Part shown: piece by piece, positions 1 to 64,000 of the stretch
Layout of the letters: every line of letters begins with the position of its first letter
Position numbering within the stretch: position 1 is the first letter of the stretch
From: Acidobacteriaceae bacterium
GTDB taxonomy: Bacteria > Acidobacteriota > Terriglobia > Terriglobales > Acidobacteriaceae
Reading direction: 5' to 3'
Assembly: GCA_025355505.1 (NCBI GenBank)
Contig: JANXZM010000029.1
Location: 1-64,000 of the forward strand
Length of the DNA: 64,000 bases
Translations under genes and position numbers: made by a program
Notes under the pieces: generated by a model
Told to the model about the DNA's origin: nothing
The model's database searches: none
The model's input: the letters and a program-made list of their open reading frames with translations, nothing else

Positions 1-78
1 CATCGTGATCCACGGCATTTGCCCTCTGCCAAGCTGGGGCTGCCTTTACCTTCTTGCCCTTGCTTCGCTCGGGCCGAG

Positions 79-120
79 TGTAAAGCATGTCCTGATAACG
101 TTGTGTAAAGGATGTCATGA
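79..120. repeat. Paired direct repeats resembling an IS end
   Basis: Two near-identical 17-mers, TGTAAAGCATGTCCTGA (79-95) and TGTAAAGGATGTCATGA (104-120), lie 25 bp apart. The second runs on into GACTGAACAC. Repeated TGTAAA-type sites of this kind occur at the ends of IS21/IS481-like elements, where they bind transposase; that identification comes from memory of the families and is tentative. No transposase is visible beside it, so this could be a relic or the edge of an element lying left of the window. Confidence 0.35.
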
Positions 121-122
121 GA

Positions 123-180
123 CTGAACACCTGAAGGCATACACCTGATACAAAACATACTTGCACCACGGGCTGTTAAG
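123..180 (-). repeat. Dispersed intergenic repeat, copy A
   Basis: The reverse complement of this stretch matches 9292-9347 over about 57 bp with a few mismatches and short gaps. Shared blocks include CAGCCCGTGGTG and TATGCCTTCAGGTGTTCAG. The two copies are in opposite orientation. No coding potential is apparent. The rest of 1-417 shows no convincing gene. Confidence 0.7.
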
Positions 181-272
181 AGCAGCAGCCGGCGATCAAA
201 TTCCGAGATACAGGGCCTGAAGGCGGATTTAGAGCTGCGGAAAAACTCTGAGTCATGCAGGGTTTTGGAAAG

Positions 273-292
273 GGCACGACTTCAGTCGTGCC
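273..292. repeat. Perfect short hairpin
   Basis: GGCACGACT and AGTCGTGCC form a perfect 9-bp stem around a two-base loop. It is followed by a second small hairpin near 314-325 (GCGCTTTAGCGC). There is no T-tract, so it is more likely an intergenic palindromic repeat than a terminator. Confidence 0.5.
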
Positions 293-417
293 ACTAAGTC
301 GCTAATAATATGTCGCGCTTTAGCGCCCGAGGTGTGTTTTTTCCTCCCTCGGCCACTTTTACCCAGCCTCTTTCACCGTCGAGGACAGCTGCGGCCCGCG
401 CTATTTCTCTTTAAGTT

Positions 418-1218
418 CTACTCGCCCACGCCCACGATCACAGGCGTTCCGCGCGGAGATTCATGCGAGCCGCTTTCGGGTTCGAGCGTCACCACAAAAT
501 TCTTGGCCTCAACCCCTTCCGGCAATGGAGGATTCACGACCGTCGCGCTGCCGCGGGCATCCGGCTTGAATATGCCCGCCGCGATCGGCGCGCCGCCGTT
601 GGCAGGGAACAGCCACAGTTCGTAGATTTTTTCCGCGGGCAGAGCCGGCAAATTACTGGCGAAAAAAATCAGGTTGCGATTGCGGCGCTGGTAGATCGCC
701 TTACCCCTCGGCTGCGGCTTGTTGCCCACGGCCACCAGTTCGATCTTCTGTGCCTCTGGATCCAGCAGCGTCGCCACCACTTCGTTTGCCTGTTCCAGCT
801 TGCTTCCCTGGTCGGTGAACTGCGCTCGCAGCGACGCCACATCCTGCTGCAGCGTCGAATTCTGCCGCAGCAGGCCGATGCCGGCGACAAGCAGCGCCGC
901 CGCCGCGACCCATCGCAGAGCAGGCCATCCCAGAGCACTCCACCATGACCGCTGCTGGCGAGCAGACGCTTGCGCCGCCAGAGGCAGGCGCGGCTCCTCG
1001 GCCATGGCCGACATCAGCCGTTGCCGCGCACGCCCGGGCGGCTTTGGTCCGGTCGTCGTCAAAGACAGCAGGCTCAGGTCGCCGCGCAGCAGTTCTAATT
1101 CGCGACGGCAGGAGCCGCACCCCTCCAGATGCGTTTCCAGCGTCTGACGCTCCCCGCCCTCGAGCGATTCGAGCGCGTAGAGCGCCACATCCTCCGCGAA
1201 TTGTTCGTGCACGCTCAT
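418..1218 (-). CDS. Anti-sigma factor, zinc finger plus RskA-like domain
   Basis: A 266-residue membrane-anchored anti-sigma factor expected to hold the adjacent ECF sigma factor inactive until a signal arrives. The N-terminus has the zinc-binding anti-sigma pattern H30-x3-C34-x2-C37. A single membrane segment lies near residues 97-119. The C-terminal half, with motifs such as IYELWLFP and GGAPIAAGIF, resembles the extracytoplasmic RskA domain. Its start overlaps the sigma factor stop by 4 bp (ATGA), the usual layout for translationally coupled sigma/anti-sigma pairs. In the SigK/RskA system of mycobacteria release occurs by regulated proteolysis; whether that applies here is not visible. The signal is unknown. 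Confidence 0.88.
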   Translation of the reverse strand: MSVHEQFAEDVALYALESLEGGERQTLETHLEGCGSCRRELELLRGDLSLLSLTTTGPKPPGRARQRLMSAMAEEPRLPLAAQASARQQRSWWSALGWPALRWVAAAALLVAGIGLLRQNSTLQQDVASLRAQFTDQGSKLEQANEVVATLLDPEAQKIELVAVGNKPQPRGKAIYQRRNRNLIFFASNLPALPAEKIYELWLFPANGGAPIAAGIFKPDARGSATVVNPPLPEGVEAKNFVVTLEPESGSHESPRGTPVIVGVGE

Positions 1219-1775
1219 GCCGCAAACACTTTTCGCAACGAGAGCAATCCGGTGCGAATCCTGGTTTTAATTGTGCCCAGCGGCTCGCCGGTTTTTTCGG
1301 CGATCTCCACATGAGTCAGTCCTTCAAAATACGCCATTTCAAGCGCCGACCTTTGCGGCGACGGCATCGTCTGCAGCGCGCCTCGAACTTTATCCATCGC
1401 CCGCGAGCGGTCGGCTTCGCCGGCGAGATCGGGCTCCACAAAAATTATGACGTCTTCAATATCGTTTTCCGGACGCCGGCGCCGCAGCGCATCGATGGCC
1501 CGGTGGCGCGCAATCACCGCCAGCCACGCGGCCATGTTGCCGCGGCTCGCGTCGAAAGCTCCGGGATTGCGCCATAACTGCATAAAGATATCCTGCAACA
1601 CGTCTTCGGCCGCGCCCGTATCCTGCAACACGCGCAGCGCCACCGAATACACGATGGGCGAATGCCGGTCATAAAGCGCCGCCATGGCGTCCTGATCGCC
1701 ACGCCGGATCGCCGTTACCAGCGTAAGGTCGGACGTTGTCGCGTTGGGGGCTACTCTCGGCACGCCGATCTTCAT
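1215..1775 (-). CDS. ECF RNA polymerase sigma factor, SigK-like
   Basis: A 186-residue ECF sigma factor. Region 2 (about residues 25-95) contains LYDRHSPIVYSVALRVL and the acidic AEDVLQDIFMQLWRN core. Region 4 (about 130-182) ends in a helix-turn-helix, THVEIAEKTGEPLGTIKTRI, used for -35 recognition. The length is typical of the family. It is co-directional with and overlaps the RskA-like anti-sigma gene by 4 bp, so it is probably released under envelope stress. The ATG at 1773-1775 fits the family N-terminus. No autoregulatory -35/-10 was identified. Confidence 0.9.
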   Translation of the reverse strand: MKIGVPRVAPNATTSDLTLVTAIRRGDQDAMAALYDRHSPIVYSVALRVLQDTGAAEDVLQDIFMQLWRNPGAFDASRGNMAAWLAVIARHRAIDALRRRRPENDIEDVIIFVEPDLAGEADRSRAMDKVRGALQTMPSPQRSALEMAYFEGLTHVEIAEKTGEPLGTIKTRIRTGLLSLRKVFAA

Positions 1776-2010
1776 CCTCTCTTCATCTTCCTGAAGTACG
1801 TCTCAAAACGAACTTTGGATTGCTAAGCCCGCGCCCGGTATTGCCCGCTGTGGCTCAATGAAAATAGCAGTCTGGGCGGGTCGAAGGCAAGGGCCAGGAA
1901 AACTCGGTAGTGGCTCAGTTTCACGCAGTCCACAAAACACTCAACCACCAGGGCCCCCAAGTATCACCAAACCTTCTGCTCCCAAGGGTTTCCTTTGTGC
2001 ACCTTCGTGG

Positions 2011-3063
2011 TTAACGGTTTTCGCCGGCCTGACCCACTCCTTGGGTTTCCGACCTCGCCGCTCGCGTCATCAGATCCTCGATGGCCTGTTGCGGAGCCTT
2101 CCCGTTTTCCAGGATGGCGTACATCTGTTCGGTGATCGGCATCTCAACGTTATTCTTGCGGGCTAAACCGACCGCGGCTTTCGTGGTAAGAACTCCTTCG
2201 GCGACGGCTCCGCGCATGTCCGCAATGATGTCGGGCAGCTTGCGGCCCTTGCCGAGTTCAACGCCGACGCTGCGATTGCGCGAGAGATCTCCGGTGCAAG
2301 TTAGAACCAGATCGCCCAGTCCGGCCAGTCCAGCCATGGTATCGAGGCGCCCGCCGCAGGCCACCACCAGCCGCGCCATTTCGGCCAGACCTCGCGTGAT
2401 CAGCGCCGCCACCGAATTGTGGCCCAGGCCGATGCCGTCGCAGACGCCGGCGGCGATGGCGATGATGTTCTTCAGCGCCCCGCCTAACTCCACTCCGATC
2501 ACGTCGTCGTTGGTATAAACGCGAAAGCGTGAATCGCTGAATGCTTGTTGAACGGCGCGCATGACGTCTCCGTCAACCGATGCCACCGTCACGGCCGTCG
2601 GATCGCCGCGCGCAACTTCCCTGGCAAACGACGGACCGCTGAGCGCTGCCACGCGAGGAGTGAACTTGCTGCTGCTTAACACATCGCCAATCACTTCGGT
2701 CATCCGCAGTAGAGTCCCGTCTTCGAGTCCCTTAGTGCAGCTGACGAAAAGTGTTTCAGGCCCGATCGTCGCCGCCATGCGCTCAAATACCGCTCGACAA
2801 TGCTGGGAGGGCATAACGCTGACCACAATCTCCGCCGCGTCAAGCGCGTAGTTAAGGTCGCTGGTCGCTGCAATCGAATCCGGCAAAATGAACCCCGGCA
2901 GGAAGCGTTCGTTGATTCGGCTTCTTGCGATGCTCTCGGAAACTTTCGATTCGTTCGCCCAAAGCCGGACATCGTGCGGGACATCGTGCGTCCCTTTACG
3001 CCCCAGGACAATCGCCAGTCCCGTGCCCCATGCGCCTGCTCCGATAATCGCAATGCGGCTCAT
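2011..3063 (-). CDS. gpsA: Glycerol-3-phosphate dehydrogenase [NAD(P)+]
   Basis: Cytosolic enzyme reducing dihydroxyacetone phosphate to sn-glycerol-3-phosphate, the backbone for phospholipids. The N-terminal dinucleotide fold has IAIIGAGAWGTGLA at residues 4-17. The C-terminal helical domain carries GGALKNIIAIAAG with the catalytic lysine, and GHNSVAALITRGL. It is 350 residues, slightly longer than the usual 330-340. The start overlaps the stop of plsY by 4 bp, so glycerol-3-phosphate synthesis and its first acylation are translationally coupled. Confidence 0.96.
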   Translation of the reverse strand: MSRIAIIGAGAWGTGLAIVLGRKGTHDVPHDVRLWANESKVSESIARSRINERFLPGFILPDSIAATSDLNYALDAAEIVVSVMPSQHCRAVFERMAATIGPETLFVSCTKGLEDGTLLRMTEVIGDVLSSSKFTPRVAALSGPSFAREVARGDPTAVTVASVDGDVMRAVQQAFSDSRFRVYTNDDVIGVELGGALKNIIAIAAGVCDGIGLGHNSVAALITRGLAEMARLVVACGGRLDTMAGLAGLGDLVLTCTGDLSRNRSVGVELGKGRKLPDIIADMRGAVAEGVLTTKAAVGLARKNNVEMPITEQMYAILENGKAPQQAIEDLMTRAARSETQGVGQAGENR

Positions 3064-3713
3064 TTGCGGATTGCTCCTAACCTTCCTGACTCTGAATCTG
3101 ACTTTGTTCCCGGCTTAGCTGCTAACTTCGTTTCCGTTCCAGCGGCGAGGCGTCCGATGTTTTGGCGGTGCTTCCAGATGACGAACGCCGAAACCAGCGC
3201 GACAAGAATCAGTTGGCGCGAGTCCGCATATTCGTGGAGGGCCCACGCCAGCAGCGGAAAGGCCGCCGCCACAGCCACGGACCCGAGCGAAATGTAGCGG
3301 AAGGCGACGGCAATAATCAAGAAGAGCCCCACCATGCACAAGATGGATTTCGGAGTGAGCAATAGAAAAGCTCCCAGGCTGGTGGCGACGCCCTTGCCGC
3401 CCCGGAACTTGAGCCACACGGGAAACAGATGTCCGAGCACGGCGAAAAACGCCGCCGTGGTCATGATGAGTTGCGGATGCGGTCCGCTGAACACCACCCG
3501 CGCTACCAGAACCGCCGCCATGCCTTTGGCGGCATCCAGCACGAGAGTCGCAACTCCCAGCCCAGGTGACTTGCGCCCCACGTTGGTCGCGCCAATGTTG
3601 CCGCTGCCGCTCGCGCGCACATCCTCGCCCTTAAAAATTCGCACCAGCAAATATCCAAACGGGATGGATCCCAGCAGGTAGCTCACGGCGGCGATGATGA
3701 GGTAGAGACTCAT
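3060..3713 (-). CDS. plsY: Glycerol-3-phosphate acyltransferase PlsY
   Basis: Integral membrane acyltransferase that uses acyl-phosphate to make lysophosphatidic acid from glycerol-3-phosphate. Family motifs are visible: LLGSIPFGYLL near the N-terminus, SGNIGATNVGR, and FRGGKGVATSLG. Five or so hydrophobic segments span the protein. I chose the ATG at 3711-3713 (217 residues) because the product then begins directly with the first membrane helix; a longer frame reaches 3779 but runs through a dispersed intergenic repeat. It acts directly downstream of GpsA, whose gene it overlaps. Confidence 0.95.
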   Translation of the reverse strand: MSLYLIIAAVSYLLGSIPFGYLLVRIFKGEDVRASGSGNIGATNVGRKSPGLGVATLVLDAAKGMAAVLVARVVFSGPHPQLIMTTAAFFAVLGHLFPVWLKFRGGKGVATSLGAFLLLTPKSILCMVGLFLIIAVAFRYISLGSVAVAAAFPLLAWALHEYADSRQLILVALVSAFVIWKHRQNIGRLAAGTETKLAAKPGTKSDSESGRLGAIRK

Positions 3714-3750
3714 GTTCGTCTGTCTATGTCGCCCCAAGCTTGCTGGTGGG

Positions 3751-3770
3751 GCGCCGGGCGTCCCCGCCCG
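3751..3770. repeat. Dispersed 20-bp GC-rich repeat
   Basis: The 20-mer beginning GCGCCGGGCG and ending TCCCCGCCCG is identical to 22533-22552 and 22695-22714. Related but diverged versions occur near 5707-5726 and 21198-21217. It lies in the leader of plsY and contains a GGGCG/CGCCC inverted repeat. Confidence 0.7.
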
Positions 3771-3778
3771 TCTCTCCA

Positions 3779-4372
3779 CTAGCTCAGTTGGAGCGGGAAC
3801 CGTTGCAGCTTCGTGTACTTCGATCCTCCCGGTGAAAGCTGGCTCTGATAAAGAATAAACTCGTGGGCCGTCATTGTCCCGAAATCAAGCTCGGACATTG
3901 CGGCCAGCCGTCTTTCGAGCTCAGCGAAGGTTGTGTTGGGGCCGTCGCCTTTGCGCCATTTCGGCAAGCCCGATCTGCCCCCGGCACGCGCAAGAGTCAG
4001 ATGTGGACTGTAAGGCCGCCCTTCCCGCGGAATACCGAGTTCGGCGACGGCCGCATCGATGCTCTCGGCCAGTGTGGCTAGTTGTGGTCCGCCTTGGATC
4101 CCGATCCAGAATACTCGCGGTGCCTTTGCGCTGGGGAAGAATCCGTATCCGGCCGAGCGGATTTCGAACAAGCTGCTTTCAACCCGCCGCAAACGTTCAG
4201 TGATGGCCTCGACTTGCTCCGGCGTCTGCTCTCCGATGAACTTCAACGTAATGTGCAGCGACTCCGGACGCGCCCAACCGGCATCGGGCGCAAAGCCTTC
4301 GACGCCTTCCAGCAAGCGCGCAATCCGGCTGCGGACTTCAGAATCAAGATCGATGCCGATGAATATTCGCAT
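3779..4372 (-). CDS. thpR: RNA 2',3'-cyclic phosphodiesterase (2H family)
   Basis: A 197-residue member of the 2H phosphoesterase family, formerly called bacterial 2'-5' RNA ligase. The two catalytic HxTx tetrads are visible: HITLKFIG around residue 41 and HLTLARAG around residue 126. The N-terminus MRIFIGIDL is typical. These enzymes hydrolyse 2',3'-cyclic phosphates at RNA ends; the physiological role is unclear. It sits 16 bp downstream of cinA and upstream of plsY on the same strand, so it is probably co-transcribed. Confidence 0.92.
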   Translation of the reverse strand: MRIFIGIDLDSEVRSRIARLLEGVEGFAPDAGWARPESLHITLKFIGEQTPEQVEAITERLRRVESSLFEIRSAGYGFFPSAKAPRVFWIGIQGGPQLATLAESIDAAVAELGIPREGRPYSPHLTLARAGGRSGLPKWRKGDGPNTTFAELERRLAAMSELDFGTMTAHEFILYQSQLSPGGSKYTKLQRFPLQLS

Positions 4373-4388
4373 CTCTTAAAAAAACGCC

Positions 4389-5633
4389 TTACAACAGCGC
4401 CCTGCGGATCATCTCCAGCGCCTGCTGGGTCGAGAACTGGCGGATGCGCTTCCGGTCGCCAGGAAAATTGCGTTCAACCACCTGCGTACCTTCTTCTCCC
4501 GCGAGGGCGATGTAAACCAGGCCCACGGGTTTCTGCTCGGTGCCGCCGCTCGGACCGGCGACTCCGGTGATTCCCACTCCGTAACTCGACAGGCACCTCT
4601 TGCGGATGCCTTCAGCCATCGACGCAGCCACTTCGCGGCTGACCGCTCCGTGCTGCTTGATCAGCGCCTTCGGAACATTGGCAAATTGCGTTTTCAATTC
4701 GTTCGAGTAGACTACGGCGCCGCCCAGAAAATAGCGCGAGCTGCCGCTGAGCGAAGTGATGCGCTCCGCCAGCTGCCCTCCGGTGCAGGATTCGGCCACC
4801 GCCAGCGTCATGTTGCGCATCTGCAAAAGATAGCTGACAATCTGCTCGATGGTTTCGCCTTTGCGCGAAAAGATGGCGTCGCCGAGTTCGTCCTCGATTT
4901 TCTCGGCAAGCTCCTCAACCCGCGCCTCGGCCTCCGCTTGCGAATCCTTCCGGCAGCGCAGGTGGAGTTGAATCTCGCCCGCGCCCGCCAGGATCGTGGT
5001 CTCCACGTCGCTATAAGTTTTGTAGATCGGCGCCACCCGCCCGTCCACTTGCGATTCCGGCATCATCGCCATCTTCAGCGTCCGCCACGCGATGTGCTGC
5101 GCGGGAACACGGGCCCGCAGTCGCGACATGCATTCGCCTTCGAACATCGCCTTGAGTTCGTAGGGAGGCCCGGGGAGTAGCATGATGAGCCGCTCGTCGC
5201 CGTCATATTTCCCCGAGATCCACTGGCCCGGCGCCGTGCCGAGCGTATTCGGCAACATCGCGGCGCTGGTCAGGATATCGGCCTGCTTGGCATTGTTTGC
5301 CGACATCTTCATGCCGCGCTTGGCGAAACGCTCTTCCAGCTTCGCAATGATCTCGGGATCGCGCTGCAGTTTCAAGCCGAGCGCGTCGGCCACTGCTTCG
5401 CGCGTCAGGTCATCTTCAGTAGGTCCGAGACCGCCTGAAAAAATGATGATGTCCGAACGCCGCATGGCAAGTTTGGCGGCCGCGGTCAATCCTTCGGCGT
5501 CGTCGCCGACAATGCACTTGAAGCGCACCTCAATCCCCAGTTCATTCAGTTTTTCGGTGAGGTAGAGCGAGTTGGTGTCCTGGCGATGGGGAGTAAGCAA
5601 CTCAGACCCGACGGCAATGATCTCGGCGTTCAC
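4389..5633 (-). CDS. cinA: CinA-like protein (competence/damage-inducible)
   Basis: A 414-residue two-domain protein. The N-terminal molybdopterin-binding-like domain has IIAVGSELLTPHRQDTNS and FSGGLGPTEDDLTREA. The C-terminal CinA domain has AESCTGGQLAERIT and VGITGVAGPSGGT. The C-terminal domain in other bacteria is a nicotinamide-nucleotide amidase, and the N-terminal domain can have ADP-ribose pyrophosphatase activity; both are inferred from the family. The start codon is GTG at 5631-5633. It heads the cinA-thpR-plsY-gpsA run. Confidence 0.93.
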   Translation of the reverse strand: MNAEIIAVGSELLTPHRQDTNSLYLTEKLNELGIEVRFKCIVGDDAEGLTAAAKLAMRRSDIIIFSGGLGPTEDDLTREAVADALGLKLQRDPEIIAKLEERFAKRGMKMSANNAKQADILTSAAMLPNTLGTAPGQWISGKYDGDERLIMLLPGPPYELKAMFEGECMSRLRARVPAQHIAWRTLKMAMMPESQVDGRVAPIYKTYSDVETTILAGAGEIQLHLRCRKDSQAEAEARVEELAEKIEDELGDAIFSRKGETIEQIVSYLLQMRNMTLAVAESCTGGQLAERITSLSGSSRYFLGGAVVYSNELKTQFANVPKALIKQHGAVSREVAASMAEGIRKRCLSSYGVGITGVAGPSGGTEQKPVGLVYIALAGEEGTQVVERNFPGDRKRIRQFSTQQALEMIRRALL

Positions 5634-5742
5634 GGCTAAAAGTGTAAATGATAGGGGATCGCAGGTGCGGCTTCTTCCTAACCCGACGTGATGAGGACGG
5701 TCGAGCGACGGGCGTCCTCGCCCCGCACTCCACTATGCTGGA

Positions 5743-6876
5743 TTATCTTGCCGGTTGTTGCTGCGTCATGCAGTGCAGCGCCCCGAATCCCCAGATCAAG
5801 TCGCCGCAATAGATCGGTACAATTTCGCGGGTCGGGAACAGTTCCGCGAGCGTGTTGAGCGCAATTCGATCGTTCGGATCGTTAAAGACCGGCACCAGCA
5901 CCGCGCCATTCGCAATATAAAAATTAGCGTAGCTGGCAGGCAACTGGCGGCCTTCGAAGACGACTGGTCGTGGCATCGAAATTTCGACGATCTCAAGTTT
6001 CTGTCCGCCGGGAGTGCGAGCGTTTTTCAGGCGCCCCAGATTCGCGCGCAGGGACGCATAATTTTCGCTCTGTTCACTCTGCTCGATCATCGTGACCACG
6101 GTATTCGGAGCGACAAAGCGGGTGATGTCATCAACGTGCCCGTGAGTGTCGTCACCGGCGATGCCGCTATCCAGCCAGATGACATGCTGCGCGCCAAAAT
6201 AGTCGGCGAACACTTGCTCATAGGCTGCGCGGTCCATGGGCGGGTTGCGCTGCTGCGTGCTGGAGAGCAGGCATTCCTCAGTGGTCAGCAGCGTGCCGCA
6301 GCCGTTGACGTCGATCGATCCGCCTTCGAGCACGACGCGGTGCTCTCCGCTAAACGGATGCACCACGCACGCGCCCGCGGCCTGCGCCATGAGTCCCCCC
6401 ATCTTTTCGTCGAGCGCGTAATTCGGGTACTTGGCCCAGGCGTTGAACTGAAAGTGCAAAGCGAGCATCTCGGAATCGGCGCGCTCGGCGGCCGGCGTCA
6501 GGAAGATGCATCCGGAGTCGCGCGTCCATACCCGATCGGTGCGCCAGCGGTGAAAGCAAACATTGTCGCCAAGAGTGCCAGAAAGCGCGCCCGCCTTTTC
6601 CAGCACCGTGCGCGCCCGCTTTTCCCAACTCGAGTCATTGACGATCACGTCCACACGCTCATGCCGCGCCAGGTTGCGCACAATCTCGGCATAGACCCAC
6701 TGGATCGGCTCGAACTTCCCGGGCCAGTCGCCGCGAAAATGCGGCCACGCAAGCCATGTTGACTCGTGCGACTCCCACTCCGCGGGCATGCGGTAGCCCT
6801 GTGCGGCGGGGAGAAGTTCGGCCCCCGTCGCGAATGCTCCAGCCATTTTCCGTCCACTCATTTTCTGTTCAGTCAT
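5743..6876 (-). CDS. aguA: Agmatine deiminase
   Basis: Hydrolyses agmatine to N-carbamoylputrescine and ammonia. The product is 377 residues and belongs to the peptidyl-arginine-deiminase fold. Visible motifs are STWLAWPH near residue 40, VLEGGSIDVNGCGTLL, DTHGHVDDITRFV with the catalytic His/Asp, and the C-terminal nucleophile cysteine in FGALHCMTQQQPA. The gene overlaps the upstream N-carbamoylputrescine amidase gene by 4 bp, which places two consecutive reactions in one translational unit. The ATG at 6874-6876 is the coupled start; internal ATG codons a few residues later are possible. Confidence 0.94.
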   Translation of the reverse strand: MTEQKMSGRKMAGAFATGAELLPAAQGYRMPAEWESHESTWLAWPHFRGDWPGKFEPIQWVYAEIVRNLARHERVDVIVNDSSWEKRARTVLEKAGALSGTLGDNVCFHRWRTDRVWTRDSGCIFLTPAAERADSEMLALHFQFNAWAKYPNYALDEKMGGLMAQAAGACVVHPFSGEHRVVLEGGSIDVNGCGTLLTTEECLLSSTQQRNPPMDRAAYEQVFADYFGAQHVIWLDSGIAGDDTHGHVDDITRFVAPNTVVTMIEQSEQSENYASLRANLGRLKNARTPGGQKLEIVEISMPRPVVFEGRQLPASYANFYIANGAVLVPVFNDPNDRIALNTLAELFPTREIVPIYCGDLIWGFGALHCMTQQQPAR

Positions 6877-7778
6877 TTTCCGTCAAGCATGCGGCTGGTG
6901 ATGGGAGCGTAGCTGTCAATGCGCCGGTCGCGCAGAAAGGGCCAGTTACGGCGAATATCCTCCAGTTGATGCAGGTCCACTTCGCCAAACAGAATTTCTT
7001 CCTGGTCGTGCGAAGCCTCCGCGAGCACGCGGCCAAAGGGGTCGCAGAAGAACGAGTTTCCCCAGAATTCGAGCCCTTTGCCGGGAACGGAATCGCCGCG
7101 AATGTCACCCGTCTCAAAGCCGACGCGATTTACCACGCCCACATAAACTCCATTCGCGATCGCGTGCGCCCGCTGAATGGTGCGCCAGGCATCGTGTTGC
7201 GCCTCGCCAGATTCAGCCTTCTCCGCGGGATGCCATCCGATGGCCGTGGGGTAAAAAAGAATGCTGGCTCCCTGCAATGCCGTCAGGCGCGCACCTTCCG
7301 GATACCACTGGTCCCAGCAGACCAGCGTGCCAAGTTTTCCGGCGGAAGTGTCGAAGGCCTTGAAGCCGAGATCGCCGGGCGTGAAATAAAATTTTTCGTA
7401 ATAAAGTGGATCGTCGGGAATGTGCATCTTGCGGTAAATGCCGCCGAGCACGCCATCCGAATCGAAGATCGCGGCCGTGTTGTGATAGAGGCCGGGGGCG
7501 CGCTTTTCGAAGAGCGACGCGATCAGCACGACCTTATTCTTCAAGGCGGCGGTGCCAAGTTTTTCCGTTGTCGCGCCGGGGATCGGCTCCGCGAGATCGA
7601 ACAGAGCGGCATCTTCGCGCTGGCAGAAATACTGCGTCTGGAAGAGTTCGGGCAGGCAAACCACGTCGGCGCCCTTTCGGGCTGCCTCCGCAACCCGATC
7701 GAGCGCCTTGGCCAGATTGTCGGCGGGCTCGGGGCCGCACGACATTTGGATCAGGGCGACGGTGAACTTGTCTCGCAC
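6873..7778 (-). CDS. aguB: N-carbamoylputrescine amidase
   Basis: Nitrilase-superfamily enzyme (301 residues) converting N-carbamoylputrescine to putrescine, CO2 and ammonia. The Glu-Lys-Cys triad is visible: E in CLPELFQTQYF, K in GIYRKMHIPDDP, and C in LVCWDQWYPEGAR. The FYFTPGD segment is characteristic of the plant/bacterial AguB type. The start is GTG at 7776-7778, preceded by GGGAG at a 7-base spacing. It lies immediately upstream of aguA. Confidence 0.94.
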   Translation of the reverse strand: MRDKFTVALIQMSCGPEPADNLAKALDRVAEAARKGADVVCLPELFQTQYFCQREDAALFDLAEPIPGATTEKLGTAALKNKVVLIASLFEKRAPGLYHNTAAIFDSDGVLGGIYRKMHIPDDPLYYEKFYFTPGDLGFKAFDTSAGKLGTLVCWDQWYPEGARLTALQGASILFYPTAIGWHPAEKAESGEAQHDAWRTIQRAHAIANGVYVGVVNRVGFETGDIRGDSVPGKGLEFWGNSFFCDPFGRVLAEASHDQEEILFGEVDLHQLEDIRRNWPFLRDRRIDSYAPITSRMLDGK

Positions 7779-8125
7779 TTGTTTCTCCCACTTGGGACCA
7801 GGCTGAGCCGCGGCAAGCCGCGTCTCTTACTTATGTGTGATCGCGCTCTAGGATATCAAAGTGCCCGGTGCGCGGGAATGACGCGTCGCCGCTCCGGCGG
7901 GGGGAATTCCCGAAACCTTAACCACCAGGGACACGGCGTGGCGCCCAGCAATGCCTTCAGACAAGAAACCTTCGTCATCCCTCGTGTCCTTGGTGGTTCG
8001 GTCTTCCGGGTTGTAACGCAAGCTGCCCCGCCGCTGATAAAACTGCAAAGCAAGTCGCCGCGTTTCTCTCACATCTAGTAAATTGATTCTTCGGCCAAGG
8101 TTGTTTCTTATTCTGGAGGATTTCC
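7779..8125. other. Divergent intergenic region
   Basis: This 347-bp stretch separates the divergently read aguB and the deoxyhypusine-synthase-like gene, so it should hold promoters for both. It contains an imperfect inverted repeat, ACCACCAGGGACAC (about 7921-7934) against GTGTCCTTGGTGGT (about 7984-7997), a common kind of dispersed intergenic element. No gene is seen. Confidence 0.5.
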
Positions 8126-9250
8126 TTGAAGCACAAAAGTGTCGCCAAGCACGGCAATCATCAGCAAGGCGCGGGCATCGACCGCAAGCTGCACGATCCC
8201 GTAGCCGACCGTCTGATTCCACTGGAGCCTCTGGATCTCTCCAAGATTCGATCCATCGACGACCTGGTGCGCGCCATGTCCAAGACAGCCTTCACCGGCC
8301 GCCAACTCGGCGAAGCCGCCGACGTGCTGGAGGCCATGGCCCGCGACAAAGACTGCTTCGTCGTCATGACGCTCGCCGGCGCCATGACCGTGGCCAAGCA
8401 GGGCCTGGTGATTGCCGAGTTGATCGATCGCGGCATCGTGAATGCGATCGTTTCGACCGGTGCCCTCATGGCGCATGGGCTAGTCGAAGCAACCGGTCGC
8501 GCGCATTTCCAGCATAATCCCGAGCTCAGTGATGTGGAACTTTACGAGGCCGGATACAACCGCGTCTATGACACGCTTGAACCCGAGCAGAACCTGGACG
8601 ACGTGGAGCGCGTGATGGCTGCGGTCTTCGCTGGCTGGGACGCGAGCGAAGTAATGTGCTCCTATAAGCTGAACCGCGCGATTGGGGCGTATCTGGCGAA
8701 GCGCGCCAAAGGCGAGCGCGGCATTCTGAAGTCTGCCTACGAAAAACATGTTCCGGTATTTGTGCCCGCGTTCTCCGATTCCGAACTCGGCCTCGATTAC
8801 GCGTTGACCAACCGTGAACGCGACAAGCAAGGCAAGGCGCGATTCCGCTTCGATCCCTTCGAAGACCTGGAACACTTTGCCGCAACCCTGCTGCAGCAGA
8901 AGCGCCTGGGAATCTTCACCATCGGCGGAGGCGTTCCGCGCAACTGGTCGCAGCAATTTGGCCCGTTCATCGAATTGCGCCATCGCCGGGGCGGGGAAGA
9001 CCTGCCCCTCAAGCGCTACCACTATGGATTGCGCATCTGTCCGGAACCGGTCTACTGGGGCGGACTTTCGGGTAGCCCCTACAGCGAGGCCATTTCCTGG
9101 GGCAAGTTTGTCCCTCCGGCCGAAGGCGGAAAATTTGGCGAAGTGTTTGTGGATGCCACAGTAGGCCTGCCCCTGATCGTGGCCGCCGTGCTGGAACGGC
9201 TGAAGAAGAAACCCGCCGCGAACAAGACAGTTACTCAGCTCGCAAAGTAG
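8126..9250 (+). CDS. Deoxyhypusine synthase family protein
   Basis: A 374-residue NAD-dependent aminobutyl transferase homologue. Visible features are the N-terminal region FTGRQLGEAADVLEAM, the NAD-binding stretch IFTIGGGVPRNW, and the catalytic-lysine motif EAISWGKF that carries the enzyme-imine lysine in eukaryotic deoxyhypusine synthase. Bacteria lack eIF5A hypusination, and bacterial homologues are thought to transfer the aminobutyl group of spermidine or putrescine to putrescine. The surrounding putrescine-forming genes support a polyamine role, perhaps homospermidine. The TTG start at 8126 is supported by GGAGGA five bases upstream. The exact product cannot be read from sequence. Confidence 0.88.
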   Translation: MKHKSVAKHGNHQQGAGIDRKLHDPVADRLIPLEPLDLSKIRSIDDLVRAMSKTAFTGRQLGEAADVLEAMARDKDCFVVMTLAGAMTVAKQGLVIAELIDRGIVNAIVSTGALMAHGLVEATGRAHFQHNPELSDVELYEAGYNRVYDTLEPEQNLDDVERVMAAVFAGWDASEVMCSYKLNRAIGAYLAKRAKGERGILKSAYEKHVPVFVPAFSDSELGLDYALTNRERDKQGKARFRFDPFEDLEHFAATLLQQKRLGIFTIGGGVPRNWSQQFGPFIELRHRRGGEDLPLKRYHYGLRICPEPVYWGGLSGSPYSEAISWGKFVPPAEGGKFGEVFVDATVGLPLIVAAVLERLKKKPAANKTVTQLAK

Positions 9251-9291
9251 AGACCCGGCTTGCCGCGTCTGCTCGCCACTCACCGGGTTAG

Positions 9292-9347
9292 CTTAGCAGC
9301 CCGTGGTGCCAGTATTTTTGTATCAGGGTATGCCTTCAGGTGTTCAG
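9292..9347 (+). repeat. Dispersed intergenic repeat, copy B
   Basis: This stretch matches the reverse complement of 123-180 (shared CAGCCCGTGGTG and TATGCCTTCAGGTGTTCAG). It is followed near 9384-9397 by a small GGCGCCTTTAGGCGC hairpin. It occupies part of the 9251-9491 gap between the convergent deoxyhypusine-synthase-like and arginine decarboxylase genes, where no gene is seen. Confidence 0.7.
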
Positions 9348-9491
9348 GCATACCGTAAGTGCCGTGTTATGGGGGCGCCTTTAGGCGCTGATTTTGGGCG
9401 CTGGAGTTTCACCACGGGCAGGCTAGGGTCAGCGGAATCAGGGAGCAGATGAGGCCCTTCACGCTGTGCCGATGCGCCACCAGCTCCTCCT

Positions 9492-10049
9492 TCAGTCAAA
9501 AATAAGCACAGCCGACGCGATCACCGTCGTCCAAAGCCCGCGTTTATCTCCCACCGCCGATTGCGTGACGTTGGCGGTGCGGACGATCTTGTTCGAGATG
9601 CGATAGATCTCTTTTTTCTCGTCCCACGAGCGGTCGGAATCAAACTCCACGTTCAGAGTTGTCGCCAGCATTTCGGCTGCCAGCTCTTCCGCGTAATCTC
9701 CCGCCGAGTCTTCGGTCTCACCGAACGAGTGGTGCTCGCTCAAGTATCCATAGGTGTTGCGATCGGCGGGGATGGCTACTCCGATCGACGAGGCCAGCAG
9801 GCGGTGCGGTTCGTGGGTCGAGTTTTCCGCGACCACCGCGAATACCACTTCTCCCGGGGACAGATAGGTGAGTCCCTGCGAACGCGGGACTAGCTTGCAG
9901 TTGGGCGGGAAGATAGAAGAGACGCGTACCAGGTTTTGCGCCGCGATACCGGCGTCGCGCAACGCGAGTTCGAAAGAAGTGAGGCGCTCTTTGTGCTTCC
10001 CCACGCCTTTGGTGAAGAAGATTTTCTTGGGGACCATGTTCTTGCCCAA
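9492..10049 (-). CDS. pdaD: Pyruvoyl-dependent arginine decarboxylase
   Basis: Converts arginine to agmatine, the substrate of the nearby agmatine deiminase. The proenzyme self-cleaves at a Ser-Ser bond to make a pyruvoyl group. Here the site is in [10 protein letters not shown] (Ser40-Ser41 counted from the ATG at 10037), matching the VSSI-PP signature of the archaeal enzyme. [13 protein letters not shown] and [14 protein letters not shown] are family regions. An ideal GGAGGA sits 7 bases upstream of a TTG at 10047-10049 but 19 bases from the ATG, so I favour the TTG start (185 residues; 181 from the ATG). Confidence 0.92.
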
Positions 10050-10268
10050 TGCAGTTTCCTCCAGGAAATTGTGAGTTGATCTGAGCGCCAAATCTAACAC
10101 AGCGATTTGTGAAGATTGTATGAAAAAACAGGGATGCAAAAACAGGAATGAAAAAACAAGGATAACCCACTTCGCCCGCAACCGTTCGCTTGGCGCCTGG
10201 CGCGCCGCTGCCGATGGCCAGCACACGGCAACCGCTTCGCGCAGGCAAACAGTCCGCTTCCGCAGCAC

Positions 10269-10754
10269 TCAAGCCGCGTGACTGTGGTCTTTGCCCACCG
10301 CCAGCGGGATGATTACCGGTTTCACCAAATTGCGGAAATCCGCGAATCTCATGCGCACCAGTTCACGGTGCGAACCCGCGTTAAAGGCGATTTCCCGGTC
10401 CTCAGTCAGCGTCTGGTCCACGAAAACATCCATGCCGTAGAGATTGCCGAAGGGTGGCATGGACCCGGTTTCGCAGTCGGGAAAACGGCCCCGAAATTCG
10501 AATTCGCTGGCTAGTTCCACCCCGTCCGCTCCCAGGTATTTTTTTAGCCGGTTCAAATCCACCCGCAACGAAGCCGGCACCACCGCCATAGCCAGACGTC
10601 CATCCAACATGACCATCACGGTTTTCGCTAGTTCTTGTCCCGGTGTGTGCGTGAGGGCGGCTATCCCCTGGGCCGTATATGCCACCGAGTGCGAAATCAC
10701 CAGGTATTGAATGCGGTTACGATCCAGGAACTCCCGAAGCAATGAAAGAGGCAC
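10269..10754 (-). CDS. YbaK/EbsC-type aminoacyl-tRNA deacylase family protein
   Basis: A protein of about 161 residues of the YbaK/ProX fold, whose members hydrolyse mischarged aminoacyl-tRNAs. Visible family features are the PGQELAKTVMVMLDGRLAMAVVPA core with the conserved lysine, and GSMPPFGNLYGMDVFVDQTL. The GTG at 10752-10754 is preceded by GGGAGG with 5-base spacing and is chosen over an in-frame ATG at 10799. It lies about 220 bp upstream of the arginine decarboxylase on the same strand, without evident functional link. Substrate specificity is unknown. Confidence 0.85.
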   Translation of the reverse strand: MPLSLLREFLDRNRIQYLVISHSVAYTAQGIAALTHTPGQELAKTVMVMLDGRLAMAVVPASLRVDLNRLKKYLGADGVELASEFEFRGRFPDCETGSMPPFGNLYGMDVFVDQTLTEDREIAFNAGSHRELVRMRFADFRNLVKPVIIPLAVGKDHSHAA

Positions 10755-10996
10755 AGACACCTCCCGTCCGAACCGCAGCACGCAACGCTTCTGAAGCACT
10801 GCCTTGGCACGCTCTGCGCTCGGAGCCGACTCAATTATGCGCTTCTAAGCGGTCGGGGAGTTAGCGAAATTTCAGGGCAGAATCGCGGCTGACCCAAAAC
10901 GGGGAAATGCCGAGCAAAAACTGGGAACGGCTGGCGAACGATGTTCACTTTTGGCCACCAAACGCCTCGGGAAATACGCTCTGAGCGACCGAACGC

Positions 10997-11227
10997 TTAC
11001 GCGGCTGCTTTCGTTACCAGCGACTTCGCAACTTCTCGCGCCTGCGATCCCACTATCTTCATTTCGTGCCAGTCGTAGCCGAATTCCTTGCCGCAGTCCA
11101 GGCACGCCACGTAGGTGCCCGTCCGCTGTGCTGTCTGGGTTCGACGCGACCCCACACGCACCGTGATCGGAAAACTGTAACGTGCATGCCGGCAGCCAAA
11201 CATGGCGTCCATCAACTTCGAAAACAT
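10997..11227 (-). CDS. Small zinc-ribbon-like protein
   Basis: A 76-residue protein with C-x2-C in VACLDCGKEFGYDW and an N-terminal FGCRHARYSFP, which together could form a small zinc site. I recall similar short proteins in Acidobacteria but no function. The ATG at 11225-11227 has GGAGGT 5 bases upstream, a strong reason to prefer it over the longer frame from 11266. It is a lone gene between the YbaK-like gene and the sigma/anti-sigma pair. Confidence 0.7.
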   Translation of the reverse strand: MFSKLMDAMFGCRHARYSFPITVRVGSRRTQTAQRTGTYVACLDCGKEFGYDWHEMKIVGSQAREVAKSLVTKAAA

Positions 11228-11468
11228 CGAGTACCTCCACAGAATAAAGCGATAAAACTGGCTCATTCCCTGCGCTCAAATACTTTAAGATGAGCTCTAC
11301 CTACTTAGATTCGTGTCGTGCAGAAAAGGTTCTGGCCATTGATAGCACCGCAGGTGCACCCCATACTTGCATCGGAATCAACCACTTGCGGATATTCATG
11401 GAAGCACAAGGAAGAGGGCGGGAAGCACAGGAAGTAATTAGGAGAAGCTCGAAGGTCGAGCTCCGCGC

Positions 11469-11723
11469 TCAGCTGCTTGGGTTCGACTTCTTGTGCTCCG
11501 AGCATTTCGTCATAATCGCCGACCGCAGCCGCACCCGCAGATCGTCCGGCAACTCGTAGAGCTCCGAGTTGTGGTAGATTTCGATGGTCTTCCGCGTGGT
11601 ATCGCAGACCACGTAGCAGTTGTGGCACCACGCCAGATGATCATCCAGGTCGGACTTGGTCCGGGCGTCCAGCGCCCCATCCAGGTAGTTCGTTAGTTCG
11701 TTTAGAAACTCAGAACACTTCAC
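11469..11723 (-). CDS. Small zinc-finger anti-sigma factor
   Basis: An 84-residue protein of the mycothiol-type/zf-HC2 anti-sigma family. It has C3 in MKCSEFL and the HLAWCHNC motif (H-x3-C-x2-C) that coordinates zinc. There is no membrane segment, so this is a soluble anti-sigma or redox-sensing zinc anti-sigma. Its start overlaps the stop of the sigma gene by 4 bp. In ZAS proteins thiol oxidation releases the sigma factor; the same mechanism here is an inference. Confidence 0.85.
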   Translation of the reverse strand: MKCSEFLNELTNYLDGALDARTKSDLDDHLAWCHNCYVVCDTTRKTIEIYHNSELYELPDDLRVRLRSAIMTKCSEHKKSNPSS

Positions 11724-12349
11724 TGGTCGCCATCTCCACTCACCCGTTTCTGAAAGTAGCGGTTGAGCCGTTCGCGCAACTGCAAACGCGCCCGCAGCAA
11801 TCGCGACTTCACCGCCGGAATGCTCAGCTCCAGCGCCTCGGCCGTCTCTTCCGTCGAGAGCCCTTCCACGTCACGCAGTACGAACACCGTCCGGAATCCC
11901 GACGGCAACCCCTGAATCGTCCGAGTCAGAATCTCCCGCAACTCCCCTTGGTTGTACATCTGTTCCGGATTGGGGCTCCAATCCCGAACCTCTCGGGGAA
12001 GCGAGTCATCCTCAGTTTTTATTTCTTCGTCCAGAGAGACCGTGCGTCCCGGCTTTCTCCGGCGCAACTTCATCAGCGCTTCGTTTACCGCAATCCGCAC
12101 CAGCCACGTATAAAACTTCGACTGTTCCTGGAACTTTGCCAGGTTTCGATACGCCTTCAGGAACGCTTCCTGTACCACATCTTCAGCGTCCTCGCGATTC
12201 TGCGTAATGTGCTGTGCTATCCGGAAAACGTTGCGATCATAGCGCCGCACCAATTCTTCAAACGCTTGATCGTCCCCGCGCTTGGCACGCCGCACCAGCG
12301 CCATTTCTTCGCTGACCGGTTGCTCTATGTTGGGTTGGATGGCACTCAT
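11720..12349 (-). CDS. ECF RNA polymerase sigma factor (RpoE/SigW-like)
   Basis: A 209-residue ECF sigma factor. Region 2 has FEELVRRYDRNVFRIAQH and AEDVVQEAFLKAYRNL. Region 4 has GFRTVFVLRDVEGLSTEE and a helix-turn-helix ending IPAVKSRLLRARLQL. The frame is open to 12511, but the ATG at 12347-12349 (MSAIQPNIEQP) gives the usual family length. It forms a 4-bp overlapping pair with the downstream zinc-finger anti-sigma gene. Confidence 0.9.
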   Translation of the reverse strand: MSAIQPNIEQPVSEEMALVRRAKRGDDQAFEELVRRYDRNVFRIAQHITQNREDAEDVVQEAFLKAYRNLAKFQEQSKFYTWLVRIAVNEALMKLRRRKPGRTVSLDEEIKTEDDSLPREVRDWSPNPEQMYNQGELREILTRTIQGLPSGFRTVFVLRDVEGLSTEETAEALELSIPAVKSRLLRARLQLRERLNRYFQKRVSGDGDQ

Positions 12350-12604
12350 TGGTAACTTGATGCAGATTTTTCCGAACTGCCCCACCGAATCCGCAGTGCT
12401 ATTGTACTTGCTGGCTGTGGTTTTGGGTGCGTTGTTTTGCTGCGTGTTGGCCAAAAAATTCCCCCCTACCTGGCCATCGGCTGCTTCAGGTACCGGTAGT
12501 GCACGTACCATGGTGTCCCGAGAATGCCTGCAACGGCCCTATAATCAAAGGTTAGAAGGGGTTACTCCCTTCGCCCCCCAAAACGGCTTTACCTCGGAGT
12601 ACGT

Positions 12605-13858
12605 ATGCAGGAGCGCGGTTGGATTGAACCAATTGTGGAACGGGTGGTTGGCGAAATTTTGGACAGCCATGCGGCCCAACTACGCTCCGAGATTGTCCGC
12701 CGGGTGATGGAAGAGATCGCCGCTGAAGCTGCCACCGCCGAACCAACCACCCTCGATGCGGCTTCTCGCTCCGCTCCCGCAGATCTGGCGCGCGCAGTCG
12801 CCGAAATTCAGTTGGGTACCTCGCAGCGGGAAATTCTGCGTGCCTTGCTCGATACCAGCTCTCGCTATGCGGCCCGAGTTGCGCTTTTTGTCGTAAAGGG
12901 CAGCCATGCCGCCGGTTGGCAGGGACGCGGCTTTGCCAATAGCGATGGGTTAAAAGATTTTGCGCTCGACGAAAGCGCTCCCGCTGTTGGCCGAGCGATC
13001 GGCGACCGCGTCGCAGCCAGCGTGCCGGTTGCCGACCTGGACCAGCGGTTCCTCCAGGAATTTGGAACGCCCGCCAGCGGAGAAGGCCGGATTCTCCCTT
13101 TGATGTTGAAAGACAAAGTTGCCGCGCTGGTCTATGCCGACAGCGGAACCGGCGAGGCCGGTGTGCTCGATGCCGGCGCGCTCGAACTGCTCGTGCTTTC
13201 CACCGGCGCTTGGCTCGAGGTCAACTCGCTCCGCAAGCAAGCTCAGGCGCATGCGGAAAGTCATAGCGAGGCGGCCGACGCCCCCCCCTTCATGGTGCCG
13301 GTGCAACCAGCGCCAGCTTTCAACGATCCCTTTGCTTCGCACGCTCCCGCATTTGCTTCTGGCCACGCTATGGCAGCCGCGGCGTCAGCGGGCGAAGCCT
13401 CGGCGCCAGTCGCTAGCGCTGCGGTTGAGGCTCCAATTCCGACGATGATCGCCGAAGGCCGGAGCGCGATCGCTGAATTTCAGTCTGCGGTTGTTGAAAT
13501 GGACCCTGCTCTGGCCGAACCGTTGCCAATCGGTCTCGCCGAGTCCGCCGCAACACCCGTGGCGCACCCCCTCCCCTCGGTTTCCCCCTTGGATCACGAA
13601 GTTCATCGCAAGGCCCAGCGTTTTGCCCGCCTGCTGGTCGACGAAATCAAACTCTATAATCAGTCAACGGTCGCCGTAGGCCGGAAAAATAAAGATCTCT
13701 ACGACCGATTGAAAGAAGCGATCGAGAAAAGCCGTGGGACGTACCAGAAACGTTACGGGAACACCGTTGCCGTTTCCGGCAATTACTTTCAACATGAAAT
13801 AATAAGAAGTCTCGCAGAAGACGACCTGTCGATTATGGGTGCCAACTTTCGGCAGTAG
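12605..13858 (+). CDS. Hypothetical protein with GAF-like region
   Basis: A 417-residue protein without signal peptide. The N-terminus is acidic and helical (ERVVGEILDSHAAQLRSEIV). Residues of about 75-200 look like a degenerate GAF fold (ILPLMLKDKVAALVYAD). A long Ala/Pro-rich low-complexity linker covers about 215-325. The last 85 residues are compact and charged (FARLLVDEIKLYNQSTVAVG onward) and appear the best conserved part. It is 11 bp upstream of the lytic transglycosylase gene and probably co-transcribed. No function is recognised. The ATG at 12605 has no strong ribosome-binding site, so the start is uncertain. Confidence 0.75.
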   Translation: MQERGWIEPIVERVVGEILDSHAAQLRSEIVRRVMEEIAAEAATAEPTTLDAASRSAPADLARAVAEIQLGTSQREILRALLDTSSRYAARVALFVVKGSHAAGWQGRGFANSDGLKDFALDESAPAVGRAIGDRVAASVPVADLDQRFLQEFGTPASGEGRILPLMLKDKVAALVYADSGTGEAGVLDAGALELLVLSTGAWLEVNSLRKQAQAHAESHSEAADAPPFMVPVQPAPAFNDPFASHAPAFASGHAMAAAASAGEASAPVASAAVEAPIPTMIAEGRSAIAEFQSAVVEMDPALAEPLPIGLAESAATPVAHPLPSVSPLDHEVHRKAQRFARLLVDEIKLYNQSTVAVGRKNKDLYDRLKEAIEKSRGTYQKRYGNTVAVSGNYFQHEIIRSLAEDDLSIMGANFRQ

Positions 13859-13869
13859 GTAGGGTTTGA

Positions 13870-16188
13870 GTGCGCCGTTTTGCAGTGGTGGTTTCCGCTG
13901 GATTCTTTTTCCTGCTTTGGCTCGGCTTTTTGCCGCCCGCAGATGCCCAATCCAAGCCATCCACGTCGGCTACGAGTACGCCCGCGAAACGCGCGCCCGC
14001 GAAAAAAAAGACACCCGCTTCCACCAGCACCGGCTCCACCAACAACAAGAAAAAGCGTAAAACCATTTCTCCGCGCGTGCGCCGGGCGCGCCAGGCATTT
14101 GTTGCCTCCGCCAGTATTCGTCCCATGGCCCAGCAGTTGCTCCAGGATCGCACTCCCTCTGCCTATGCCGGAGTCGAAGCCTATGCCCGCCATCACAACA
14201 AAGAAAATGCCGGCGCACTGGCATGGCTAGTCATCGGCTATGCCCGCACCCTCGATCGCGACTACGGCAAAGCCATCGACCCATTCAACCGGGCCAAGCC
14301 CGGCGCCAGCGAACTCGGAGACTACGTTGCCTACTACCTTGGCGATGCCTACTTAAAAACGGCGCACAACGCCGAGGCGCTTTCCACTCTCGCCGATTTC
14401 AGTAAAAAGTTTCCCGATTCACTTCTCATCCGCGATGCTCACCTGGTCTACGCCAACGCGCTGCTCGAGGAAGGCCGTGCCCAGGAAGCAGCAACCCTGC
14501 TGGAAAAAGATCGCGCTCCGGTGCGCGGCGATGTCGAACTAGCCATTGGCCGCGCCTACCAGTCCGCTGGCGAAAAAGAGAAGGCCGCCAGTGCTTTCCG
14601 CAATGTGTACTTCAACCTTCCCAACAGTTCCGAGGCCGATGCCGCCGGAGTCGAACTGCACAAGCTCGGAATCTCCGCCTCGATCGCCGATCGCCGAACG
14701 CGTGCCGACTTGCTCTTCAAAGCCAAGCACTACAGCGACGCCGCCCACGACTACCACGAGCTGGTGGCAGAAGTCAGTCCCGAGAGCCGTGCTGAACTGC
14801 AACTGGCGCTGGCGCGAGCCCTCGAAAAAAGCGGGCGCAGTCACGATGCCCGCCAGATTCTGACCTCCATGGGAGCGCAGAACGGCGACGCCGAAGCCGA
14901 GCGCCTCTACCTGCTGAGTGAGACGGCGCGTTCCACCAGCGATGAAGAGGCCGGGCAACGCACCCTGAACGAACTGCGGCAGTTTGGTCCCGCGAGCCCG
15001 TGGCTGGAACAAGCCCTGCTTTCGGCCGGGAACATGTACCTGCTGAAGCGCGACTATGATCGCGCCATCGACTGTTTCCGCGAGTTGCAACAGCGTTTTC
15101 CAAACGGTGGACGAGCATCCTATGCGCACTGGAAGGCTTCCTGGCTGAGCTTCCGGCAAGCGCGAACCGATGACGCGCGACAAGGTTTCGAGCAACAAAT
15201 CGCGCTCTATCCCGATTCCGCGGAAATTCCTGCCGCGCTGTACTGGCGTGCGCGTGTAGCCGAAGAAGAAGGCAACCCGGCCATGGCGAGGGCGTTTTAT
15301 CGGAAACTCTCCGACCGCTTTCGCAACTACTATTACGCGGAGTTTGGTAGGCAGCGCTTGAAAAACTTGCCAGCCGCGGTCGCCGGCCCGCCACTGCAAG
15401 ACGCGCCATACGATGCGCTGCTAGGCCGCATTCCTCCCCTCTCAACCGCCGGAAAAATTACCCCAGCCGCTCCTCCCGACGACAACCTCCGCGTAGCCAG
15501 GGCCCGTCTGCTCTCGAACGGCGGGCTCGCCGATCTGGCGGTGCGCGAACTGCAGGCCGCTGCCAGCCAAGACGGCGGAACCTGGGCGCCGCCCGAAATG
15601 GCGCGCGTTTACCAGGATGGCGGCCGCTACGATCGCGGCATCCAAATCATGAAGCGCGCCACGCCTAACTATTTCGCCGTCGATATTCCCGATCTGCCGC
15701 GCCCCTACTGGGAAGCGCTTTTTCCCAAAGCCTATTGGGCCGATCTAAGCAAATATTCGATGCTCAACGGCCTCGATCCTTATTTGGTAGCCTCGCTAAT
15801 CCGTCAGGAATCCGAGTTCAACGCCCAGGCTCTATCTCACGCCAACGCCGTGGGCCTGATGCAGCTTCTGCCAAAAACAGGGAAGACCGTAGCCAAACAA
15901 GTCAAGCTCAAAGGCTACAGCGCGCCGCAACTCTACACTCCGGCCGTCAACATCCAACTAGGCACCCGCTACTTCAAAGACATGGTCGACAAGTACAACG
16001 GACAGTTCGAGTATGCGCTGGCCGCCTACAATGCCGGCAGCGACCGCGTGGGAGACTGGCTGGGTCAGGGCCACTACCGCGATCCGCAGGAATTCGTCGA
16101 GTCCATCCCCTTCACCGAAACCCGCGAATACGTGCAAGCCATTCTGCGCAATGCAAATGTGTACCGGCAACTTTACGGGACGCCATAG
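13870..16188 (+). CDS. Soluble lytic murein transglycosylase (TPR + SLT)
   Basis: A 772-residue periplasmic enzyme cleaving the MurNAc-GlcNAc bond of peptidoglycan with 1,6-anhydro product formation. It starts with GTG and a signal peptide (AVVVSAGFFFLLWLGFLPPA), then a Lys/Thr/Ser-rich linker. Many TPR-like helical repeats cover about 80-560, like the alpha-superhelical U domain of Slt70. The C-terminal SLT domain (about 625-770) has SLIRQESEFNAQALS with the catalytic glutamate, GLMQLLPKTG and ALAAYNAGSDRV. The upstream hypothetical gene is 11 bp away. Confidence 0.93.
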   Translation: MRRFAVVVSAGFFFLLWLGFLPPADAQSKPSTSATSTPAKRAPAKKKTPASTSTGSTNNKKKRKTISPRVRRARQAFVASASIRPMAQQLLQDRTPSAYAGVEAYARHHNKENAGALAWLVIGYARTLDRDYGKAIDPFNRAKPGASELGDYVAYYLGDAYLKTAHNAEALSTLADFSKKFPDSLLIRDAHLVYANALLEEGRAQEAATLLEKDRAPVRGDVELAIGRAYQSAGEKEKAASAFRNVYFNLPNSSEADAAGVELHKLGISASIADRRTRADLLFKAKHYSDAAHDYHELVAEVSPESRAELQLALARALEKSGRSHDARQILTSMGAQNGDAEAERLYLLSETARSTSDEEAGQRTLNELRQFGPASPWLEQALLSAGNMYLLKRDYDRAIDCFRELQQRFPNGGRASYAHWKASWLSFRQARTDDARQGFEQQIALYPDSAEIPAALYWRARVAEEEGNPAMARAFYRKLSDRFRNYYYAEFGRQRLKNLPAAVAGPPLQDAPYDALLGRIPPLSTAGKITPAAPPDDNLRVARARLLSNGGLADLAVRELQAAASQDGGTWAPPEMARVYQDGGRYDRGIQIMKRATPNYFAVDIPDLPRPYWEALFPKAYWADLSKYSMLNGLDPYLVASLIRQESEFNAQALSHANAVGLMQLLPKTGKTVAKQVKLKGYSAPQLYTPAVNIQLGTRYFKDMVDKYNGQFEYALAAYNAGSDRVGDWLGQGHYRDPQEFVESIPFTETREYVQAILRNANVYRQLYGTP

Positions 16189-16351
16189 CGGATCCGCCGT
16201 CGGTATTCAGTGGTCCGTTGAATCGGGCAGGCGGCAACCTCTCTAGGGAAAGTCTGATTAAGTCCCCGGGTACCTCCGTGCACCCCTGTGTACCCTGTGG
16301 TTCAGGGTCTTCGTTGGCACTTAATCAGAGTTTCCCTGGATGAAACACGCT

Positions 16352-16837
16352 CTACGCCGACTGTTGCCTGGGCGCCTTCGTAAACACAATCTCAAACACC
16401 AGCAGCCCCGCTCCCACCACAATCGCACTATCGGCCACATTGAACGCCGGCCACTGGTGTTGCCCTATATAGAAGAGAAGAAAATCCACCACGTGCCGGC
16501 TGACCAGGCGGTCCCACAAATTGCCGATCGCGCCCCCCAGAATCAACGACAGCCCGATCCCAGTCGACGTCAGGCTATGACTGTTTTTCCAGAGCAGCGC
16601 GCAGACGATCAGCAGCGCGATCACAGAAAACAAAATCAGCAGGCCGACTTTCCATTGCGAGGGGGAATCCGCAAAAATACCAAACGCGGCCCCCGGATTT
16701 TCGGCGTGAACAATGCGAAAAAATCCCGGGATGACCGAGACGCTGTCATGCAAGGAAAGACGGTGTGCGATCGTCCACTTGGTGACTCGATCGAGAGCGA
16801 TGATGAACAACGCGATCAGAAAATGATATTTGCGCAT
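16352..16837 (-). CDS. lspA: Lipoprotein signal peptidase
   Basis: A 161-residue inner-membrane aspartyl protease that removes signal peptides from prolipoproteins. Four hydrophobic segments are seen. The conserved blocks include HAENPGAAFGIFAD, GGAIGNLWDRL and FNVADSAIVVG, the last two bearing the two catalytic aspartates. It lies downstream of ileS on the same strand, an arrangement frequent in bacteria, though a palindromic repeat separates them here. Confidence 0.95.
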   Translation of the reverse strand: MRKYHFLIALFIIALDRVTKWTIAHRLSLHDSVSVIPGFFRIVHAENPGAAFGIFADSPSQWKVGLLILFSVIALLIVCALLWKNSHSLTSTGIGLSLILGGAIGNLWDRLVSRHVVDFLLFYIGQHQWPAFNVADSAIVVGAGLLVFEIVFTKAPRQQSA

Positions 16838-16872
16838 GGCCCCAGAAAAATCTCTTGCGTTCCTCTTAAGTG

Positions 16873-16947
16873 GTCATCCTGAGCGAAGCGAAGGACCTAT
16901 GCACTCCGCGGCAAAATACAGAGGTCCTTCGCTTCGCTCAGGATGAC
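16873..16947. repeat. Palindromic repeat (MITE/REP-like), copy 1
   Basis: A perfect 26-bp inverted repeat (16873-16898 and 16922-16947; arm begins GTCATCCTGAGCGAAGCGAA) encloses a 23-bp loop. The same arm, extended to 32 bp, recurs at 62486-62568. It lies between ileS and lspA and would form a long hairpin in their transcript. Confidence 0.9.
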
Positions 16948-17014
16948 AGTATGAATTTATTGCCACGAGCTTGCGGGACACAACACTAGCTTATCGCGTT
17001 TGCGAAAGCTGCGA

Positions 17015-19846
17015 TCACGCCCCGCCAATTTCCTTCAGCACGGCGCTGCAGCGTTCGCACACCGTGGGATAGTTCTTGTCCTCGCCGACGTGGGTCGAGT
17101 AGTTCCAGCAGCGCTCGCACTTTTGACCTTCGGCTTTCTTGACCTCGACATGGACGCTGCCCGTGCCGTTCACAGCCCCTTGCGTCAGGCTGACGGACGA
17201 GACGATGAACAAGTATCGCAGTTGGCTTTCGTAGCGCGTTAAGACCGAATACAGCGGATCGGGAACTGTAACGAAGACTTCAGCTTCGAGGCCGCCGCCA
17301 ATCAGTTTGTTGTTGCGAGCTTCTTCGAGAGCCTTCAGCACTTCGTCCCGGACGGAGCGCAGCGTATTCCAATCGCTCTGTGGCGGAGAATCAACCGGCG
17401 CGGTGATTTCCCCGGTGATGTCGTTTGCGGTTGGGAAGTTCGAGAGATGGACGCTCGCAGCGCGGTTCTCGACCTTGGGCAAATACTGCCAGACCTCTTC
17501 GCAGGTAAACGACAGGATCGGCGCCAGCAAACCAGTCAGCGCCTCGCCGATGTGCCAGATCGCGGTCTGTGCCGAGCGGCGAGCCTCTGATTTCGGCGCG
17601 GAAATATACAGCCGGTCTTTGAGTACATCGAAGTAAAAAGCGCTTAAGTCCACAATGCAGAAATGATTCACGCGATGATAGATCTTGTGGAATGCGAACT
17701 CGTCGTATCCGTTGCCCACATCAGCCGCAAACGCGCTCGTCTGGCGCAGCATGTACTGATCGAGCTCGTCCAGCTTCTCGAAGGGAACCGCGTCTTTCAC
17801 CGGATCGAAATCGTAGAGATTGCTCAAAATGTAGCGAAATGTGTTGCGAATTTTTTTGTAGTTTTCGCCCACCCTCTGCATCAGCGCTTCCGAGCCGACC
17901 ACGTCTTCGCGGAAATCTACCGAAGCAGTCCACAGCCGCACGATCTCTCCCCCAAGCCGGTTGGCGATGTCCACCGGATCCACATCGTTGCCCCGCGACT
18001 TTGACATAGCCTGCCCTTTTTCGTCGAGCGTCCAGCCAGGCGTCACCACGCCGCGATACGGCGGCGTCGCGCGCGTGCCCATGGCGCAGAGCAGCGAAGA
18101 CTGAAACCAGCCCCGGTATTGATCGCCGCCTTCCAGATAGAGATCGCAAGGCCACGGATAATCAGGCTCGTCCGCAAGCAGCGCTAAGTAGCTCGCTCCC
18201 GATTCCAGCCAGACGTCGAAAATGTCGGTTTCCTTTTCGAACTTCCCGCCGCCGCAATGCGGGCATTTTGTCCCAGCGGGAACCATGCGATCGGACTCCG
18301 ATGTAAACCAGGCATCGGCACCCAAGCGGGCGAACAGTTCGACCACCTTCCGATGGATGGCGTGGTCGTTCAGCGGCTTGCCGCAGCCTTCGCACAGAAA
18401 CACGGCGATCGGTACGCCCCACACCCGCTGCCGCGAGATGCACCAGTCCGGGCGAGTGGAAATCATATTGGACAGGCGTTCTTCACCCCAGGCCGGATCC
18501 CATTTGACCTTCTTGATATCGCTCAGCGTTCGGGCGCGCAGCGTGTCTTCTTTTCCTTTGCCCCCGGGCATCGGCGTTTCCATCGAGATGAACCATTGCT
18601 CGGTGGCCCGGAAGATGATGGGATTATGGCAGCGCCAGCAGTGCGGATAAGAGTGCACGGTCGTTTCCGTGTGCAGCAGCGCACCCCGGCTTTTCACCAG
18701 ATCGATGATGGGCTGATTCGCGTCCCAAACACGCTTGCCGTTGTATTCCGGCAGGCCGTTGCGCAGGATGCCTTTTTCGTCCACATTGCTGGTGGCGTCC
18801 AGACCATACTTCATGCCCGTAACAAAGTCTTCCGCGCCGTGCGATGGCGCAGTGTGCACCACGCCGGTGCCGGTGTCCATGGTGACGTAGTCGGCCAGCA
18901 CCCCGAGCACCTTGCGGTCAAGGAACGGATGCTGGAAGTTCAGGCGCTCGAGCTTGCACCCGGGGAAGTGCGCGAGCTCGCGCGGGTCGGCAAGGCCGCA
19001 CTTCTCGGCGGCGTCTTTCGCAAGCTTGGAGGCAACCATGTAAACCTCGCCGCCGGATTCCAGCGCAACGTATTCTTCGTCGGGATGGAAGGCTACGGCC
19101 ATGGAAGCGGGCAACGTCCATGGAGTCGTTGTCCAGATGATCGTGGAAACTTTCTTGCCGGCCAGCGCGGCGTCAAGCCCCGCGGGATCGTCAAGCAGCC
19201 CGTACTTCACCCAGACAGTCGAGCTGGTGTGCTCTTCGTATTCCACTTCCGCCTCGGCCAGCGCGGTCTCGTCGTGCATGCACCAGTACACCGCCCGCAG
19301 TCCTTTATAGACGAATCCGTTCTCGTAAAAAGAAAAGAAAGTAGAGAGCACCACCGACTCATACTGCGGCGTCATCGTGGCGTACGGCTTGTCGAAGCGC
19401 CCGAAGACGCCAATGCGCTTGAACTGCTGGCGCTGCAGGTCGAGAAATTTCTGCGCGTATTTGCGGCACTCCGCGCGCACATCAGTGGGCCGCATCTGCA
19501 GCTTCTTGCCGCCCAGTTCTTTATCCACCTTGATTTCAATAGGCAAGCCGTGGCAGTCCCAGCCCGGGATGTACGGCGCATCGTATCCAGACATGGTTTT
19601 GGACTTGACGATGAAATCCTTGAGGCACTTGTTCATCGCCGTGCCCAGGTGGATCGGGCCGCTGGTGTAGGGAGGGCCATCGTGCAGGATGTACTTTTTC
19701 TTGCCCTTACTGGTTTGTCGGATGCGCTCGTACAGGCCCATCTGCTCCCAGCGCTCCAGCATTTTGGGCTCATTCTGCGGCAGGTTTGCCTTCATCGAGA
19801 AAGTCGTTTTGGGCAAATTGATGGTGGATTTCAGTTCCATCGGCAC
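17015..19846 (-). CDS. ileS: Isoleucyl-tRNA synthetase
   Basis: A 943-residue class I synthetase charging tRNA-Ile. The HIGH-type motif is in GPIHLGTAMNK (about residue 60). The editing domain has TTPWTLPAS. The KMSKS-type motif is AMSKSRGND. The C-terminal zinc ribbon shows CERCWNYS and CERCSAVL. Full length and intact. GTG at 19844-19846 has GGGAG about 10 bases upstream; an ATG two codons later is equally possible. The long open frame on the opposite strand (18257-19867) is a codon-bias shadow. Confidence 0.97.
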   Translation of the reverse strand: MPMELKSTINLPKTTFSMKANLPQNEPKMLERWEQMGLYERIRQTSKGKKKYILHDGPPYTSGPIHLGTAMNKCLKDFIVKSKTMSGYDAPYIPGWDCHGLPIEIKVDKELGGKKLQMRPTDVRAECRKYAQKFLDLQRQQFKRIGVFGRFDKPYATMTPQYESVVLSTFFSFYENGFVYKGLRAVYWCMHDETALAEAEVEYEEHTSSTVWVKYGLLDDPAGLDAALAGKKVSTIIWTTTPWTLPASMAVAFHPDEEYVALESGGEVYMVASKLAKDAAEKCGLADPRELAHFPGCKLERLNFQHPFLDRKVLGVLADYVTMDTGTGVVHTAPSHGAEDFVTGMKYGLDATSNVDEKGILRNGLPEYNGKRVWDANQPIIDLVKSRGALLHTETTVHSYPHCWRCHNPIIFRATEQWFISMETPMPGGKGKEDTLRARTLSDIKKVKWDPAWGEERLSNMISTRPDWCISRQRVWGVPIAVFLCEGCGKPLNDHAIHRKVVELFARLGADAWFTSESDRMVPAGTKCPHCGGGKFEKETDIFDVWLESGASYLALLADEPDYPWPCDLYLEGGDQYRGWFQSSLLCAMGTRATPPYRGVVTPGWTLDEKGQAMSKSRGNDVDPVDIANRLGGEIVRLWTASVDFREDVVGSEALMQRVGENYKKIRNTFRYILSNLYDFDPVKDAVPFEKLDELDQYMLRQTSAFAADVGNGYDEFAFHKIYHRVNHFCIVDLSAFYFDVLKDRLYISAPKSEARRSAQTAIWHIGEALTGLLAPILSFTCEEVWQYLPKVENRAASVHLSNFPTANDITGEITAPVDSPPQSDWNTLRSVRDEVLKALEEARNNKLIGGGLEAEVFVTVPDPLYSVLTRYESQLRYLFIVSSVSLTQGAVNGTGSVHVEVKKAEGQKCERCWNYSTHVGEDKNYPTVCERCSAVLKEIGGA

Positions 19847-20141
19847 TCGTTAGGTTCTCCCAACTGATTGAATCTTTTCATTATATAGCGAGCGCAAAAG
19901 GATGCGTCTATTAGGCCTGCCGCACTCGGAACGAATTCAAAAAGTACTGCTTCCAGTAACCAAAAAACGTGTACAATTTTTACTAGATCGAAGCCCGCGC
20001 GCATCAAACTGAATGGGAATCATTTGAACGGCAAGTTTCGTTCGTTTTGCAAGCATTGTTTCTTGCAAGCTTTGAGGAGCCTTGGCGCATCTAATTCACC
20101 GGCTCCACGTACCGTGAACTTGGGGTAGCGCTCGAGAAATT

Positions 20142-21140
20142 ATGCCGGAACTTGAAACACCGCACAATCCGTCGGCGCTGGCTCCAGAGCCCGAGTTGCA
20201 TCTTCTCCTGCTCAATCAGACTCTGGACGAGCCTCTCTGGAAATCCCTGTTCCGCAACATTGACGACTTCTTCTTTCCCAAAAAACTCCCCCCCCTCGTT
20301 CTGACCTCGAAGCCCGTCCCGGTGCGCGACATCTGGGGCTTCTACGACTACAAGGGACGCGGAGCTTTTGGCTCAACTGTCATTCACGTACTGGGATTGG
20401 CCCTTATCATTGCTGGCGCCTACCTCGGACGCAATATCGTTGTAAACAAGCTGCAACCAACTGTCGAGTTAATCATGCCCGATGACATGCCCGTTCTCCC
20501 GGTATCCAAGTCGGTGAGCGGCGGCGGCGGTGGTGGCGGCGATCGCGACAAACTACAGGCATCGCAGGGACGTTTGCCCAAGCAGTCCATGCAGCAGATC
20601 GCTCCGCCCATGGCTGTAGTCCGCAACCTCGATCCTAAACTCCCAGTTCCCCCAACCATCGTGGTTCCCCCCGAGGTTCACCTGCCCCAACCCAACATGC
20701 CCGACCTGGGCAATCCGCTTTCGCATCTCCCGTCCGTGCCTTCCAATGGAACTGGCTATGGCGGCGGCATTGGCTCCGGTAGCGGTGGCGGCGTCGGTTC
20801 GGGCGATGGCCCCGGATTCGGTCCCGGTCACGGCGGCGGCACCGGAGGTGGAGCGTTCCGCGTTGGCGGCGGCGTTTCCGCTCCCAAAGCGATTTATTCA
20901 CCGGACCCTGAGTACTCCGAGGAAGCCCGCAAAGTTAAGCACATGGGCACCGTCGTTCTGTGGCTGGTGGTCGGTCCCGACGGTAAGCCGCGCGACATCC
21001 GAGTGCTTCGAACTTTGGGATTAGGTTTGGACGAAAAAGCCATGGAAGCGGTGAAAAACTGGCGCTTCGAGCCGGCCATGAAAGATGGCAAGCCAGTAGC
21101 CGTGCAGATTAACGTCGAAGTCAATTTCCATTTGTACTGA
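20142..21140 (+). CDS. TonB-family energy transducer
   Basis: A 332-residue protein with a cytosolic N-terminus, one membrane helix near residues 83-105 (VIHVLGLALIIAGAYL), a proline- and glycine-rich periplasmic linker (about 115-245), and a C-terminal TonB domain (about 250-332: PDPEYSEEARKVKHMGTVVL to NWRFEPAMKDGKPV). It couples the proton-motive force to outer-membrane receptors. No ExbB/ExbD genes or receptors are nearby. The roughly 100-residue cytosolic stretch before the membrane helix is longer than in classical TonB. It is divergent from ileS across a 295-bp promoter region. Confidence 0.88.
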   Translation: MPELETPHNPSALAPEPELHLLLLNQTLDEPLWKSLFRNIDDFFFPKKLPPLVLTSKPVPVRDIWGFYDYKGRGAFGSTVIHVLGLALIIAGAYLGRNIVVNKLQPTVELIMPDDMPVLPVSKSVSGGGGGGGDRDKLQASQGRLPKQSMQQIAPPMAVVRNLDPKLPVPPTIVVPPEVHLPQPNMPDLGNPLSHLPSVPSNGTGYGGGIGSGSGGGVGSGDGPGFGPGHGGGTGGGAFRVGGGVSAPKAIYSPDPEYSEEARKVKHMGTVVLWLVVGPDGKPRDIRVLRTLGLGLDEKAMEAVKNWRFEPAMKDGKPVAVQINVEVNFHLY

Positions 21141-21239
21141 GCCGGCTGTACCCCAAAAATTTGGCAGCCCAGAAAGCGGCCGTTTTTGTTTCAGTGCGGC
21201 GACGGGCGTCCCCAGCCGTCCGCAACACCGCTGCCCCGC

Positions 21240-22091
21240 CTATTCCTTCAAATCCACATGCAACACTTCTTCCACCGGAAGCCCCAAAAACCGCGTACCC
21301 ATCTTCCTGAATTTCTCCGCCGAATCCGTCGCAAAAAACTTGAGCACGGGAACCCCTCTCCGCTCGCTCTTCGCTTCAGCGGAAGGCCGCAGCGCTTCGA
21401 TCTGCAGCTGTCGCGCCACTGCCCGCGCCGTCGACTCGGCCGAGTCAACGATCGCCATGTGCTCCGGCGCCACTCGCCGCAGCAGCGGCTTGATCAGCGG
21501 ATAATGTGTGCAGCCCAGCACCAGCACATCCGCATCGCGCGCGTCGTCCGAGAACGCTTCCGCCAAATAAATTCTTGCCACCTGCTCGGTCACCGCATGT
21601 TCCACCCAACCCTCTTCGACCAGCGGCACAAACAGCGGACAAGCCTTCTCCCGCACCTCCACTTTTAGGCCTTCGAGCGCCCGCCGGTAGGCATGGCTGG
21701 CCATCGTCGCCTCCGTGCCAATCACAACCACCTTCCCAGTCCGGCTGGCCGCCGCCGCCGCCGCCGCTCCCGGTTCAACCACCCCAATCACTTCCACTCC
21801 CGCCGCCGCTTTGATCTCCTTCAGCGCCAAAGCCGTTGCCGTGTTGCACGCGATCACCAGCAACTCCGCTCCCTCATCCTGCAAATAGCGCACCGCCCCC
21901 ACCGCGTAATGCGCCACCGTGGCCGCCGACTTCGATCCGTAAGGCAGGCGAGCCGTGTCGCCGAAGTAGAGATAGTCGGCATCTGGAATTCGCTCGACCA
22001 GCGCACGCAGTACCGTCAGCCCGCCCACGCCGGAGTCAAACACGCCGATCTTTGGCCTGAGCGGCGTGCGCGGCCTGCTTGAATTGGGCAC
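21240..22091 (-). CDS. murI: Glutamate racemase
   Basis: A 283-residue cofactor-independent racemase making D-glutamate for peptidoglycan. The two catalytic cysteine motifs are present: VIACNTATALAL and LVLGCTHYPLIKP. The N-terminal IGVFDSGVGGLTVLRAL and YFGDTARLPYGSKS are diagnostic. The start is GTG at 22089-22091. The DUF4242-type gene ends 12 bp upstream on the same strand. Confidence 0.96.
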   Translation of the reverse strand: MPNSSRPRTPLRPKIGVFDSGVGGLTVLRALVERIPDADYLYFGDTARLPYGSKSAATVAHYAVGAVRYLQDEGAELLVIACNTATALALKEIKAAAGVEVIGVVEPGAAAAAAASRTGKVVVIGTEATMASHAYRRALEGLKVEVREKACPLFVPLVEEGWVEHAVTEQVARIYLAEAFSDDARDADVLVLGCTHYPLIKPLLRRVAPEHMAIVDSAESTARAVARQLQIEALRPSAEAKSERRGVPVLKFFATDSAEKFRKMGTRFLGLPVEEVLHVDLKE

Positions 22092-22103
22092 AGTGGTCAG
22101 ACT

Positions 22104-22379
22104 TCAACCTTCCGCGGTGGCTGGACTAATGACCGACCGGATTGCGGAAATGCGATTTGCCGGAAAACCTCCCTGGCGGGCATGTTCGCGGACCATCTCT
22201 TCATTCGGGGCGATGTAGATGCAGTAGATCTTGTCGTCGGTGACGAAACTTTCAAGCCACTGCACCTGTGGGCCAAGCTTCTGGAGAACGCCGCAGGATT
22301 TCTGCGAGATGCCCTGGAGTTCCTGCGGCGTAAGTTTCCCGGCATTGGGAATCTCGCGCTCGATGACATATTTCGGCAT
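22104..22379 (-). CDS. DUF4242 family small protein
   Basis: A 91-residue cytosolic protein of the DUF4242/SCO4226 type, a ferredoxin-like dimeric fold. Typical features are the N-terminal YVIEREIPNAGKL, the central CGVLQKLGPQVQWLESFVT, and IYCIYIAPNEEMVREHARQG. The Streptomyces homologue binds nickel; that role is not established here. The ATG is followed immediately by the family consensus. It is probably co-transcribed with murI. Confidence 0.8.
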   Translation of the reverse strand: MPKYVIEREIPNAGKLTPQELQGISQKSCGVLQKLGPQVQWLESFVTDDKIYCIYIAPNEEMVREHARQGGFPANRISAIRSVISPATAEG

Positions 22380-22493
22380 GGTGAGCCCCTTCTGTGATTT
22401 CTGGATGCTGCAACTCTGAACCCGGATTCTAGCACTGCTCGAAGTTCCGTTCGAGGCGTGTACCGCATAGTTCGAAATATAGTTTCGCAGTCT

Positions 22494-22817
22494 GCCTGTG
22501 GAGACATCCTCCTGTCAAATCCTGCCGGTGGAGCGCCGGGCGTCCCCGCCCGGCCACCTCGAATCTGGACGGGCGAGACGCACGTCACTCCACAGTATCA
22601 ACGCGCGTCCACGCCCCCAGTTGCCTGACCCAACCGCCTCCCGTTATCCTTGTGTGCCTGTGGAGACATCCTCCTGTCAAATCCTGCCGATGGAGCGCCG
22701 GGCGTCCCCGCCCGGCCACCTCGAATCTGGACGGGCGAGACGCACGTCACTCCACAGTATCAACACGCGTCCACGCCCCCAGTTGCCTGACCCAACCGCC
22801 TCCCGTTATCCTTGTCT
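22494..22817. repeat. Tandem duplication of a 162-bp unit upstream of ftcD
   Basis: Positions 22494-22655 and 22656-22817 are two head-to-tail copies of a 162-bp unit that differ at only a few bases. Each contains the dispersed 20-bp GC-rich repeat. The second copy ends three bases before the ftcD ATG, so the leader and probably the promoter of ftcD lie within the duplication. The rest of the gap 22380-22493 shows no gene. Confidence 0.92.
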
Positions 22818-22820
22818 GCC

Positions 22821-24326
22821 ATGCCCAGCACTCTAGTAGAATGCGTCCCCAATTTTTCCGAAGGCCGCGATCAGGCCAAAGTCGATGCCATTGTCGAAGC
22901 CATGAATATCCCCGGCGTCTATCTCCTGGACCAAAAGATGGATTCCGACCACAACCGCTGCGTAATCACTCTCGTAGGCGACCGCGATGCCATTCAGGAA
23001 GCCGTCATTCGCGGAGTAGGGAAGGCCGCCGAGTTGATCGACCTCACCAAACATCAAGGCGCGCACCCCCGCATGGGCGCCGCCGATGTCATCCCCTTTA
23101 TCCCCATTGAAGGCGTCACCATCGAAGACTGCGTAGCCATGGCCCGCCGCGTAGGAGCAGAGATAAGCAAGCGCTTCCAGATCCCGGTTTATCTTTATGA
23201 AGCCGCCGCCACCACGCCCGAGCGCCAGAATCTGGAAAACATTCGTCGCGGTCAGTTCGAAGGCATCCGCGCCGACATAGCAACCAATCCCGCCCGCAAG
23301 CCCGATTTCGGCGGGCCCCAAGTCCATCCCACCGCCGGAGCAACCGTAGTAGGAGCGCGCAAAGCCCTGGTAGCCTACAACGTATTTCTGAACACCCCTG
23401 ACGTTGACATCGCAAAAAAAATCGCGAAAGCCGTCCGCTTTTCCAGTGGCGGCCTGCGCTTCGTCAAGGGCGCCGGATTCCTCGTCCGCGGCATGGCCCA
23501 GGTCTCCATGAACCTCACCGACTTCGAGCAGACCCCCGTGCACCGCGTCTTCGAATTCGTAAAACGCGAAGCCCACCGCTACGGAGTCATCCCCGTCTCC
23601 AGCGAGATCGTAGGCCTGATTCCAAAGAAGGCGCTAGAGCAGGCTGCGGAATGGTTTCTGCAAGTAGAAAATTTCGATTCCTCGCTGATTCTAGAAAACC
23701 GCCTGACCGCGGTGATGACCGGCAAGATGGCCATAGGCAACAGGAACGCCGGCCTGCGCGCCGGAGTCGAGCCCTTCATCGAACAACTAGCCGCTCCCAC
23801 CGCCACTCCCGGAGGAGGCAGCGCCGCCGCCGCCGCCGGTGCCATGGCCGCCGCACTAGCAGCCATGGTAGCGTCCATGTCGCGCGGCAAGAAAGCATAC
23901 GCGCAATACGAAAGCCAGCTCAGCGAAGCGATTGCCAAACTAAGCCAGCTTCGCGAGGAACTTAAGTCCGCAATCGACGCCGACGCCGAGTCTTACAACG
24001 TAGTCATGAAGGCCTACAAGTCGGCGAAGGAAAGTTCAGATGGCGAAGCCGCGATCAGCTCCGCTCTAAAGCAAGCAACCAGCGTCCCTCTAGGAGTCGC
24101 CGAAAAAGTAGTCGAGGTGGCCGAGATTGCAACCCGGCTAAAGCCGATCACCAACCCGAACATGAAGTCCGATCTAACCACCGCCATCGCCCTGGCAAAA
24201 GCCGCGCTCGAAGGCGCGCTCGCCAACGTCGAGATCAACCTCGACTCGCTAAAAAACGATTCGCCGAAGGATGAGACATTCGTCAACGAGACCAGGAAGC
24301 AAGCAGCGACGTTAAGGCGTGTGTGA
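22821..24326 (+). CDS. ftcD: Glutamate formimidoyltransferase-cyclodeaminase fusion
   Basis: A 501-residue bifunctional enzyme of histidine degradation and folate metabolism. It moves the formimino group from formiminoglutamate to tetrahydrofolate and then deaminates it to methenyl-THF. The N-terminal transferase (about 1-300) begins LVECVPNFSEGRD and has HQGAHPRMGAADVIPFIP. The C-terminal cyclodeaminase (about 310-500) has APTATPGGGSAAAAAGAMAA. I start at ATG 22821; an upstream TTG at 22812 lies inside the tandem repeat. No other hut genes are nearby. Confidence 0.95.
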   Translation: MPSTLVECVPNFSEGRDQAKVDAIVEAMNIPGVYLLDQKMDSDHNRCVITLVGDRDAIQEAVIRGVGKAAELIDLTKHQGAHPRMGAADVIPFIPIEGVTIEDCVAMARRVGAEISKRFQIPVYLYEAAATTPERQNLENIRRGQFEGIRADIATNPARKPDFGGPQVHPTAGATVVGARKALVAYNVFLNTPDVDIAKKIAKAVRFSSGGLRFVKGAGFLVRGMAQVSMNLTDFEQTPVHRVFEFVKREAHRYGVIPVSSEIVGLIPKKALEQAAEWFLQVENFDSSLILENRLTAVMTGKMAIGNRNAGLRAGVEPFIEQLAAPTATPGGGSAAAAAGAMAAALAAMVASMSRGKKAYAQYESQLSEAIAKLSQLREELKSAIDADAESYNVVMKAYKSAKESSDGEAAISSALKQATSVPLGVAEKVVEVAEIATRLKPITNPNMKSDLTTAIALAKAALEGALANVEINLDSLKNDSPKDETFVNETRKQAATLRRV

Positions 24327-24497
24327 GAACTCGTTTTCGGGCAATCCGCCAACGAAATGTCGGACAATTCAGCCCCGTAGGGACAACCGAGTTCTCACGC
24401 ACATCCAACAATGGCTATGTTTCACCAACAACCACATAGCTTCCGGCTTGCCGACAAACCGGGAGTGATCGCCTTGTGGCTCGAATTGAGATGCTGA

Positions 24498-24854
24498 ATG
24501 TGGCCACTCCTGGCTGTAAATATGGTACTCAGGATCCCGATTAAAGACGATGGGACGGCAGGTGAACCTGTGGCGCTGCCTTACGGGTATTCGGCATTCG
24601 ATGGCATCGAGGTGGACGGCAAAGGCAACATCTACGTGTCCGAGATTTTGCTAAACCAGATCTGGGTCCTTTCGCCGGATGGCTCCCAGCGCATCCTGAT
24701 CGCCAATAAGCAGAACGCGCCCCTGGATAACAACACCAGCCTGGTTTTAAAAGGGGATGTTCTTTGCACAGCGAACCTCGGCTTCGTCCACGCGAAACCC
24801 GACGAGGCTGACCGTACGCTGGTCTGCATGAAGGGTTTCCCTCTGCCGAAATAG
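24498..24854 (+). pseudogene. Fragment of an SMP-30/NHL-type beta-propeller
   Basis: A 118-residue open stretch whose middle (YSAFDGIEVDGKGNIYVSEI and WVLSPDGSQRILIAN) resembles one or two blades of a gluconolactonase-like propeller, and whose end resembles the last blade. Full-length relatives are about 300-350 residues, and no signal peptide or upstream blades are seen in any frame. It is most likely the 3' remnant of a decayed gene. Confidence 0.5.
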
Positions 24855-24891
24855 CGGTCAGGCCCTCAAGATACCAGCTGCGTCCGGCATG

Positions 24892-25659
24892 TCATCGGAT
24901 CGCATAACCGCCATCGACACGAATCGTAGTACCGGTAACGAAGTCCGAACCCCGCGAGGCCAGGTACACAGCCGTTCCGGCAAGTTCCTCCGGTTGACCC
25001 CATCGACCGGCGGGAGTCCGCGCAAGAATTTCGTCGTTCAAGGGCATCGTGCGTACAGGCGCCGTCATGTCCGTTTCAATCCACCCCGGCGCGATCGCAT
25101 TGACTTGAATGTTGTAAGGGGCGAGCTCAATGGCCATGGACTTGGTCAGCTGGACGATCGCTCCTTTCGCTGCGCTGTAAGAGGGGACGAGCCCAGATCC
25201 AAAGAACGAGTACATACTGCCAATGTTAATGATCTTTCCACCTTTACGACTAAGCATCGATCTGGCTGCGAGCTTCGAAAGCAGGAAAACTGCATTGAGT
25301 TGCGTCTCGATGACGTTGTCCCAATCTTCAGATTTTTCCTGCAATACACCGCCGCTCAGCGACACGTTGCCGGCATTGTTTACCAGGATACCTATGCCAC
25401 CGAGCTCGCTCTCGACCTGGTTCAGCGCGGGCTCCAATCCGGCGCGATTGGTCACATCAACCCTCACGGCAACCGATGGAACACCGATTGCCTTCAATTC
25501 GGAAAGCACCCGCTGGTTCTTTTCCTCGTTTCGTCCAAACACTGCGACGGCAGCCCCGGCTTCGGCCAATCCGAGCGCAATGCCGCGACCAATTCCGCCA
25601 TTACCACCAGTCACGACAGCCACCCTGCCGGTTAAGTCAAATAGTGCAGGCGTTTTCAT
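24892..25659 (-). CDS. SDR-family oxidoreductase
   Basis: A 255-residue short-chain dehydrogenase. It has the cofactor motif TGGNGGIGRGIA, NNAGNVSL, and the catalytic YSAAKGAIVQ (Tyr-x3-Lys) with an upstream Ser in IGSMYSFFGSG. It most resembles 2-deoxy-D-gluconate or gluconate 5-dehydrogenase-like SDRs (ALFDLTGRVAVVTGG start). The ATG at 25657-25659 is preceded by GGGGGAG with 7-base spacing. It is followed by another SDR gene upstream on the same strand with a 57-bp gap, suggesting one transcript. Substrate unknown. Confidence 0.88.
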   Translation of the reverse strand: MKTPALFDLTGRVAVVTGGNGGIGRGIALGLAEAGAAVAVFGRNEEKNQRVLSELKAIGVPSVAVRVDVTNRAGLEPALNQVESELGGIGILVNNAGNVSLSGGVLQEKSEDWDNVIETQLNAVFLLSKLAARSMLSRKGGKIINIGSMYSFFGSGLVPSYSAAKGAIVQLTKSMAIELAPYNIQVNAIAPGWIETDMTAPVRTMPLNDEILARTPAGRWGQPEELAGTAVYLASRGSDFVTGTTIRVDGGYAIR

Positions 25660-25716
25660 CAAGCGCTCCCCCTTCAAAAACCCACGAACAGGATTGATGC
25701 TGCGTAATAATCCAAG

Positions 25717-26487
25717 TCAGATCGTCAGACTGAACCCTCCATCGGGTGTCAGCGTGGTGCCCGAGATGTAGCTAGCCTCGTCCGAGCACAGGAAGACTAT
25801 AGTTTGGGCGATCTCTTCCGGGCGGCCTGCGCGCCGCGTATGAACATCTTGTAGCAGAACCTTATCGAAAATCTCGTTGCCGACCAGCCCGCGTAGTCGG
25901 TGATGCATCGGCGTATCGATGAATCCTGGACACACCAGGTTGACCCGGATTCCCTGCGGCGCCAGTTCCGCGGAAACACTCGTAGTCAGGCCAATCTGTC
26001 CATGCTTCGAGGCGACGTACGCCGAAGCGGTGGGGAAGCCGAGAAAAGAGTTTACAGAACCGACGTTGACGATTGCTCCGCCATGTCCGCCCGCAAGCAT
26101 GGCTCGGGCCTCGTGCTGCAAACACAGAAAGGTGCCCTTCAGGTTCGTGTCGAGAACTCGATCCCATTCCTGCTCGGGTAGATCCGTGATGCCTGCGAGC
26201 TTCCCCTCAATGCCAGCGTTGTTCACCGCGTAGTCGAGCCCGCCAAATGTCTCAATCGCATGTGCCACCATACGTTCGACATCCTTGGCGATGGCGACAT
26301 CCGTGACCACGAAGCTTGCTCTCCCTCCCCGCGACTCGATCTCACTCGTGAGCGTCGCCAACTCATGTTCGCGCCGCGCCGCAAGAACTACCTTGGCGCC
26401 TCGCGCCGCGAACGCCTCAGCTGTCGCCCGGCCAATCCCACTGCTCGCTCCCGTGATCAGAGCTACTTTGTCATTCATATCTGACAT
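25717..26487 (-). CDS. SDR-family oxidoreductase
   Basis: A 256-residue classical short-chain dehydrogenase: GASSGIGRATAEAF for cofactor binding, NNAGIEGKLAG, Ser in VGSVNSFLGFP, and the active-site YVASKHGQIGL. The C-terminus (SGTTLTPDGGFSLTI) is typical of glucose-1-dehydrogenase-like members. The ATG at 26485-26487 has GGGAGG six bases upstream. It lies upstream of the second SDR gene. Substrate unknown. Confidence 0.88.
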   Translation of the reverse strand: MSDMNDKVALITGASSGIGRATAEAFAARGAKVVLAARREHELATLTSEIESRGGRASFVVTDVAIAKDVERMVAHAIETFGGLDYAVNNAGIEGKLAGITDLPEQEWDRVLDTNLKGTFLCLQHEARAMLAGGHGGAIVNVGSVNSFLGFPTASAYVASKHGQIGLTTSVSAELAPQGIRVNLVCPGFIDTPMHHRLRGLVGNEIFDKVLLQDVHTRRAGRPEEIAQTIVFLCSDEASYISGTTLTPDGGFSLTI

Positions 26488-26718
26488 CCAGGTCCTCCCG
26501 GGTCGCAATCGCGATGTTTTTCCGTTGCGCTGTAGGATTGCGATTATAGCGAAGAGGGCGACTGTTGGAGTCTTGCGATATCGGCCTTACCGTCGATACG
26601 TCCCGGCTTAGTCGGCTCGTGTTTGCCGATCGTGTCCGTTCCGGTCGGATTACGGGCACACCGGATGGAATCCGCCTTCGACGAAAACTGATTTCAAAAG
26701 CACCCGATGGGGATAGAG

Positions 26719-26732
26719 TTGCGCTAAACAGG
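26719..26732. repeat. 14-bp direct repeat, left copy
   Basis: TTGCGCTAAACAGG is repeated exactly at 28849-28862, bracketing the IS1595-type unit. It is probably the target-site duplication, although IS1595 elements usually make about 8 bp. Confidence 0.7.
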
Positions 26733-26781
26733 GTGTTTATATACTTGGCTCACATGTATAATCTTGCTTGCCGTGACAGGG

Positions 26782-27651
26782 CTAGCTCATTTCGTTTTGC
26801 CCCGGAATGTAGTAGCCATACATCGAGTTGTTAGGGTTCCAAAAAAGCCACTGGGCGAACTTGGTGGTGTGATTGGTGCCGAAAATATCGTCGTAGGTGA
26901 TGACTCCCCACACTGTCAAAGCCTTTCCTTCCCCGTGCTTAATAGCAGAAACTTCGACCTCGGGCACGAACTCCTTGACCATGGCTCTGAGGATGTAAGT
27001 TTGGTGTGGTGCAACCACTGCCGAACCTTTGGCTACCTCTTCGGGGAGCGTGTAATCAAAGTTCTCGGCATTCGCCTGGGGAACAAGCGCAGCACTGATT
27101 CGGGTCCGTACATTATGAGCGGGAGTACTGCCAGTGTTAACCAAGTTGGGCTTGCCTTCAAACTTAAGACCATCCCGCAGGTCTTGGTAAACCGCTTCTC
27201 CGATTACCACAGAGATGTAAGCTCGCAATACAGCAGCGTTGCCACTTTGAATGACCGTAGCAATATGCTCCATTGCATTCGCGGATCGCGTTGCCTCTCC
27301 GATATGCCGTTCCATAGCTTCAGCTTGTTGCCCAGCCGATTCTACGGTTTCTCTCAATTTTTTGGCTTGGTAGGTATAAACGAGCAGTTGGAGGAAAGCT
27401 ACAATAGCAAGTACCGCCGTGAGATCAACAATATTCCCGTCGTTTTTCGCTTTTTGTTTTCTGTCTTCTGCGTCTTGTGTAGCTTCTTCGGAAGTCTTTG
27501 GGGTTGGGAGTACTTTGACAAGAATAGGCGATTCCTGGGTACCTCGCTGGTCTGTGGTAGTAGTTTGCTGGGGCTGTTGGGTTTTGCTTTTTGGTTGCTG
27601 TGAGTTGAGGGAGAGAACGAACAGAAAAAGAATTGACAACGAAAGGCGCAT
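26782..27651 (-). CDS. Hypothetical membrane protein, IS passenger
   Basis: A 289-residue protein. It begins with a signal-like segment (LSLSILFLFVLSLNS), followed by a Gln/Thr-rich linker, one membrane helix at about 72-92 (IVDLTAVLAIVAFLQLLVYT), a short coiled-coil-like stretch (LRETVESAGQQAEAMERHI), and a C-terminal domain of about 140 residues with no recognised family. Similar layouts occur in host-derived membrane proteins of unknown function. It lies inside the IS1595 unit, so it is a candidate passenger. ATG at 27649-27651 follows GGGGTG; an in-frame GTG at 27657 is possible. Confidence 0.65.
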   Translation of the reverse strand: MRLSLSILFLFVLSLNSQQPKSKTQQPQQTTTTDQRGTQESPILVKVLPTPKTSEEATQDAEDRKQKAKNDGNIVDLTAVLAIVAFLQLLVYTYQAKKLRETVESAGQQAEAMERHIGEATRSANAMEHIATVIQSGNAAVLRAYISVVIGEAVYQDLRDGLKFEGKPNLVNTGSTPAHNVRTRISAALVPQANAENFDYTLPEEVAKGSAVVAPHQTYILRAMVKEFVPEVEVSAIKHGEGKALTVWGVITYDDIFGTNHTTKFAQWLFWNPNNSMYGYYIPGQNEMS

Positions 27652-27660
27652 AATCACCCC

Positions 27661-27822
27661 ATGAAGGAACCGGAATATAGAGAAGGTACAGACGCTCTCA
27701 GGAACTTTGAACGGGGCATGATAGCACTGTTCAAGGCTCCTAAGACCGATGTTTCAAAAACAAAGAAGCAGGCCAAAAAGCCTGCTACTTTGAAGAAATC
27801 GAAGCGTTCCGACAAGGACTAG
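27661..27822 (+). CDS. Small basic protein linked to IS1595 transposase
   Basis: A 53-residue frame starting ATG at 27661 and ending TAG at 27820-27822. The N-terminal half reads MKEPEYREGTDALRNFERGM then IALFKAPK; the C-terminal half is lysine-rich. I recall short proteins of this shape beside ISXO2-type transposases, but cannot name a family. Its stop overlaps the transposase stop on the other strand within CTAG. No strong ribosome-binding site is seen. Confidence 0.45.
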   Translation: MKEPEYREGTDALRNFERGMIALFKAPKTDVSKTKKQAKKPATLKKSKRSDKD

Positions 27823-28805
27823 GCTTGCGCTTGCCCCGCCCCTGTCGTTTCGTAGCGCGGCGATTGATCTTTGCCCGTGAGTTCTGAATATGTAAGACGC
27901 TTTCCAGCAATCTGAGTCATTGCCAAAGCGAAACGCTGGCCATCATTCAAGTCTTTGCGGTTGTTGTATCGGAACGTTTGTTCGTCAAGGTAACGGAAAA
28001 GATGAAACGGTTCGACGCTAACGTAGGTTCCCGAAATGCCGCGCTTGAGAAGGCTCCAGAAGTTCTCAAGGCCATTCGTGTGAACTCTCCCGTCAACATA
28101 TTGCACGGCGTGATCCACAACCTTGTGGGCATAGTCTCCGGCCAGTCCTTGGTACGAACGGAGCGCATCAGAGTACAGCGCCGCTCCTGCTTCGACGTGC
28201 TTGCGGACTTCCGCCTACAAAGCGTGCTTCTTGCGGTTCGGTACGACCGTGGTGCGAATCTTCCCGCCGCTCTCCAAGATTCCCATAACAGCGGTCTTGT
28301 CCTTCGTGCCAGTACCAGTGATGCGGCGTTTACGTTCACTAACGTGCATGTTCCTAGCCTTGCCGCCGATGAAGGACTCGTCTACTTCAATTTCTCCACT
28401 ACCGCCGTTGCCACCAAGTTTCTTGCCGAAAAAGTCATCCTGCAAAGCCAAGCGGAGACGTTGCAACATAAACCATGCAGACTTCTGGGTAACTCCCAGA
28501 GCGCGGTGGATTTCCATGCTGCTCACACCATTCTTACAATTCACCAGCATCCAGAAAGCGGCCATCCACTTATCGAGTCCCAAAGGGGAGTCCTCGAAAA
28601 TGGTTCCCAACTTAAGAGTGAACTGCTTCTGGCAGGAGTAGCAGAACCAGATGCGGCGAGTCTTGATAAACGAGTGCTTTTCGGAGCCGCAACGTGGACA
28701 GGACACTTTACCATTCGGCCAGCGAAAGCTCTTGGCGTAGTCGAAAGTGCGTTGCGGATCACTGAAGTAAATGATTGCTTCTTGCAGTGTTTTAGGAGCG
28801 TCCAT
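27819..28805 (-). pseudogene. IS1595-family transposase with in-frame amber stop
   Basis: The frame codes for 196 residues from 28805 to a TAG at 28215-28217, then stays open in the same frame to 27819. Without the stop it would be 328 residues, the usual family length. The N-terminal zinc ribbon shows CPRCGSE and CYSCQKQF. The DDE domain has EIEVDESFIGGK before the stop, and after it YSDALRSY and VHTNGLENFWSLLKRG. The element is thus probably immobile unless supplied in trans or read through. The reading continues with no frameshift, so the damage is a single point change. Confidence 0.85.
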
Positions 28806-28848
28806 GCTTAAAATGTACGCTCTTTGTTCGTGTGTGTCAAGTATATAT

Positions 28849-28862
28849 TTGCGCTAAACAGG
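28849..28862. repeat. 14-bp direct repeat, right copy
   Basis: Exact copy of TTGCGCTAAACAGG at 26719-26732, marking the right border of the IS1595-type unit. Confidence 0.7.
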
Positions 28863-29582
28863 TCCTAGAGCTCAGCACCCCACAGCATTGCGTGATTCGC
28901 GGTTTCGCTTTCTTGCCGCCAGGATATCGGTTGAGCACGGCCCGGGGAAAAGTATCCAGGCGCTGGTCTGGGTCGGACCTCCGACTTTTTTCATCACAAC
29001 CAACCGGTGTCCGCCATCACAGACAACCAATTCGCCCGATGCGACAATGTTGCCAGATTAGGACAGTTAGAAGTGTGTCCGTCTCCCAAGACAGCTCCCG
29101 AAAGGAGTTTGACAGCCCAAATCGAGGCGCTCAGACCTCGCCAGCAGTCGCCGATATCCGAAAAATCATAGGATGGAGAGCTAAGTCCTTATTCCGGAAT
29201 ACTTTGATATAAGTCCTTTGGTTTCAAAGACCAAATGGAAATATTCCCGCTAAACCGATGATTCGACTAGACCGGGGGGAGGGGGGGTAGGGGTACTAAC
29301 CAGTAAACATCCTCGGAAAATGAGCGAAAAAGCCCCCGCCAAAAAAAAGAGGAGTAGGGTCCCCACAAAAAAAGTTGAGGCCCGGTCCAAGACCATGCCA
29401 AGCGGAAGCACTTTAGTTACGGTCTTCCTCTCCACATTAAGGACTAAAATAAACGGAGAACAGCTAAAGTCTGCCCAAGTTCGCCAACGTATGGTTTGCG
29501 CCTCGCATCTAAACGGTGCAGACCCACTTTGAGAACAGGTTTTGAGGACCGCTTCCTCAGCCGTTCATTTTCGAGGAGTTCT
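28863..29582. other. Intergenic region without a supported gene
   Basis: 720 bp between the IS unit and the secreted-protein gene at 29583. Several short frames exist, but none has recognisable residue patterns or a ribosome-binding site. It contains the G-rich tract at 29274-29293. The promoter of the 29583 gene should lie in its last 150 bp. Confidence 0.5.
29274..29293 (+). other. G-rich tract with G-quadruplex potential
   Basis: A run of six G, one A, seven G, TA and four G allows four G3 tracts with loops of one to two bases. It lies about 290 bp upstream of the 29583 gene. No function can be assigned. Confidence 0.45.
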
Positions 29583-30512
29583 ATGAAGAATTTGTTTTTC
29601 GCGGTTTTGCTTCTGTGCGCAACGGCTGGCTTCGCCATGCCCATCGCATCGTCGGCGCGCTCCATGGTGCCTTCCGAATTGCAGCAAATGATCGGCGTCG
29701 ACTACCGCGCCCTCAAAGATTCGCCCACCGCGATGGCGCTTAAACAGCAGGTGATGCCCGACAACTTGAAGGAACTCGAGACCGCGCTCAAAGGCATCGG
29801 CATCGACACCGATCGCGACCTCGACCAACTCAATTTCGCCTCTTTCCGCACCGAGAAGAAGGGCATTCAATCCATCGGCATCGCCCAGGGATCGTTCTCC
29901 GCCAAGGCCGTCCTCAAAAAGATGAAGCTCAAGAAGATCGCCGCCGCCAAATACGGCACCGCCGCCATTTACCCGATGGACAACGGTTACGTGATGACCT
30001 TCCTCGACGACAACACGCTGGCCTTCGGCACTGACGCCTCTTTGCGCAGCGCGCTCGATACCCGCGACGGCAAGCGCCCCTCGCTCGATTCCAATCCCAC
30101 GATGACCGACCAAATGTCGGCCGTCGATAGCGCCCCCATGTGGAGCATCCTTGACCAGAAGGGAACTCAAGCCATGATGTATTCGGCCCTGGGCGAGGCC
30201 GCCAAGATCGCCGACTACGAGACCCTCAAGAAGCGCATTCTAGCTTCCCGCTACACCATGAACTTTCAGAGCGGAGTGAATTTCGATCTCAGTGTTCTCA
30301 CCGCCGACTCGATGACAGCAGCTACGCTTTCCACCGTCGTCAAGGCTGGCATGCTGTACAAGAAGCTCAATGCCAGCCCCATTGAAAAGACCGCCATTGA
30401 CGCCACCACCGTCGATTCCGACAGTTCGAACTTGCAACTGCATTTCAAAAGCGACGACCAGAAGTTTCAGTCCCTGATGCACTCGCCGCTGTTCGCCGCC
30501 GTTTCGCACTGA
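29583..30512 (+). CDS. Hypothetical secreted protein
   Basis: A 309-residue protein with a clear signal peptide (MKNLFFAVLLLCATAGFA), then a soluble, mostly polar domain. Phrases such as YPMDNGYVMTFLDDNTLAFG and SALDTRDGKRPSLDSNPTM recall proteins that check a value against a per-residue score, but I do not recognise a family with confidence. GAGGAG four bases upstream supports ATG 29583. It is a single gene. Export to the periplasm is the only function-related statement the sequence supports. Confidence 0.78.
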   Translation: MKNLFFAVLLLCATAGFAMPIASSARSMVPSELQQMIGVDYRALKDSPTAMALKQQVMPDNLKELETALKGIGIDTDRDLDQLNFASFRTEKKGIQSIGIAQGSFSAKAVLKKMKLKKIAAAKYGTAAIYPMDNGYVMTFLDDNTLAFGTDASLRSALDTRDGKRPSLDSNPTMTDQMSAVDSAPMWSILDQKGTQAMMYSALGEAAKIADYETLKKRILASRYTMNFQSGVNFDLSVLTADSMTAATLSTVVKAGMLYKKLNASPIEKTAIDATTVDSDSSNLQLHFKSDDQKFQSLMHSPLFAAVSH

Positions 30513-30634
30513 TGTTTAGCACGAATCCGAAGCGAAAAATAGAAACGTTCCGGACTTCCCCCCGGGACGTCTTCTTTTTACGGTGTCGCCGCTGCCGGCG
30601 ACCAGGACATTTGCGCGTGGTTTAAGATGCCAGC

Positions 30635-32398
30635 ATGATCAACCTGCGGCTTGCTCTCCAACGTCTTCAGTTTGTGTGTGCTCTCGCATTTCTTTGCTGT
30701 GCGATCGAAGCACCTGCATTGGCGGAAGACAAAACTCCGCTTCCGTCGGCTTCGCTCGAAGCTCTAGCCAGTGACTTCTGGCAGTGGCGAGCACGTTATC
30801 AGGCATTTTCAAAGGACGACATACCACGCATTGAACGTCCCCGTGAAGACCCGGAAAATCCGCGGGATTGGTCCGCGGGTTCGATTGCGAAGCAGAAGTC
30901 GACTCTGGAGGATTTCGAAAAGCAGTGGAAGCAAATCGACCCAACTGGTTGGAGTGTGGCTCGACAAGTCGATTACCGATTGATGGGCTCTGCGCTCGCC
31001 CGCGTGCGCTGGGAACTGGAGATCAATCCGCGCTGGCAGCGCGACCCTACCTTCTATCTCGACCAGACGCTCACCGCGCTGCTGGAAGCGCTGGTGCAGC
31101 CTCCACCATTGGACGCATCGCGCAGCCGCGAGATTGTGGGCCGTATGCAAGAGATTGCCAAGATCATCGATGACGGAAAGGCGAACCTCCACCCTCTCCG
31201 TCCCTTTGCCGCCTTGGCAATCGGAGATCTCCAGCGCATCCGACCCGAACTGGAGCGAGTGGAACGCGAGGTCGCGCCCATGCTGCACGACGGCGCAACC
31301 GGGAATGCAAGTCTGGCCGCGAACTTCCAAACGGCGACGGAGAAGGCTATTCTGGCGCTGGAATCCTATCGAACATGGCTGCAAGCGCAACTCGACACCA
31401 TGCCCGACAACGCGGCAGTGGGACGAGAGAACTACGAATTCTTTCTGCACCAGGTTGCTCTTCTTCCTTACAGCCCAGAACAACTCTTGTCCATCAGCCG
31501 CCAGGAATGGGACCGCTCGGTCGCGTTCGAGCAATACGAAAAACAGAGGAACCATGGACTACCCGAGCTCAAGCTTGCCGCCAGTTTGCAGGAGCAGATC
31601 GAACGGTCAAAGCGCGACGAACTCGCGATCCGAAAAGTTCTTGAAGACAAAAGCATTCTCACCGTGCCCGCCGACATTCGGCACTACACCATCCAACCGA
31701 TGCCGAGCTATCTAGAGGCGCTAGCCGACTTCGGAGAATTGGATGACTTCACCGGCCCATCAAGGCTGAATGACGATGGCGTGCGTTGGGTGAGTCCCCC
31801 ATCGCCGCAGCTGGGATATTTTGGGTTGGCCACAGCCAAGGACCCGCGTCCGGATATGGTTCACGAGGGCGTACCCGGACATTACTTCCAGATGTGTTTG
31901 TCGTGGCTGCACCCCGACCCGATTCGCCGCCACTATTATGATTCTGGAGCCAATGAAGGGATCGGCTTTTATGCCGAAGAAATGATGCTGCAGGCAGGTC
32001 TTTTTGACGACAGCCCGCGCACTCGAGAAATCATCTACAACTTCATGCGCTTGCGTGCTTTGCGTGTCGAAGTGGATGTAAAACTTGCGCTAGGATCGTT
32101 TACGATTGCCCAGGCCGCCGACTACCTTGCTCAGCATGTGCCTATGGACAAAAAATCAGCGGAGGCCGAAGCAGCGCTATTTGCCACTACCCCAGGGCAG
32201 GCCATCAGCTATCAGGTCGGGAAGAGTCAGATCTTGCATTTTCTCGCCGATGCCAAGCTCGCTCAGGGCGACAAGTTCAGCTTGCGATCGTTTCACGATT
32301 TCCTCTGGAAAAACGGCAACCTCCCGATCGCGCTGCAACGCTGGCAATACCTTGGGGAAGACGACGACCTCCGCGCCATCGATCAGCGGAAACATTAA
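30635..32398 (+). CDS. DUF885 family protein
   Basis: A 587-residue exported protein (signal peptide ending APALAED) of the DUF885 family. The family is thought to be metallopeptidase-like. A zinc-type helix HEGVPGHYFQ (about residue 409) and the downstream glutamate motif NEGIGFYAEEMML are visible, as in gluzincins. The length matches the family. A single gene with 122 bp upstream of unremarkable sequence. Substrate unknown. Confidence 0.85.
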   Translation: MINLRLALQRLQFVCALAFLCCAIEAPALAEDKTPLPSASLEALASDFWQWRARYQAFSKDDIPRIERPREDPENPRDWSAGSIAKQKSTLEDFEKQWKQIDPTGWSVARQVDYRLMGSALARVRWELEINPRWQRDPTFYLDQTLTALLEALVQPPPLDASRSREIVGRMQEIAKIIDDGKANLHPLRPFAALAIGDLQRIRPELERVEREVAPMLHDGATGNASLAANFQTATEKAILALESYRTWLQAQLDTMPDNAAVGRENYEFFLHQVALLPYSPEQLLSISRQEWDRSVAFEQYEKQRNHGLPELKLAASLQEQIERSKRDELAIRKVLEDKSILTVPADIRHYTIQPMPSYLEALADFGELDDFTGPSRLNDDGVRWVSPPSPQLGYFGLATAKDPRPDMVHEGVPGHYFQMCLSWLHPDPIRRHYYDSGANEGIGFYAEEMMLQAGLFDDSPRTREIIYNFMRLRALRVEVDVKLALGSFTIAQAADYLAQHVPMDKKSAEAEAALFATTPGQAISYQVGKSQILHFLADAKLAQGDKFSLRSFHDFLWKNGNLPIALQRWQYLGEDDDLRAIDQRKH

Positions 32399-32773
32399 GG
32401 AACGTCTGAACAAGTCTTGATTGCAACCTCTCGGTGCAGGAGCCAGTGCGTCCAGCGATGTTAGGGAGATTGGAAGGTGTAGTGGCGTCCGCCGCATCCG
32501 CCCGGCTCGAGCCGTTTGGGCGGTTTCGGGACACACTACGCCGTCATCAGCGCTGAAACCGCAGCGCTGTGGTTGCGTGACGTGCCGGCCCAGCATTATC
32601 TGGACCTCCAGTTGCCCCGGTGAAGTTGAATCCGATCATTGACTCCGATGATTCGTATTCATCTCTGATAAGATTCACCCCTTCTTAATTATTGCGAGCG
32701 CCCGTCATTCGGCTGCGTTATGTATCTCCGCCGATCCGGCGACTTGTGCGGAGTGGGAGATGATGACACGACA
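32399..32773. other. Intergenic region, possible gene relic
   Basis: 375 bp between the DUF885 gene and glk. A short open stretch near 32540-32622 reads YAVISAETAALWLRDVPAQ in one frame and ends in TGA. It has protein-like composition but no start and no match I can name, so it may be the tail of a decayed gene. Nothing else is seen. Confidence 0.35.
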
Positions 32774-33769
32774 ATGATTCTGGCTGGGGACGTTGGAGGC
32801 ACAAAAAGCAATCTTGGGTTGTTCCTGCAAGAAGGCCTTGTCCTGCGTTCGGTCTTCCAGCGCCGTCTCGCGACCCGGGACTATACAGGATTTGATGAAC
32901 TGGTCGAAGATTTCCTCAAACAAGCGAAAGCAGCGGATGTGAACGCGGATCGACTGGCAATCGATGCTGCTGGGTTCGGCGTGGCAGGAGTGGTTGCAGA
33001 TGGGCGGCATTACTCGGAAAACCTGCCTTGGGTTGTAGACGCCTCGGAGCTTGCGCGGAAGCTAAACCTGAAAAACATTCAACTGCTGAACGACCTCACA
33101 GCCACTGCCCTGAGTCTGGAGAGGCTATCAGTGAATGACTTGGTAGCCCTGAATCCTGGAACTCCCGAACGTAACGCGACGCGGGCGGTGATTGCGGCGG
33201 GAACTGGCTTGGGAGAAGCCATTCTTTTCTGGGATGGCGACAAATATCAGGTTGCGCGGGCCGAAGGAGGACAAGCAGATTTTGCGCCACGAACTGAGCG
33301 TGAGATTCAACTGCTCAGTCACTTGAGAGTGCAGTTGCCTCACGTATCTTGCGAGGAGATTGTCTCCGGACGGGGTTTCCGCAGGATTCACCAATTCCTG
33401 AACCCTTCGGTGCGCCACGTATCGTTCGACTCTCGGGAGGGCAATGCAGCCAGTGAAATCACTCAGCGGGGATTGGTGCAATCTTGTACAGTCTGCGTGG
33501 AGACCCTGGGTTTTTGGACTGAGATATTTGGTGCGCTGACGGGGAATTTTGCGTTGCAGACGATGGCACTTGGGGGCATCTACGTGGCGGGCGGCATTGC
33601 CGTCAGAATCTTGCCTAAGCTTCAAGATGCTGCCTTCTTCAAGTCCTTTTGTGGCACAAGCAAACTTGCGCCGGTGTTGGCACGTATTCCAATATCGGTC
33701 GTCGTGAATGAGGACGCGCCGATGTTGGGGGCTGCCTATCAGGCACTGAGTAGCCAGTTGCAGGCCTGA
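32774..33769 (+). CDS. glk: Glucokinase
   Basis: A 331-residue ATP-dependent glucokinase of the bacterial Glk family. The phosphate-binding motif ILAGDVGGTKSNLGLF starts the protein. Substrate-binding stretches are LLNDLTATALSL and IAAGTGLGEAILFW, and the C-terminal ALGGIYVAGGIAVRI is the adenosine motif. The ATG at 32774 fits the family N-terminus better than the upstream frame from 32720. It lies 84 bp upstream of a sugar-proton symporter gene; together they form an uptake-and-phosphorylation pair. Confidence 0.93.
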   Translation: MILAGDVGGTKSNLGLFLQEGLVLRSVFQRRLATRDYTGFDELVEDFLKQAKAADVNADRLAIDAAGFGVAGVVADGRHYSENLPWVVDASELARKLNLKNIQLLNDLTATALSLERLSVNDLVALNPGTPERNATRAVIAAGTGLGEAILFWDGDKYQVARAEGGQADFAPRTEREIQLLSHLRVQLPHVSCEEIVSGRGFRRIHQFLNPSVRHVSFDSREGNAASEITQRGLVQSCTVCVETLGFWTEIFGALTGNFALQTMALGGIYVAGGIAVRILPKLQDAAFFKSFCGTSKLAPVLARIPISVVVNEDAPMLGAAYQALSSQLQA

Positions 33770-33853
33770 CTCCGGCGCCCATGTATTTTGCAATAGCATC
33801 TCCAGAGAAGTGAATTCCTGGCCTCTGTTGTTAAAGGCGAAAGGGCTGCCACT

Positions 33854-35644
33854 GTGGTGGACAACGAAAAGACTGGCTACAACCGCTTCCTCCTGCTGGT
33901 AGCGGGGCTTGGCGGATTGCTATACGGCGTCGATGTCGGCATCATTGCGGGGGCTTTGCCTTATCTGGAGGCCACCTCCGGGTTGAATGCGGGCCAGCTC
34001 TCCATCGTCGTCGCTGCCGTGCTCCTCGGCAGCGTAATTTCAACCCTGTTTGCGGGCGCGCTGGCCGACTGGATCGGGCGCAAGCCTCTGATGATGCTCA
34101 GCGGAGTGCTGTTTGTCTTCAGCATTCCGATGATTGCGCTCTCGCGTGGCTATGAGTCGTTGGTTCTTGGCCGCCTCTTACAGGGCGTCAGCGCCGGCCT
34201 GATCGGTGTCGTTGTACCGCTGTATTTGGCGGAGTGCCTCGCGGCATCGAGCCGCGGTAAGGGGACGGGCATCTTCCAATGGCTGCTGACACTCGGTATT
34301 GTGACCGCGGCCATCGTCGGCATGTTCTTCAGTATTCGCGTCGAAGAGGTGGCTAAGCTGGGCGATGCCGCGAGACTCTTCGCCTTCAAGGACACGGCTT
34401 GGCGCAGCATTTTCTGGGTTTCGCTGCCCCCCGGCATCTTATTTGTGATCGGCAGCCTCATGGTGTCGGAATCTCCGCGCTGGCTGTTTCGCCGTGGACA
34501 AAGGGATGCCGCCTACGCCGCGCTTCTCCGCTCGCGCACCAACCAGCAAGCGGACGTCGAGCTGGCGGAAATGGAACAAGCGGCCGCTACAGAAAAATCC
34601 AAGACTTCAACTGGGGCGAATGTTCCCGGGGTGAACGTTCAGGGATCGCTTTTGCGCCGCAAATACGTAATTCCGTTTGTCCTGGCCTGCGTGATTCTAG
34701 CTTGCAACCAAGCCACAGGCGTCAACTCCATCATTGGTTACAACACCAACATTCTTTTGCAGAGTGGTCTTTCTGATTTCCAGGCGCATTGGGGCTACGT
34801 TATTTTTACGATCGTGAATTTTCTGATGACCATTGGTGGCGTCCTGCTGGTGGACCGCAAGGGACGCAAGTTCCTGCTGTCGGTGGGCAGCGCGGGCATC
34901 ATCGTGTCGCTGCTTTGCACTGGCGTACTATTCCGCCGGACGGAAGCGTTGCGCGTGGATTCGCGCGCCGCGGTTCAGTCCATGGTGGACGCCGACCAGA
35001 AGGTCACGTTGCTTTACGACGAGAGGGCTGCGGATGCGCTGCTCGCTGCGAACGGCGATGCTGGCAAGGCGATCCGCAACCGGCCCACTTCGCTGGTCGT
35101 CATCTATTCGTATGGAGATTTCCGCGCTGCGACCAAGGCGGCGCGTTCCGACGACAAGGCTGCCAAGCCCATTGAGATCACGCGCGAAAGCTGCGTGCCC
35201 GCCAATAAAGTGGTAGCGTTTTTTTCGAATCCATTTAGCAATCTCGATGCGTCGCGGAACGCTTCGCTAAGAATTGACAATGCCCTGATTACTCCGGTGC
35301 CGACCGCTCACAATGGTTGGCTGGTGGCCGTCAGCCTCTTCGTTTTTATGGCGTTTTTCGCGATCGGTCCCGGAGTGTGCGTGTGGTTGGCGCTTTCGGA
35401 GTTGATGCCGACCCGGATTCGCTCCAACGGTATGAGCATTGCCCTGCTGATTAACCAGGCAGTTTCGACGGCCATTGCCGCGGTATTCCTGCCGACCGTC
35501 GGCAAGCATGGTTACTCGACCATGTTTTTTGGCTTTGCCGCCTGCACCGTAATCTACTTTGTCACTGCCGCCTTGTTCCTGCCGGAAACGAAAGGGAAGA
35601 CTTTGGAAGAAATCGAAGCGTATTTTGAAGGAGCAGGTTCTTAA
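33854..35644 (+). CDS. Sugar porter MFS transporter
   Basis: A 596-residue member of the sugar porter family (XylE/GalP-like proton symporters). The start region GLGGLLYGVDVGIIAGALPY, the loop motif DWIGRKPLMM, RLLQGVSAGLIGVVVPLYLAE, SPRWLFRRGQ, and the terminal PETKGKTLEEIE are all diagnostic. It is about 100 residues longer than usual: a hydrophilic insert of about 120 residues lies between putative helices 9 and 10 (roughly residues 360-480). GTG start at 33854. With glk upstream, glucose is the likely substrate. Confidence 0.9.
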   Translation: MVDNEKTGYNRFLLLVAGLGGLLYGVDVGIIAGALPYLEATSGLNAGQLSIVVAAVLLGSVISTLFAGALADWIGRKPLMMLSGVLFVFSIPMIALSRGYESLVLGRLLQGVSAGLIGVVVPLYLAECLAASSRGKGTGIFQWLLTLGIVTAAIVGMFFSIRVEEVAKLGDAARLFAFKDTAWRSIFWVSLPPGILFVIGSLMVSESPRWLFRRGQRDAAYAALLRSRTNQQADVELAEMEQAAATEKSKTSTGANVPGVNVQGSLLRRKYVIPFVLACVILACNQATGVNSIIGYNTNILLQSGLSDFQAHWGYVIFTIVNFLMTIGGVLLVDRKGRKFLLSVGSAGIIVSLLCTGVLFRRTEALRVDSRAAVQSMVDADQKVTLLYDERAADALLAANGDAGKAIRNRPTSLVVIYSYGDFRAATKAARSDDKAAKPIEITRESCVPANKVVAFFSNPFSNLDASRNASLRIDNALITPVPTAHNGWLVAVSLFVFMAFFAIGPGVCVWLALSELMPTRIRSNGMSIALLINQAVSTAIAAVFLPTVGKHGYSTMFFGFAACTVIYFVTAALFLPETKGKTLEEIEAYFEGAGS

Positions 35645-35780
35645 CAGCTCGCGTGTACTAAGCACGTTCGAAGGCTCACGGGCAGCGGGGTTGGCTTATG
35701 CTGCTTGGCATCTTTCGGACAGACGTACATTCGTGGTCTTCCATCCACTCCCACACCCCGTGTTCCAGCCGTTTCCGAAG

Positions 35781-35798
35781 GTGTGATCGCAATCACAC
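35781..35798. promoter_or_regulatory. CRP/FNR-type operator upstream of the Cyc2-like gene
   Basis: GTGTGAT and ATCACAC are perfect 7-bp inverted arms around CGCA. The centre is about 127 bp upstream of the ATG at 35917. A GATAAT hexamer at 35842-35847 would put a start site near 35854 and the box near -64, a class I activator position. The binding protein is probably the Crp/Fnr homologue at 50743-51444. Confidence 0.65.
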
Positions 35799-35916
35799 GC
35801 GGTTGTGACGCCTGACGCAGCAATCCTCCAAGGCCAACCCCGATAATGGCATTTCAATTCAGGCCTTATAGGTGAAGCGACCGACTCACAATTTCGATGG
35901 CCAAGGAGACGATCAG

Positions 35917-37479
35917 ATGGATACGCGGCAGCGGGTGTCACTGTTTTTTGCTTTCATCTTTACAGTCGTACTGCTGACTGGAAGCAGTTATGCGATTCCG
36001 GCTTTCTCACGCCAGTACGGCACTTCGTGCAGCACCTGTCACGTGAACTTTCCCAAGCTCAACGATTTTGGCAAGGCCTTCAAGGATGCCGGATTCAAGT
36101 TTCCCAAAGACGACGAAACGTTTATCAAGGTTCCCCCGGTAATGCTGGGAGCGCCGGCGCAGGCAGAATTGTGGCCTCATACCATATTTCCGGGGACCAT
36201 CCCGGGTCTGCCGCCGATCGGATTGCGATTCAACACTTTCTTCCAGGTGCTCGGCAAGAATCGCCATAACTTCAACTTGCAATTGCCTGCGGGGCAAGTT
36301 GGACCGTTCATTCCCCGGACCGACTTTCAACCGGGATTATTCAGCATCTTCATGGCCGGAAATTTTGGCAGCGACATTGCCTTCTGGGTCGATGACGACA
36401 TCAGCGTCGGCGGCTCCGGCGCCAGCGGCGGCTTAGGCGATGGCTACCTGAAGTTCGTCAATATCGGCCGCTTCTTCAAGCTGCCGGCTAACGTTCTGAG
36501 CATGCGCGTCGGGCAATTCGAACTCGACCTGCCCTTCAGTCCGGCGCGCAGTTGGAACCTGAGCGGGTGGGACATTTACGATCAGGCGAACATCGGCACC
36601 TCCAGCCAGAATGTCAATAATAGTTTTGCCCTCTCCAGCGCGGCTCAAGGCGTAGAGTTCAGCGGCGGGCACACTTACCGCGGCTATCACTACTCCGTTG
36701 CCGTCGTGAACCAGAACACCAGCGGCTCTTCCGCGAGCCCAGCCAATGTTTCCCCCCAAGTGGGCTTCGTTTCCGATTCCAACTTCAAGGATCTGTATGG
36801 CCGCTTTTCCTACCGCTTCAACCTGGAGCGTGACCCAGCCAGCAGGAACGAAACCCAAGCGGCGGGAGCGACGGGACCGCGCGATCACACTTATCTCACT
36901 CTCGGCACCCTTTATTTCTATGGACGCTCGGTGCAGCGGGCCACGGGTGTGGAATCCGATGGGACCACTAAGACCGTCATCACTGCTCGCGAGCCGTTCT
37001 ATCGCGTGGGTGCCGACTTCAGCTTCAATTACCGTAAGCTCAATTTGTTTGGACAATACCTCGTAGGCCGAGATCACAACCTGATCCCGCTGACTCCCGA
37101 GGGTTTCGAGTTGCCTGTCGGCTTCATCCGAAGCAATCCGGTAAAGTTCAACGGCGGCTTCGTGGAAGCGGATTACATGATCCACCCGTGGCTCATGGCC
37201 ATCATGCGCTGGGATGGGGTTACCTCGAGTGCGGATCGGATCAACGGCATTGGGGCAGACGCGGGAAATCCGCCCCCCTCGCCTTTTTTGTCGCCGTTCC
37301 GTTCGGCTCGCAACCGCTTTACGCCAGGTGTACAGGTCCTCATTCACGCCAACATTAAGACGTCGTTTGAGTACCAGATCCGGCCGCAGCAGATCGTGTA
37401 CGACCCCGCCACAGGAAACGCGATCACCAACCCCTTCCGAACGAACTCGGCGGTCGCCGGCCTGGAATGGGTGTACTAA
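35917..37479 (+). CDS. Monoheme cytochrome-porin fusion (Cyc2-like)
   Basis: A 520-residue exported protein. After a signal peptide ending near Ala26 comes PAFSRQYGTSCSTCHVNFP with one heme c site (C38-x2-C41-H42), followed by LNDFGKAFKDAGFKF and then about 450 residues rich in alternating hydrophobic strands and ending in Tyr, typical of an outer-membrane barrel. Cyc2 iron oxidases have the same plan and a closely similar N-terminal pattern (PxFARQTG-CxxCH-x2-FP-FGR-FK). I infer a Cyc2-like outer-membrane electron conduit; substrate unproven. ATG 35917 has GGAG upstream. A CRP-type box precedes it and a cupredoxin gene follows. Confidence 0.8.
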   Translation: MDTRQRVSLFFAFIFTVVLLTGSSYAIPAFSRQYGTSCSTCHVNFPKLNDFGKAFKDAGFKFPKDDETFIKVPPVMLGAPAQAELWPHTIFPGTIPGLPPIGLRFNTFFQVLGKNRHNFNLQLPAGQVGPFIPRTDFQPGLFSIFMAGNFGSDIAFWVDDDISVGGSGASGGLGDGYLKFVNIGRFFKLPANVLSMRVGQFELDLPFSPARSWNLSGWDIYDQANIGTSSQNVNNSFALSSAAQGVEFSGGHTYRGYHYSVAVVNQNTSGSSASPANVSPQVGFVSDSNFKDLYGRFSYRFNLERDPASRNETQAAGATGPRDHTYLTLGTLYFYGRSVQRATGVESDGTTKTVITAREPFYRVGADFSFNYRKLNLFGQYLVGRDHNLIPLTPEGFELPVGFIRSNPVKFNGGFVEADYMIHPWLMAIMRWDGVTSSADRINGIGADAGNPPPSPFLSPFRSARNRFTPGVQVLIHANIKTSFEYQIRPQQIVYDPATGNAITNPFRTNSAVAGLEWVY

Positions 37480-37523
37480 ACCGGGGAGGCCACGCCTCCC
37501 CCTTTCTAAGAACAGGAGAAATC

Positions 37524-38105
37524 ATGAAACGTAATGTTCTAGTAGTAGTTGCGGTCCTGGTAGTTCTCAGCCTGGCTGCGAATGCCGGCACAATCAGCGG
37601 AAAAGTATCGGGCGTCGCCGGTGAATCCGTTGTTTATGTGGAAGCACCCGCGGGCAAAACGTTCCCGGCGCCAACGCAGCAGCCAGTGATTGATCAGAAG
37701 GGGTTGATGTTTCATCCGCATATCGTGGTGGTGCAGCAAGGCACGACTGTCGAATTCCTCAACAGCGATAGTGTTGCGCACAACGTGTTTTGGATTTCGA
37801 TCGGGGGCAACAAGAAACTCGGCCACAACATGGGTACTTGGCCGAAGGGCGAGAAACGTCCGTTCAAATTTGACAATCCTGGAGCGGTGCCGTTGTTGTG
37901 CAATGTGCACCCGGAGATGTCAGGCTACGTTGTCGTAGCGCCTACCGCGTACTTCGCTCTAACGGATAAGTCGGGCGAATACAAAATCGAGAACGTCCCC
38001 GACGGCAGTTACAAGGTAACCGCGTGGCACGAAGGCGCCAAGAACCAAACCAAGCCGGTCGCAGTGGCGGGCGACAGCAAAGCGGACTTCACACTGAGCA
38101 AATAG
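37524..38105 (+). CDS. Exported cupredoxin with C-terminal Cna/carboxypeptidase-like domain
   Basis: A 193-residue periplasmic blue-copper protein. The signal peptide ends near Ala21. The type 1 copper ligands are visible as H86 in SVAHNVF and C126-x2-H129-x2-M132 in LLCNVHPEMSGY. Residues of about 140-193 (KSGEYKIENVPDGSYKVTAW) form a small beta-sandwich of the carboxypeptidase-regulatory type. It lies 44 bp after the Cyc2-like gene, with AGGAG upstream of the ATG. It could accept electrons from that protein, as rusticyanin does from Cyc2 in Acidithiobacillus; this pairing is an inference. Confidence 0.88.
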   Translation: MKRNVLVVVAVLVVLSLAANAGTISGKVSGVAGESVVYVEAPAGKTFPAPTQQPVIDQKGLMFHPHIVVVQQGTTVEFLNSDSVAHNVFWISIGGNKKLGHNMGTWPKGEKRPFKFDNPGAVPLLCNVHPEMSGYVVVAPTAYFALTDKSGEYKIENVPDGSYKVTAWHEGAKNQTKPVAVAGDSKADFTLSK

Positions 38106-38193
38106 GGAAATGGGGAGCGGGCGGCCACGTCCGCTCCACGCCTTCTTTGAGTAGAATGCTTTCCATTAAACGAACGCACTGGGGATTGCCATC

Positions 38194-40179
38194 TTGCTGA
38201 AGCGGTTTAAAGATAAGAAAGTGGACAGGGATTGGTTGAATACCAACTTTCCCTGCATGATGGCTTGTCCAGCCCACACCAATGCGGGCCGGTACGTCGC
38301 GCTCATTGCGGAAGGGCGATTTGAGGAAGCTTACAAGTTTGCCCGCGATCCCAACCCGCTGGCGAGCATCTGCGGCCGGGTCTGTGCGCATCCGTGTGAA
38401 ACTGCCTGTCGCCGTGGAGATATCGATCGCCCCATTGCAATACGTGCTCTCAAGCGCTTTCTGACGGAGCGGCACGGGCCTGAATCCAAGCACCCTGTCG
38501 ATATCAATGCGGGACGCGGCCAAAACAAGTTGCCCTACAAAGTCGCCGTGGTCGGCGGCGGGCCGGTAGGACTATCGGCGGCTCACGACCTGGCTCTCAT
38601 GGGCTACTCGGTCACTATTTTTGAAGCCGCTCCGGTCGCTGGCGGAATGCTTTACCTCGGAATTCCCGAATACCGCTTGCCTCGTGACGTGGTCGAAGCG
38701 CAAGTGCGAGAAATTCTCGCGACCGGCGACATTACTCTGAAGCTGAATCAGGCCGCGGGACGCGACTTCATGATTTCCGGCCTGCGCCATCAGGGCTTCG
38801 ATGCGGTGCTGATCGCCGTGGGCGCGCATCGCAGCCGCGATCTCACCATTCCGGGCGTTGAACTGGATGGCGTCTACAAGGGCATCGATTTCCTGCTCAA
38901 CGTGAATCTGGGCTACAAGTTCACGATTGGCAAGAAAGTCATTGTGATCGGCGGTGGCAACGTGGCCATGGACGTGGCGCGTTCGGCGGCTCGCGAAGTG
39001 GTCCGGCAACATGTCGCCGGAGTAGAGGATCTGGAGCCGTCGCTGGAGAGTATAAGTGCCGTGGCCACGAAAGAGATGGTTGACGTGTCACTCTCTGCTC
39101 TTCGCCTGGGTGCGCAGGAAGTGCATCTCGTCTGCCTGGAAAAACGCGAAGAAATGCCGGCGGCGTTGGAAGAGATCGAAGAGGCCGAAACGGAAGGCAT
39201 CGTCATGCATCCCGGCCTCGGCCCCAAGCGCATGATCGGCAAAGATGGCAAAGTTGTGGCGTTGGAGACGCTGGACACGAAATGGGTCTTCGATCAGAAC
39301 AAGCGCTTCAATCCGGCGTTCTACGAGGGCAGTGAAACCCAACTGGAGTGCGACACCATTATTATGGCCGTCGGCCAGGCGCCCAATCTGGATTTTCTTA
39401 AGTCCGAAGACGGTGTGGAGCTGTCTCCCCGCGGTCTGATTGCGGTGAACCCGCAATCGCTGATGACCTCGGCGAGCGGAATCTTTGGCGGCGGCGATTG
39501 CGTCTTCGGCCCCCGCATGATCATCGATAGCGTGGCGGACGGCAAGCGCGCCGCGGTCGGAATCGATGAATTCCTGCGTGGCCGGAAGCACCCCGAACCT
39601 ATTGTCGAAGTCGAGGTCTTTAAGCGGCACAGCATGCCGCTCGACTTGTTGGACCTGGTTCGTCCCGCCATTCCCATGCTGCCGCTGGAGCGTCGTACCG
39701 GAGTGACCGAAGTCGAGGTCGGATACGACGAGCATTCCGCGATGGAAGAAGCCCAGCGCTGCCTGCACTGCTGGGTGAACACGGTCTTCGAGGGCGTCCC
39801 CGAAGACGGAAGCATGTGCATCCTGTGCGGTGGTTGCGTGGATGTGTGCCCGGAAAACTGCCTGTCGCTCGTATCGCTGGATCGCATCCAGTTCGAGCCG
39901 GAAACCGTACAGCAGATCCGGGAACACCAGGAATTGTTTGGCGTCGAGCTGGACGAAGTGGCGGCCGACGAACTCGGCATCGTGACAGGTTCCGCCATGT
40001 TGAAAGACGAGACTCGCTGTATTCGCTGCGGCCTGTGCGCCGCGCGCTGTCCCGTCGGCACCATCACCATGGAGTCTTACAACCTGGTTTCCGCCGAAGC
40101 CACGGGATTGATTTCGATTGAAGCCATTGATGGGCCACTCAGACCAAAAGCGCCAGTCACGGCTGGAGGCCCGAGGTAG
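38194..40179 (+). CDS. FAD/NAD(P)-dependent oxidoreductase with ferredoxin domains (GltD-like)
   Basis: A 661-residue cytosolic flavoprotein. The N-terminal Fe-S domain has CMMACPAHTNAGRY and ICGRVCAHPCETACRRG. The FAD fold starts VAVVGGGPVGLSAAHDLA near residue 119, and the NADPH fold has VIVIGGGNVAMDVARS. Two C-terminal [4Fe-4S] ferredoxin motifs are CILCGGCVDVCPENC and CIRCGLCAARCPVG. Relatives couple NAD(P)H to ferredoxin or another Fe-S partner; this one lies 16 bp upstream of the Rieske gene, so it may link NAD(P)H with the membrane complex. TTG start at 38194; no glutamate synthase large subunit is present. Confidence 0.85.
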   Translation: MLKRFKDKKVDRDWLNTNFPCMMACPAHTNAGRYVALIAEGRFEEAYKFARDPNPLASICGRVCAHPCETACRRGDIDRPIAIRALKRFLTERHGPESKHPVDINAGRGQNKLPYKVAVVGGGPVGLSAAHDLALMGYSVTIFEAAPVAGGMLYLGIPEYRLPRDVVEAQVREILATGDITLKLNQAAGRDFMISGLRHQGFDAVLIAVGAHRSRDLTIPGVELDGVYKGIDFLLNVNLGYKFTIGKKVIVIGGGNVAMDVARSAAREVVRQHVAGVEDLEPSLESISAVATKEMVDVSLSALRLGAQEVHLVCLEKREEMPAALEEIEEAETEGIVMHPGLGPKRMIGKDGKVVALETLDTKWVFDQNKRFNPAFYEGSETQLECDTIIMAVGQAPNLDFLKSEDGVELSPRGLIAVNPQSLMTSASGIFGGGDCVFGPRMIIDSVADGKRAAVGIDEFLRGRKHPEPIVEVEVFKRHSMPLDLLDLVRPAIPMLPLERRTGVTEVEVGYDEHSAMEEAQRCLHCWVNTVFEGVPEDGSMCILCGGCVDVCPENCLSLVSLDRIQFEPETVQQIREHQELFGVELDEVAADELGIVTGSAMLKDETRCIRCGLCAARCPVGTITMESYNLVSAEATGLISIEAIDGPLRPKAPVTAGGPR

Positions 40180-40195
40180 TCGATCGAGGTAACTA

Positions 40196-40687
40196 ATGCC
40201 CGAAGAAAAAAACAATACGCCGGCGGAAACAGGCAAGGACTTCAACCGCCGCGACTTTTTCGTGAAGCTGGGATTGGGATCGCTGAGCATCGCCGCTGCC
40301 GGCACGGCGGCGTTTTCGTACCAGTTTCTATCGCCGAATGTTTTATACGAGCCTTCTCCCATCGTCAACGCAGGCCGGCCGGAAAATTATGCGGTCGATT
40401 CCGTGACGATTGACGTGAACTCGGGAATTTATCTAGTCCACGCCCAGGAAGGTTTTTTTGCGCTGAGTGCCGTCTGTACCCACCTCGGATGCCTGACCGC
40501 TTGGAAACCTGAGTTGGGCATTATCGCTTGCCCTTGCCATGGCAGCAAATTCAAGCGCGACGGGGAAAAGATTGAAGGCCCGGCTCCCAAGCCGCTGCCC
40601 TGGCTGCAGACCTGGATCAGCGACGAGGGTGATCTGATGGTGGACCGTTCCATCACTATTCGTTCCATGCAGTTTGTGAGGGTGTGA
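40196..40687 (+). CDS. Rieske iron-sulfur protein
   Basis: A 163-residue Rieske subunit. A Tat-type twin-arginine signal ([14 protein letters not shown]) includes the membrane anchor. The cluster ligands are C94-T-H96 and C112-P-C-H115 in VCTHLGC and CPCHGSKF; C99 and C114 can form the usual disulfide. It oxidises quinol at the outer face of the membrane and passes the electron to cytochrome c. Its gene overlaps the cytochrome b gene by 4 bp. Confidence 0.95.
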
Positions 40688-41484
40688 GCGTGGCGAAAAC
40701 AATCGCGAGCTACTTCGACGAGTTGCGCGGCACAAGGGTTTGGCGTTCGGTGTTCCGCAGTGGAACTGGATCCAGCACTCTACACCGGGCCCTCGCGGTG
40801 CAGCAGAATGTATTTCTGCACCTTTTCTCCACCAAGGTGCGGACCCGAATGCTAAGCTTCAGCACGACCTGGTATCTGGGCACCCTGACCTTTGGAACGT
40901 TTCTCCTATTGGTAGTTACTGGCATTCCGCTGATGTTCTATTACCATCCTTCGGTGCCGCAGGCTTATGCTGACACTAAGGATTTGGAGTTTGTAGTTTC
41001 CTCCGGCTTGTTTCTACGCAACCTGCACCGCTGGTCGGCGCATGCCATGGTGTTTCTAGTATTCGCGCACATGTTCAAGGTGTTCTATCGTGGCGCCTAC
41101 CGTCCGCCGCGCGAGTTCAATTGGGTCATCGGAGTTATCCTGCTGCTGATTACTCTGCTGCTCAGTTACACGGGCTATCTGCTGCCCTGGGATCAGTTGG
41201 CTTTTTGGGCGATCACGGTGGGTTCCAATATTGCTTCCGCTGTGCCGGTTATGGGCAACAAGGTTCATTTCCTCATGCTTGGCGGCAATGTGGTCAACGC
41301 CAACGCGCTGCTGCGCTTTTACGTGCTGCACTGCATGATTCTACCCCTGGTCGCGATCCTTTTTGTCGCGGTTCACTTCTGGCGCATTCGCAAAGATGGC
41401 GGCCTCTACTCGCACCAAAGCGAGCCGCAAACGGTCACGGCTGGACCGGTTCCCGCCGCCGCGAAGGGGGGGCAATTCCAATGA
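40684..41484 (+). CDS. Cytochrome b, N-terminal (b6-like) subunit
   Basis: A 266-residue membrane subunit with four helices and the two b-heme histidine pairs: H in [11 protein letters not shown] in [12 protein letters not shown] in [10 protein letters not shown] and H in [27 protein letters not shown] is the conserved Qo-side motif. It corresponds to PetB of b6f and QcrB of Bacillus-type complexes, where cytochrome b is split into two subunits. GTG start with a 4-bp overlap of the Rieske stop. The C-terminal tail after residue 245 is hydrophilic. Confidence 0.94.
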
Positions 41485-42197
41485 CCGATCCAACGACCGA
41501 CCCAAAAGATTTTGTCGCTGGCATCGACTCGAATGCCCACAAGTCGCCGACGCGGGTTGTCTTCGTCACCAGGCGAACCTCGGCGCAGGTCAAGGTTGTG
41601 GACGAAGAGGAGGTGCAGACGTATCCGGAAGTGCTATTCCGCGCGATTGTCGCCATCGAGGTGCTTACGATTGCGCTGGTGGGCGCGGCGCTTCTGTTCA
41701 ATGCGCCCCTTGAAGGCATTGCCGATCCCTCGCATACACCCAACCCCGCCAAGGCGCCCTGGTACTTTCTCGGATTACAGGAGATGCTGCACTACTTTCC
41801 CCCGGTGGTGGCGGGGGTGTTGGTTCCGGGGTTGGTCGTGATGGCGCTCATTGTGATTCCGTACTTCAACATCAACGTCGAGGCCGAAGGTTTGTTTCTG
41901 AAGGATCGCAAGCGTCGACTTCTTATTTTTTACCTGGCCGCGGCTGGGCTCTCGCTGTTTTTGTTGCTGTTTGATGTGTACGTGGCGCTGGCGCCGACGC
42001 TGATTGTCGCCGGGTTCATGGTGCTGGCGGCGCAAAGTTCTCCGCAGTCGCCTTCGGCTTTCCGGCGCTATCTGGCTGCCAAACCACTTTCATACTGGAT
42101 CATGACCTGGTTTCTGTTCGAACTGGCCGTGCTCACGGCGGTTGGCACTTTCTTCCGCGGCCCAGGTTGGTCCTGGGTGTTGCCCTGGAGGAGCTAA
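41481..42197 (+). CDS. Cytochrome b, C-terminal (subunit IV/QcrC-like) subunit
   Basis: A 238-residue subunit with three to four membrane helices. It contains [19 protein letters not shown], the position of the PEWY/PDWY Qo-site motif; here the acidic residue is replaced (APWY), as I recall from Bacillus-type QcrC. Residues 1-60 form an extra hydrophilic N-terminal arm. It overlaps the cytochrome b gene by 4 bp (ATGA) and forms the second half of the split cytochrome b. Confidence 0.9.
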
Positions 42198-42198
42198 C

Positions 42199-44277
42199 TT
42201 GCAATCATCATCGCAATCAATGAAGAACGCGTTGTCTTCCATGTGGCAGACGTTGTTCGGCCATCCCGTCCGCGCTTTTGGCGTGGTCAGCCTGCTGTTA
42301 TTGATTTCACTGGCCATTGCACCGGCTAAGAACCACTTCAGCGAATGGCGCCACTATCAGAAACAGTATCTGGCGCTGATTGGCAACCGCGGAGATGCGA
42401 AAACACTGGAGCTCCACTTCCACAACCACGACGGGATCCAGCAGATCTGGCTTCCGGGGCTCGGAGTCGTAGATCGCTGCACCACCTGCCACGTCGGATT
42501 AAAAGAAGCCAGTCTTGCCGATGTCAGCACACAGCCGTTCCGCCGGCATCCGGTAATCCCGCACACGCTTGACCAGTTCGGCTGTGTGATGTGTCACCGT
42601 GGGCAAGGCCCAGCGACCACGGTCGAAGAAGCGCATCGCAGCACTGCGGCGTGGGAGCAGCCGCTTTTGCCGGCGCGGTATGTCCAGTCTTCTTGCGGGC
42701 AATGCCATCGTGCTCCTTTAACCGGCACACCGCAACTAAACCTAGGACGCAATCTGCTGGCTCGATATGGTTGCGTGCATTGTCACACCATCAAACTACC
42801 CGACGGCAGTGCGATCAAGCCGACCGATGATCCGCCTTCGCTTTTTCACATCGCCGACAAGAGCACACGGGAATGGATTTATGCGTGGTTGAAGGATCCG
42901 CAGGCCTACGCCATTACAGCAACGATGCCGAATTTTAAGTTGAGCGACCTGGACGCTCGTGATATTTCGGCTTTCCTGATTGCCAACAGCACACCACTCG
43001 CTGGAGATACGGCGCCAGCCACGAAAGACAAAGACGAGAAGGCGCCTGATCCGACCGCTGGAGCCAGCTTGTACGGCGGGTCATTCTGCTCCTCCTGCCA
43101 TGCCGTGCAGAACGCCGCCGGGAATGTGGTGGGCGGTGATGTCGGTCCGGAGCTAACTAGAGTCGGCACTAAGGTAAAGCCGGAATGGTTGCGGGCATGG
43201 TTGCGCAACCCGCGTGTCTACGATCCGCTAACGGCGATGCCCCACTATCGTCTCACCGATCCGCAAGTTAACCTTCTCACCGCTTTCCTCGGAAACAAGG
43301 CGGATGCCGATCTGCTCGCCAATGTCCATCTCGACGCCGCCACGCCGGAACAGATTGCACACGGCAAACTTCTGGTGACCGAGTACGGCTGCGCCTCATG
43401 CCATGAGATCGGCGGCATCAAGAAGCCGGATAACTTCGCTCCCGAACTGACCCGCATCGGAAGCAAGCCGCTCACGCAGATTATTTTCCTGCCCGGAATG
43501 GAGCACAGCACGCCCGCGTACATTTCGGCCAAGATTCGGCAGCCGCGTTCGTTTGGAGCGGCACTGAAGATGCCGCAGTACACCTTCGCACCAGCGCAAA
43601 TTGATGCTTTGACGACCGCACTGCTCGCGCTCACGGATCGGGCACATGACTTGCCCATGGCATTGACCGTGCCTGCGCAACCGGGTTCGAACTACCAGCC
43701 CGCAGGCAAAGCCGGACAGCTCATGGCGGACCTGGCCTGCTTTACCTGCCACGCCATCAACGGTCGCGGCGGCGACCTGGCTCCTGACCTGACCTGGGAA
43801 GGCAGCTCAGTGCAGCGGCCGTGGCTGCAAGCATTCCTGAAGAACCCAGGCACGCTGCGCCCGGCGCTCATCCGTCGCATGCCGAAGTTCAACCTTTCGG
43901 AGAGCGAGATCACGGAGCTTACCGACTACATCATGGCCGTTTACCAGACTCCGGCATTCGACCGCGACTCGATGCCCTCCAGCGGCTATGCTTCTGCTCA
44001 GGTAGAGCAGGGACGACAGCTTTTCTATTCCAAATACGCCTGCCAGTCTTGCCACATCATTGATACCAAGGTCGACAAAGGCTACATCGGACCGACGCTC
44101 ACCCAAGTTGGCTCGCGCCTGACTGCCGCCTGGATTTACCACTGGCTGAAAGACCCGCAGGCCATGCGGCCCGGCGCCATCGAACCGAACCGCAACATGA
44201 ACGACGAAGATGCCCGCGCACTCACCGCATTCCTGATGATGCAGAAGGGCTCCAATAAGCAGGAGGCGAAGAAATAA
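42199..44277 (+). CDS. Octaheme membrane-anchored c-type cytochrome
   Basis: A 692-residue protein with an N-terminal anchor (FGVVSLLLLISLAIAPA) and eight CxxCH heme sites: CTTCH, CVMCH, CGQCH, CVHCH, CSSCH, CASCH, CFTCH and CQSCH. The C-terminal two thirds look like tandem class I cytochrome c domains with repeated GxxLxxxLxxPxxxxxAxMP tails, such as WLKDPQAYAITATMPNFKL. It starts with TTG at 42199, five bases after a GGAGGAG that lies within the end of the previous gene. It takes the place of cytochrome c1 in this operon and should collect electrons from the Rieske protein. Confidence 0.92.
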   Translation: MQSSSQSMKNALSSMWQTLFGHPVRAFGVVSLLLLISLAIAPAKNHFSEWRHYQKQYLALIGNRGDAKTLELHFHNHDGIQQIWLPGLGVVDRCTTCHVGLKEASLADVSTQPFRRHPVIPHTLDQFGCVMCHRGQGPATTVEEAHRSTAAWEQPLLPARYVQSSCGQCHRAPLTGTPQLNLGRNLLARYGCVHCHTIKLPDGSAIKPTDDPPSLFHIADKSTREWIYAWLKDPQAYAITATMPNFKLSDLDARDISAFLIANSTPLAGDTAPATKDKDEKAPDPTAGASLYGGSFCSSCHAVQNAAGNVVGGDVGPELTRVGTKVKPEWLRAWLRNPRVYDPLTAMPHYRLTDPQVNLLTAFLGNKADADLLANVHLDAATPEQIAHGKLLVTEYGCASCHEIGGIKKPDNFAPELTRIGSKPLTQIIFLPGMEHSTPAYISAKIRQPRSFGAALKMPQYTFAPAQIDALTTALLALTDRAHDLPMALTVPAQPGSNYQPAGKAGQLMADLACFTCHAINGRGGDLAPDLTWEGSSVQRPWLQAFLKNPGTLRPALIRRMPKFNLSESEITELTDYIMAVYQTPAFDRDSMPSSGYASAQVEQGRQLFYSKYACQSCHIIDTKVDKGYIGPTLTQVGSRLTAAWIYHWLKDPQAMRPGAIEPNRNMNDEDARALTAFLMMQKGSNKQEAKK

Positions 44278-44278
44278 C

Positions 44279-45028
44279 ATGTTCGTAAATAAAATGACCA
44301 AACACTGGCGGACATTCTTCGCAGTCTCACTCACTCTCGCAAGCGCAGCGTGCACTCAAAAGCCGGAACCAGCTTCTGCCCTAAAGCCCTTGGCGTTTGG
44401 AGCCGCACTCGTAGAGTCGAGTGGGGGCAAGCAGATCGGCGCAACCGGCATGGTCCTCGCTCAGTCCCTGGTCGTGCAGGTCAGCGATGAACAGGGAACA
44501 GCCGTCACCGGAGCGCTGGTCGAATTCAGCGGACCTGCGGGCGTCAGCTTTGATCCTCGGAGTGGGTTAACCGATTCCAGCGGGCAGCTCAGCACGAACC
44601 TCGTTCTGGGTAGCATCGCAGGCCGATATCAACTTACCGCGCACACACCTGCGAAAGCTCGGAAACCAGTCGAACTGAAGATTGAAGAAATTGCGCTGGG
44701 AATTCAGCAGCAGGTGGGATACCAGCTCGACAACAAGTATTGCGCTCGCTGCCACAATCCGGAGTCCACGGCGGAGCGTGTTTCCAATTACGACAATCTT
44801 CAGGTCAAGCCGCACCCCTTCACCGAGGGCGACGCACTCAACAAAATAAGCGACGCCGACCTGACATCGATCATCAGTCACGGCGGACCCGCGCTGAACA
44901 AATCCGCATTGATGCCCCCGTACGGCTATACTCTCAGCAAGACGGAGATCGAGGCGCTGATTTCATACATCCGCCTGATCTCCGATCCTCCTTATCATGC
45001 TTCCGGAATGGTCTATGCACAAAAGTAA
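44279..45028 (+). CDS. Lipoprotein with Big-like domain and monoheme cytochrome
   Basis: A 249-residue lipoprotein: lipobox LASAAC with Cys25, a bacterial Ig-like (Big1/invasin) domain at about 45-140 (SLVVQVSDEQGTAVTGALVE), and a C-terminal heme c domain with CARCH in YCARCHNPES plus a likely distal Met in ALMPPYGY. It is read directly after the octaheme gene and overlaps the next gene by 14 bp. It could present the heme at the periplasmic face or outer membrane. Unusual domain pairing; function inferred. Confidence 0.85.
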   Translation: MFVNKMTKHWRTFFAVSLTLASAACTQKPEPASALKPLAFGAALVESSGGKQIGATGMVLAQSLVVQVSDEQGTAVTGALVEFSGPAGVSFDPRSGLTDSSGQLSTNLVLGSIAGRYQLTAHTPAKARKPVELKIEEIALGIQQQVGYQLDNKYCARCHNPESTAERVSNYDNLQVKPHPFTEGDALNKISDADLTSIISHGGPALNKSALMPPYGYTLSKTEIEALISYIRLISDPPYHASGMVYAQK

Positions 45029-46331
45029 GGCCGGTTGGCTGGGCCTGGTACTGTCCGCTGCCAGCTTGTTTGCCCCTGGAGCTTCGCTTGCTCAAGTTGT
45101 TCCTCCGCCGGAAATCAAAGACCCCGCATTGCGCGCGCTGCAGCAGCAGTACATGGACGACTTGAGGCTGGCAGGCGAGGACATTCTGGCAAACCATTTC
45201 GACTATCCGTTCTACCTTAGCCGCAAACTCGACCTCGACGAAGCACAACAACAGATTGCGGATCAGCAGTCCATTCGCTTCGACACCTATAGCGGCAAGA
45301 CGGTGCTCGCGATCACGGGCAACTACTATGCCGCCTACTCTGCGCAAAAAATAAATTCCGAACAGCGGGCCCGGAGCACTTTTCTCAACGTGGTGATGCC
45401 GATCCTGAAAGCCGCAGTGCCCCGATTTCAGAACAACCAGCATGTTCAAGGGTACGCAATCGAAGTTTCGCATCACATCAGGGGAAAGGTAATGGGTGTT
45501 TCCATGGAGCGTCCGGAAAACCTGATGGTGTATCTGCCGCGGAGCGGCGCTCTCAAGCTGCTCGCCTCCAAGGATGAGACCGCGCAGCAGGCGGCGCTGC
45601 TGCAGGGACAGATTTTTCTCAACGCGCAACCCATCTCCATTTGGCTCAACGAAGCTGGACCCCCGGTGGCGGGGAACGATCGTACTAGTGACGCTACCGC
45701 CAACGCTCCATCGGATTCACCTTCAACGGGAGTCGAAGTCGTTTCGGCGGGGAACGGCAACGGTACGCAGCCAAGTGGCACCGCTACCCCAACCATCCCG
45801 TTGAAACCGAAAGAACCTCCGCCACCTCCGCCCCGCGATACCTCGACGCAAGCATTGGCCGCCGTTCAACTTTCCAATCAGCCGATCGCCGATCGGATCG
45901 TGAAAGAACTGGACTCACAGGCTCACTTCGTTTCCTACGCGCCGCCAAAATTTGTCGCTTTTCGTCAGGGAATTTATCTTGAGCTTTCCGTGAATTCCAC
46001 TTTGCCGGCGTCGGCCGCCGGATCGCGGTACAAACTGGCAGCCATGGCTTTCGATGAGCACGTTGCCCACCTCGTCCGTCCGCTGGTGGCTTATTTCAAG
46101 GATGACAAAGAATTTGACGGGATCGGCTTCAGCACGAACATCCACCTTGTCGGCAAAGCAGCCCCCGGCGCATCCGAAGCCGTGGAATTCTTTTTTCCGC
46201 TTTCATCTCTGCGCTGCTATGAAAAATATGATTGCACCGGCCAGCAACTCCTGGACGCTGGAACGGTCCTAATCAATGGCGAACGTGTGGCCCTCGATCT
46301 GCAAATTGCCGAGGGAGGCGCCAGCCACTGA
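45015..46331 (+). CDS. Secreted protein of unknown function in the bc-complex operon
   Basis: A 438-residue exported protein with a signal peptide ending near ASLAQ. There are no heme, copper or Fe-S motifs. A proline-rich segment (LKPKEPPPPPPRD at about 260-275) links two globular halves. The C-terminal half contains IGFSTNIHLVGKAAPGASEA and FFFPLSSLRCYEKYDC. No family is recognised. It is translationally coupled to the heme lipoprotein gene (14-bp overlap), which suggests a structural or assembly role with the cytochromes. The ATG at 45015 is preferred over that at 44997. Confidence 0.75.
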   Translation: MHKSKAGWLGLVLSAASLFAPGASLAQVVPPPEIKDPALRALQQQYMDDLRLAGEDILANHFDYPFYLSRKLDLDEAQQQIADQQSIRFDTYSGKTVLAITGNYYAAYSAQKINSEQRARSTFLNVVMPILKAAVPRFQNNQHVQGYAIEVSHHIRGKVMGVSMERPENLMVYLPRSGALKLLASKDETAQQAALLQGQIFLNAQPISIWLNEAGPPVAGNDRTSDATANAPSDSPSTGVEVVSAGNGNGTQPSGTATPTIPLKPKEPPPPPPRDTSTQALAAVQLSNQPIADRIVKELDSQAHFVSYAPPKFVAFRQGIYLELSVNSTLPASAAGSRYKLAAMAFDEHVAHLVRPLVAYFKDDKEFDGIGFSTNIHLVGKAAPGASEAVEFFFPLSSLRCYEKYDCTGQQLLDAGTVLINGERVALDLQIAEGGASH

Positions 46332-46349
46332 GATGCTTGACCAGCCACC

Positions 46350-46365
46350 TGTGACCGGGATCACG
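46350..46365. promoter_or_regulatory. CRP/FNR-type operator upstream of monoheme cytochrome
   Basis: TGTGACCGGGATCACG has arms TGTGA and TCACG (one mismatch) around six bases. It lies about 115 bp upstream of the ATG at 46472 and suggests an internal promoter in the cytochrome run. Confidence 0.5.
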
Positions 46366-46471
46366 GAACCTCGCCATCGAAGGCTTCAAAATCATAGTTT
46401 GTAGATGCAGTTTTACGGATTTGTTCTCGTTCCAAATGCTGAGCCAAGCAAAACTCGAATGGAGCTTGAAG

Positions 46472-46789
46472 ATGAAGAAAATTAACATTGTTACCGTCGC
46501 AGCAGCATTGGCTGTTGTTATCGCCCTTTCTCTATCGGCGCATGCGCAAGGCGCATCCGACCTCTTCAAATCAAAATGTGCCATGTGCCATGGTGCTGAC
46601 GGAACCGGTTCGCCGACAGGGAAAAAAATGGGCGCTCACGATTTCACGGCTGCCGAAGTGCAGAAGATGTCGGACGCGGAGCTCACGGATGTCATCACGA
46701 ACGGCAAGAATAAGATGAAGCCGTCGACGGGTCTGAAGCCGGAAGACGTTAAGGGGCTGGTGGCTCACATCCGTACTCTGAAAAAGTAG
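46472..46789 (+). CDS. Monoheme periplasmic cytochrome c
   Basis: A 105-residue class I cytochrome c. A signal peptide ends near Gln26, then C36-x2-C39-H40 (KSKCAMCHGADG), and a likely distal Met in NKMKPSTGL. The size and shape match small electron shuttles of the c6/c553 type. GGAG seven bases upstream supports ATG 46472. A separate CRP-type box precedes it, so it can be transcribed independently of the upstream operon. It could carry electrons between the bc complex and other partners. Confidence 0.93.
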   Translation: MKKINIVTVAAALAVVIALSLSAHAQGASDLFKSKCAMCHGADGTGSPTGKKMGAHDFTAAEVQKMSDAELTDVITNGKNKMKPSTGLKPEDVKGLVAHIRTLKK

Positions 46790-46909
46790 TCCTGACCGGC
46801 TCTTGCCATCAAGATTAGAGAGATTGTCCAACGCCGCGGACGATTCGCGGCCAAGTGTGGAGTGCGTCTACGCAACGGTGCATAGAAGAAAGGAAAGTAG
46901 CGGTCTCAA

Positions 46910-48358
46910 ATGAATCTGCGAGAACGCATCCGAGACTGGTCCCAGCCCATCTATTATCTGGGCCAGAATCCCGTCACACTTACGGGAGCCGTGATCACGA
47001 CCAGCACGGCGCTTACCAACATCGCCTTCTGGTTCTATGACGTCTTCCTGCCGGGGCCGCCGCATCCTTATATCGGCCTTTTGGTCTATCTCATTCTTCC
47101 GGGAATTTTTGTACTCGGCTTGCTCCTGATTCCAATTGGAATCACGTTCCGGCGACGAAGTCTGCGCGGGAGCGGGAAACTGCCGGGGACTTATCCCGCC
47201 ATCGACCTGCAACTGCCCGTGGTGCGGCGTACCTTTGAGTACGTGGCCGTGGCGACCGTGCTCAATCTTCTCATTCTGGGGACGGCATCGTACCGCGGCG
47301 TGGAGTACATGGATTCGACGAGTTTCTGCGGGACGACTTGTCACCGTGTGATGGATCCCGAGTATACGGCCTATCAGAATTCGCCCCACGCGCATGTGGC
47401 CTGTGTCGATTGCCACATCGGACCCGGAGCGGGGTGGTTTGTGCAGTCGAAGATTTCCGGTCTGCGGCAGGTCCTGGCGGTAACCTTCCACACTTATTCA
47501 CGTCCGATTCCTTCGCCGGTAAAGTATCTCCGCCCGGCGCGCGAAACCTGCGAGCACTGTCACTGGCCCCAACGCTTTACCGGCGACAAGTTCCTGGTTA
47601 AAACCAGCTACAAGGACGACGAGAAAAACACGCCGCAGACGGACGTGTTGCTGCTGAAAGTTGGCGGACGCACGTGGCAGGGCTCGGTCGGAATCCACGG
47701 ACGCCACCTCGCCGATGCGGCGCGCATCCGCTACATTTCGACCGACAACCAGCGCCAGACCATCCCAGTTGTGTATTACACCGACGATAAGGGAAAGACC
47801 ACCGAATTCATTTCCAGTGATGCGAAGCCAACCCAACAACAATTGGACAAGGGTGAGCATCGCACGATGGATTGCGTGGATTGCCACAACCGGCCCACGC
47901 ATGCCTTCGACATGCCGGAAAACGCAGTGGACAAGCAAATGTCGCTTGGGCGGATCAGCCCAGAGCTTCCCTACATCAGGAAAAAATCGGTCGAGGTTCT
48001 CAAAGTGGATTATCCCACCCGCGAGGTGGCGCAGCTTCGCATCACGGAAGAACTCAACAATTTCTATCGGGCCAACTACCCGCGGATATACCAGACGCGG
48101 CGCACGCTGGTAGAACAATCGGGCGAGGAGGTGGCGGCGATCTACCTTCGCAATATTTTCCCGGACATGCGCATGACCTGGGGCACTCATCCGAATAATC
48201 TTGGGCATAATGATTCGCCGGGCTGCTTCCGCTGCCACGACGGCAGTCACACCAGTGCTGATGGCCAGACCATCACCAATGACTGTTCCGCGTGCCATCA
48301 GGTTCTGGCAACAGGGGAAGAAAATCCCAAGATCCTGAGCGACCTGGGAATGAAATAG
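46910..48358 (+). CDS. NapC/NirT-like multiheme cytochrome
   Basis: A 482-residue inner-membrane cytochrome. Two or three hydrophobic segments occur in the first 135 residues. There are five CxxCH sites (two CVDCH, plus CEHCH, CFRCH and CSACH) and a sixth, atypical CGTTCH (Cx3CH) site in SFCGTTCHRVM, which occupies the position of the first NapC heme. NapC/NrfH proteins take electrons from quinol and hand them to periplasmic or outer-membrane cytochromes. It lies 24 bp before the 13-heme gene. Confidence 0.9.
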   Translation: MNLRERIRDWSQPIYYLGQNPVTLTGAVITTSTALTNIAFWFYDVFLPGPPHPYIGLLVYLILPGIFVLGLLLIPIGITFRRRSLRGSGKLPGTYPAIDLQLPVVRRTFEYVAVATVLNLLILGTASYRGVEYMDSTSFCGTTCHRVMDPEYTAYQNSPHAHVACVDCHIGPGAGWFVQSKISGLRQVLAVTFHTYSRPIPSPVKYLRPARETCEHCHWPQRFTGDKFLVKTSYKDDEKNTPQTDVLLLKVGGRTWQGSVGIHGRHLADAARIRYISTDNQRQTIPVVYYTDDKGKTTEFISSDAKPTQQQLDKGEHRTMDCVDCHNRPTHAFDMPENAVDKQMSLGRISPELPYIRKKSVEVLKVDYPTREVAQLRITEELNNFYRANYPRIYQTRRTLVEQSGEEVAAIYLRNIFPDMRMTWGTHPNNLGHNDSPGCFRCHDGSHTSADGQTITNDCSACHQVLATGEENPKILSDLGMK

Positions 48359-48381
48359 GGTTGAGGAGCGGGAGGTCGAGC

Positions 48382-50574
48382 TTGCCGACCAGAGCGCCAC
48401 GCGCGGCAGATATCTTCAGGCGATGGAATTTCGCGCATCTCGTTTTGCTTCTTTCCGTCTGTCTTCTTGCAATCTGCGTGCTGATACCCACTCGGGTTCG
48501 AGCGCAAGCGAAGTCGCCGCATCCACTTAAGCAGGACGAAAGCTGCCTCGCCTGCCATGGCGAGGCGGGAATGACGTCGGCCAGCGGCAAAAGCATCTCG
48601 ATCGATCCTGCCAGGCATGCGGCCAGCGTCCACGGCACTCTGGACTGCAACGACTGCCACAAGACCATCAAGGATTTTCCCCACCCCAGCAAAATAGTGA
48701 AGGTTCAATGCGCGACTTGCCACGCCGACGAGGCTTCCCATGCGTCAGCCAGCATTCATGGCGCGGCCGATGTAACCTGCCAATCCTGCCATGGCGATCC
48801 ACACGAGGTGGCCGCCGCGGCCCAGACGAAGCTGGCAAAGTGCGCGCAGTGCCATGCCGATGAAGTGAAGCAATTCCGGCAAAGCATACACGGACAAGCG
48901 GCAGTGGCAGGCGACCCGGACGCACCGGACTGCGTGTCCTGCCATGGGCCCGCGCATCAGATTCAGGTCTCGAGCGATGCAGCCTCGCCGGTAGCCAAGA
49001 ACAACCTCCCCGGCACTTGCGCATTTTGTCACAGCAACCAGGAGTTTCTCTCCCGGCACAAGATTCCATTCGCACGCCCCGTGGAACTCTATCGACAAAG
49101 CGTGCATGGACGAGCGGTGGCGGATGGAGACGGGGCTGCCGCAAGCTGCTCGGATTGTCACGGGAGCCACGGAATCCTGCCCTCGCAGGATGCGCGTTCC
49201 AAGGTCAACCACTGGAATATCGCGGTGACTTGTGGACATTGCCATGCGGACATTGCCAGGACGTATCTTGAAAGTGTGCACGGACAAGCCATGAAGGCCG
49301 GCGTGTCCGCTGCTCCGGCGTGCAGCGACTGCCACGGGGAGCACTTGATCCTGGGGCCGAAAGACCGGGGATCGCTGGTGAACGCAGCCCGTGTCTCGAT
49401 GGCTACCTGCGGGCGATGCCACAGCGATGAACGCCTGGCGTTACGCTACAATTTGCCCTCTGACCGTGTTCCTTCCTACGCCGACAGCTACCACGGTCTT
49501 GCCTCGCGAGGTGGATCCCAGAGCGTTGCCAACTGTGGTTCCTGCCATGGCGTGCACAATATCTTTCCGTCCACCGATTCGCGCTCCACGGTGAATGCCG
49601 CGAACCTGGGGAAAACGTGCGGGAATTGTCACGCCGGCGCGGGTGACCATTTCGTCATCGGGCCGGTGCACGTGCAAACTACCACGGGCCCCGCGCATCC
49701 CGTCGTGAAGTGGATCCGCTGGACTTACTTGGCACTGATCCCGATGACACTGGGATTCATGATCTTGCATAACCTGCTGGACCTTTTGTCGAAGCTCATA
49801 CGGCGTCAGCCGCGACATGAAACCGGCGGGCAAGTGTCTCGGATGAATCTACACTTCCGCATTGCCCACTGGGGCGTGATCCTGAGCTTTCCGGCACTGG
49901 TGTTCACGGGTTTTGCGCTGAAGTATCCCGAGGCGTGGTGGGCGCGTCCACTATTACTGTGGGAGGGCCACTGCGCGTTTCGCGGGTTGGTGCATCGCAG
50001 CGCGGCGGTGGTACTAATCGCGGCCACGGTCTACCACGTGATTCACCTCGCGGTGAACCGGCGAGACCGCTTGTTCCTGAAAGCGATGCTGCCCCAATTG
50101 AAGGACGCGACGGATCTGGTGCAGGTGTTCTCCCACAATCTGGGACTCACGAAAATCGAACCGCAGTTTGCGAAATTCAACTACGCGGAAAAAGTGGAAT
50201 ACTGGGCGTTCATGTGGGGCACGGTGGTGATGACGATTTCCGGCTTCTTGTTGTGGTTTAACAATTTCACCCTGCGCCATTTCCCCAAGTGGGTGTCGGA
50301 CGCGGCCACCGCCGTGCACTATTACGAGGCGCTGCTCGCGACCTTCTCCATCCTGCTGTGGCATTTCTACATGGTGATCTTCGACCCGCTCGTCTACCCG
50401 ATGGATACAGCCTGGATCAACGGCAAAGCCTCAGCGGATCATTTGCGCCATTCCCGCCCGGCATATCTTCGCGCTCTGGAACGGGCCCATCTGGCCGAGT
50501 TGCCCACTGAACCTTCCGACTACGGGGATGAGCAGGGCGGTACATCAAGCGGCAACCCTCCTGCGAAGACTTAG
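48382..50574 (+). CDS. 13-heme cytochrome c with C-terminal b-type membrane domain
   Basis: A 730-residue protein. After an N-terminal membrane/signal segment come 13 CxxCH sites in the first 430 residues (CLACH, CNDCH, CATCH, CQSCH, CAQCH, CVSCH, CAFCH, CSDCH, CGHCH, CSDCH, CGRCH, CGSCH, CGNCH). The C-terminal 270 residues hold about five membrane helices with histidines of a cytochrome b561/FdnI-HydC type domain (FRIAHWGVILS, TVYHVIHLAV, LLWHFYMVIF). The same fusion plan is known from CbcL of Geobacter, a quinone oxidoreductase for extracellular electron transfer. The TTG start at 48382 follows GGGAGG by 6 bases. The first membrane segment begins near residue 20. Confidence 0.88.
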   Translation: MPTRAPRAADIFRRWNFAHLVLLLSVCLLAICVLIPTRVRAQAKSPHPLKQDESCLACHGEAGMTSASGKSISIDPARHAASVHGTLDCNDCHKTIKDFPHPSKIVKVQCATCHADEASHASASIHGAADVTCQSCHGDPHEVAAAAQTKLAKCAQCHADEVKQFRQSIHGQAAVAGDPDAPDCVSCHGPAHQIQVSSDAASPVAKNNLPGTCAFCHSNQEFLSRHKIPFARPVELYRQSVHGRAVADGDGAAASCSDCHGSHGILPSQDARSKVNHWNIAVTCGHCHADIARTYLESVHGQAMKAGVSAAPACSDCHGEHLILGPKDRGSLVNAARVSMATCGRCHSDERLALRYNLPSDRVPSYADSYHGLASRGGSQSVANCGSCHGVHNIFPSTDSRSTVNAANLGKTCGNCHAGAGDHFVIGPVHVQTTTGPAHPVVKWIRWTYLALIPMTLGFMILHNLLDLLSKLIRRQPRHETGGQVSRMNLHFRIAHWGVILSFPALVFTGFALKYPEAWWARPLLLWEGHCAFRGLVHRSAAVVLIAATVYHVIHLAVNRRDRLFLKAMLPQLKDATDLVQVFSHNLGLTKIEPQFAKFNYAEKVEYWAFMWGTVVMTISGFLLWFNNFTLRHFPKWVSDAATAVHYYEALLATFSILLWHFYMVIFDPLVYPMDTAWINGKASADHLRHSRPAYLRALERAHLAELPTEPSDYGDEQGGTSSGNPPAKT

Positions 50575-50742
50575 CGGATGTTGAAGACTAAGTCGAGGGC
50601 TCCAATGTCTGGCGGCGGCAGCTAAAGCGCGGCTTCGACTTCGCCGCGAAGTGTGATTGTTTCTGCCGTCCATTAAAAAGCAACGGGGCCGGTGGAGGAT
50701 GACCGGCCCATGCCGAACGGCTTCCTCTACGCTGTGATACCA

Positions 50743-51444
50743 CTAGGCTGTGATCAGGGATTCCAAGGCAACGCGGTTGGGGATCACAAGAGTAGATCCG
50801 CTCTGTTGAATCAGCCGTTGTTTCTTGAAGCCCGCGAAAAGCCGGCTGACCGTCTCGCGCGAAGAGCCGATCATCTGTCCAATCTCTTCGTGAGTTAAGG
50901 CCAGCTTCACTTGGCTGGGATTCTTGGATTTGGTGTTCTGGTCGAGCCATCCCACCAGCAGGCGAGCCAGTTTTTCGCTGGCTGAGTCAGAGAGTATGAG
51001 GTCGCGAATTTCGCGGCAAGTCGAGGCGTAATCCTGGCTGATGTGCTGGGTCACCCACAGGGCAAGCTCGCCGTGAAGGCGCATGAGGCGCAGTAAATCG
51101 CTGTGTCGTAGGAAGCTGATCTCGCTCGGCTCCTGGGTTTCGGCCGTGGCTTCATACTGGCGTCCGGAAACTACCGCGGCAACTCCCAATGGGCAACCGG
51201 CTTCGACAAGGCGCAGAATCAGCGTCCTGCCGTCGCTGCCGCAGATCGAGAGCTTCACCCGGCCTCGACGCACGATGAACACTCCCCGCGGCGCCTGCCC
51301 TTCCGCGAACAAAACCACGCCCGTGGGATACGTGGTGGTGAGTGCCAATTGCTCCACGGCATCGGCTACGGCTGGAGGAAGATCGCAAAATGTATTGTCT
51401 GCTGGCGCAAGTTTCTGGGCATTGCTTACGGCATATGTGGCCAT
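50743..51444 (-). CDS. Crp/Fnr-family transcriptional regulator
   Basis: A 233-residue regulator with an N-terminal cyclic-nucleotide-binding fold (about 20-130) and a C-terminal winged helix. The recognition helix reads SSRETVSRLFAGF (195-207). R196, E197 and R201 match the residues that read GTGA in E. coli CRP. It has scattered cysteines (20, 68, 84, 143) but not the FNR four-cysteine pattern. The effector is unknown. The matching palindromes lie upstream of the cytochrome and TPR genes and of its own gene. The ATG at 51442-51444 is preferred to the longer frame. Confidence 0.92.
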   Translation of the reverse strand: MATYAVSNAQKLAPADNTFCDLPPAVADAVEQLALTTTYPTGVVLFAEGQAPRGVFIVRRGRVKLSICGSDGRTLILRLVEAGCPLGVAAVVSGRQYEATAETQEPSEISFLRHSDLLRLMRLHGELALWVTQHISQDYASTCREIRDLILSDSASEKLARLLVGWLDQNTKSKNPSQVKLALTHEEIGQMIGSSRETVSRLFAGFKKQRLIQQSGSTLVIPNRVALESLITA

Positions 51445-51625
51445 GTGTAGCCTCCGCTCACAGGTACTTTGGCAAGTACCTCGCCATTCCTGTGAAGCAG
51501 GGAAAGACGTCAGTGAAGGTATCGAAGTGAAACAAAATAAATGAGTTAGTTTGATGTTGTGAGGCGCATCCAGGTCCGCTGCCCAGCGGAGTTGGGCTGA
51601 AAGTGCGTGCTTTCCCACAGCGATG

Positions 51626-51641
51626 TGTGATCTCCATCACC
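51626..51641. promoter_or_regulatory. CRP/FNR-type operator upstream of the regulator
   Basis: TGTGATCTCCATCACC: arms TGTGAT and ATCACC around CTCC, one mismatch. It is about 190 bp upstream of the regulator start codon at 51444. Autoregulation is plausible. Confidence 0.5.
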
Positions 51642-51723
51642 AGTCTGCTGGTTACACGACCGAGCGCGCCACCCATGTTCGGCTGGTTGTTGCTTCTGAT
51701 CGTGAGTTTTTCGGTACTGGGTT

Positions 51724-53664
<1,941 letters not shown>

Positions 53665-53839
53665 GGTTTTGCCCGAGAATGACGATGCGGGCTCTTTGTG
53701 AGAAGAAAAAGGTCGCGACCTACAACCCCGCTAGTCAAACTGTCGGTACTTAAATTTATGTCGGAACCAGCCTGCCTGTAAAGGCGTGGAGCATAAGTGA
53801 TTCAATTGAAATGAAAATATCCGTCTCCTCTGTGCCGGC

Positions 53840-53877
53840 CGTGATCTTCATCACCAGACGCCGTGATGTTTGTCACT
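53840..53877. promoter_or_regulatory. Two adjacent CRP/FNR-type half-palindromes
   Basis: CGTGATCTTCATCACC (53840-53855) and CGTGATGTTTGTCACT (53862-53877) each hold GTGA and TCAC arms. Their centres are 22 bp apart, two helical turns. They lie between the divergent kinase and YwiC-like genes and could control either or both. Both are weaker than the box at 35781. Confidence 0.45.
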
Positions 53878-53926
53878 GTAGACCTGGAGCTTTTTTGCGA
53901 CCCTAGTGGTGGAGTCGCCTCAGCCC

Positions 53927-54841
53927 ATGCAGACGATACGACCGCTACAAGAAATACCGGCTGCCCCAGAAGTCGCGTGTGACATGGCTGAAGGCGCAAA
54001 CAAACTCACTATTCCGCAGAAAGAACGCAGGCGCGCCCTTGTTGTGCCGCGTGAGCATGGAGCGTGGGGGATGCTGCTGGTTCCCTTGGCGACGGGCGCA
54101 GCCGTTGGCCTATTGGCTGGAGGACGCGTCGTTCCGATTCTGCTCTTGACGACGGCAGTGCTAGCGCTGTTTTGGTTGAGAACGCCAACCGAGAGTTGGC
54201 TCGGTACCAGCGCCGTGCGTGCGCAGACGCTAGAGGAGCGCCAACTCTTGCGCAATGTCATTCTGCCACTGGCCACGATAGCCGCAGCCAGTCTGAGCGC
54301 GCTTTTCTGGCAAGGAAAAAACCGCGAGTTGATAGGGCTTGGAATGATCGCCGGCGGTGCCTTCGCGGCGCAAATCCTCCTCAAGAAAATGGGGCGGCGG
54401 ATGAGGATGGCGGCGGAAGTGGTGGGTGCCTTGGCCCTGACCTCGACCGCACCCGCCGCATACTGCGTGGCCACAGGGCGGCTTGATACCAGAGCATGGG
54501 CACTATGGCTGGTGAACTGGTTGTTCGCTGCCGACCAGATCCATTTCGTGTGGCTCAGAATTCGTGGCGCGCGCGCTGCGGGATGGAGCCAGAAGTTTAC
54601 GGTGGGCTGGAGTTTTCTGGCGGGACAGATACTGCTCGGCGGACTGTTGGCACTCGCCTACTATTTCAGTTGGTTGCCGGAATTGGCGTTGCTCGCATTC
54701 GCACCGATCTTGTTTCGTGGCTTCGCCTGGTTCCCGACACGGCCTCAGCCAATCGTAATCCGCCGACTGGGCTGGACGGAACTGGCCCATGCGCTGATCT
54801 TCGGTGTGCTCCTCACCGCCGGGTTTAGCTTCGTACGATAG
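53927..54841 (+). CDS. YwiC-like integral membrane protein
   Basis: A 304-residue protein with eight or so hydrophobic helices and the N-terminal family signature VVPREHGAWGMLLVP. In Bacillus subtilis, ywiC lies beside fnr and the nitrate respiration genes, and here the protein lies near a Crp/Fnr gene, but its function is not known to me. An in-frame GTG at 53906 would lengthen it slightly. The gene is followed by a 214-bp gap, in which a weak TGTGAC-type site near 54886 is not convincing. Confidence 0.82.
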   Translation: MQTIRPLQEIPAAPEVACDMAEGANKLTIPQKERRRALVVPREHGAWGMLLVPLATGAAVGLLAGGRVVPILLLTTAVLALFWLRTPTESWLGTSAVRAQTLEERQLLRNVILPLATIAAASLSALFWQGKNRELIGLGMIAGGAFAAQILLKKMGRRMRMAAEVVGALALTSTAPAAYCVATGRLDTRAWALWLVNWLFAADQIHFVWLRIRGARAAGWSQKFTVGWSFLAGQILLGGLLALAYYFSWLPELALLAFAPILFRGFAWFPTRPQPIVIRRLGWTELAHALIFGVLLTAGFSFVR

Positions 54842-55055
54842 ATCGAGGATTTGAGGCTCCTCCGGAAGGTGCGGCTCACTTCGATGTGTGACGTAGTGCA
54901 CTGCACTGGCAGTTATCCGTCACTGCATTGGTAAAAGCGATCATGGTAAATTTCGGTTCGGCCTGAGTTCCTGGTGTTCGGAAAAAACGAAAGCCTCTTT
55001 AAATCGAGGGCCCGCCTGGAACCCGTTGTTATCTCAAACGAAAAGGAGCGCTACC

Positions 55056-55382
55056 ATGTTTGCCCGTATTCTTCATTGCGAAGTGAAACTGGAAAAGAAA
55101 GAAGAGTTCGTGAAGGTGGTAAAGAACGAAGTCCTGCCCATCCTCAAAAAGCAGACCGGCTTCCTGGAGATTCTGCCCTTTTTCCCGGAGAAGATGAGAG
55201 AGGAGAAGGTGTTCAACATCAGCTTGTGGGCGACAAAGCTGGATGCCGAGCGCTACGAAAGAGAGGTCTATCCGAGGGTTTCCGCCATCCTGAAACCATT
55301 CCTGACCGCGCCGGTCGAGGTGAACTACTACAACCTCGAGACCACACTCTGCGAGCACTTCGTCGAGACGCTAGCCGCCTGA
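55056..55382 (+). CDS. ABM-like (antibiotic biosynthesis monooxygenase fold) small protein
   Basis: A 108-residue cytosolic protein with the ferredoxin-like alpha/beta pattern of ABM proteins: ARILHCEVKLEKKEEFVKVV and NISLWATKLDAERYERE. The fold also occurs in heme-degrading and quinol-modifying enzymes. No catalytic residues can be assigned. AAGGAG seven bases upstream supports ATG 55056. A strong terminator follows. Confidence 0.75.
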   Translation: MFARILHCEVKLEKKEEFVKVVKNEVLPILKKQTGFLEILPFFPEKMREEKVFNISLWATKLDAERYEREVYPRVSAILKPFLTAPVEVNYYNLETTLCEHFVETLAA

Positions 55383-55400
55383 GGCGTCAAACGGCGATCC

Positions 55401-55438
55401 GAAACCCCGGGGCAAATGCCCTGGGGTTCCGTTTTTTC
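55401..55438 (+). terminator. Rho-independent terminator
   Basis: Stem GAAACCCCGGGGC and GCCCTGGGGTTCC (11 of 13 pairs) encloses an AAAT loop and is followed by six T at 55432-55437. It ends the ABM-like gene. Confidence 0.85.
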
Positions 55439-55563
55439 AAGCCTTGCTGCTGCTTCGCCACTTCCATTGGAGAAGTCCTGGCACTCTGGCTATATTGAAT
55501 TCTGTCAGGTGCACGACCAACCACCCGAAGGCCGTTGGCTGCGGTTCGTGCGGTTCTTCTCCC

Positions 55564-55581
55564 ATGTGATCGCCATCACAT
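55564..55581. promoter_or_regulatory. CRP/FNR-type operator upstream of TPR genes
   Basis: ATGTGAT and ATCACAT are perfect 7-bp inverted arms around CGCC. The centre is about 110 bp upstream of the ATG at 55683. A weak TAAGGT -10-like hexamer near 55624 gives the same box-to-promoter spacing as at the Cyc2-like gene. Confidence 0.6.
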
Positions 55582-55682
55582 TCTCCCGTGACGGAGAATG
55601 CTGCCCGTTTTCCCCCCAACCTTTAAGGTAAATAGCAGGTAGCCGAGCTTCAAGCGCAATAAAGATTACGAGGAAATAGGGC

Positions 55683-56339
55683 ATGGCGAATGATCCCACC
55701 ACGCAACCAGCAGCGGCATCTGCCTGGCAGGCGAAGCAGGTTTACGCGATGGCGGTAATCTGCCTCGTAGTGGGGCTGGCGATCGGATACCTGTTCCACG
55801 GCTCGCAATCGCCTGGGGCGCCGGCACAGCTTGCGGCCAAAGCCGCGGTTGCCGCGCCTGCAGGCCATATGGGTGGAAAGATGCCGAGCCTTGAACAAAT
55901 GAAGCAGATGGCCGACAAAAAAGCAGCGCCGCTGCTCGATAAGCTGAAGGGCGACCCGAACAACAGCGATCTGCTCGTCCAGGTCGGAAACATCTACAAA
56001 TCTACCCACCAGTTTAAGGACGCGGCCGGCTACTTCGACAAAGCATTGCAGGTCGATCCGAAACATGTCGCCATTCGCACCGAGCTGGCTTCGTGCCTGT
56101 ACTACAACGGCGATGTGGATGGAGCGATCAGCCAACTCCAGCAGGCGCTGCACTATGACCCGAAGGATGCCAACGCGCTGTTCAACCTCGGCATGATGAA
56201 GTGGCAAGGAAAACAGGACAGCAAGGCAGCAGTGGCGGCTTGGCAGGAATTGCTGAAATCGAATCCGCAATTGAGCGCAGATCGCAAAGCCACGGTACTG
56301 AAACTGATGGCCGACGTCAGGATGCAGGGCAAGAGCTAG
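55683..56339 (+). CDS. Membrane-anchored TPR protein
   Basis: A 218-residue protein with one membrane helix (about 20-40: VYAMAVICLVVGLAIGYLF), an Ala/Pro-rich linker, and three to four TPR units (about 85-210) such as GDVDGAISQLQQALHYDPKD. The layout resembles the TPR domain of the cytochrome c maturation protein CcmI/NrfG, which binds apocytochromes. With so many cytochromes nearby, a role in their assembly is plausible but not shown. It has a paralogue immediately downstream. Confidence 0.82.
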   Translation: MANDPTTQPAAASAWQAKQVYAMAVICLVVGLAIGYLFHGSQSPGAPAQLAAKAAVAAPAGHMGGKMPSLEQMKQMADKKAAPLLDKLKGDPNNSDLLVQVGNIYKSTHQFKDAAGYFDKALQVDPKHVAIRTELASCLYYNGDVDGAISQLQQALHYDPKDANALFNLGMMKWQGKQDSKAAVAAWQELLKSNPQLSADRKATVLKLMADVRMQGKS

Positions 56340-56410
56340 CGGAGTCGTTGAGTCATTGAGGTAATGAATTGTTGATTCACTGACCAAATGATTCGAAGGA
56401 GCACTGAGCA

Positions 56411-57100
56411 ATGACGGATACAAAACAAGCAACTTCAACTTTTACTTCTTTCGAGCAATGGACAAGCGTGCAGGCGTACACGTTGGCGGTCATCTGCCTG
56501 CTGGTGGGAATCGCCGGCGGATGGTTTATCCGTGGATCGCAGAGTCCAGCGGCCGCTGCGGCGGAGATGGCGAGCGCACCGGTGCCGGCTATGGGGAATG
56601 CAAACGCGGGCGTCCAAACTCCAACTCCGGCTGAGATGCAGAAAATAGCCGACACGCAAGCTCTACCGTTGATCGCGAAGCTCAAGGCCGACCCGGCCAA
56701 CGCCGGACTTCTGGAAAATATAGGGAACGTCTATTACGACGCCCAGCAGTTCCCCACAGCCATCGATTACTACCAGCGCGCGCTGAAGGTGCAGCCCGCC
56801 AACACTGGCGTTCGCACCGACATGGCGACCGCCTATTGGTATACCGGCAACGCCGATGCTGCCATCGCAGAATTCCAGAAATCGCTTTCTTACGAGCCGA
56901 ACAAGCCCAACACGTTGTTCAATCTGGGCATCGTCCAGTGGCAGGGCAAGATGGATATCGACAAAGCTGTCGCCACCTGGCAGAAGTTGTTGGACACGAA
57001 TCCAAACTATGAAGCCAAAGACAAGGTTCTGGAACTGATGGCTCAGGCGAAGAAGCATTCAGGTGTCAAGCCCGGGACGACGGCAAAGCCGTTGCAATAG
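56411..57100 (+). CDS. Membrane-anchored TPR protein, paralogue
   Basis: A 229-residue protein with the same plan as the gene before it: a membrane helix at about 21-40 (YTLAVICLLVGIAGGWFIRG), a low-complexity linker, and TPR units (GNADAAIAEFQKSLSYEPNK). The two share RGSQSP/HGSQSP, NLGMMKWQGK/NLGIVQWQGK and other stretches, so they arose by tandem duplication. They are 71 bp apart and are probably co-transcribed. Confidence 0.82.
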   Translation: MTDTKQATSTFTSFEQWTSVQAYTLAVICLLVGIAGGWFIRGSQSPAAAAAEMASAPVPAMGNANAGVQTPTPAEMQKIADTQALPLIAKLKADPANAGLLENIGNVYYDAQQFPTAIDYYQRALKVQPANTGVRTDMATAYWYTGNADAAIAEFQKSLSYEPNKPNTLFNLGIVQWQGKMDIDKAVATWQKLLDTNPNYEAKDKVLELMAQAKKHSGVKPGTTAKPLQ

Positions 57101-57111
57101 ATTCGTATCAG

Positions 57112-57137
57112 GGCATCGCTTTAGCTTTAGCGATGCC
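57112..57137. repeat. Stem-loop after the TPR genes
   Basis: GGCATCGCT and AGCGATGCC form a perfect 9-bp stem around an 8-base loop. There is no T-tract. It may slow or end transcription, or be a dispersed palindrome like that at 314-325. The region 57138-57340 shows no gene. Confidence 0.5.
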
Positions 57138-57340
57138 GGAAGTTCTTCAAAATCACACGCCTCTTTAGGGGTTGGATCCCCTTGCTGCACTTCCGGAAGC
57201 TACTTCCGCGGGTTTCCCTAGCCAGTCCCGAGCGATGCTTGGAGGCTTCAACCTTGAAATTGGGATAGACAAGAAAGGCGGGCACCGCGCCCAGCATTAT
57301 GCCCCAACAAAGATCGTCATTGCCGGAATGCTCTGCGGCT

Positions 57341-59275
57341 CTACATTTTTATGGTCCACTTGGGCTTCCCCATCTTGGCAGCGCCGACCGAGCCATCCGC
57401 ATTGTGGGCAACCGCGTGGCACATCAGCGTGCACGAGTTGGAACCACGGTTGTAGGCAATCGGAGCGCCGTTATTTTCTCCGACTACGTTCGCGTCAAAA
57501 TTCACCAGCCGCTCTCCGCTGATGCTCGGGGAATTTGCTCCCATACCATGGGCCGTGTGGCATACCGAGCAACTGAAGCCCTCCTCCGACACATGCTTGC
57601 TGTGCAGTGGCCAACTCGTATTGCCTACAATCTGCGTCAGGTCGTGACACTTCGCGCACATAGCATACGGCCCGGTGAAGGTCAGGTCGGGAGTGGGAAA
57701 AAGGTTCGTGACCACTCCACCCGGCGCCGCAGCCTGGCTGAATTGATAGTTGCGTTCGAGGATGTGCGAGTTGTTCGATCCGTGCGGACCGTTCGGGCCG
57801 GTGCCTCCGAACTCGCGATTGTCGTCGCTGTTGTGGCAATCGGTGCAGAAGATGCGCGTTCCCATCACGCGCGCAGACGCCGTTCCATTCTGATTCAGCA
57901 GGTTCAGCAGGAGGCTGGGCTGCGGCAGGGGACTGGTTCGATCATGGGTCACAGGGTGGCTCGACGTTGCCGTCGCAGCGAATTCCGGAATAATGTTCAG
58001 CGGATCTGGTGCCGACGCCACTCGCGTTGGCGCATACCCGTAGATGATCAGCCGCTGCTTGCCCGTGCTCGTGCCGTGGCAGCGCAGACAATTTTCATAC
58101 TGATTGATCGCCGGAGTAAGAATGGTGACACCATCCAGTGTGCTGATTCCGGTAACACCCGTCTGCGAAGGACGTAACGTTGGCGGCGCGGTAAATTGCG
58201 TCGTCTGGTTGGAGGCATGAGCGTTGTGGCAATCGACGCACGTGGTATGACGATTGTTGTTCAACAACGCCGCTTCCGCAGCATCGTGGAAGTTATTCCC
58301 GGAGGGCAAAGGATGGCCGGTCTTCGCCACCTCGGCCATAATGTTCAGCGGCGCGGGCGACAAGTACGTGCCCCCGTTGTGACACGTCATGCAATCCTGC
58401 GTCACTGGATCGTTTGCCGGCGCCGCAGGCGTGGCCGGGCGCAGCAGCCGTCCCGGCGCAACCGCGTCGTGCGACATGTGGCAGGAGTTGCACGCATTCA
58501 CTCCGACCGTCGGATAAGAACCCACGTGACCATCCGGTGAAACCTGGTTGGTCGCGGTCTGATGAACACTTCCCGTAAAACCTGCCAACGGGTTGACCTT
58601 CCCTTGCACCACTCGGTTCGGATCATGACAGGCCAGACACATCTGCGCGTTCGAGCTGTCCCGGACCAGAAAATTCTGCGCCATCCGGTCGATCCCCTGC
58701 ACATGAGGACTGTGACAACTGGTGCACTCGATATTGCCGTTCACGAGCTTCACCGCACCCGTAGGATCGGCGGTCTTGCCCTGCGACACCAGCGACGCCA
58801 CCAGATTAGGCGCGTCTTTCATTGGAGTCACCAGACTGAAAGGGTGCGAACCGGTCAACGTCGTTCCGAAGGAATCGACGCTATTCAATGCTCCGATCGT
58901 AGGCAGCGGACCATAGGCCGCCGACTGTCCCACTCCCACCGTGCCATCATGACAACTCAGGCAGAGACTGCTGGTGATTCCAAGCGTCGGCTGGGTGTTG
59001 CCTTGCTGGGAATAGGTCGTGCTGTTGTAGGGCGTGTAGGATTTCGTCGACAACTTCTGGTTCCACAGGGGCGTGACGCCTCCTAGTCCGCTGTGAGGAG
59101 CGTGACAGAAAGTGCAACCAAGACTTCCCTGAGAATAGACCGACGCTCCACTCGCCGCCGTCAGGTTATGCATGCCCAACACATCGCCGTTCACCTGCGC
59201 CGCGGCGAAACCATGCGCCAGGATCATCAGCCCGAATATCGTGCAAGCCAGCGACGGGATCTTCTTCACTTTCAC
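57341..59275 (-). CDS. Exported dodecaheme c-type cytochrome
   Basis: A 644-residue periplasmic or outer-surface cytochrome. A signal peptide ends near AAAQ. Eleven CxxCH sites are seen: CTFCH, CLSCH, CTSCH, CLACH, CNSCH, CMTCH, CVDCH, CLRCH, CTDCH, CAKCH, CSVCH. A twelfth site is CTLMCH, a Cx3CH variant, near the C-terminus. The many CxxCH with SPH, APH and MSH continuations belong to the doubled-CxxCH type. GTG start overlaps the NHL gene stop by 4 bp. It is the last gene of a barrel-propeller-cytochrome unit and probably works with those proteins at the outer membrane. Confidence 0.92.
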   Translation of the reverse strand: MKVKKIPSLACTIFGLMILAHGFAAAQVNGDVLGMHNLTAASGASVYSQGSLGCTFCHAPHSGLGGVTPLWNQKLSTKSYTPYNSTTYSQQGNTQPTLGITSSLCLSCHDGTVGVGQSAAYGPLPTIGALNSVDSFGTTLTGSHPFSLVTPMKDAPNLVASLVSQGKTADPTGAVKLVNGNIECTSCHSPHVQGIDRMAQNFLVRDSSNAQMCLACHDPNRVVQGKVNPLAGFTGSVHQTATNQVSPDGHVGSYPTVGVNACNSCHMSHDAVAPGRLLRPATPAAPANDPVTQDCMTCHNGGTYLSPAPLNIMAEVAKTGHPLPSGNNFHDAAEAALLNNNRHTTCVDCHNAHASNQTTQFTAPPTLRPSQTGVTGISTLDGVTILTPAINQYENCLRCHGTSTGKQRLIIYGYAPTRVASAPDPLNIIPEFAATATSSHPVTHDRTSPLPQPSLLLNLLNQNGTASARVMGTRIFCTDCHNSDDNREFGGTGPNGPHGSNNSHILERNYQFSQAAAPGGVVTNLFPTPDLTFTGPYAMCAKCHDLTQIVGNTSWPLHSKHVSEEGFSCSVCHTAHGMGANSPSISGERLVNFDANVVGENNGAPIAYNRGSNSCTLMCHAVAHNADGSVGAAKMGKPKWTIKM

Positions 59276-60405
59276 GGTTTCCTCCCGTCCGCCGGTTGGG
59301 CGATGCCGTAGTAGTGAAATACCTGTACCCGCCGGTTAAAAGAATCCACGATGTAGATGCGATCCTGGTGGTCGATCTGCAGTCCGGTCGGCAGTTGAAA
59401 CTCCCCGGGCCCCGTCCCTCTCTGACCAAAGTAATAAAGCAAGCGGCCCTCGTGGTCGAAGACCTGTACCATGCCCAACTGTCCGTCGACTACATAAAGA
59501 TGCGCTTCGGAATCGAAGCCAATCCCCTTTGGACGGAACATCCATCCTGCCCCGTCTCCAACCTTGCCGATGGCATAGCGGAACGCGCCCGACCGATCGA
59601 GCACCTGCACCCGAAAATTCATGGCGTCGACCACCACCAGGTCTGGCCCGTTCAGCCGCAACTCAGTCGGGAAATTGAACTCGCCCTCTCCCGTGCCCGT
59701 CTTTCCAATGGTCTGGAGCACGCTGCCCTGCATGTCCATCATGAAGATCTTGTTGCGCAGCGTATCGGTCACATAGATGCGCTGCCTCGCGGAATCCACT
59801 GCGATTCCAGTGGGACGCTTAAAATATCCCTCGCCGCCTTTCAGGCTCCCGATGGCGCGCCGAAACTTACCGTTCGCATCGAACACGAACACTTTGCCAG
59901 TCTGTGAATCGGTGACGTAGATGTTGTCTTGCGCGTCGACCGCCACGCACTGCGGCGTGAGCATCGGATCTTTGCCGGCGTCGCGCCGCGTAATGAATTT
60001 ATATTTCTGCTGGGTAAAATCGAAGACGTGAACTCCGGCAGCGCCCACGTCGGTGACGAGGATGCGTCCGCGCGAGTCGGTGACCACGCTGTACGGACTC
60101 ACCAGATAGTGGAAGTCCGGTTGGCCCGCGATCACGTCCACCACCCGCGTCCAGAAGCTGCGCTTGGGCTTGACCTGGCGCTCTAGGCTGAAGCTGCGCT
60201 CAAAGGAAAGTTTGCGCCCGCCGTCGAGCAGCAAATCCGGCGGCGGCGGGCTGAGTGTTTCCTTCGAACGCTTGGAAGCCGCAGCAGGCGTGGCCAGCAG
60301 AAACGCCAGGCCGGCAACGGCCAGTCCCGCGCAAAACACCGATTTGCGCAATGCCGACTTACCCCGCACTGTTTTGCCCCGCACGGTTAGAAGAAGTCGA
60401 ACCAT
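59272..60405 (-). CDS. NHL-repeat beta-propeller protein
   Basis: A 377-residue exported protein (N-terminal segment VFCAGLAVAGLAFLLATPAA). About six NHL-type blades cover residues 95-370, with repeated units such as RPTGIAVDSARQRIYVTDTL, FPTELRLNGPDLVVVDAMN and QLPTGLQIDHQDRIYIVDSF. NHL propellers are found in operons of multiheme cytochromes in Geobacter and related groups, possibly as assembly or contact proteins. Its gene overlaps both neighbours: 4 bp with the cytochrome and 19 bp with the barrel gene. No catalytic signature is seen. Confidence 0.9.
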   Translation of the reverse strand: MVRLLLTVRGKTVRGKSALRKSVFCAGLAVAGLAFLLATPAAASKRSKETLSPPPPDLLLDGGRKLSFERSFSLERQVKPKRSFWTRVVDVIAGQPDFHYLVSPYSVVTDSRGRILVTDVGAAGVHVFDFTQQKYKFITRRDAGKDPMLTPQCVAVDAQDNIYVTDSQTGKVFVFDANGKFRRAIGSLKGGEGYFKRPTGIAVDSARQRIYVTDTLRNKIFMMDMQGSVLQTIGKTGTGEGEFNFPTELRLNGPDLVVVDAMNFRVQVLDRSGAFRYAIGKVGDGAGWMFRPKGIGFDSEAHLYVVDGQLGMVQVFDHEGRLLYYFGQRGTGPGEFQLPTGLQIDHQDRIYIVDSFNRRVQVFHYYGIAQPADGRKP

Positions 60406-62228
60406 CTGGTCATCCCGACAAAATACGCCGTGTTGTTGACGGGCGCGCCGATTGCACTGATGCCTTGCGTAAACCGGGTATATCCGGCCTGCAGCCCGAT
60501 CCGTCTCAGATGGTACTGCAACTGGGCGTTGAAGATTTCCGTATTGTTGTGCGAGTTCGTGGCTGAGATGGTATTGCTGATCGCGCGACTGAAGCTTCCC
60601 GAAATCGAGAGCCGCCTCAGCGGTGTTACCGAGACGCCGCCGCCATAAGCCGATCCGCTGAAGAGGATGAAATCATTGAGTCCGGGCGTTGGGTTGGGAT
60701 TGATCAACCCTCCAGCTCCCAGCAGTGAAACCCCGCTGGATTTTGAAAACAGAGCGTTGACCGCCAGCCTCCGCACGCTCAGCGAACTGGAATATCCCTC
60801 GCTGTAAGTGCTGGTGCCCTGATAGTTAGAAAGTCCGCTGTGCGATCCGTTGAACGCCGCCGTCCACTGCATGCCCCCTGGCAAACGGCGATGCAGGTTG
60901 GCGCTGTAGTTGTAGTAGGAAGTTGTGTAAGTAATCAGCAGTGTCTGCACGTTCTGCGCATAGCTGAACTGGCCCGACGTTTGCCACCGTCCGAACTGGC
61001 GAAAGAAGTTCACATTGCCCACGAATCCCAGCGCGTTTTGGCCTTGGCCGTTCGAACTGTCGATGACCGAAGCGGAAAAGGTGAACATGTCGAACAGCCG
61101 CTTGCCGTAGTTCACCGTCCCGCTCAAGTACTCGCCGGTGTAGCTCTTCCCGAAGTAGTGTTGCTCGTAATAAGTGGCCTGCGCCGACGCCGAGAGAAAG
61201 TTTGTGAAACTATAGCTCGCTCCGCCACCCAGTGTGGAGGAATACGATCCCGACCCCAAGTTGAGTCCGGGCGGTGGCGGCCCGTTGCCGCCGAGATTCT
61301 GCGCCAGGTAACCCGACAAATTGTTCGTGTAGTTCTGCGTGACATTCAAGCTCAGCTTCTTCGTGGGGTGAAAACTGGCATTCGTAGTTTCCGTGCTGTT
61401 GGTGTAGTTCGAGGTATTCGCGTTCCGCCCCCCGTTCGATCGGTAATCGCTGCTGGCGGTGGCCCGGCTGTAGCTGGCAGAGAAGAATCCGTGCAGCGGC
61501 AGATTGTGCTGTCCGCTGAATCCGAAATCGTGACCGCTTGACTCCTGTATCGCTTCTTGCTGGCCCGCCAGAAAATCGGGGAATTTCGAGTTCAGGCTGT
61601 TGTGATTAAAAAACCCGGTAAGGCGGAAGCCCGAAATCTGGTATCCCGTATGCACATTGAACAGGCGCGTGCTGGAATTGCTTTCCGCGCTGGTGCCATA
61701 GATCGTGCTATGGCCGCCTCCTTGCGAATACCCAACCGACAGCGTGGGCCAGTGCGGCATCAATGCGCTCCAGTTGATCCCAAAACCTTGCGCCTTGCCG
61801 TAAGTCGTAAAGTTCGGTTGCCCGGCCAATCCGAACGTGCCGGTGCTGTTGGTGTTGTAGTGGTAACTGAACGAGCCTGGAAAGTTGCTGCCCGTGAAAA
61901 AATTCGCCGTAGCGTTGCCCCCGCTTGCACCGGTAATGGATTGATAGCTGGAGTTAGCCCGCGACTGGTTGTAGTAGGGGTGCGCCGTGAACGAAAGGAA
62001 TCTGGGATTGTAGTAGGAGCCCGAGATCTCGCCATCGAGTTCAAAGTTAAGCCCGTGGTTGGACGAGACCTGGTCACCATAGGCCCCGTTATACCCGAAG
62101 GCGAACAAAGCCCCAGCATTCAGCTTGGTATTCTCGCCGATTGAAAGTTGCTGCGGTTGCTGCTGCGCAGTCGCTAGCTGAGCCATCACCAGAACCGTCA
62201 GCGCGATGATGCGATTCGCGACCTTCAT
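60387..62228 (-). CDS. Outer-membrane beta-barrel protein
   Basis: A 613-residue protein with a signal peptide (VLVMAQLATAQ). It is followed by a long run of alternating polar/hydrophobic strands rich in Ser, Asn, Tyr and Gly, and it ends with Phe (MTRWFDFF), as outer-membrane barrels do. It is large enough for 20 or more strands. It lacks the CxxC and other marks of MtrB. Its coupling to an NHL propeller and a 12-heme cytochrome suggests the pore part of an electron conduit. It is not an obvious TonB receptor: no plug domain is seen. Confidence 0.85.
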   Translation of the reverse strand: MKVANRIIALTVLVMAQLATAQQQPQQLSIGENTKLNAGALFAFGYNGAYGDQVSSNHGLNFELDGEISGSYYNPRFLSFTAHPYYNQSRANSSYQSITGASGGNATANFFTGSNFPGSFSYHYNTNSTGTFGLAGQPNFTTYGKAQGFGINWSALMPHWPTLSVGYSQGGGHSTIYGTSAESNSSTRLFNVHTGYQISGFRLTGFFNHNSLNSKFPDFLAGQQEAIQESSGHDFGFSGQHNLPLHGFFSASYSRATASSDYRSNGGRNANTSNYTNSTETTNASFHPTKKLSLNVTQNYTNNLSGYLAQNLGGNGPPPPGLNLGSGSYSSTLGGGASYSFTNFLSASAQATYYEQHYFGKSYTGEYLSGTVNYGKRLFDMFTFSASVIDSSNGQGQNALGFVGNVNFFRQFGRWQTSGQFSYAQNVQTLLITYTTSYYNYSANLHRRLPGGMQWTAAFNGSHSGLSNYQGTSTYSEGYSSSLSVRRLAVNALFSKSSGVSLLGAGGLINPNPTPGLNDFILFSGSAYGGGVSVTPLRRLSISGSFSRAISNTISATNSHNNTEIFNAQLQYHLRRIGLQAGYTRFTQGISAIGAPVNNTAYFVGMTRWFDFF

Positions 62229-62485
62229 GGACCTGCTACCCTTCCCGCTAGATGCTAAAAACCCGGGGTCAACTTAACCTCATAAAGGGCAAAGCGATTG
62301 CCAAAGATTCCGATCGAAGAATGCCGATACAATATTGAAAATAAAGGTGTTATCGCGACTAAAAAGGGGCTGCGGACGACGCAGACTACGATAGTGCGGC
62401 ATATCACCCGCCAGAGGTGTCGAAACACTCAATAGATGGGAGACTGGGCGGAAAATGTCGGTCCCTAGCGTTCTAAATTACACAT

Positions 62486-62568
62486 TGTCATCCTGAGCGA
62501 AGCGAAGGACCTATGCATTCCAGCGCTGCGGGCAAGTGCATAGGTCCTTCGCTTCGCTCAGGATGACA
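62486..62568. repeat. Palindromic repeat (MITE/REP-like), copy 2
   Basis: A perfect 32-bp inverted repeat (62486-62517 and 62537-62568) encloses a 19-base loop. The first 28 or so bases of each arm are those of the 16873-16947 copy. It lies between the PpiC-like gene and the barrel gene, in the otherwise gene-free 62229-62597 region. Confidence 0.92.
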
Positions 62569-62597
62569 AGTGAACTAACGCTGCCAATCGATGAGAC

Positions 62598-63620
62598 TTA
62601 GCTCACTTCGATCTTCGCTTTAGCGCGCAGTTGTTTGGCCAGGCCCGAACGCAGCTTCTCGTACTTTCTTTTCTGCAACTCCACCTTCAGATCGACTTTC
62701 ACTTCTTCCAGACTCTTTTTCTTGGACGGGTTGTGAGTAGTCATGCGGACGACGGTGTAGGCCGACTCAATCTGGATCAATCCACTGACTTGCCCGGGCT
62801 GCATGGCGGAGAAAGCTTTCAAAATCTGGGGCGGCAACTTGTCGCGCCCGATGACTTTGTGGTCCCCCATATTCACCCGGAAATCGTCTTCCGAAATTTT
62901 TTCCGCGATCAGTCCGAAATCCTGATAGCTCTTGGTCGCCTTTGCCTGGCGCAACCCATCTTGGGCTTTCTTCTGTGCTTCTGTGGCCTGCGTCGCGGTC
63001 GGCTTCAACGGCGGCACCACGGAAATACTCTGGAAGCTGAACGATTCCGGCTGCGTGTATTTCGCCGCGTTCTTGTCGTAATACGCCTTCACCTCGGCCA
63101 GCGATACCGCCGACCGGTTCTCCACGTCGCTCTTCATGACTTGCTCGATCAGTAGCGAGCGCTTCATCTGTTGGCGCAGTTGCTGCTCCGAGCCGTGCAT
63201 TTCCGCTTGCAGATATTGTTGGTACTGGTCGGGACTGTTGAACTGCTTTTTGAACTCAGCTTCCGCGCGATTAAGCTTCTCTGGCGGAACGGTTAGCTTG
63301 CGCCGCACCCCTTCCTGGTACACCAGCTCCTCGAAAATGATCATTTCCAGCGCGCCCTGGCGGATGGCGGCTTCCTGTGCCTTGGGGAATCCGTTGTGCT
63401 GCTGGGCATAAGGGAAGATGGCGTACATCTCACGCAGCAGGTCGCGATCGGTGAGTACGGCGCCGTTCACGCGCGCCACCGGTTTGTCGCTTACCTGGAG
63501 CGCTGGCGCCTGTGAAGCGGTCGTGCTCGCGACGGCCGTTGGGGCATGGGAGGCGATTTGAGCCGAAGCCGCTGAGGCCAGTACCAGAAGCAATGCGCAG
63601 ATTGGGAGTTTGTGCTTCAT
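62598..63620 (-). CDS. PpiC/SurA-like peptidyl-prolyl isomerase
   Basis: A 340-residue periplasmic chaperone. A signal peptide ends near ASAQ. The SurA-type N-terminal domain (about 55-160) reads VARVNGAVLTDRDLLREMYA. The parvulin domain (about 165-285) contains SFQSISVVPPLK and DFGLIAEKISEDD to MQPGQVSGLIQIESAYTVVR. Such isomerases help outer-membrane barrels and exported multiheme proteins fold. It lies between a multiheme cytochrome gene and the barrel gene, both possible clients. ATG at 63618-63620 begins the signal peptide. Confidence 0.9.
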   Translation of the reverse strand: MKHKLPICALLLVLASAASAQIASHAPTAVASTTASQAPALQVSDKPVARVNGAVLTDRDLLREMYAIFPYAQQHNGFPKAQEAAIRQGALEMIIFEELVYQEGVRRKLTVPPEKLNRAEAEFKKQFNSPDQYQQYLQAEMHGSEQQLRQQMKRSLLIEQVMKSDVENRSAVSLAEVKAYYDKNAAKYTQPESFSFQSISVVPPLKPTATQATEAQKKAQDGLRQAKATKSYQDFGLIAEKISEDDFRVNMGDHKVIGRDKLPPQILKAFSAMQPGQVSGLIQIESAYTVVRMTTHNPSKKKSLEEVKVDLKVELQKRKYEKLRSGLAKQLRAKAKIEVS

Positions 63621-63659
63621 AGTTCCTCGCTTGCTGAATTCTTTCGAAAACTGAATCCG

Positions 63660-63688
63660 AAAAAAAAGGGGAGAGAAATTCTCTCCCC
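63660..63688 (-). terminator. Rho-independent terminator of the multiheme gene
   Basis: Read on the minus strand, GGGGAGAG and CTCTCCCC form a perfect 8-bp stem around AATTT and are followed by a run of seven or eight T. It lies 20 bp after the cytochrome stop, so the PpiC-like gene has a different promoter or is reached by readthrough. Confidence 0.88.
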
Positions 63689-63709
63689 CATTCTTGTAGC
63701 ACGCGATTT

Positions 63710-64000
63710 CTACTGGAAGACCGTGGTGATGTTGTTGGTATTGTTGGCTTCGTTCGCCTCGCCAAAGTGGCACTGGCGGCAGAACTGCGTCGTCGAAGGC
63801 GCATTCGTGCTAGCGACCGTGTTGATGTTCGGGTTGTAGGGGCCGTTTACGAAGAAGTAGGTGGCATAGTACTTGCCGCCGCCATCATTCGCGATCGGGC
63901 TCTTGGTGCTGGACGCGTAGACAGTCATTACGTGCTGGTTGTGGCAGGTGGTGCACAGCACGTAGGGTTTGTTGGAGCCGTCGATACCGAACTGCGGGCC
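63710..64000 (-). CDS. Multiheme cytochrome, C-terminal part (runs off the window)
   Basis: The last 96 residues of a c-type cytochrome whose start lies beyond the right edge. Two heme sites are visible, CTTCH in VLCTTCHNQHVM and CRQCH in QFCRQCHFGEANE. The tail is Asn/Thr-rich. It is followed by a strong terminator and the PpiC-like gene. Its size and heme number cannot be known from this window. It is probably another component of the outer-surface cytochrome set. Confidence 0.85.
   Translation of the reverse strand, partial: GPQFGIDGSNKPYVLCTTCHNQHVMTVYASSTKSPIANDGGGKYYATYFFVNGPYNPNINTVASTNAPSTTQFCRQCHFGEANEANNTNNITTVFQ

Follow-up and report, generated by a model that had tools for sequence, protein, structure and literature searches.

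Cyc2-type proteins serve as markers of iron oxidation, and their function outside the known iron oxidisers is an open question. The question is raised again by a stretch of 64,000 nucleotides from the genome of a soil Acidobacteriaceae bacterium (hereafter the window), in which a gene for a fused monohaem cytochrome-porin is followed by a cupredoxin gene. Is the porin a relative of Cyc2, which proteins would it exchange electrons with, and in which direction would the electrons flow?

Table 1 Genes of the porin-cupredoxin block, with positions in the window
Feature	Coordinates	Strand	Remarks
Cyc2-like fused monohaem cytochrome-porin	35917..37479	+	520 aa; CSTCH at residues 38-42; barrel ~101-519
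Cupredoxin with C-terminal CarboxypepD_reg domain	37524..38105	+	193 aa; Copper-bind PF00127
NAD(P)-type FAD/Fe-S oxidoreductase	38194..40179	+	GltD-like, PRK12771-related
Rieske protein	40196..40687	+	CTHLGC / CPCHGSKF; Phe replaces tuning Tyr
Cytochrome b, b6/ExtP-like	40684..41484	+	266 aa; PF00033
Subunit IV / ExtQ-like membrane protein	41481..42197	+	238 aa; Cytochrom_B_C PF00032
Octahaem c-type cytochrome	42220..44277	+	685 aa; 8 CxxCH
Monohaem c-type cytochrome	44279..45028	+	Big_1-like stretch below Pfam cut-off
Conserved exported protein	45015..46331	+	two alpha/beta halves in model

The first two genes run from ATG to stop just where a preliminary description of the window had placed them (Table 1). 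On inspection, the N-terminus of the porin is signal-like, with a hydrophobic stretch that ends in SYA and continues as IPAF. Behind it lies exactly one CxxCH, as had been noted, and 79 of the 80 relatives likewise have a single CxxCH, the exception being a broken frame at locus L116. The motif A.P.[FW][AS]R[QK][TY]...C..CH...P.L is present in the porin and in none of 2000 shuffles made from five pooled window proteins. The porin and 20 relatives retain the invariant residues of the haem region in an alignment of all 21 (25-77% identity), in which the invariant or near-invariant columns contain no His or Met except the His of CxxCH and the start Met.

As no family was found for the porin in Pfam or NCBIfam at E up to 0.1 and a sequence search of the PDB gave nothing credible, the assignment of its fold rests on structure comparison. 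The AlphaFold2 model (mean pLDDT 73.6, pTM 0.73) has 16 strands, all within residues 101-519. Foldseek ranked OprP first (2o4v, E 1.6e-11) and OprO 22nd (4rjw, E 1.4e-9), and VIA gave Z scores of 23.3 and 23.0 for OprP and OprO, level with those for general porins. Mariprofundus Cyc2 models in print also resemble OprO and OprP. Of the barrel with a haem domain plugged into it that had been suggested earlier, the model and its OprP/OprO matches bear out the barrel and not the plug, the haem domain (residues 21-96) being modelled with low confidence.

We compared the porin with the features that define Cyc2 in PMC8406198. It has the signal peptide (judged by eye) and single CXXCH, a PXL four residues behind the haem site (CSTCH-VNF-PKL), a length well within the limit of at least 365 aa and, in the predicted structure, a 16-strand OprO/OprP-like porin. 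The motif AXPXFAR[Q/K][T/Y] is not strictly present, as the porin reads AIPAFSRQY, with the one departure of Ser for Ala. The motif is readable in 79 of the 80 relatives, with ARKY or ARQY in 20 and S for A in 59, nine of which vary at the Q/K position too; porins of remoter members of the operon mostly have FARKY or FARRY. In a profile-profile comparison with five named Pseudomonadota Cyc2-type proteins, the porin family matched with a probability of 99% (E 8.8e-18), which, together with the Cyc2-type motif and its single departure, agrees with the Cyc2-like N-terminus of the preliminary description. Homology between the window porin and Cyc2-type proteins is thus supported at the level of sequence. 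A tree inferred by a quick method, with six plasmid-borne Pseudomonadota Cyc2-type proteins as references and no Leptospirillum or Mariprofundus sequence among them, separated the family clearly from the R-Q-T clade of Pseudomonadota (SH-aLRT 100, branch 2.15). Because one residue of its motif differs from the strict form, and because the tree bears on the separation from the Pseudomonadota proteins and not on clusters 1-3, the protein is called "Cyc2-like" here, apparently a new variant within the known Cyc2-type group. No relative of the porin was found among the scanned viral contigs, plasmids and phages at the limits used.

The adjacent protein had been described as a blue-copper protein with His, Cys, His and Met ligands. 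It matches PF00127, and its type 1 copper ligands H86, C126, H129 and M132 are intact wherever a row of a 94-row alignment has a letter at their position (92, 92, 92 and 94 rows, respectively). It lies beside the porin in 73 of the 74 loci with enough sequence, and the pairing is conserved across Acidobacteriota.

The cupredoxin is followed by a Rieske/cytochrome b complex and an NAD(P) oxidoreductase, on which the preliminary description was silent. The oxidoreductase consists, by Pfam, of Pyr_redox_2 with an N-terminal Fer4_20 and two C-terminal Fer4 domains carrying 4Fe-4S motifs, and its cluster cysteines do not vary among the aligned rows that have a letter at these positions (54 to 74 rows). 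Among 77 PDB sequences that matched the Rieske protein at E up to 0.001, the first two were Kuste4569 (9rk4, E 3.9e-23) and Kustd1480 (9rk3, E 7.2e-19) of Kuenenia, with a b6f Rieske third (E 1.3e-16). The octahaem cytochrome has eight CxxCH in 52 of 71 complete relatives and four to seven in the others; its best NCBIfam match is a SoxX single-domain model and its second, below cut-off, an Ext model. The conserved exported protein often accompanies the porin even in loci without the Rieske and cytochrome b genes. With its model (mean pLDDT 85.3, pTM 0.54) as query, Foldseek gave nothing at E up to 0.001, and the VIA matches did not exceed Z 6.0.

Intergenic gaps from 35917 to 46331 measure 44, 88, 16, -4, -4, 22, 1 and -14 bases. 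We counted the genes in 80 loci, scoring each only where the sequence sufficed, and found beside the porin the NAD(P) oxidoreductase in 59/67, the Rieske protein in 58/66, cytochrome b in 56/63 and the octahaem cytochrome in 52/55. The block is still present at 25-30% porin identity. Short or overlapping gaps and a conserved block therefore point to one operon-like module. The block also occurs in part in a second phylum, with Rieske and cytochrome b genes in 3 of 20 loci and the NAD(P) oxidoreductase in 1 of 20. Locus L116 (66% identical), the only one titled Ignavibacteria, probably represents an acidobacterial contig placed in the wrong bin; further genomes of its titled phylum hold diverged members.

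NrfH-like and b561-fused multihaem genes lie just downstream, after a gap of 578 bases. They were considered as part of the operon core and rejected, owing to this gap and to their absence from 13 of 13 stretches that cover 13.1 kb or more downstream of the porin. In the 80 loci, which end within 10 kb downstream of the porin and so do not fully cover the position that these genes have in the window, they occur somewhere in 3. A candidate multihaem porin conduit is found at 57341-62228.

The same genome has a second Cyc2-like cluster on contig C41 (L201), in the order Cyc2-like gene, dihaem cytochrome, copper-like gene, coxB, A, C and D. Pfam recognizes, besides a porin without family, two Cytochrom_C stretches, one gene, COX2, COX1, COX3 twice and COX4_pro. 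The Pfam-assigned order agrees with the rus operon type cyc2, dihaem cytochrome, (cup), coxB, coxA, coxC, coxD. The gene between the cytochrome and COX2 has only CarboxypepD_reg-like domains in Pfam, and a cupredoxin-like SHN...CNVHPWM pattern is visible by eye. An echo of the Acidithiobacillus Cyc2-rusticyanin pair had been heard in the window genes; the cupredoxin partner there is genuine and conserved, and the rus-like order is far closer on C41. Among 20 stretches compared for the oxidase-linked cluster, the full cox cluster is present in three (L204, L206 and L207), and only the porin, dihaem and copper-like genes in L205. The remaining 16 mostly represent other Cyc2-like subfamilies, four of them (L208, L217, L220 and L221) with Rieske and cytochrome b genes near the porin. 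Of 250 genomes of the family, 21 have both porins, 37 only the oxidase-linked one, 46 only the window type and 146 neither, a weak co-occurrence (one-sided Fisher p 0.049, uncorrected for kinship).

From the content, order and conservation of the genes, the predicted fold and the ligands, we infer the direction, substrate, potentials, locations and coupling of the module as follows. With its one haem, the Cyc2-like porin would move single electrons over the outer membrane; their acceptor, a cupredoxin in the periplasm, may act as a hub in the manner of rusticyanin. The hub would exchange electrons with the octahaem cytochrome, and this in turn with the Rieske/cytochrome b complex bearing the NAD(P) oxidoreductase on its cytoplasmic side. 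A share of the current might run downhill to cytochrome oxidases, and the complex would handle the remainder among quinol, NAD(P) and the cupredoxin. The bifurcating scheme that others have proposed for anammox has quinol oxidised, a high-potential side reduced and NAD(P)H made; applied here, the high-potential side would be the cupredoxin. Strictly reversed, the scheme poses an energetic puzzle, since it would spend NAD(P)H to raise porin electrons to quinone and would not turn them into NAD(P)H.

Published potentials are +208 mV for Cyc2-PV1 and +303 and +335 mV for the anammox Rieske proteins. Because the former is below the latter, inward flow is favoured if this ladder transfers here; it is favoured too because the C41 cluster of the same genome couples a Cyc2-like gene to an oxidase, where the electrons would be expected to end on oxygen. 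We consider the chances about even that electron transfer is the common task of the genes at 35917-46331, acting as one module, and that it runs mainly inwards, with the cupredoxin as hub and Fe(II) or another dissolved donor as the probable source. RuBisCO was not found in the genome, which is 96% complete, and a classical iron oxidiser with a Calvin cycle is therefore unlikely. Against uptake stand the downstream NrfH-like and b561-fused multihaem genes and the candidate conduit, which could favour export, as well as the second-phylum loci, mostly without Rieske and cytochrome b, the weak co-occurrence of the two porins, and the Ser in place of the motif Ala.

Outward electron flow is a serious rival to uptake, albeit one we hold to be rather unlikely. 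Here quinol would be oxidised by the Rieske/cytochrome b complex, with one electron going to NAD(P)H and the other leaving through octahaem cytochrome, cupredoxin and porin to an oxidant like Fe(III) or Mn(IV). The redox proteins of the operon would then stand in one closed circuit, consistent with the anammox bifurcating scheme, and the candidate conduit and other multihaem genes are close by. In NCBIfam, moreover, cytochrome b and subunit IV each match a Geobacter Ext model best and the octahaem cytochrome matches one second-best, all below cut-off; the porin ExtI of the Geobacter ext cluster is reported to affect the reduction of selenite and tellurite. However, a single haem in a porin is considered in the literature to suit dissolved ions, and the Cyc2 potential in print is lower than those of the anammox Rieske proteins. 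Nor do the nearby multihaem genes go with the block elsewhere (0/13 long stretches, 3/80 shorter loci), and the Cyc2-like paralogue belongs to an oxidase cluster.

The porin could instead serve chiefly as the channel of a small redox-active solute, with its haem as a sensor or local reductase and the operon in the service of another periplasmic reaction. The listed columns of the 21 aligned sequences contain no conserved His or Met for a sixth haem ligand, and Geobacter ext pairs a haem-free porin with a Rieske/cytochrome b complex. Yet much of the invariant sequence sits in the haem region, and the almost invariable presence of cytochromes and a type 1 copper protein beside the porin indicates electron transfer, which makes a mere channel improbable. 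That the genes are unrelated neighbours by chance might be argued from the porin loci without Rieske and cytochrome b genes and the 8 of 67 without the NAD(P) oxidoreductase. But the order is kept over distant families and the genes overlap, and the conservation counts refute a chance neighbourhood in practice.

Returning to electron uptake, Acidobacteriota of soil and peat might have two parallel Cyc2-like routes, a rus-like one to an oxidase and one through the cupredoxin to an anammox-type NAD(P) complex; we put this forward tentatively, as somewhat doubtful. If true, one chain, encoded in a single operon, would link electrons from outside the cell with its NAD(P)H. Provided that uptake is the right direction, the use of iron-derived electrons could be widespread among the acidobacteria of soil and peat, also in those whose genomes, like this one, showed no RuBisCO. 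Since in a widespread acidobacterial Cyc2-like subfamily a single operon encodes both the porin and its entire putative inner chain, the function of this subfamily is a question that can be put to purified proteins. In the titles, abstract starts and passages of the open-access literature searched, no description was found of this operon, nor of a Cyc2 accompanied by a Rieske complex or cupredoxin in acidobacteria.

The window porin shares with the Cyc2 family (Acidithiobacillus ferrooxidans Cyc2, Mariprofundus Cyc2-PV1 and Leptospirillum Cyt572) the signal-like N-terminus, the single CxxCH, A.P.F.R before and P.L after the haem site, a predicted 16-strand OprP/OprO-like porin and a homologous haem domain. 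It differs in FSRQY versus the strict FAR[QK][TY], in forming a clade separate from the tested Pseudomonadota Cyc2-type proteins and in its link to a Rieske/cytochrome b complex. The rus/pet system of A. ferrooxidans has a comparable outer-membrane Cyc2, a copper hub, and an oxidase branch beside a bc-complex branch, and its rus order is repeated by contig C41. Unlike rus/pet, the window has the octahaem cytochrome, a split b6-like cytochrome b and the NAD(P) oxidoreductase and not cycA, sdrA and petABC, and its Cyc2-like gene shares an operon with the bc-type complex.

Geobacter sulfurreducens extHIJKLMNOPQS likewise combines a porin with a Rieske protein (ExtO), cytochrome b (ExtP), ExtQ and c-type cytochromes, whereas its ExtI porin is haem-free, a rhodanese and a selenoprotein cytochrome are present, and neither a cupredoxin nor an NAD(P) oxidoreductase is named in the gene list consulted. 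In the Nitrospina gracilis operon, and also in Kuenenia and Methylomirabilis oxyfera, b6f-like subunits adjoin an octahaem cytochrome c, in passages that do not mention a Cyc2-like porin with a cupredoxin. The Kuenenia stuttgartiensis complexes Kuste4569-4574 and Kustd1480-1485 have the Rieske proteins nearest to that of the window, a b6-like cytochrome b, a separate SUIV-like protein, a hexa- or octahaem cytochrome c, which in the window is octahaem, and an NAD(P) oxidoreductase matched by domain content. An HAO-like octahaem protein, which belongs to the Kuste4574 complex only, is not among the Pfam or NCBIfam matches of the operon genes. Judged by sequence, the Rieske/cytochrome b part of the window operon matches these anammox NAD(P)-linked complexes, while the window operon couples it with a porin and a cupredoxin. 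The enigmatic anammox complexes thereby gain a relative with a predicted high-potential partner, the cupredoxin.

The genes from the Cyc2-like porin to the exported protein all lie on the same strand, with successive gaps of 44, 88, 16, -4, -4, 22, 1 and -14 bases, and they very probably constitute one electron-transfer module. No family was assigned to the porin by Pfam, NCBIfam or PDB sequence searches. The AlphaFold2 model, calculated from the window porin and 72 relatives, contains 16 strands spanning residues 101-519 (mean pLDDT 73.6, pTM 0.73), and its haem domain (residues 21-96) has a pLDDT below 50 almost throughout. OprP was the first Foldseek match of the model (E 1.6e-11) and OprO ranked 22 (E 1.4e-9); VIA-align scored OprP at Z 23.3 (308 residues) and OprO at Z 23.0 (317 residues), level with general porins. 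The barrel proposed in the preliminary description is thus borne out in prediction. Cyc2-PV1 is described as a 16-strand porin resembling OprO/OprP (PMC8406198).

Features of the window and of the second Cyc2-like cluster of the source genome
Feature	Position	Strand	Remarks
ISXO2/IS1595-type transposase	28215-28805	-	
Cyc2-like porin	35917-37479	+	520 aa; hydrophobic leader, AIPAFSRQYGTSCSTCHVNFPKLNDFGKAFKDAGF, then strand-rich part
Cupredoxin with CarboxypepD_reg domain		+	directly downstream of porin
GltD-like FAD/NAD(P) oxidoreductase		+	after cupredoxin; Fer4_20 and two 4Fe-4S motifs
Rieske protein		+	after oxidoreductase
b6-like cytochrome b	40684-41484	+	
Subunit IV-like protein		+	after cytochrome b
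Octahaem cytochrome c		+	after subunit IV-like gene
Monohaem cytochrome with Big_1-like stretch		+	after octahaem gene
Exported protein of unknown function	45015-46331	+	last operon gene
NrfH/NapC-like cytochrome (5 CxxCH, 1 CxxxCH) and 13-haem cytochrome fused to b561-type domain	46910-50574	+	
CRP/FNR-type regulator and PAS hybrid histidine kinase	50743-53664	-	beside electron-transfer genes
Multihaem cytochrome (11 CxxCH, 1 CxxxCH, MtrC/MtrF-type domain), NHL propeller and 613-aa protein	57341-62228	-	
Cyc2-like porin, dihaem cytochrome, copper-like protein, coxB, coxA, two coxC, coxD	contig C41, 42000-61000 (L201), genes 4807-12733	-	second cluster

By the published criteria, a Cyc2 protein is a porin of 365 residues or more whose single CXXCH is preceded by AXPXFAR[QK][TY] and followed by PXL (PMC8406198). 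The window porin shares the single CXXCH, PXL, the length and the porin but departs at one motif position, with FSRQY (S for A) instead of FAR[QK][TY]. Among 79 readable close relatives this position is A in 20 and S in 59, and A is present in most of the more distant operon members. Profile comparison of the window family gave a probability of 99% (E 8.8e-18, residues 11-182) against five Pseudomonadota proteins encoded on plasmids, in one case a plasmid of Acidithiobacillus ferrooxidans; these references were termed Cyc2-type from the motif and a c-type cytochrome gene at most two genes away, not by experiment. The Cyc2 affinity claimed earlier therefore stands as profile homology, while the strict motif is missed. 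In a tree of 65 proteins, made by a quick method that raised long-branch warnings, six Pseudomonadota references form one clade (SH-aLRT 100) that sits on a branch of 2.15 outside the window family. In that family, acidobacterial sequences intermingle with those of a second phylum, reached from L116, a locus titled Ignavibacteria. In a published similarity network, Leptospirillum Cyt572 falls together with a densely connected group of homologs from Acidobacteria and Nitrospira (PMC10654088), so acidobacterial relatives as such were already known.

Among NCBIfam models, cytochrome b and subunit IV match Ext models best, at 257 bits (cut-off 290) and 57.4 bits (cut-off 150). The octahaem protein scores highest with the SoxX model, whose cut-off of 61 is exceeded with 131 bits over five stretches, as repeated cytochrome c domains would lead one to expect; ExtS comes second (93.4, cut-off 100). 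Four histidines at b-haem-like positions are found in 69-70 of 70 cytochromes b, and H46, kept in all 64 relatives with a letter there, could be a further haem ligand. The cytochrome b of the operon has WYLG at the presumed place of the haem c_n-binding cysteine of b6 proteins, so haem c_n may be absent. In the PDB, the Rieske protein is matched best by two Kuenenia proteins, Kuste4569 (E 3.9e-23) and Kustd1480 (E 7.2e-19), the latter with Phe at the same position as the acidobacterial Rieske proteins. The complexes of these two proteins are reported to combine a cytochrome b like b6, SUIV, a cytochrome with six or eight haems and a putative NAD(P) oxidoreductase, with measured Rieske potentials of +303 and +335 mV, and are proposed to produce NAD(P)H by bifurcation (PMC12954380).

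Among 396 searched genomes of the phylum, 109 have a match to the porin (E up to 0.001), as do 79 of 211 genera. Besides the window, the loci of the best 20 matches contain the cupredoxin (19), the octahaem gene (18), Rieske and cytochrome b (17) and the oxidoreductase (16); loci L041 and L045 end at most 3.3 kb from the porin and L043 at most 5.7 kb. A named-genome scan retained the best 80 of 388 relatives, 79 titled Acidobacteriota (many palsa, bog or fen) and one Ignavibacteria, and the two sets appear to have some genomes in common. Where downstream sequence suffices, these 80 loci carry the cupredoxin in 73/74, oxidoreductase in 59/67, Rieske in 58/66, cytochrome b in 56/63, subunit IV in 54/57, octahaem and monohaem genes each in 52/55 and the exported protein in 50/52. 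No copper ligand is lost in any of the aligned rows that can be read there (92 to 94 of 94 rows); the cupredoxin partner suggested at the outset is supported as genuine and conserved. The Rieske motif CTHLGC/CPCHGSxF is present in all 74 sequences, out of 76, in which its two parts were readable, and the oxidoreductase cluster cysteines are likewise kept wherever an aligned row can be read (54 to 74 rows). All eight loci lacking the oxidoreductase have the cupredoxin, seven retain the exported protein, and three (L052, L062, L073) have a dihaem cytochrome after the cupredoxin. The exported protein, modeled with two alpha/beta halves and no clear match to a solved fold, usually accompanies the porin and cupredoxin.

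In the second phylum, 84 of 296 genomes match the family profile. Among 20 loci, the cupredoxin occurs in eight (one weakly), Rieske, cytochrome b and octahaem genes in three (L174, L175, L189), and the oxidoreductase in L175 only. L116 has a 66% identical porin with a broken frame, a cupredoxin and the exported protein; its contig is probably a binning error. Rieske and cytochrome b genes also lie near other Cyc2-like porin subfamilies in Acidobacteriota (loci L208, L217, L220, L221), so the pairing may extend beyond the window family.

The source genome has a second Cyc2-like gene on contig C41, 28% identical overall, FARKYGLRCSACH. By families, its cluster comprises on one strand a dihaem cytochrome, a CarboxypepD_reg protein with a cupredoxin-like SHN...CNVHPWM pattern (read by eye), COX2, COX1, two COX3 and COX4_pro; this arrangement is the one described in the literature for the rus operon of Acidithiobacillus. 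Such clusters recur in three of 20 fetched stretches (L204, L206, L207); in short loci, own genome included, a dihaem gene follows the porin in 30/30 and a copper-like gene in 28/30. In what appears to be one and the same draw of 250 family genomes, the C41-type gene (E up to 1e-20) occurs in 58 and the window gene (E up to 1e-60) in 67; 21 carry both. Another cytochrome b on contig C30 and an NrfD-type gene near haem-bearing CoxB and CoxA on contig C113 indicate that the window complex is probably not the sole quinol oxidase.

The window porin would be the outer-membrane entry or exit point for electrons, the cupredoxin a copper hub between it and the inner membrane, where Rieske/cytochrome b and the oxidoreductase would form an NAD(P)-linked complex. 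We lean slightly toward a mainly inward flow. It is suggested by the sister cluster on C41 with its link to an oxidase, the ladder of published potentials and the argument that a pore with one haem is suited to dissolved ions; Fe(II) is a tentative candidate for the donor. Export through the operon is a serious rival, supported by the bifurcation logic of the complex and by the multihaem genes close by. Of the genes downstream of the operon, the nearest cytochromes are reminiscent of Geobacter ImcH and CbcL, the regulator and kinase beside them possibly control electron-transfer genes, and the distal multihaem cluster, whose 613-aa protein has no Pfam match and looks strand-rich by eye, is a candidate porin-multihaem conduit. 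RuBisCO was not found in the source genome by a search that detected the enzyme in 5 of the 14 known control genomes. The organism is therefore unlikely to live on iron and CO2 by way of the Calvin cycle, and the module would more plausibly have a supplementary part in mixotrophic growth.

Similar operons with an octahaem cytochrome are reported for Nitrospina, Kuenenia and Methylomirabilis (PMC3578206). Geobacter ext has the Rieske/cytochrome b set in common with the window operon, whereas the adjoining porin is described as haem-free (PMC5877670) and the window porin has one haem motif. The nearest functional analogy is A. ferrooxidans, in which the copper hub is reported to feed the bc1 complex too, for NADH production (PMC5566968).
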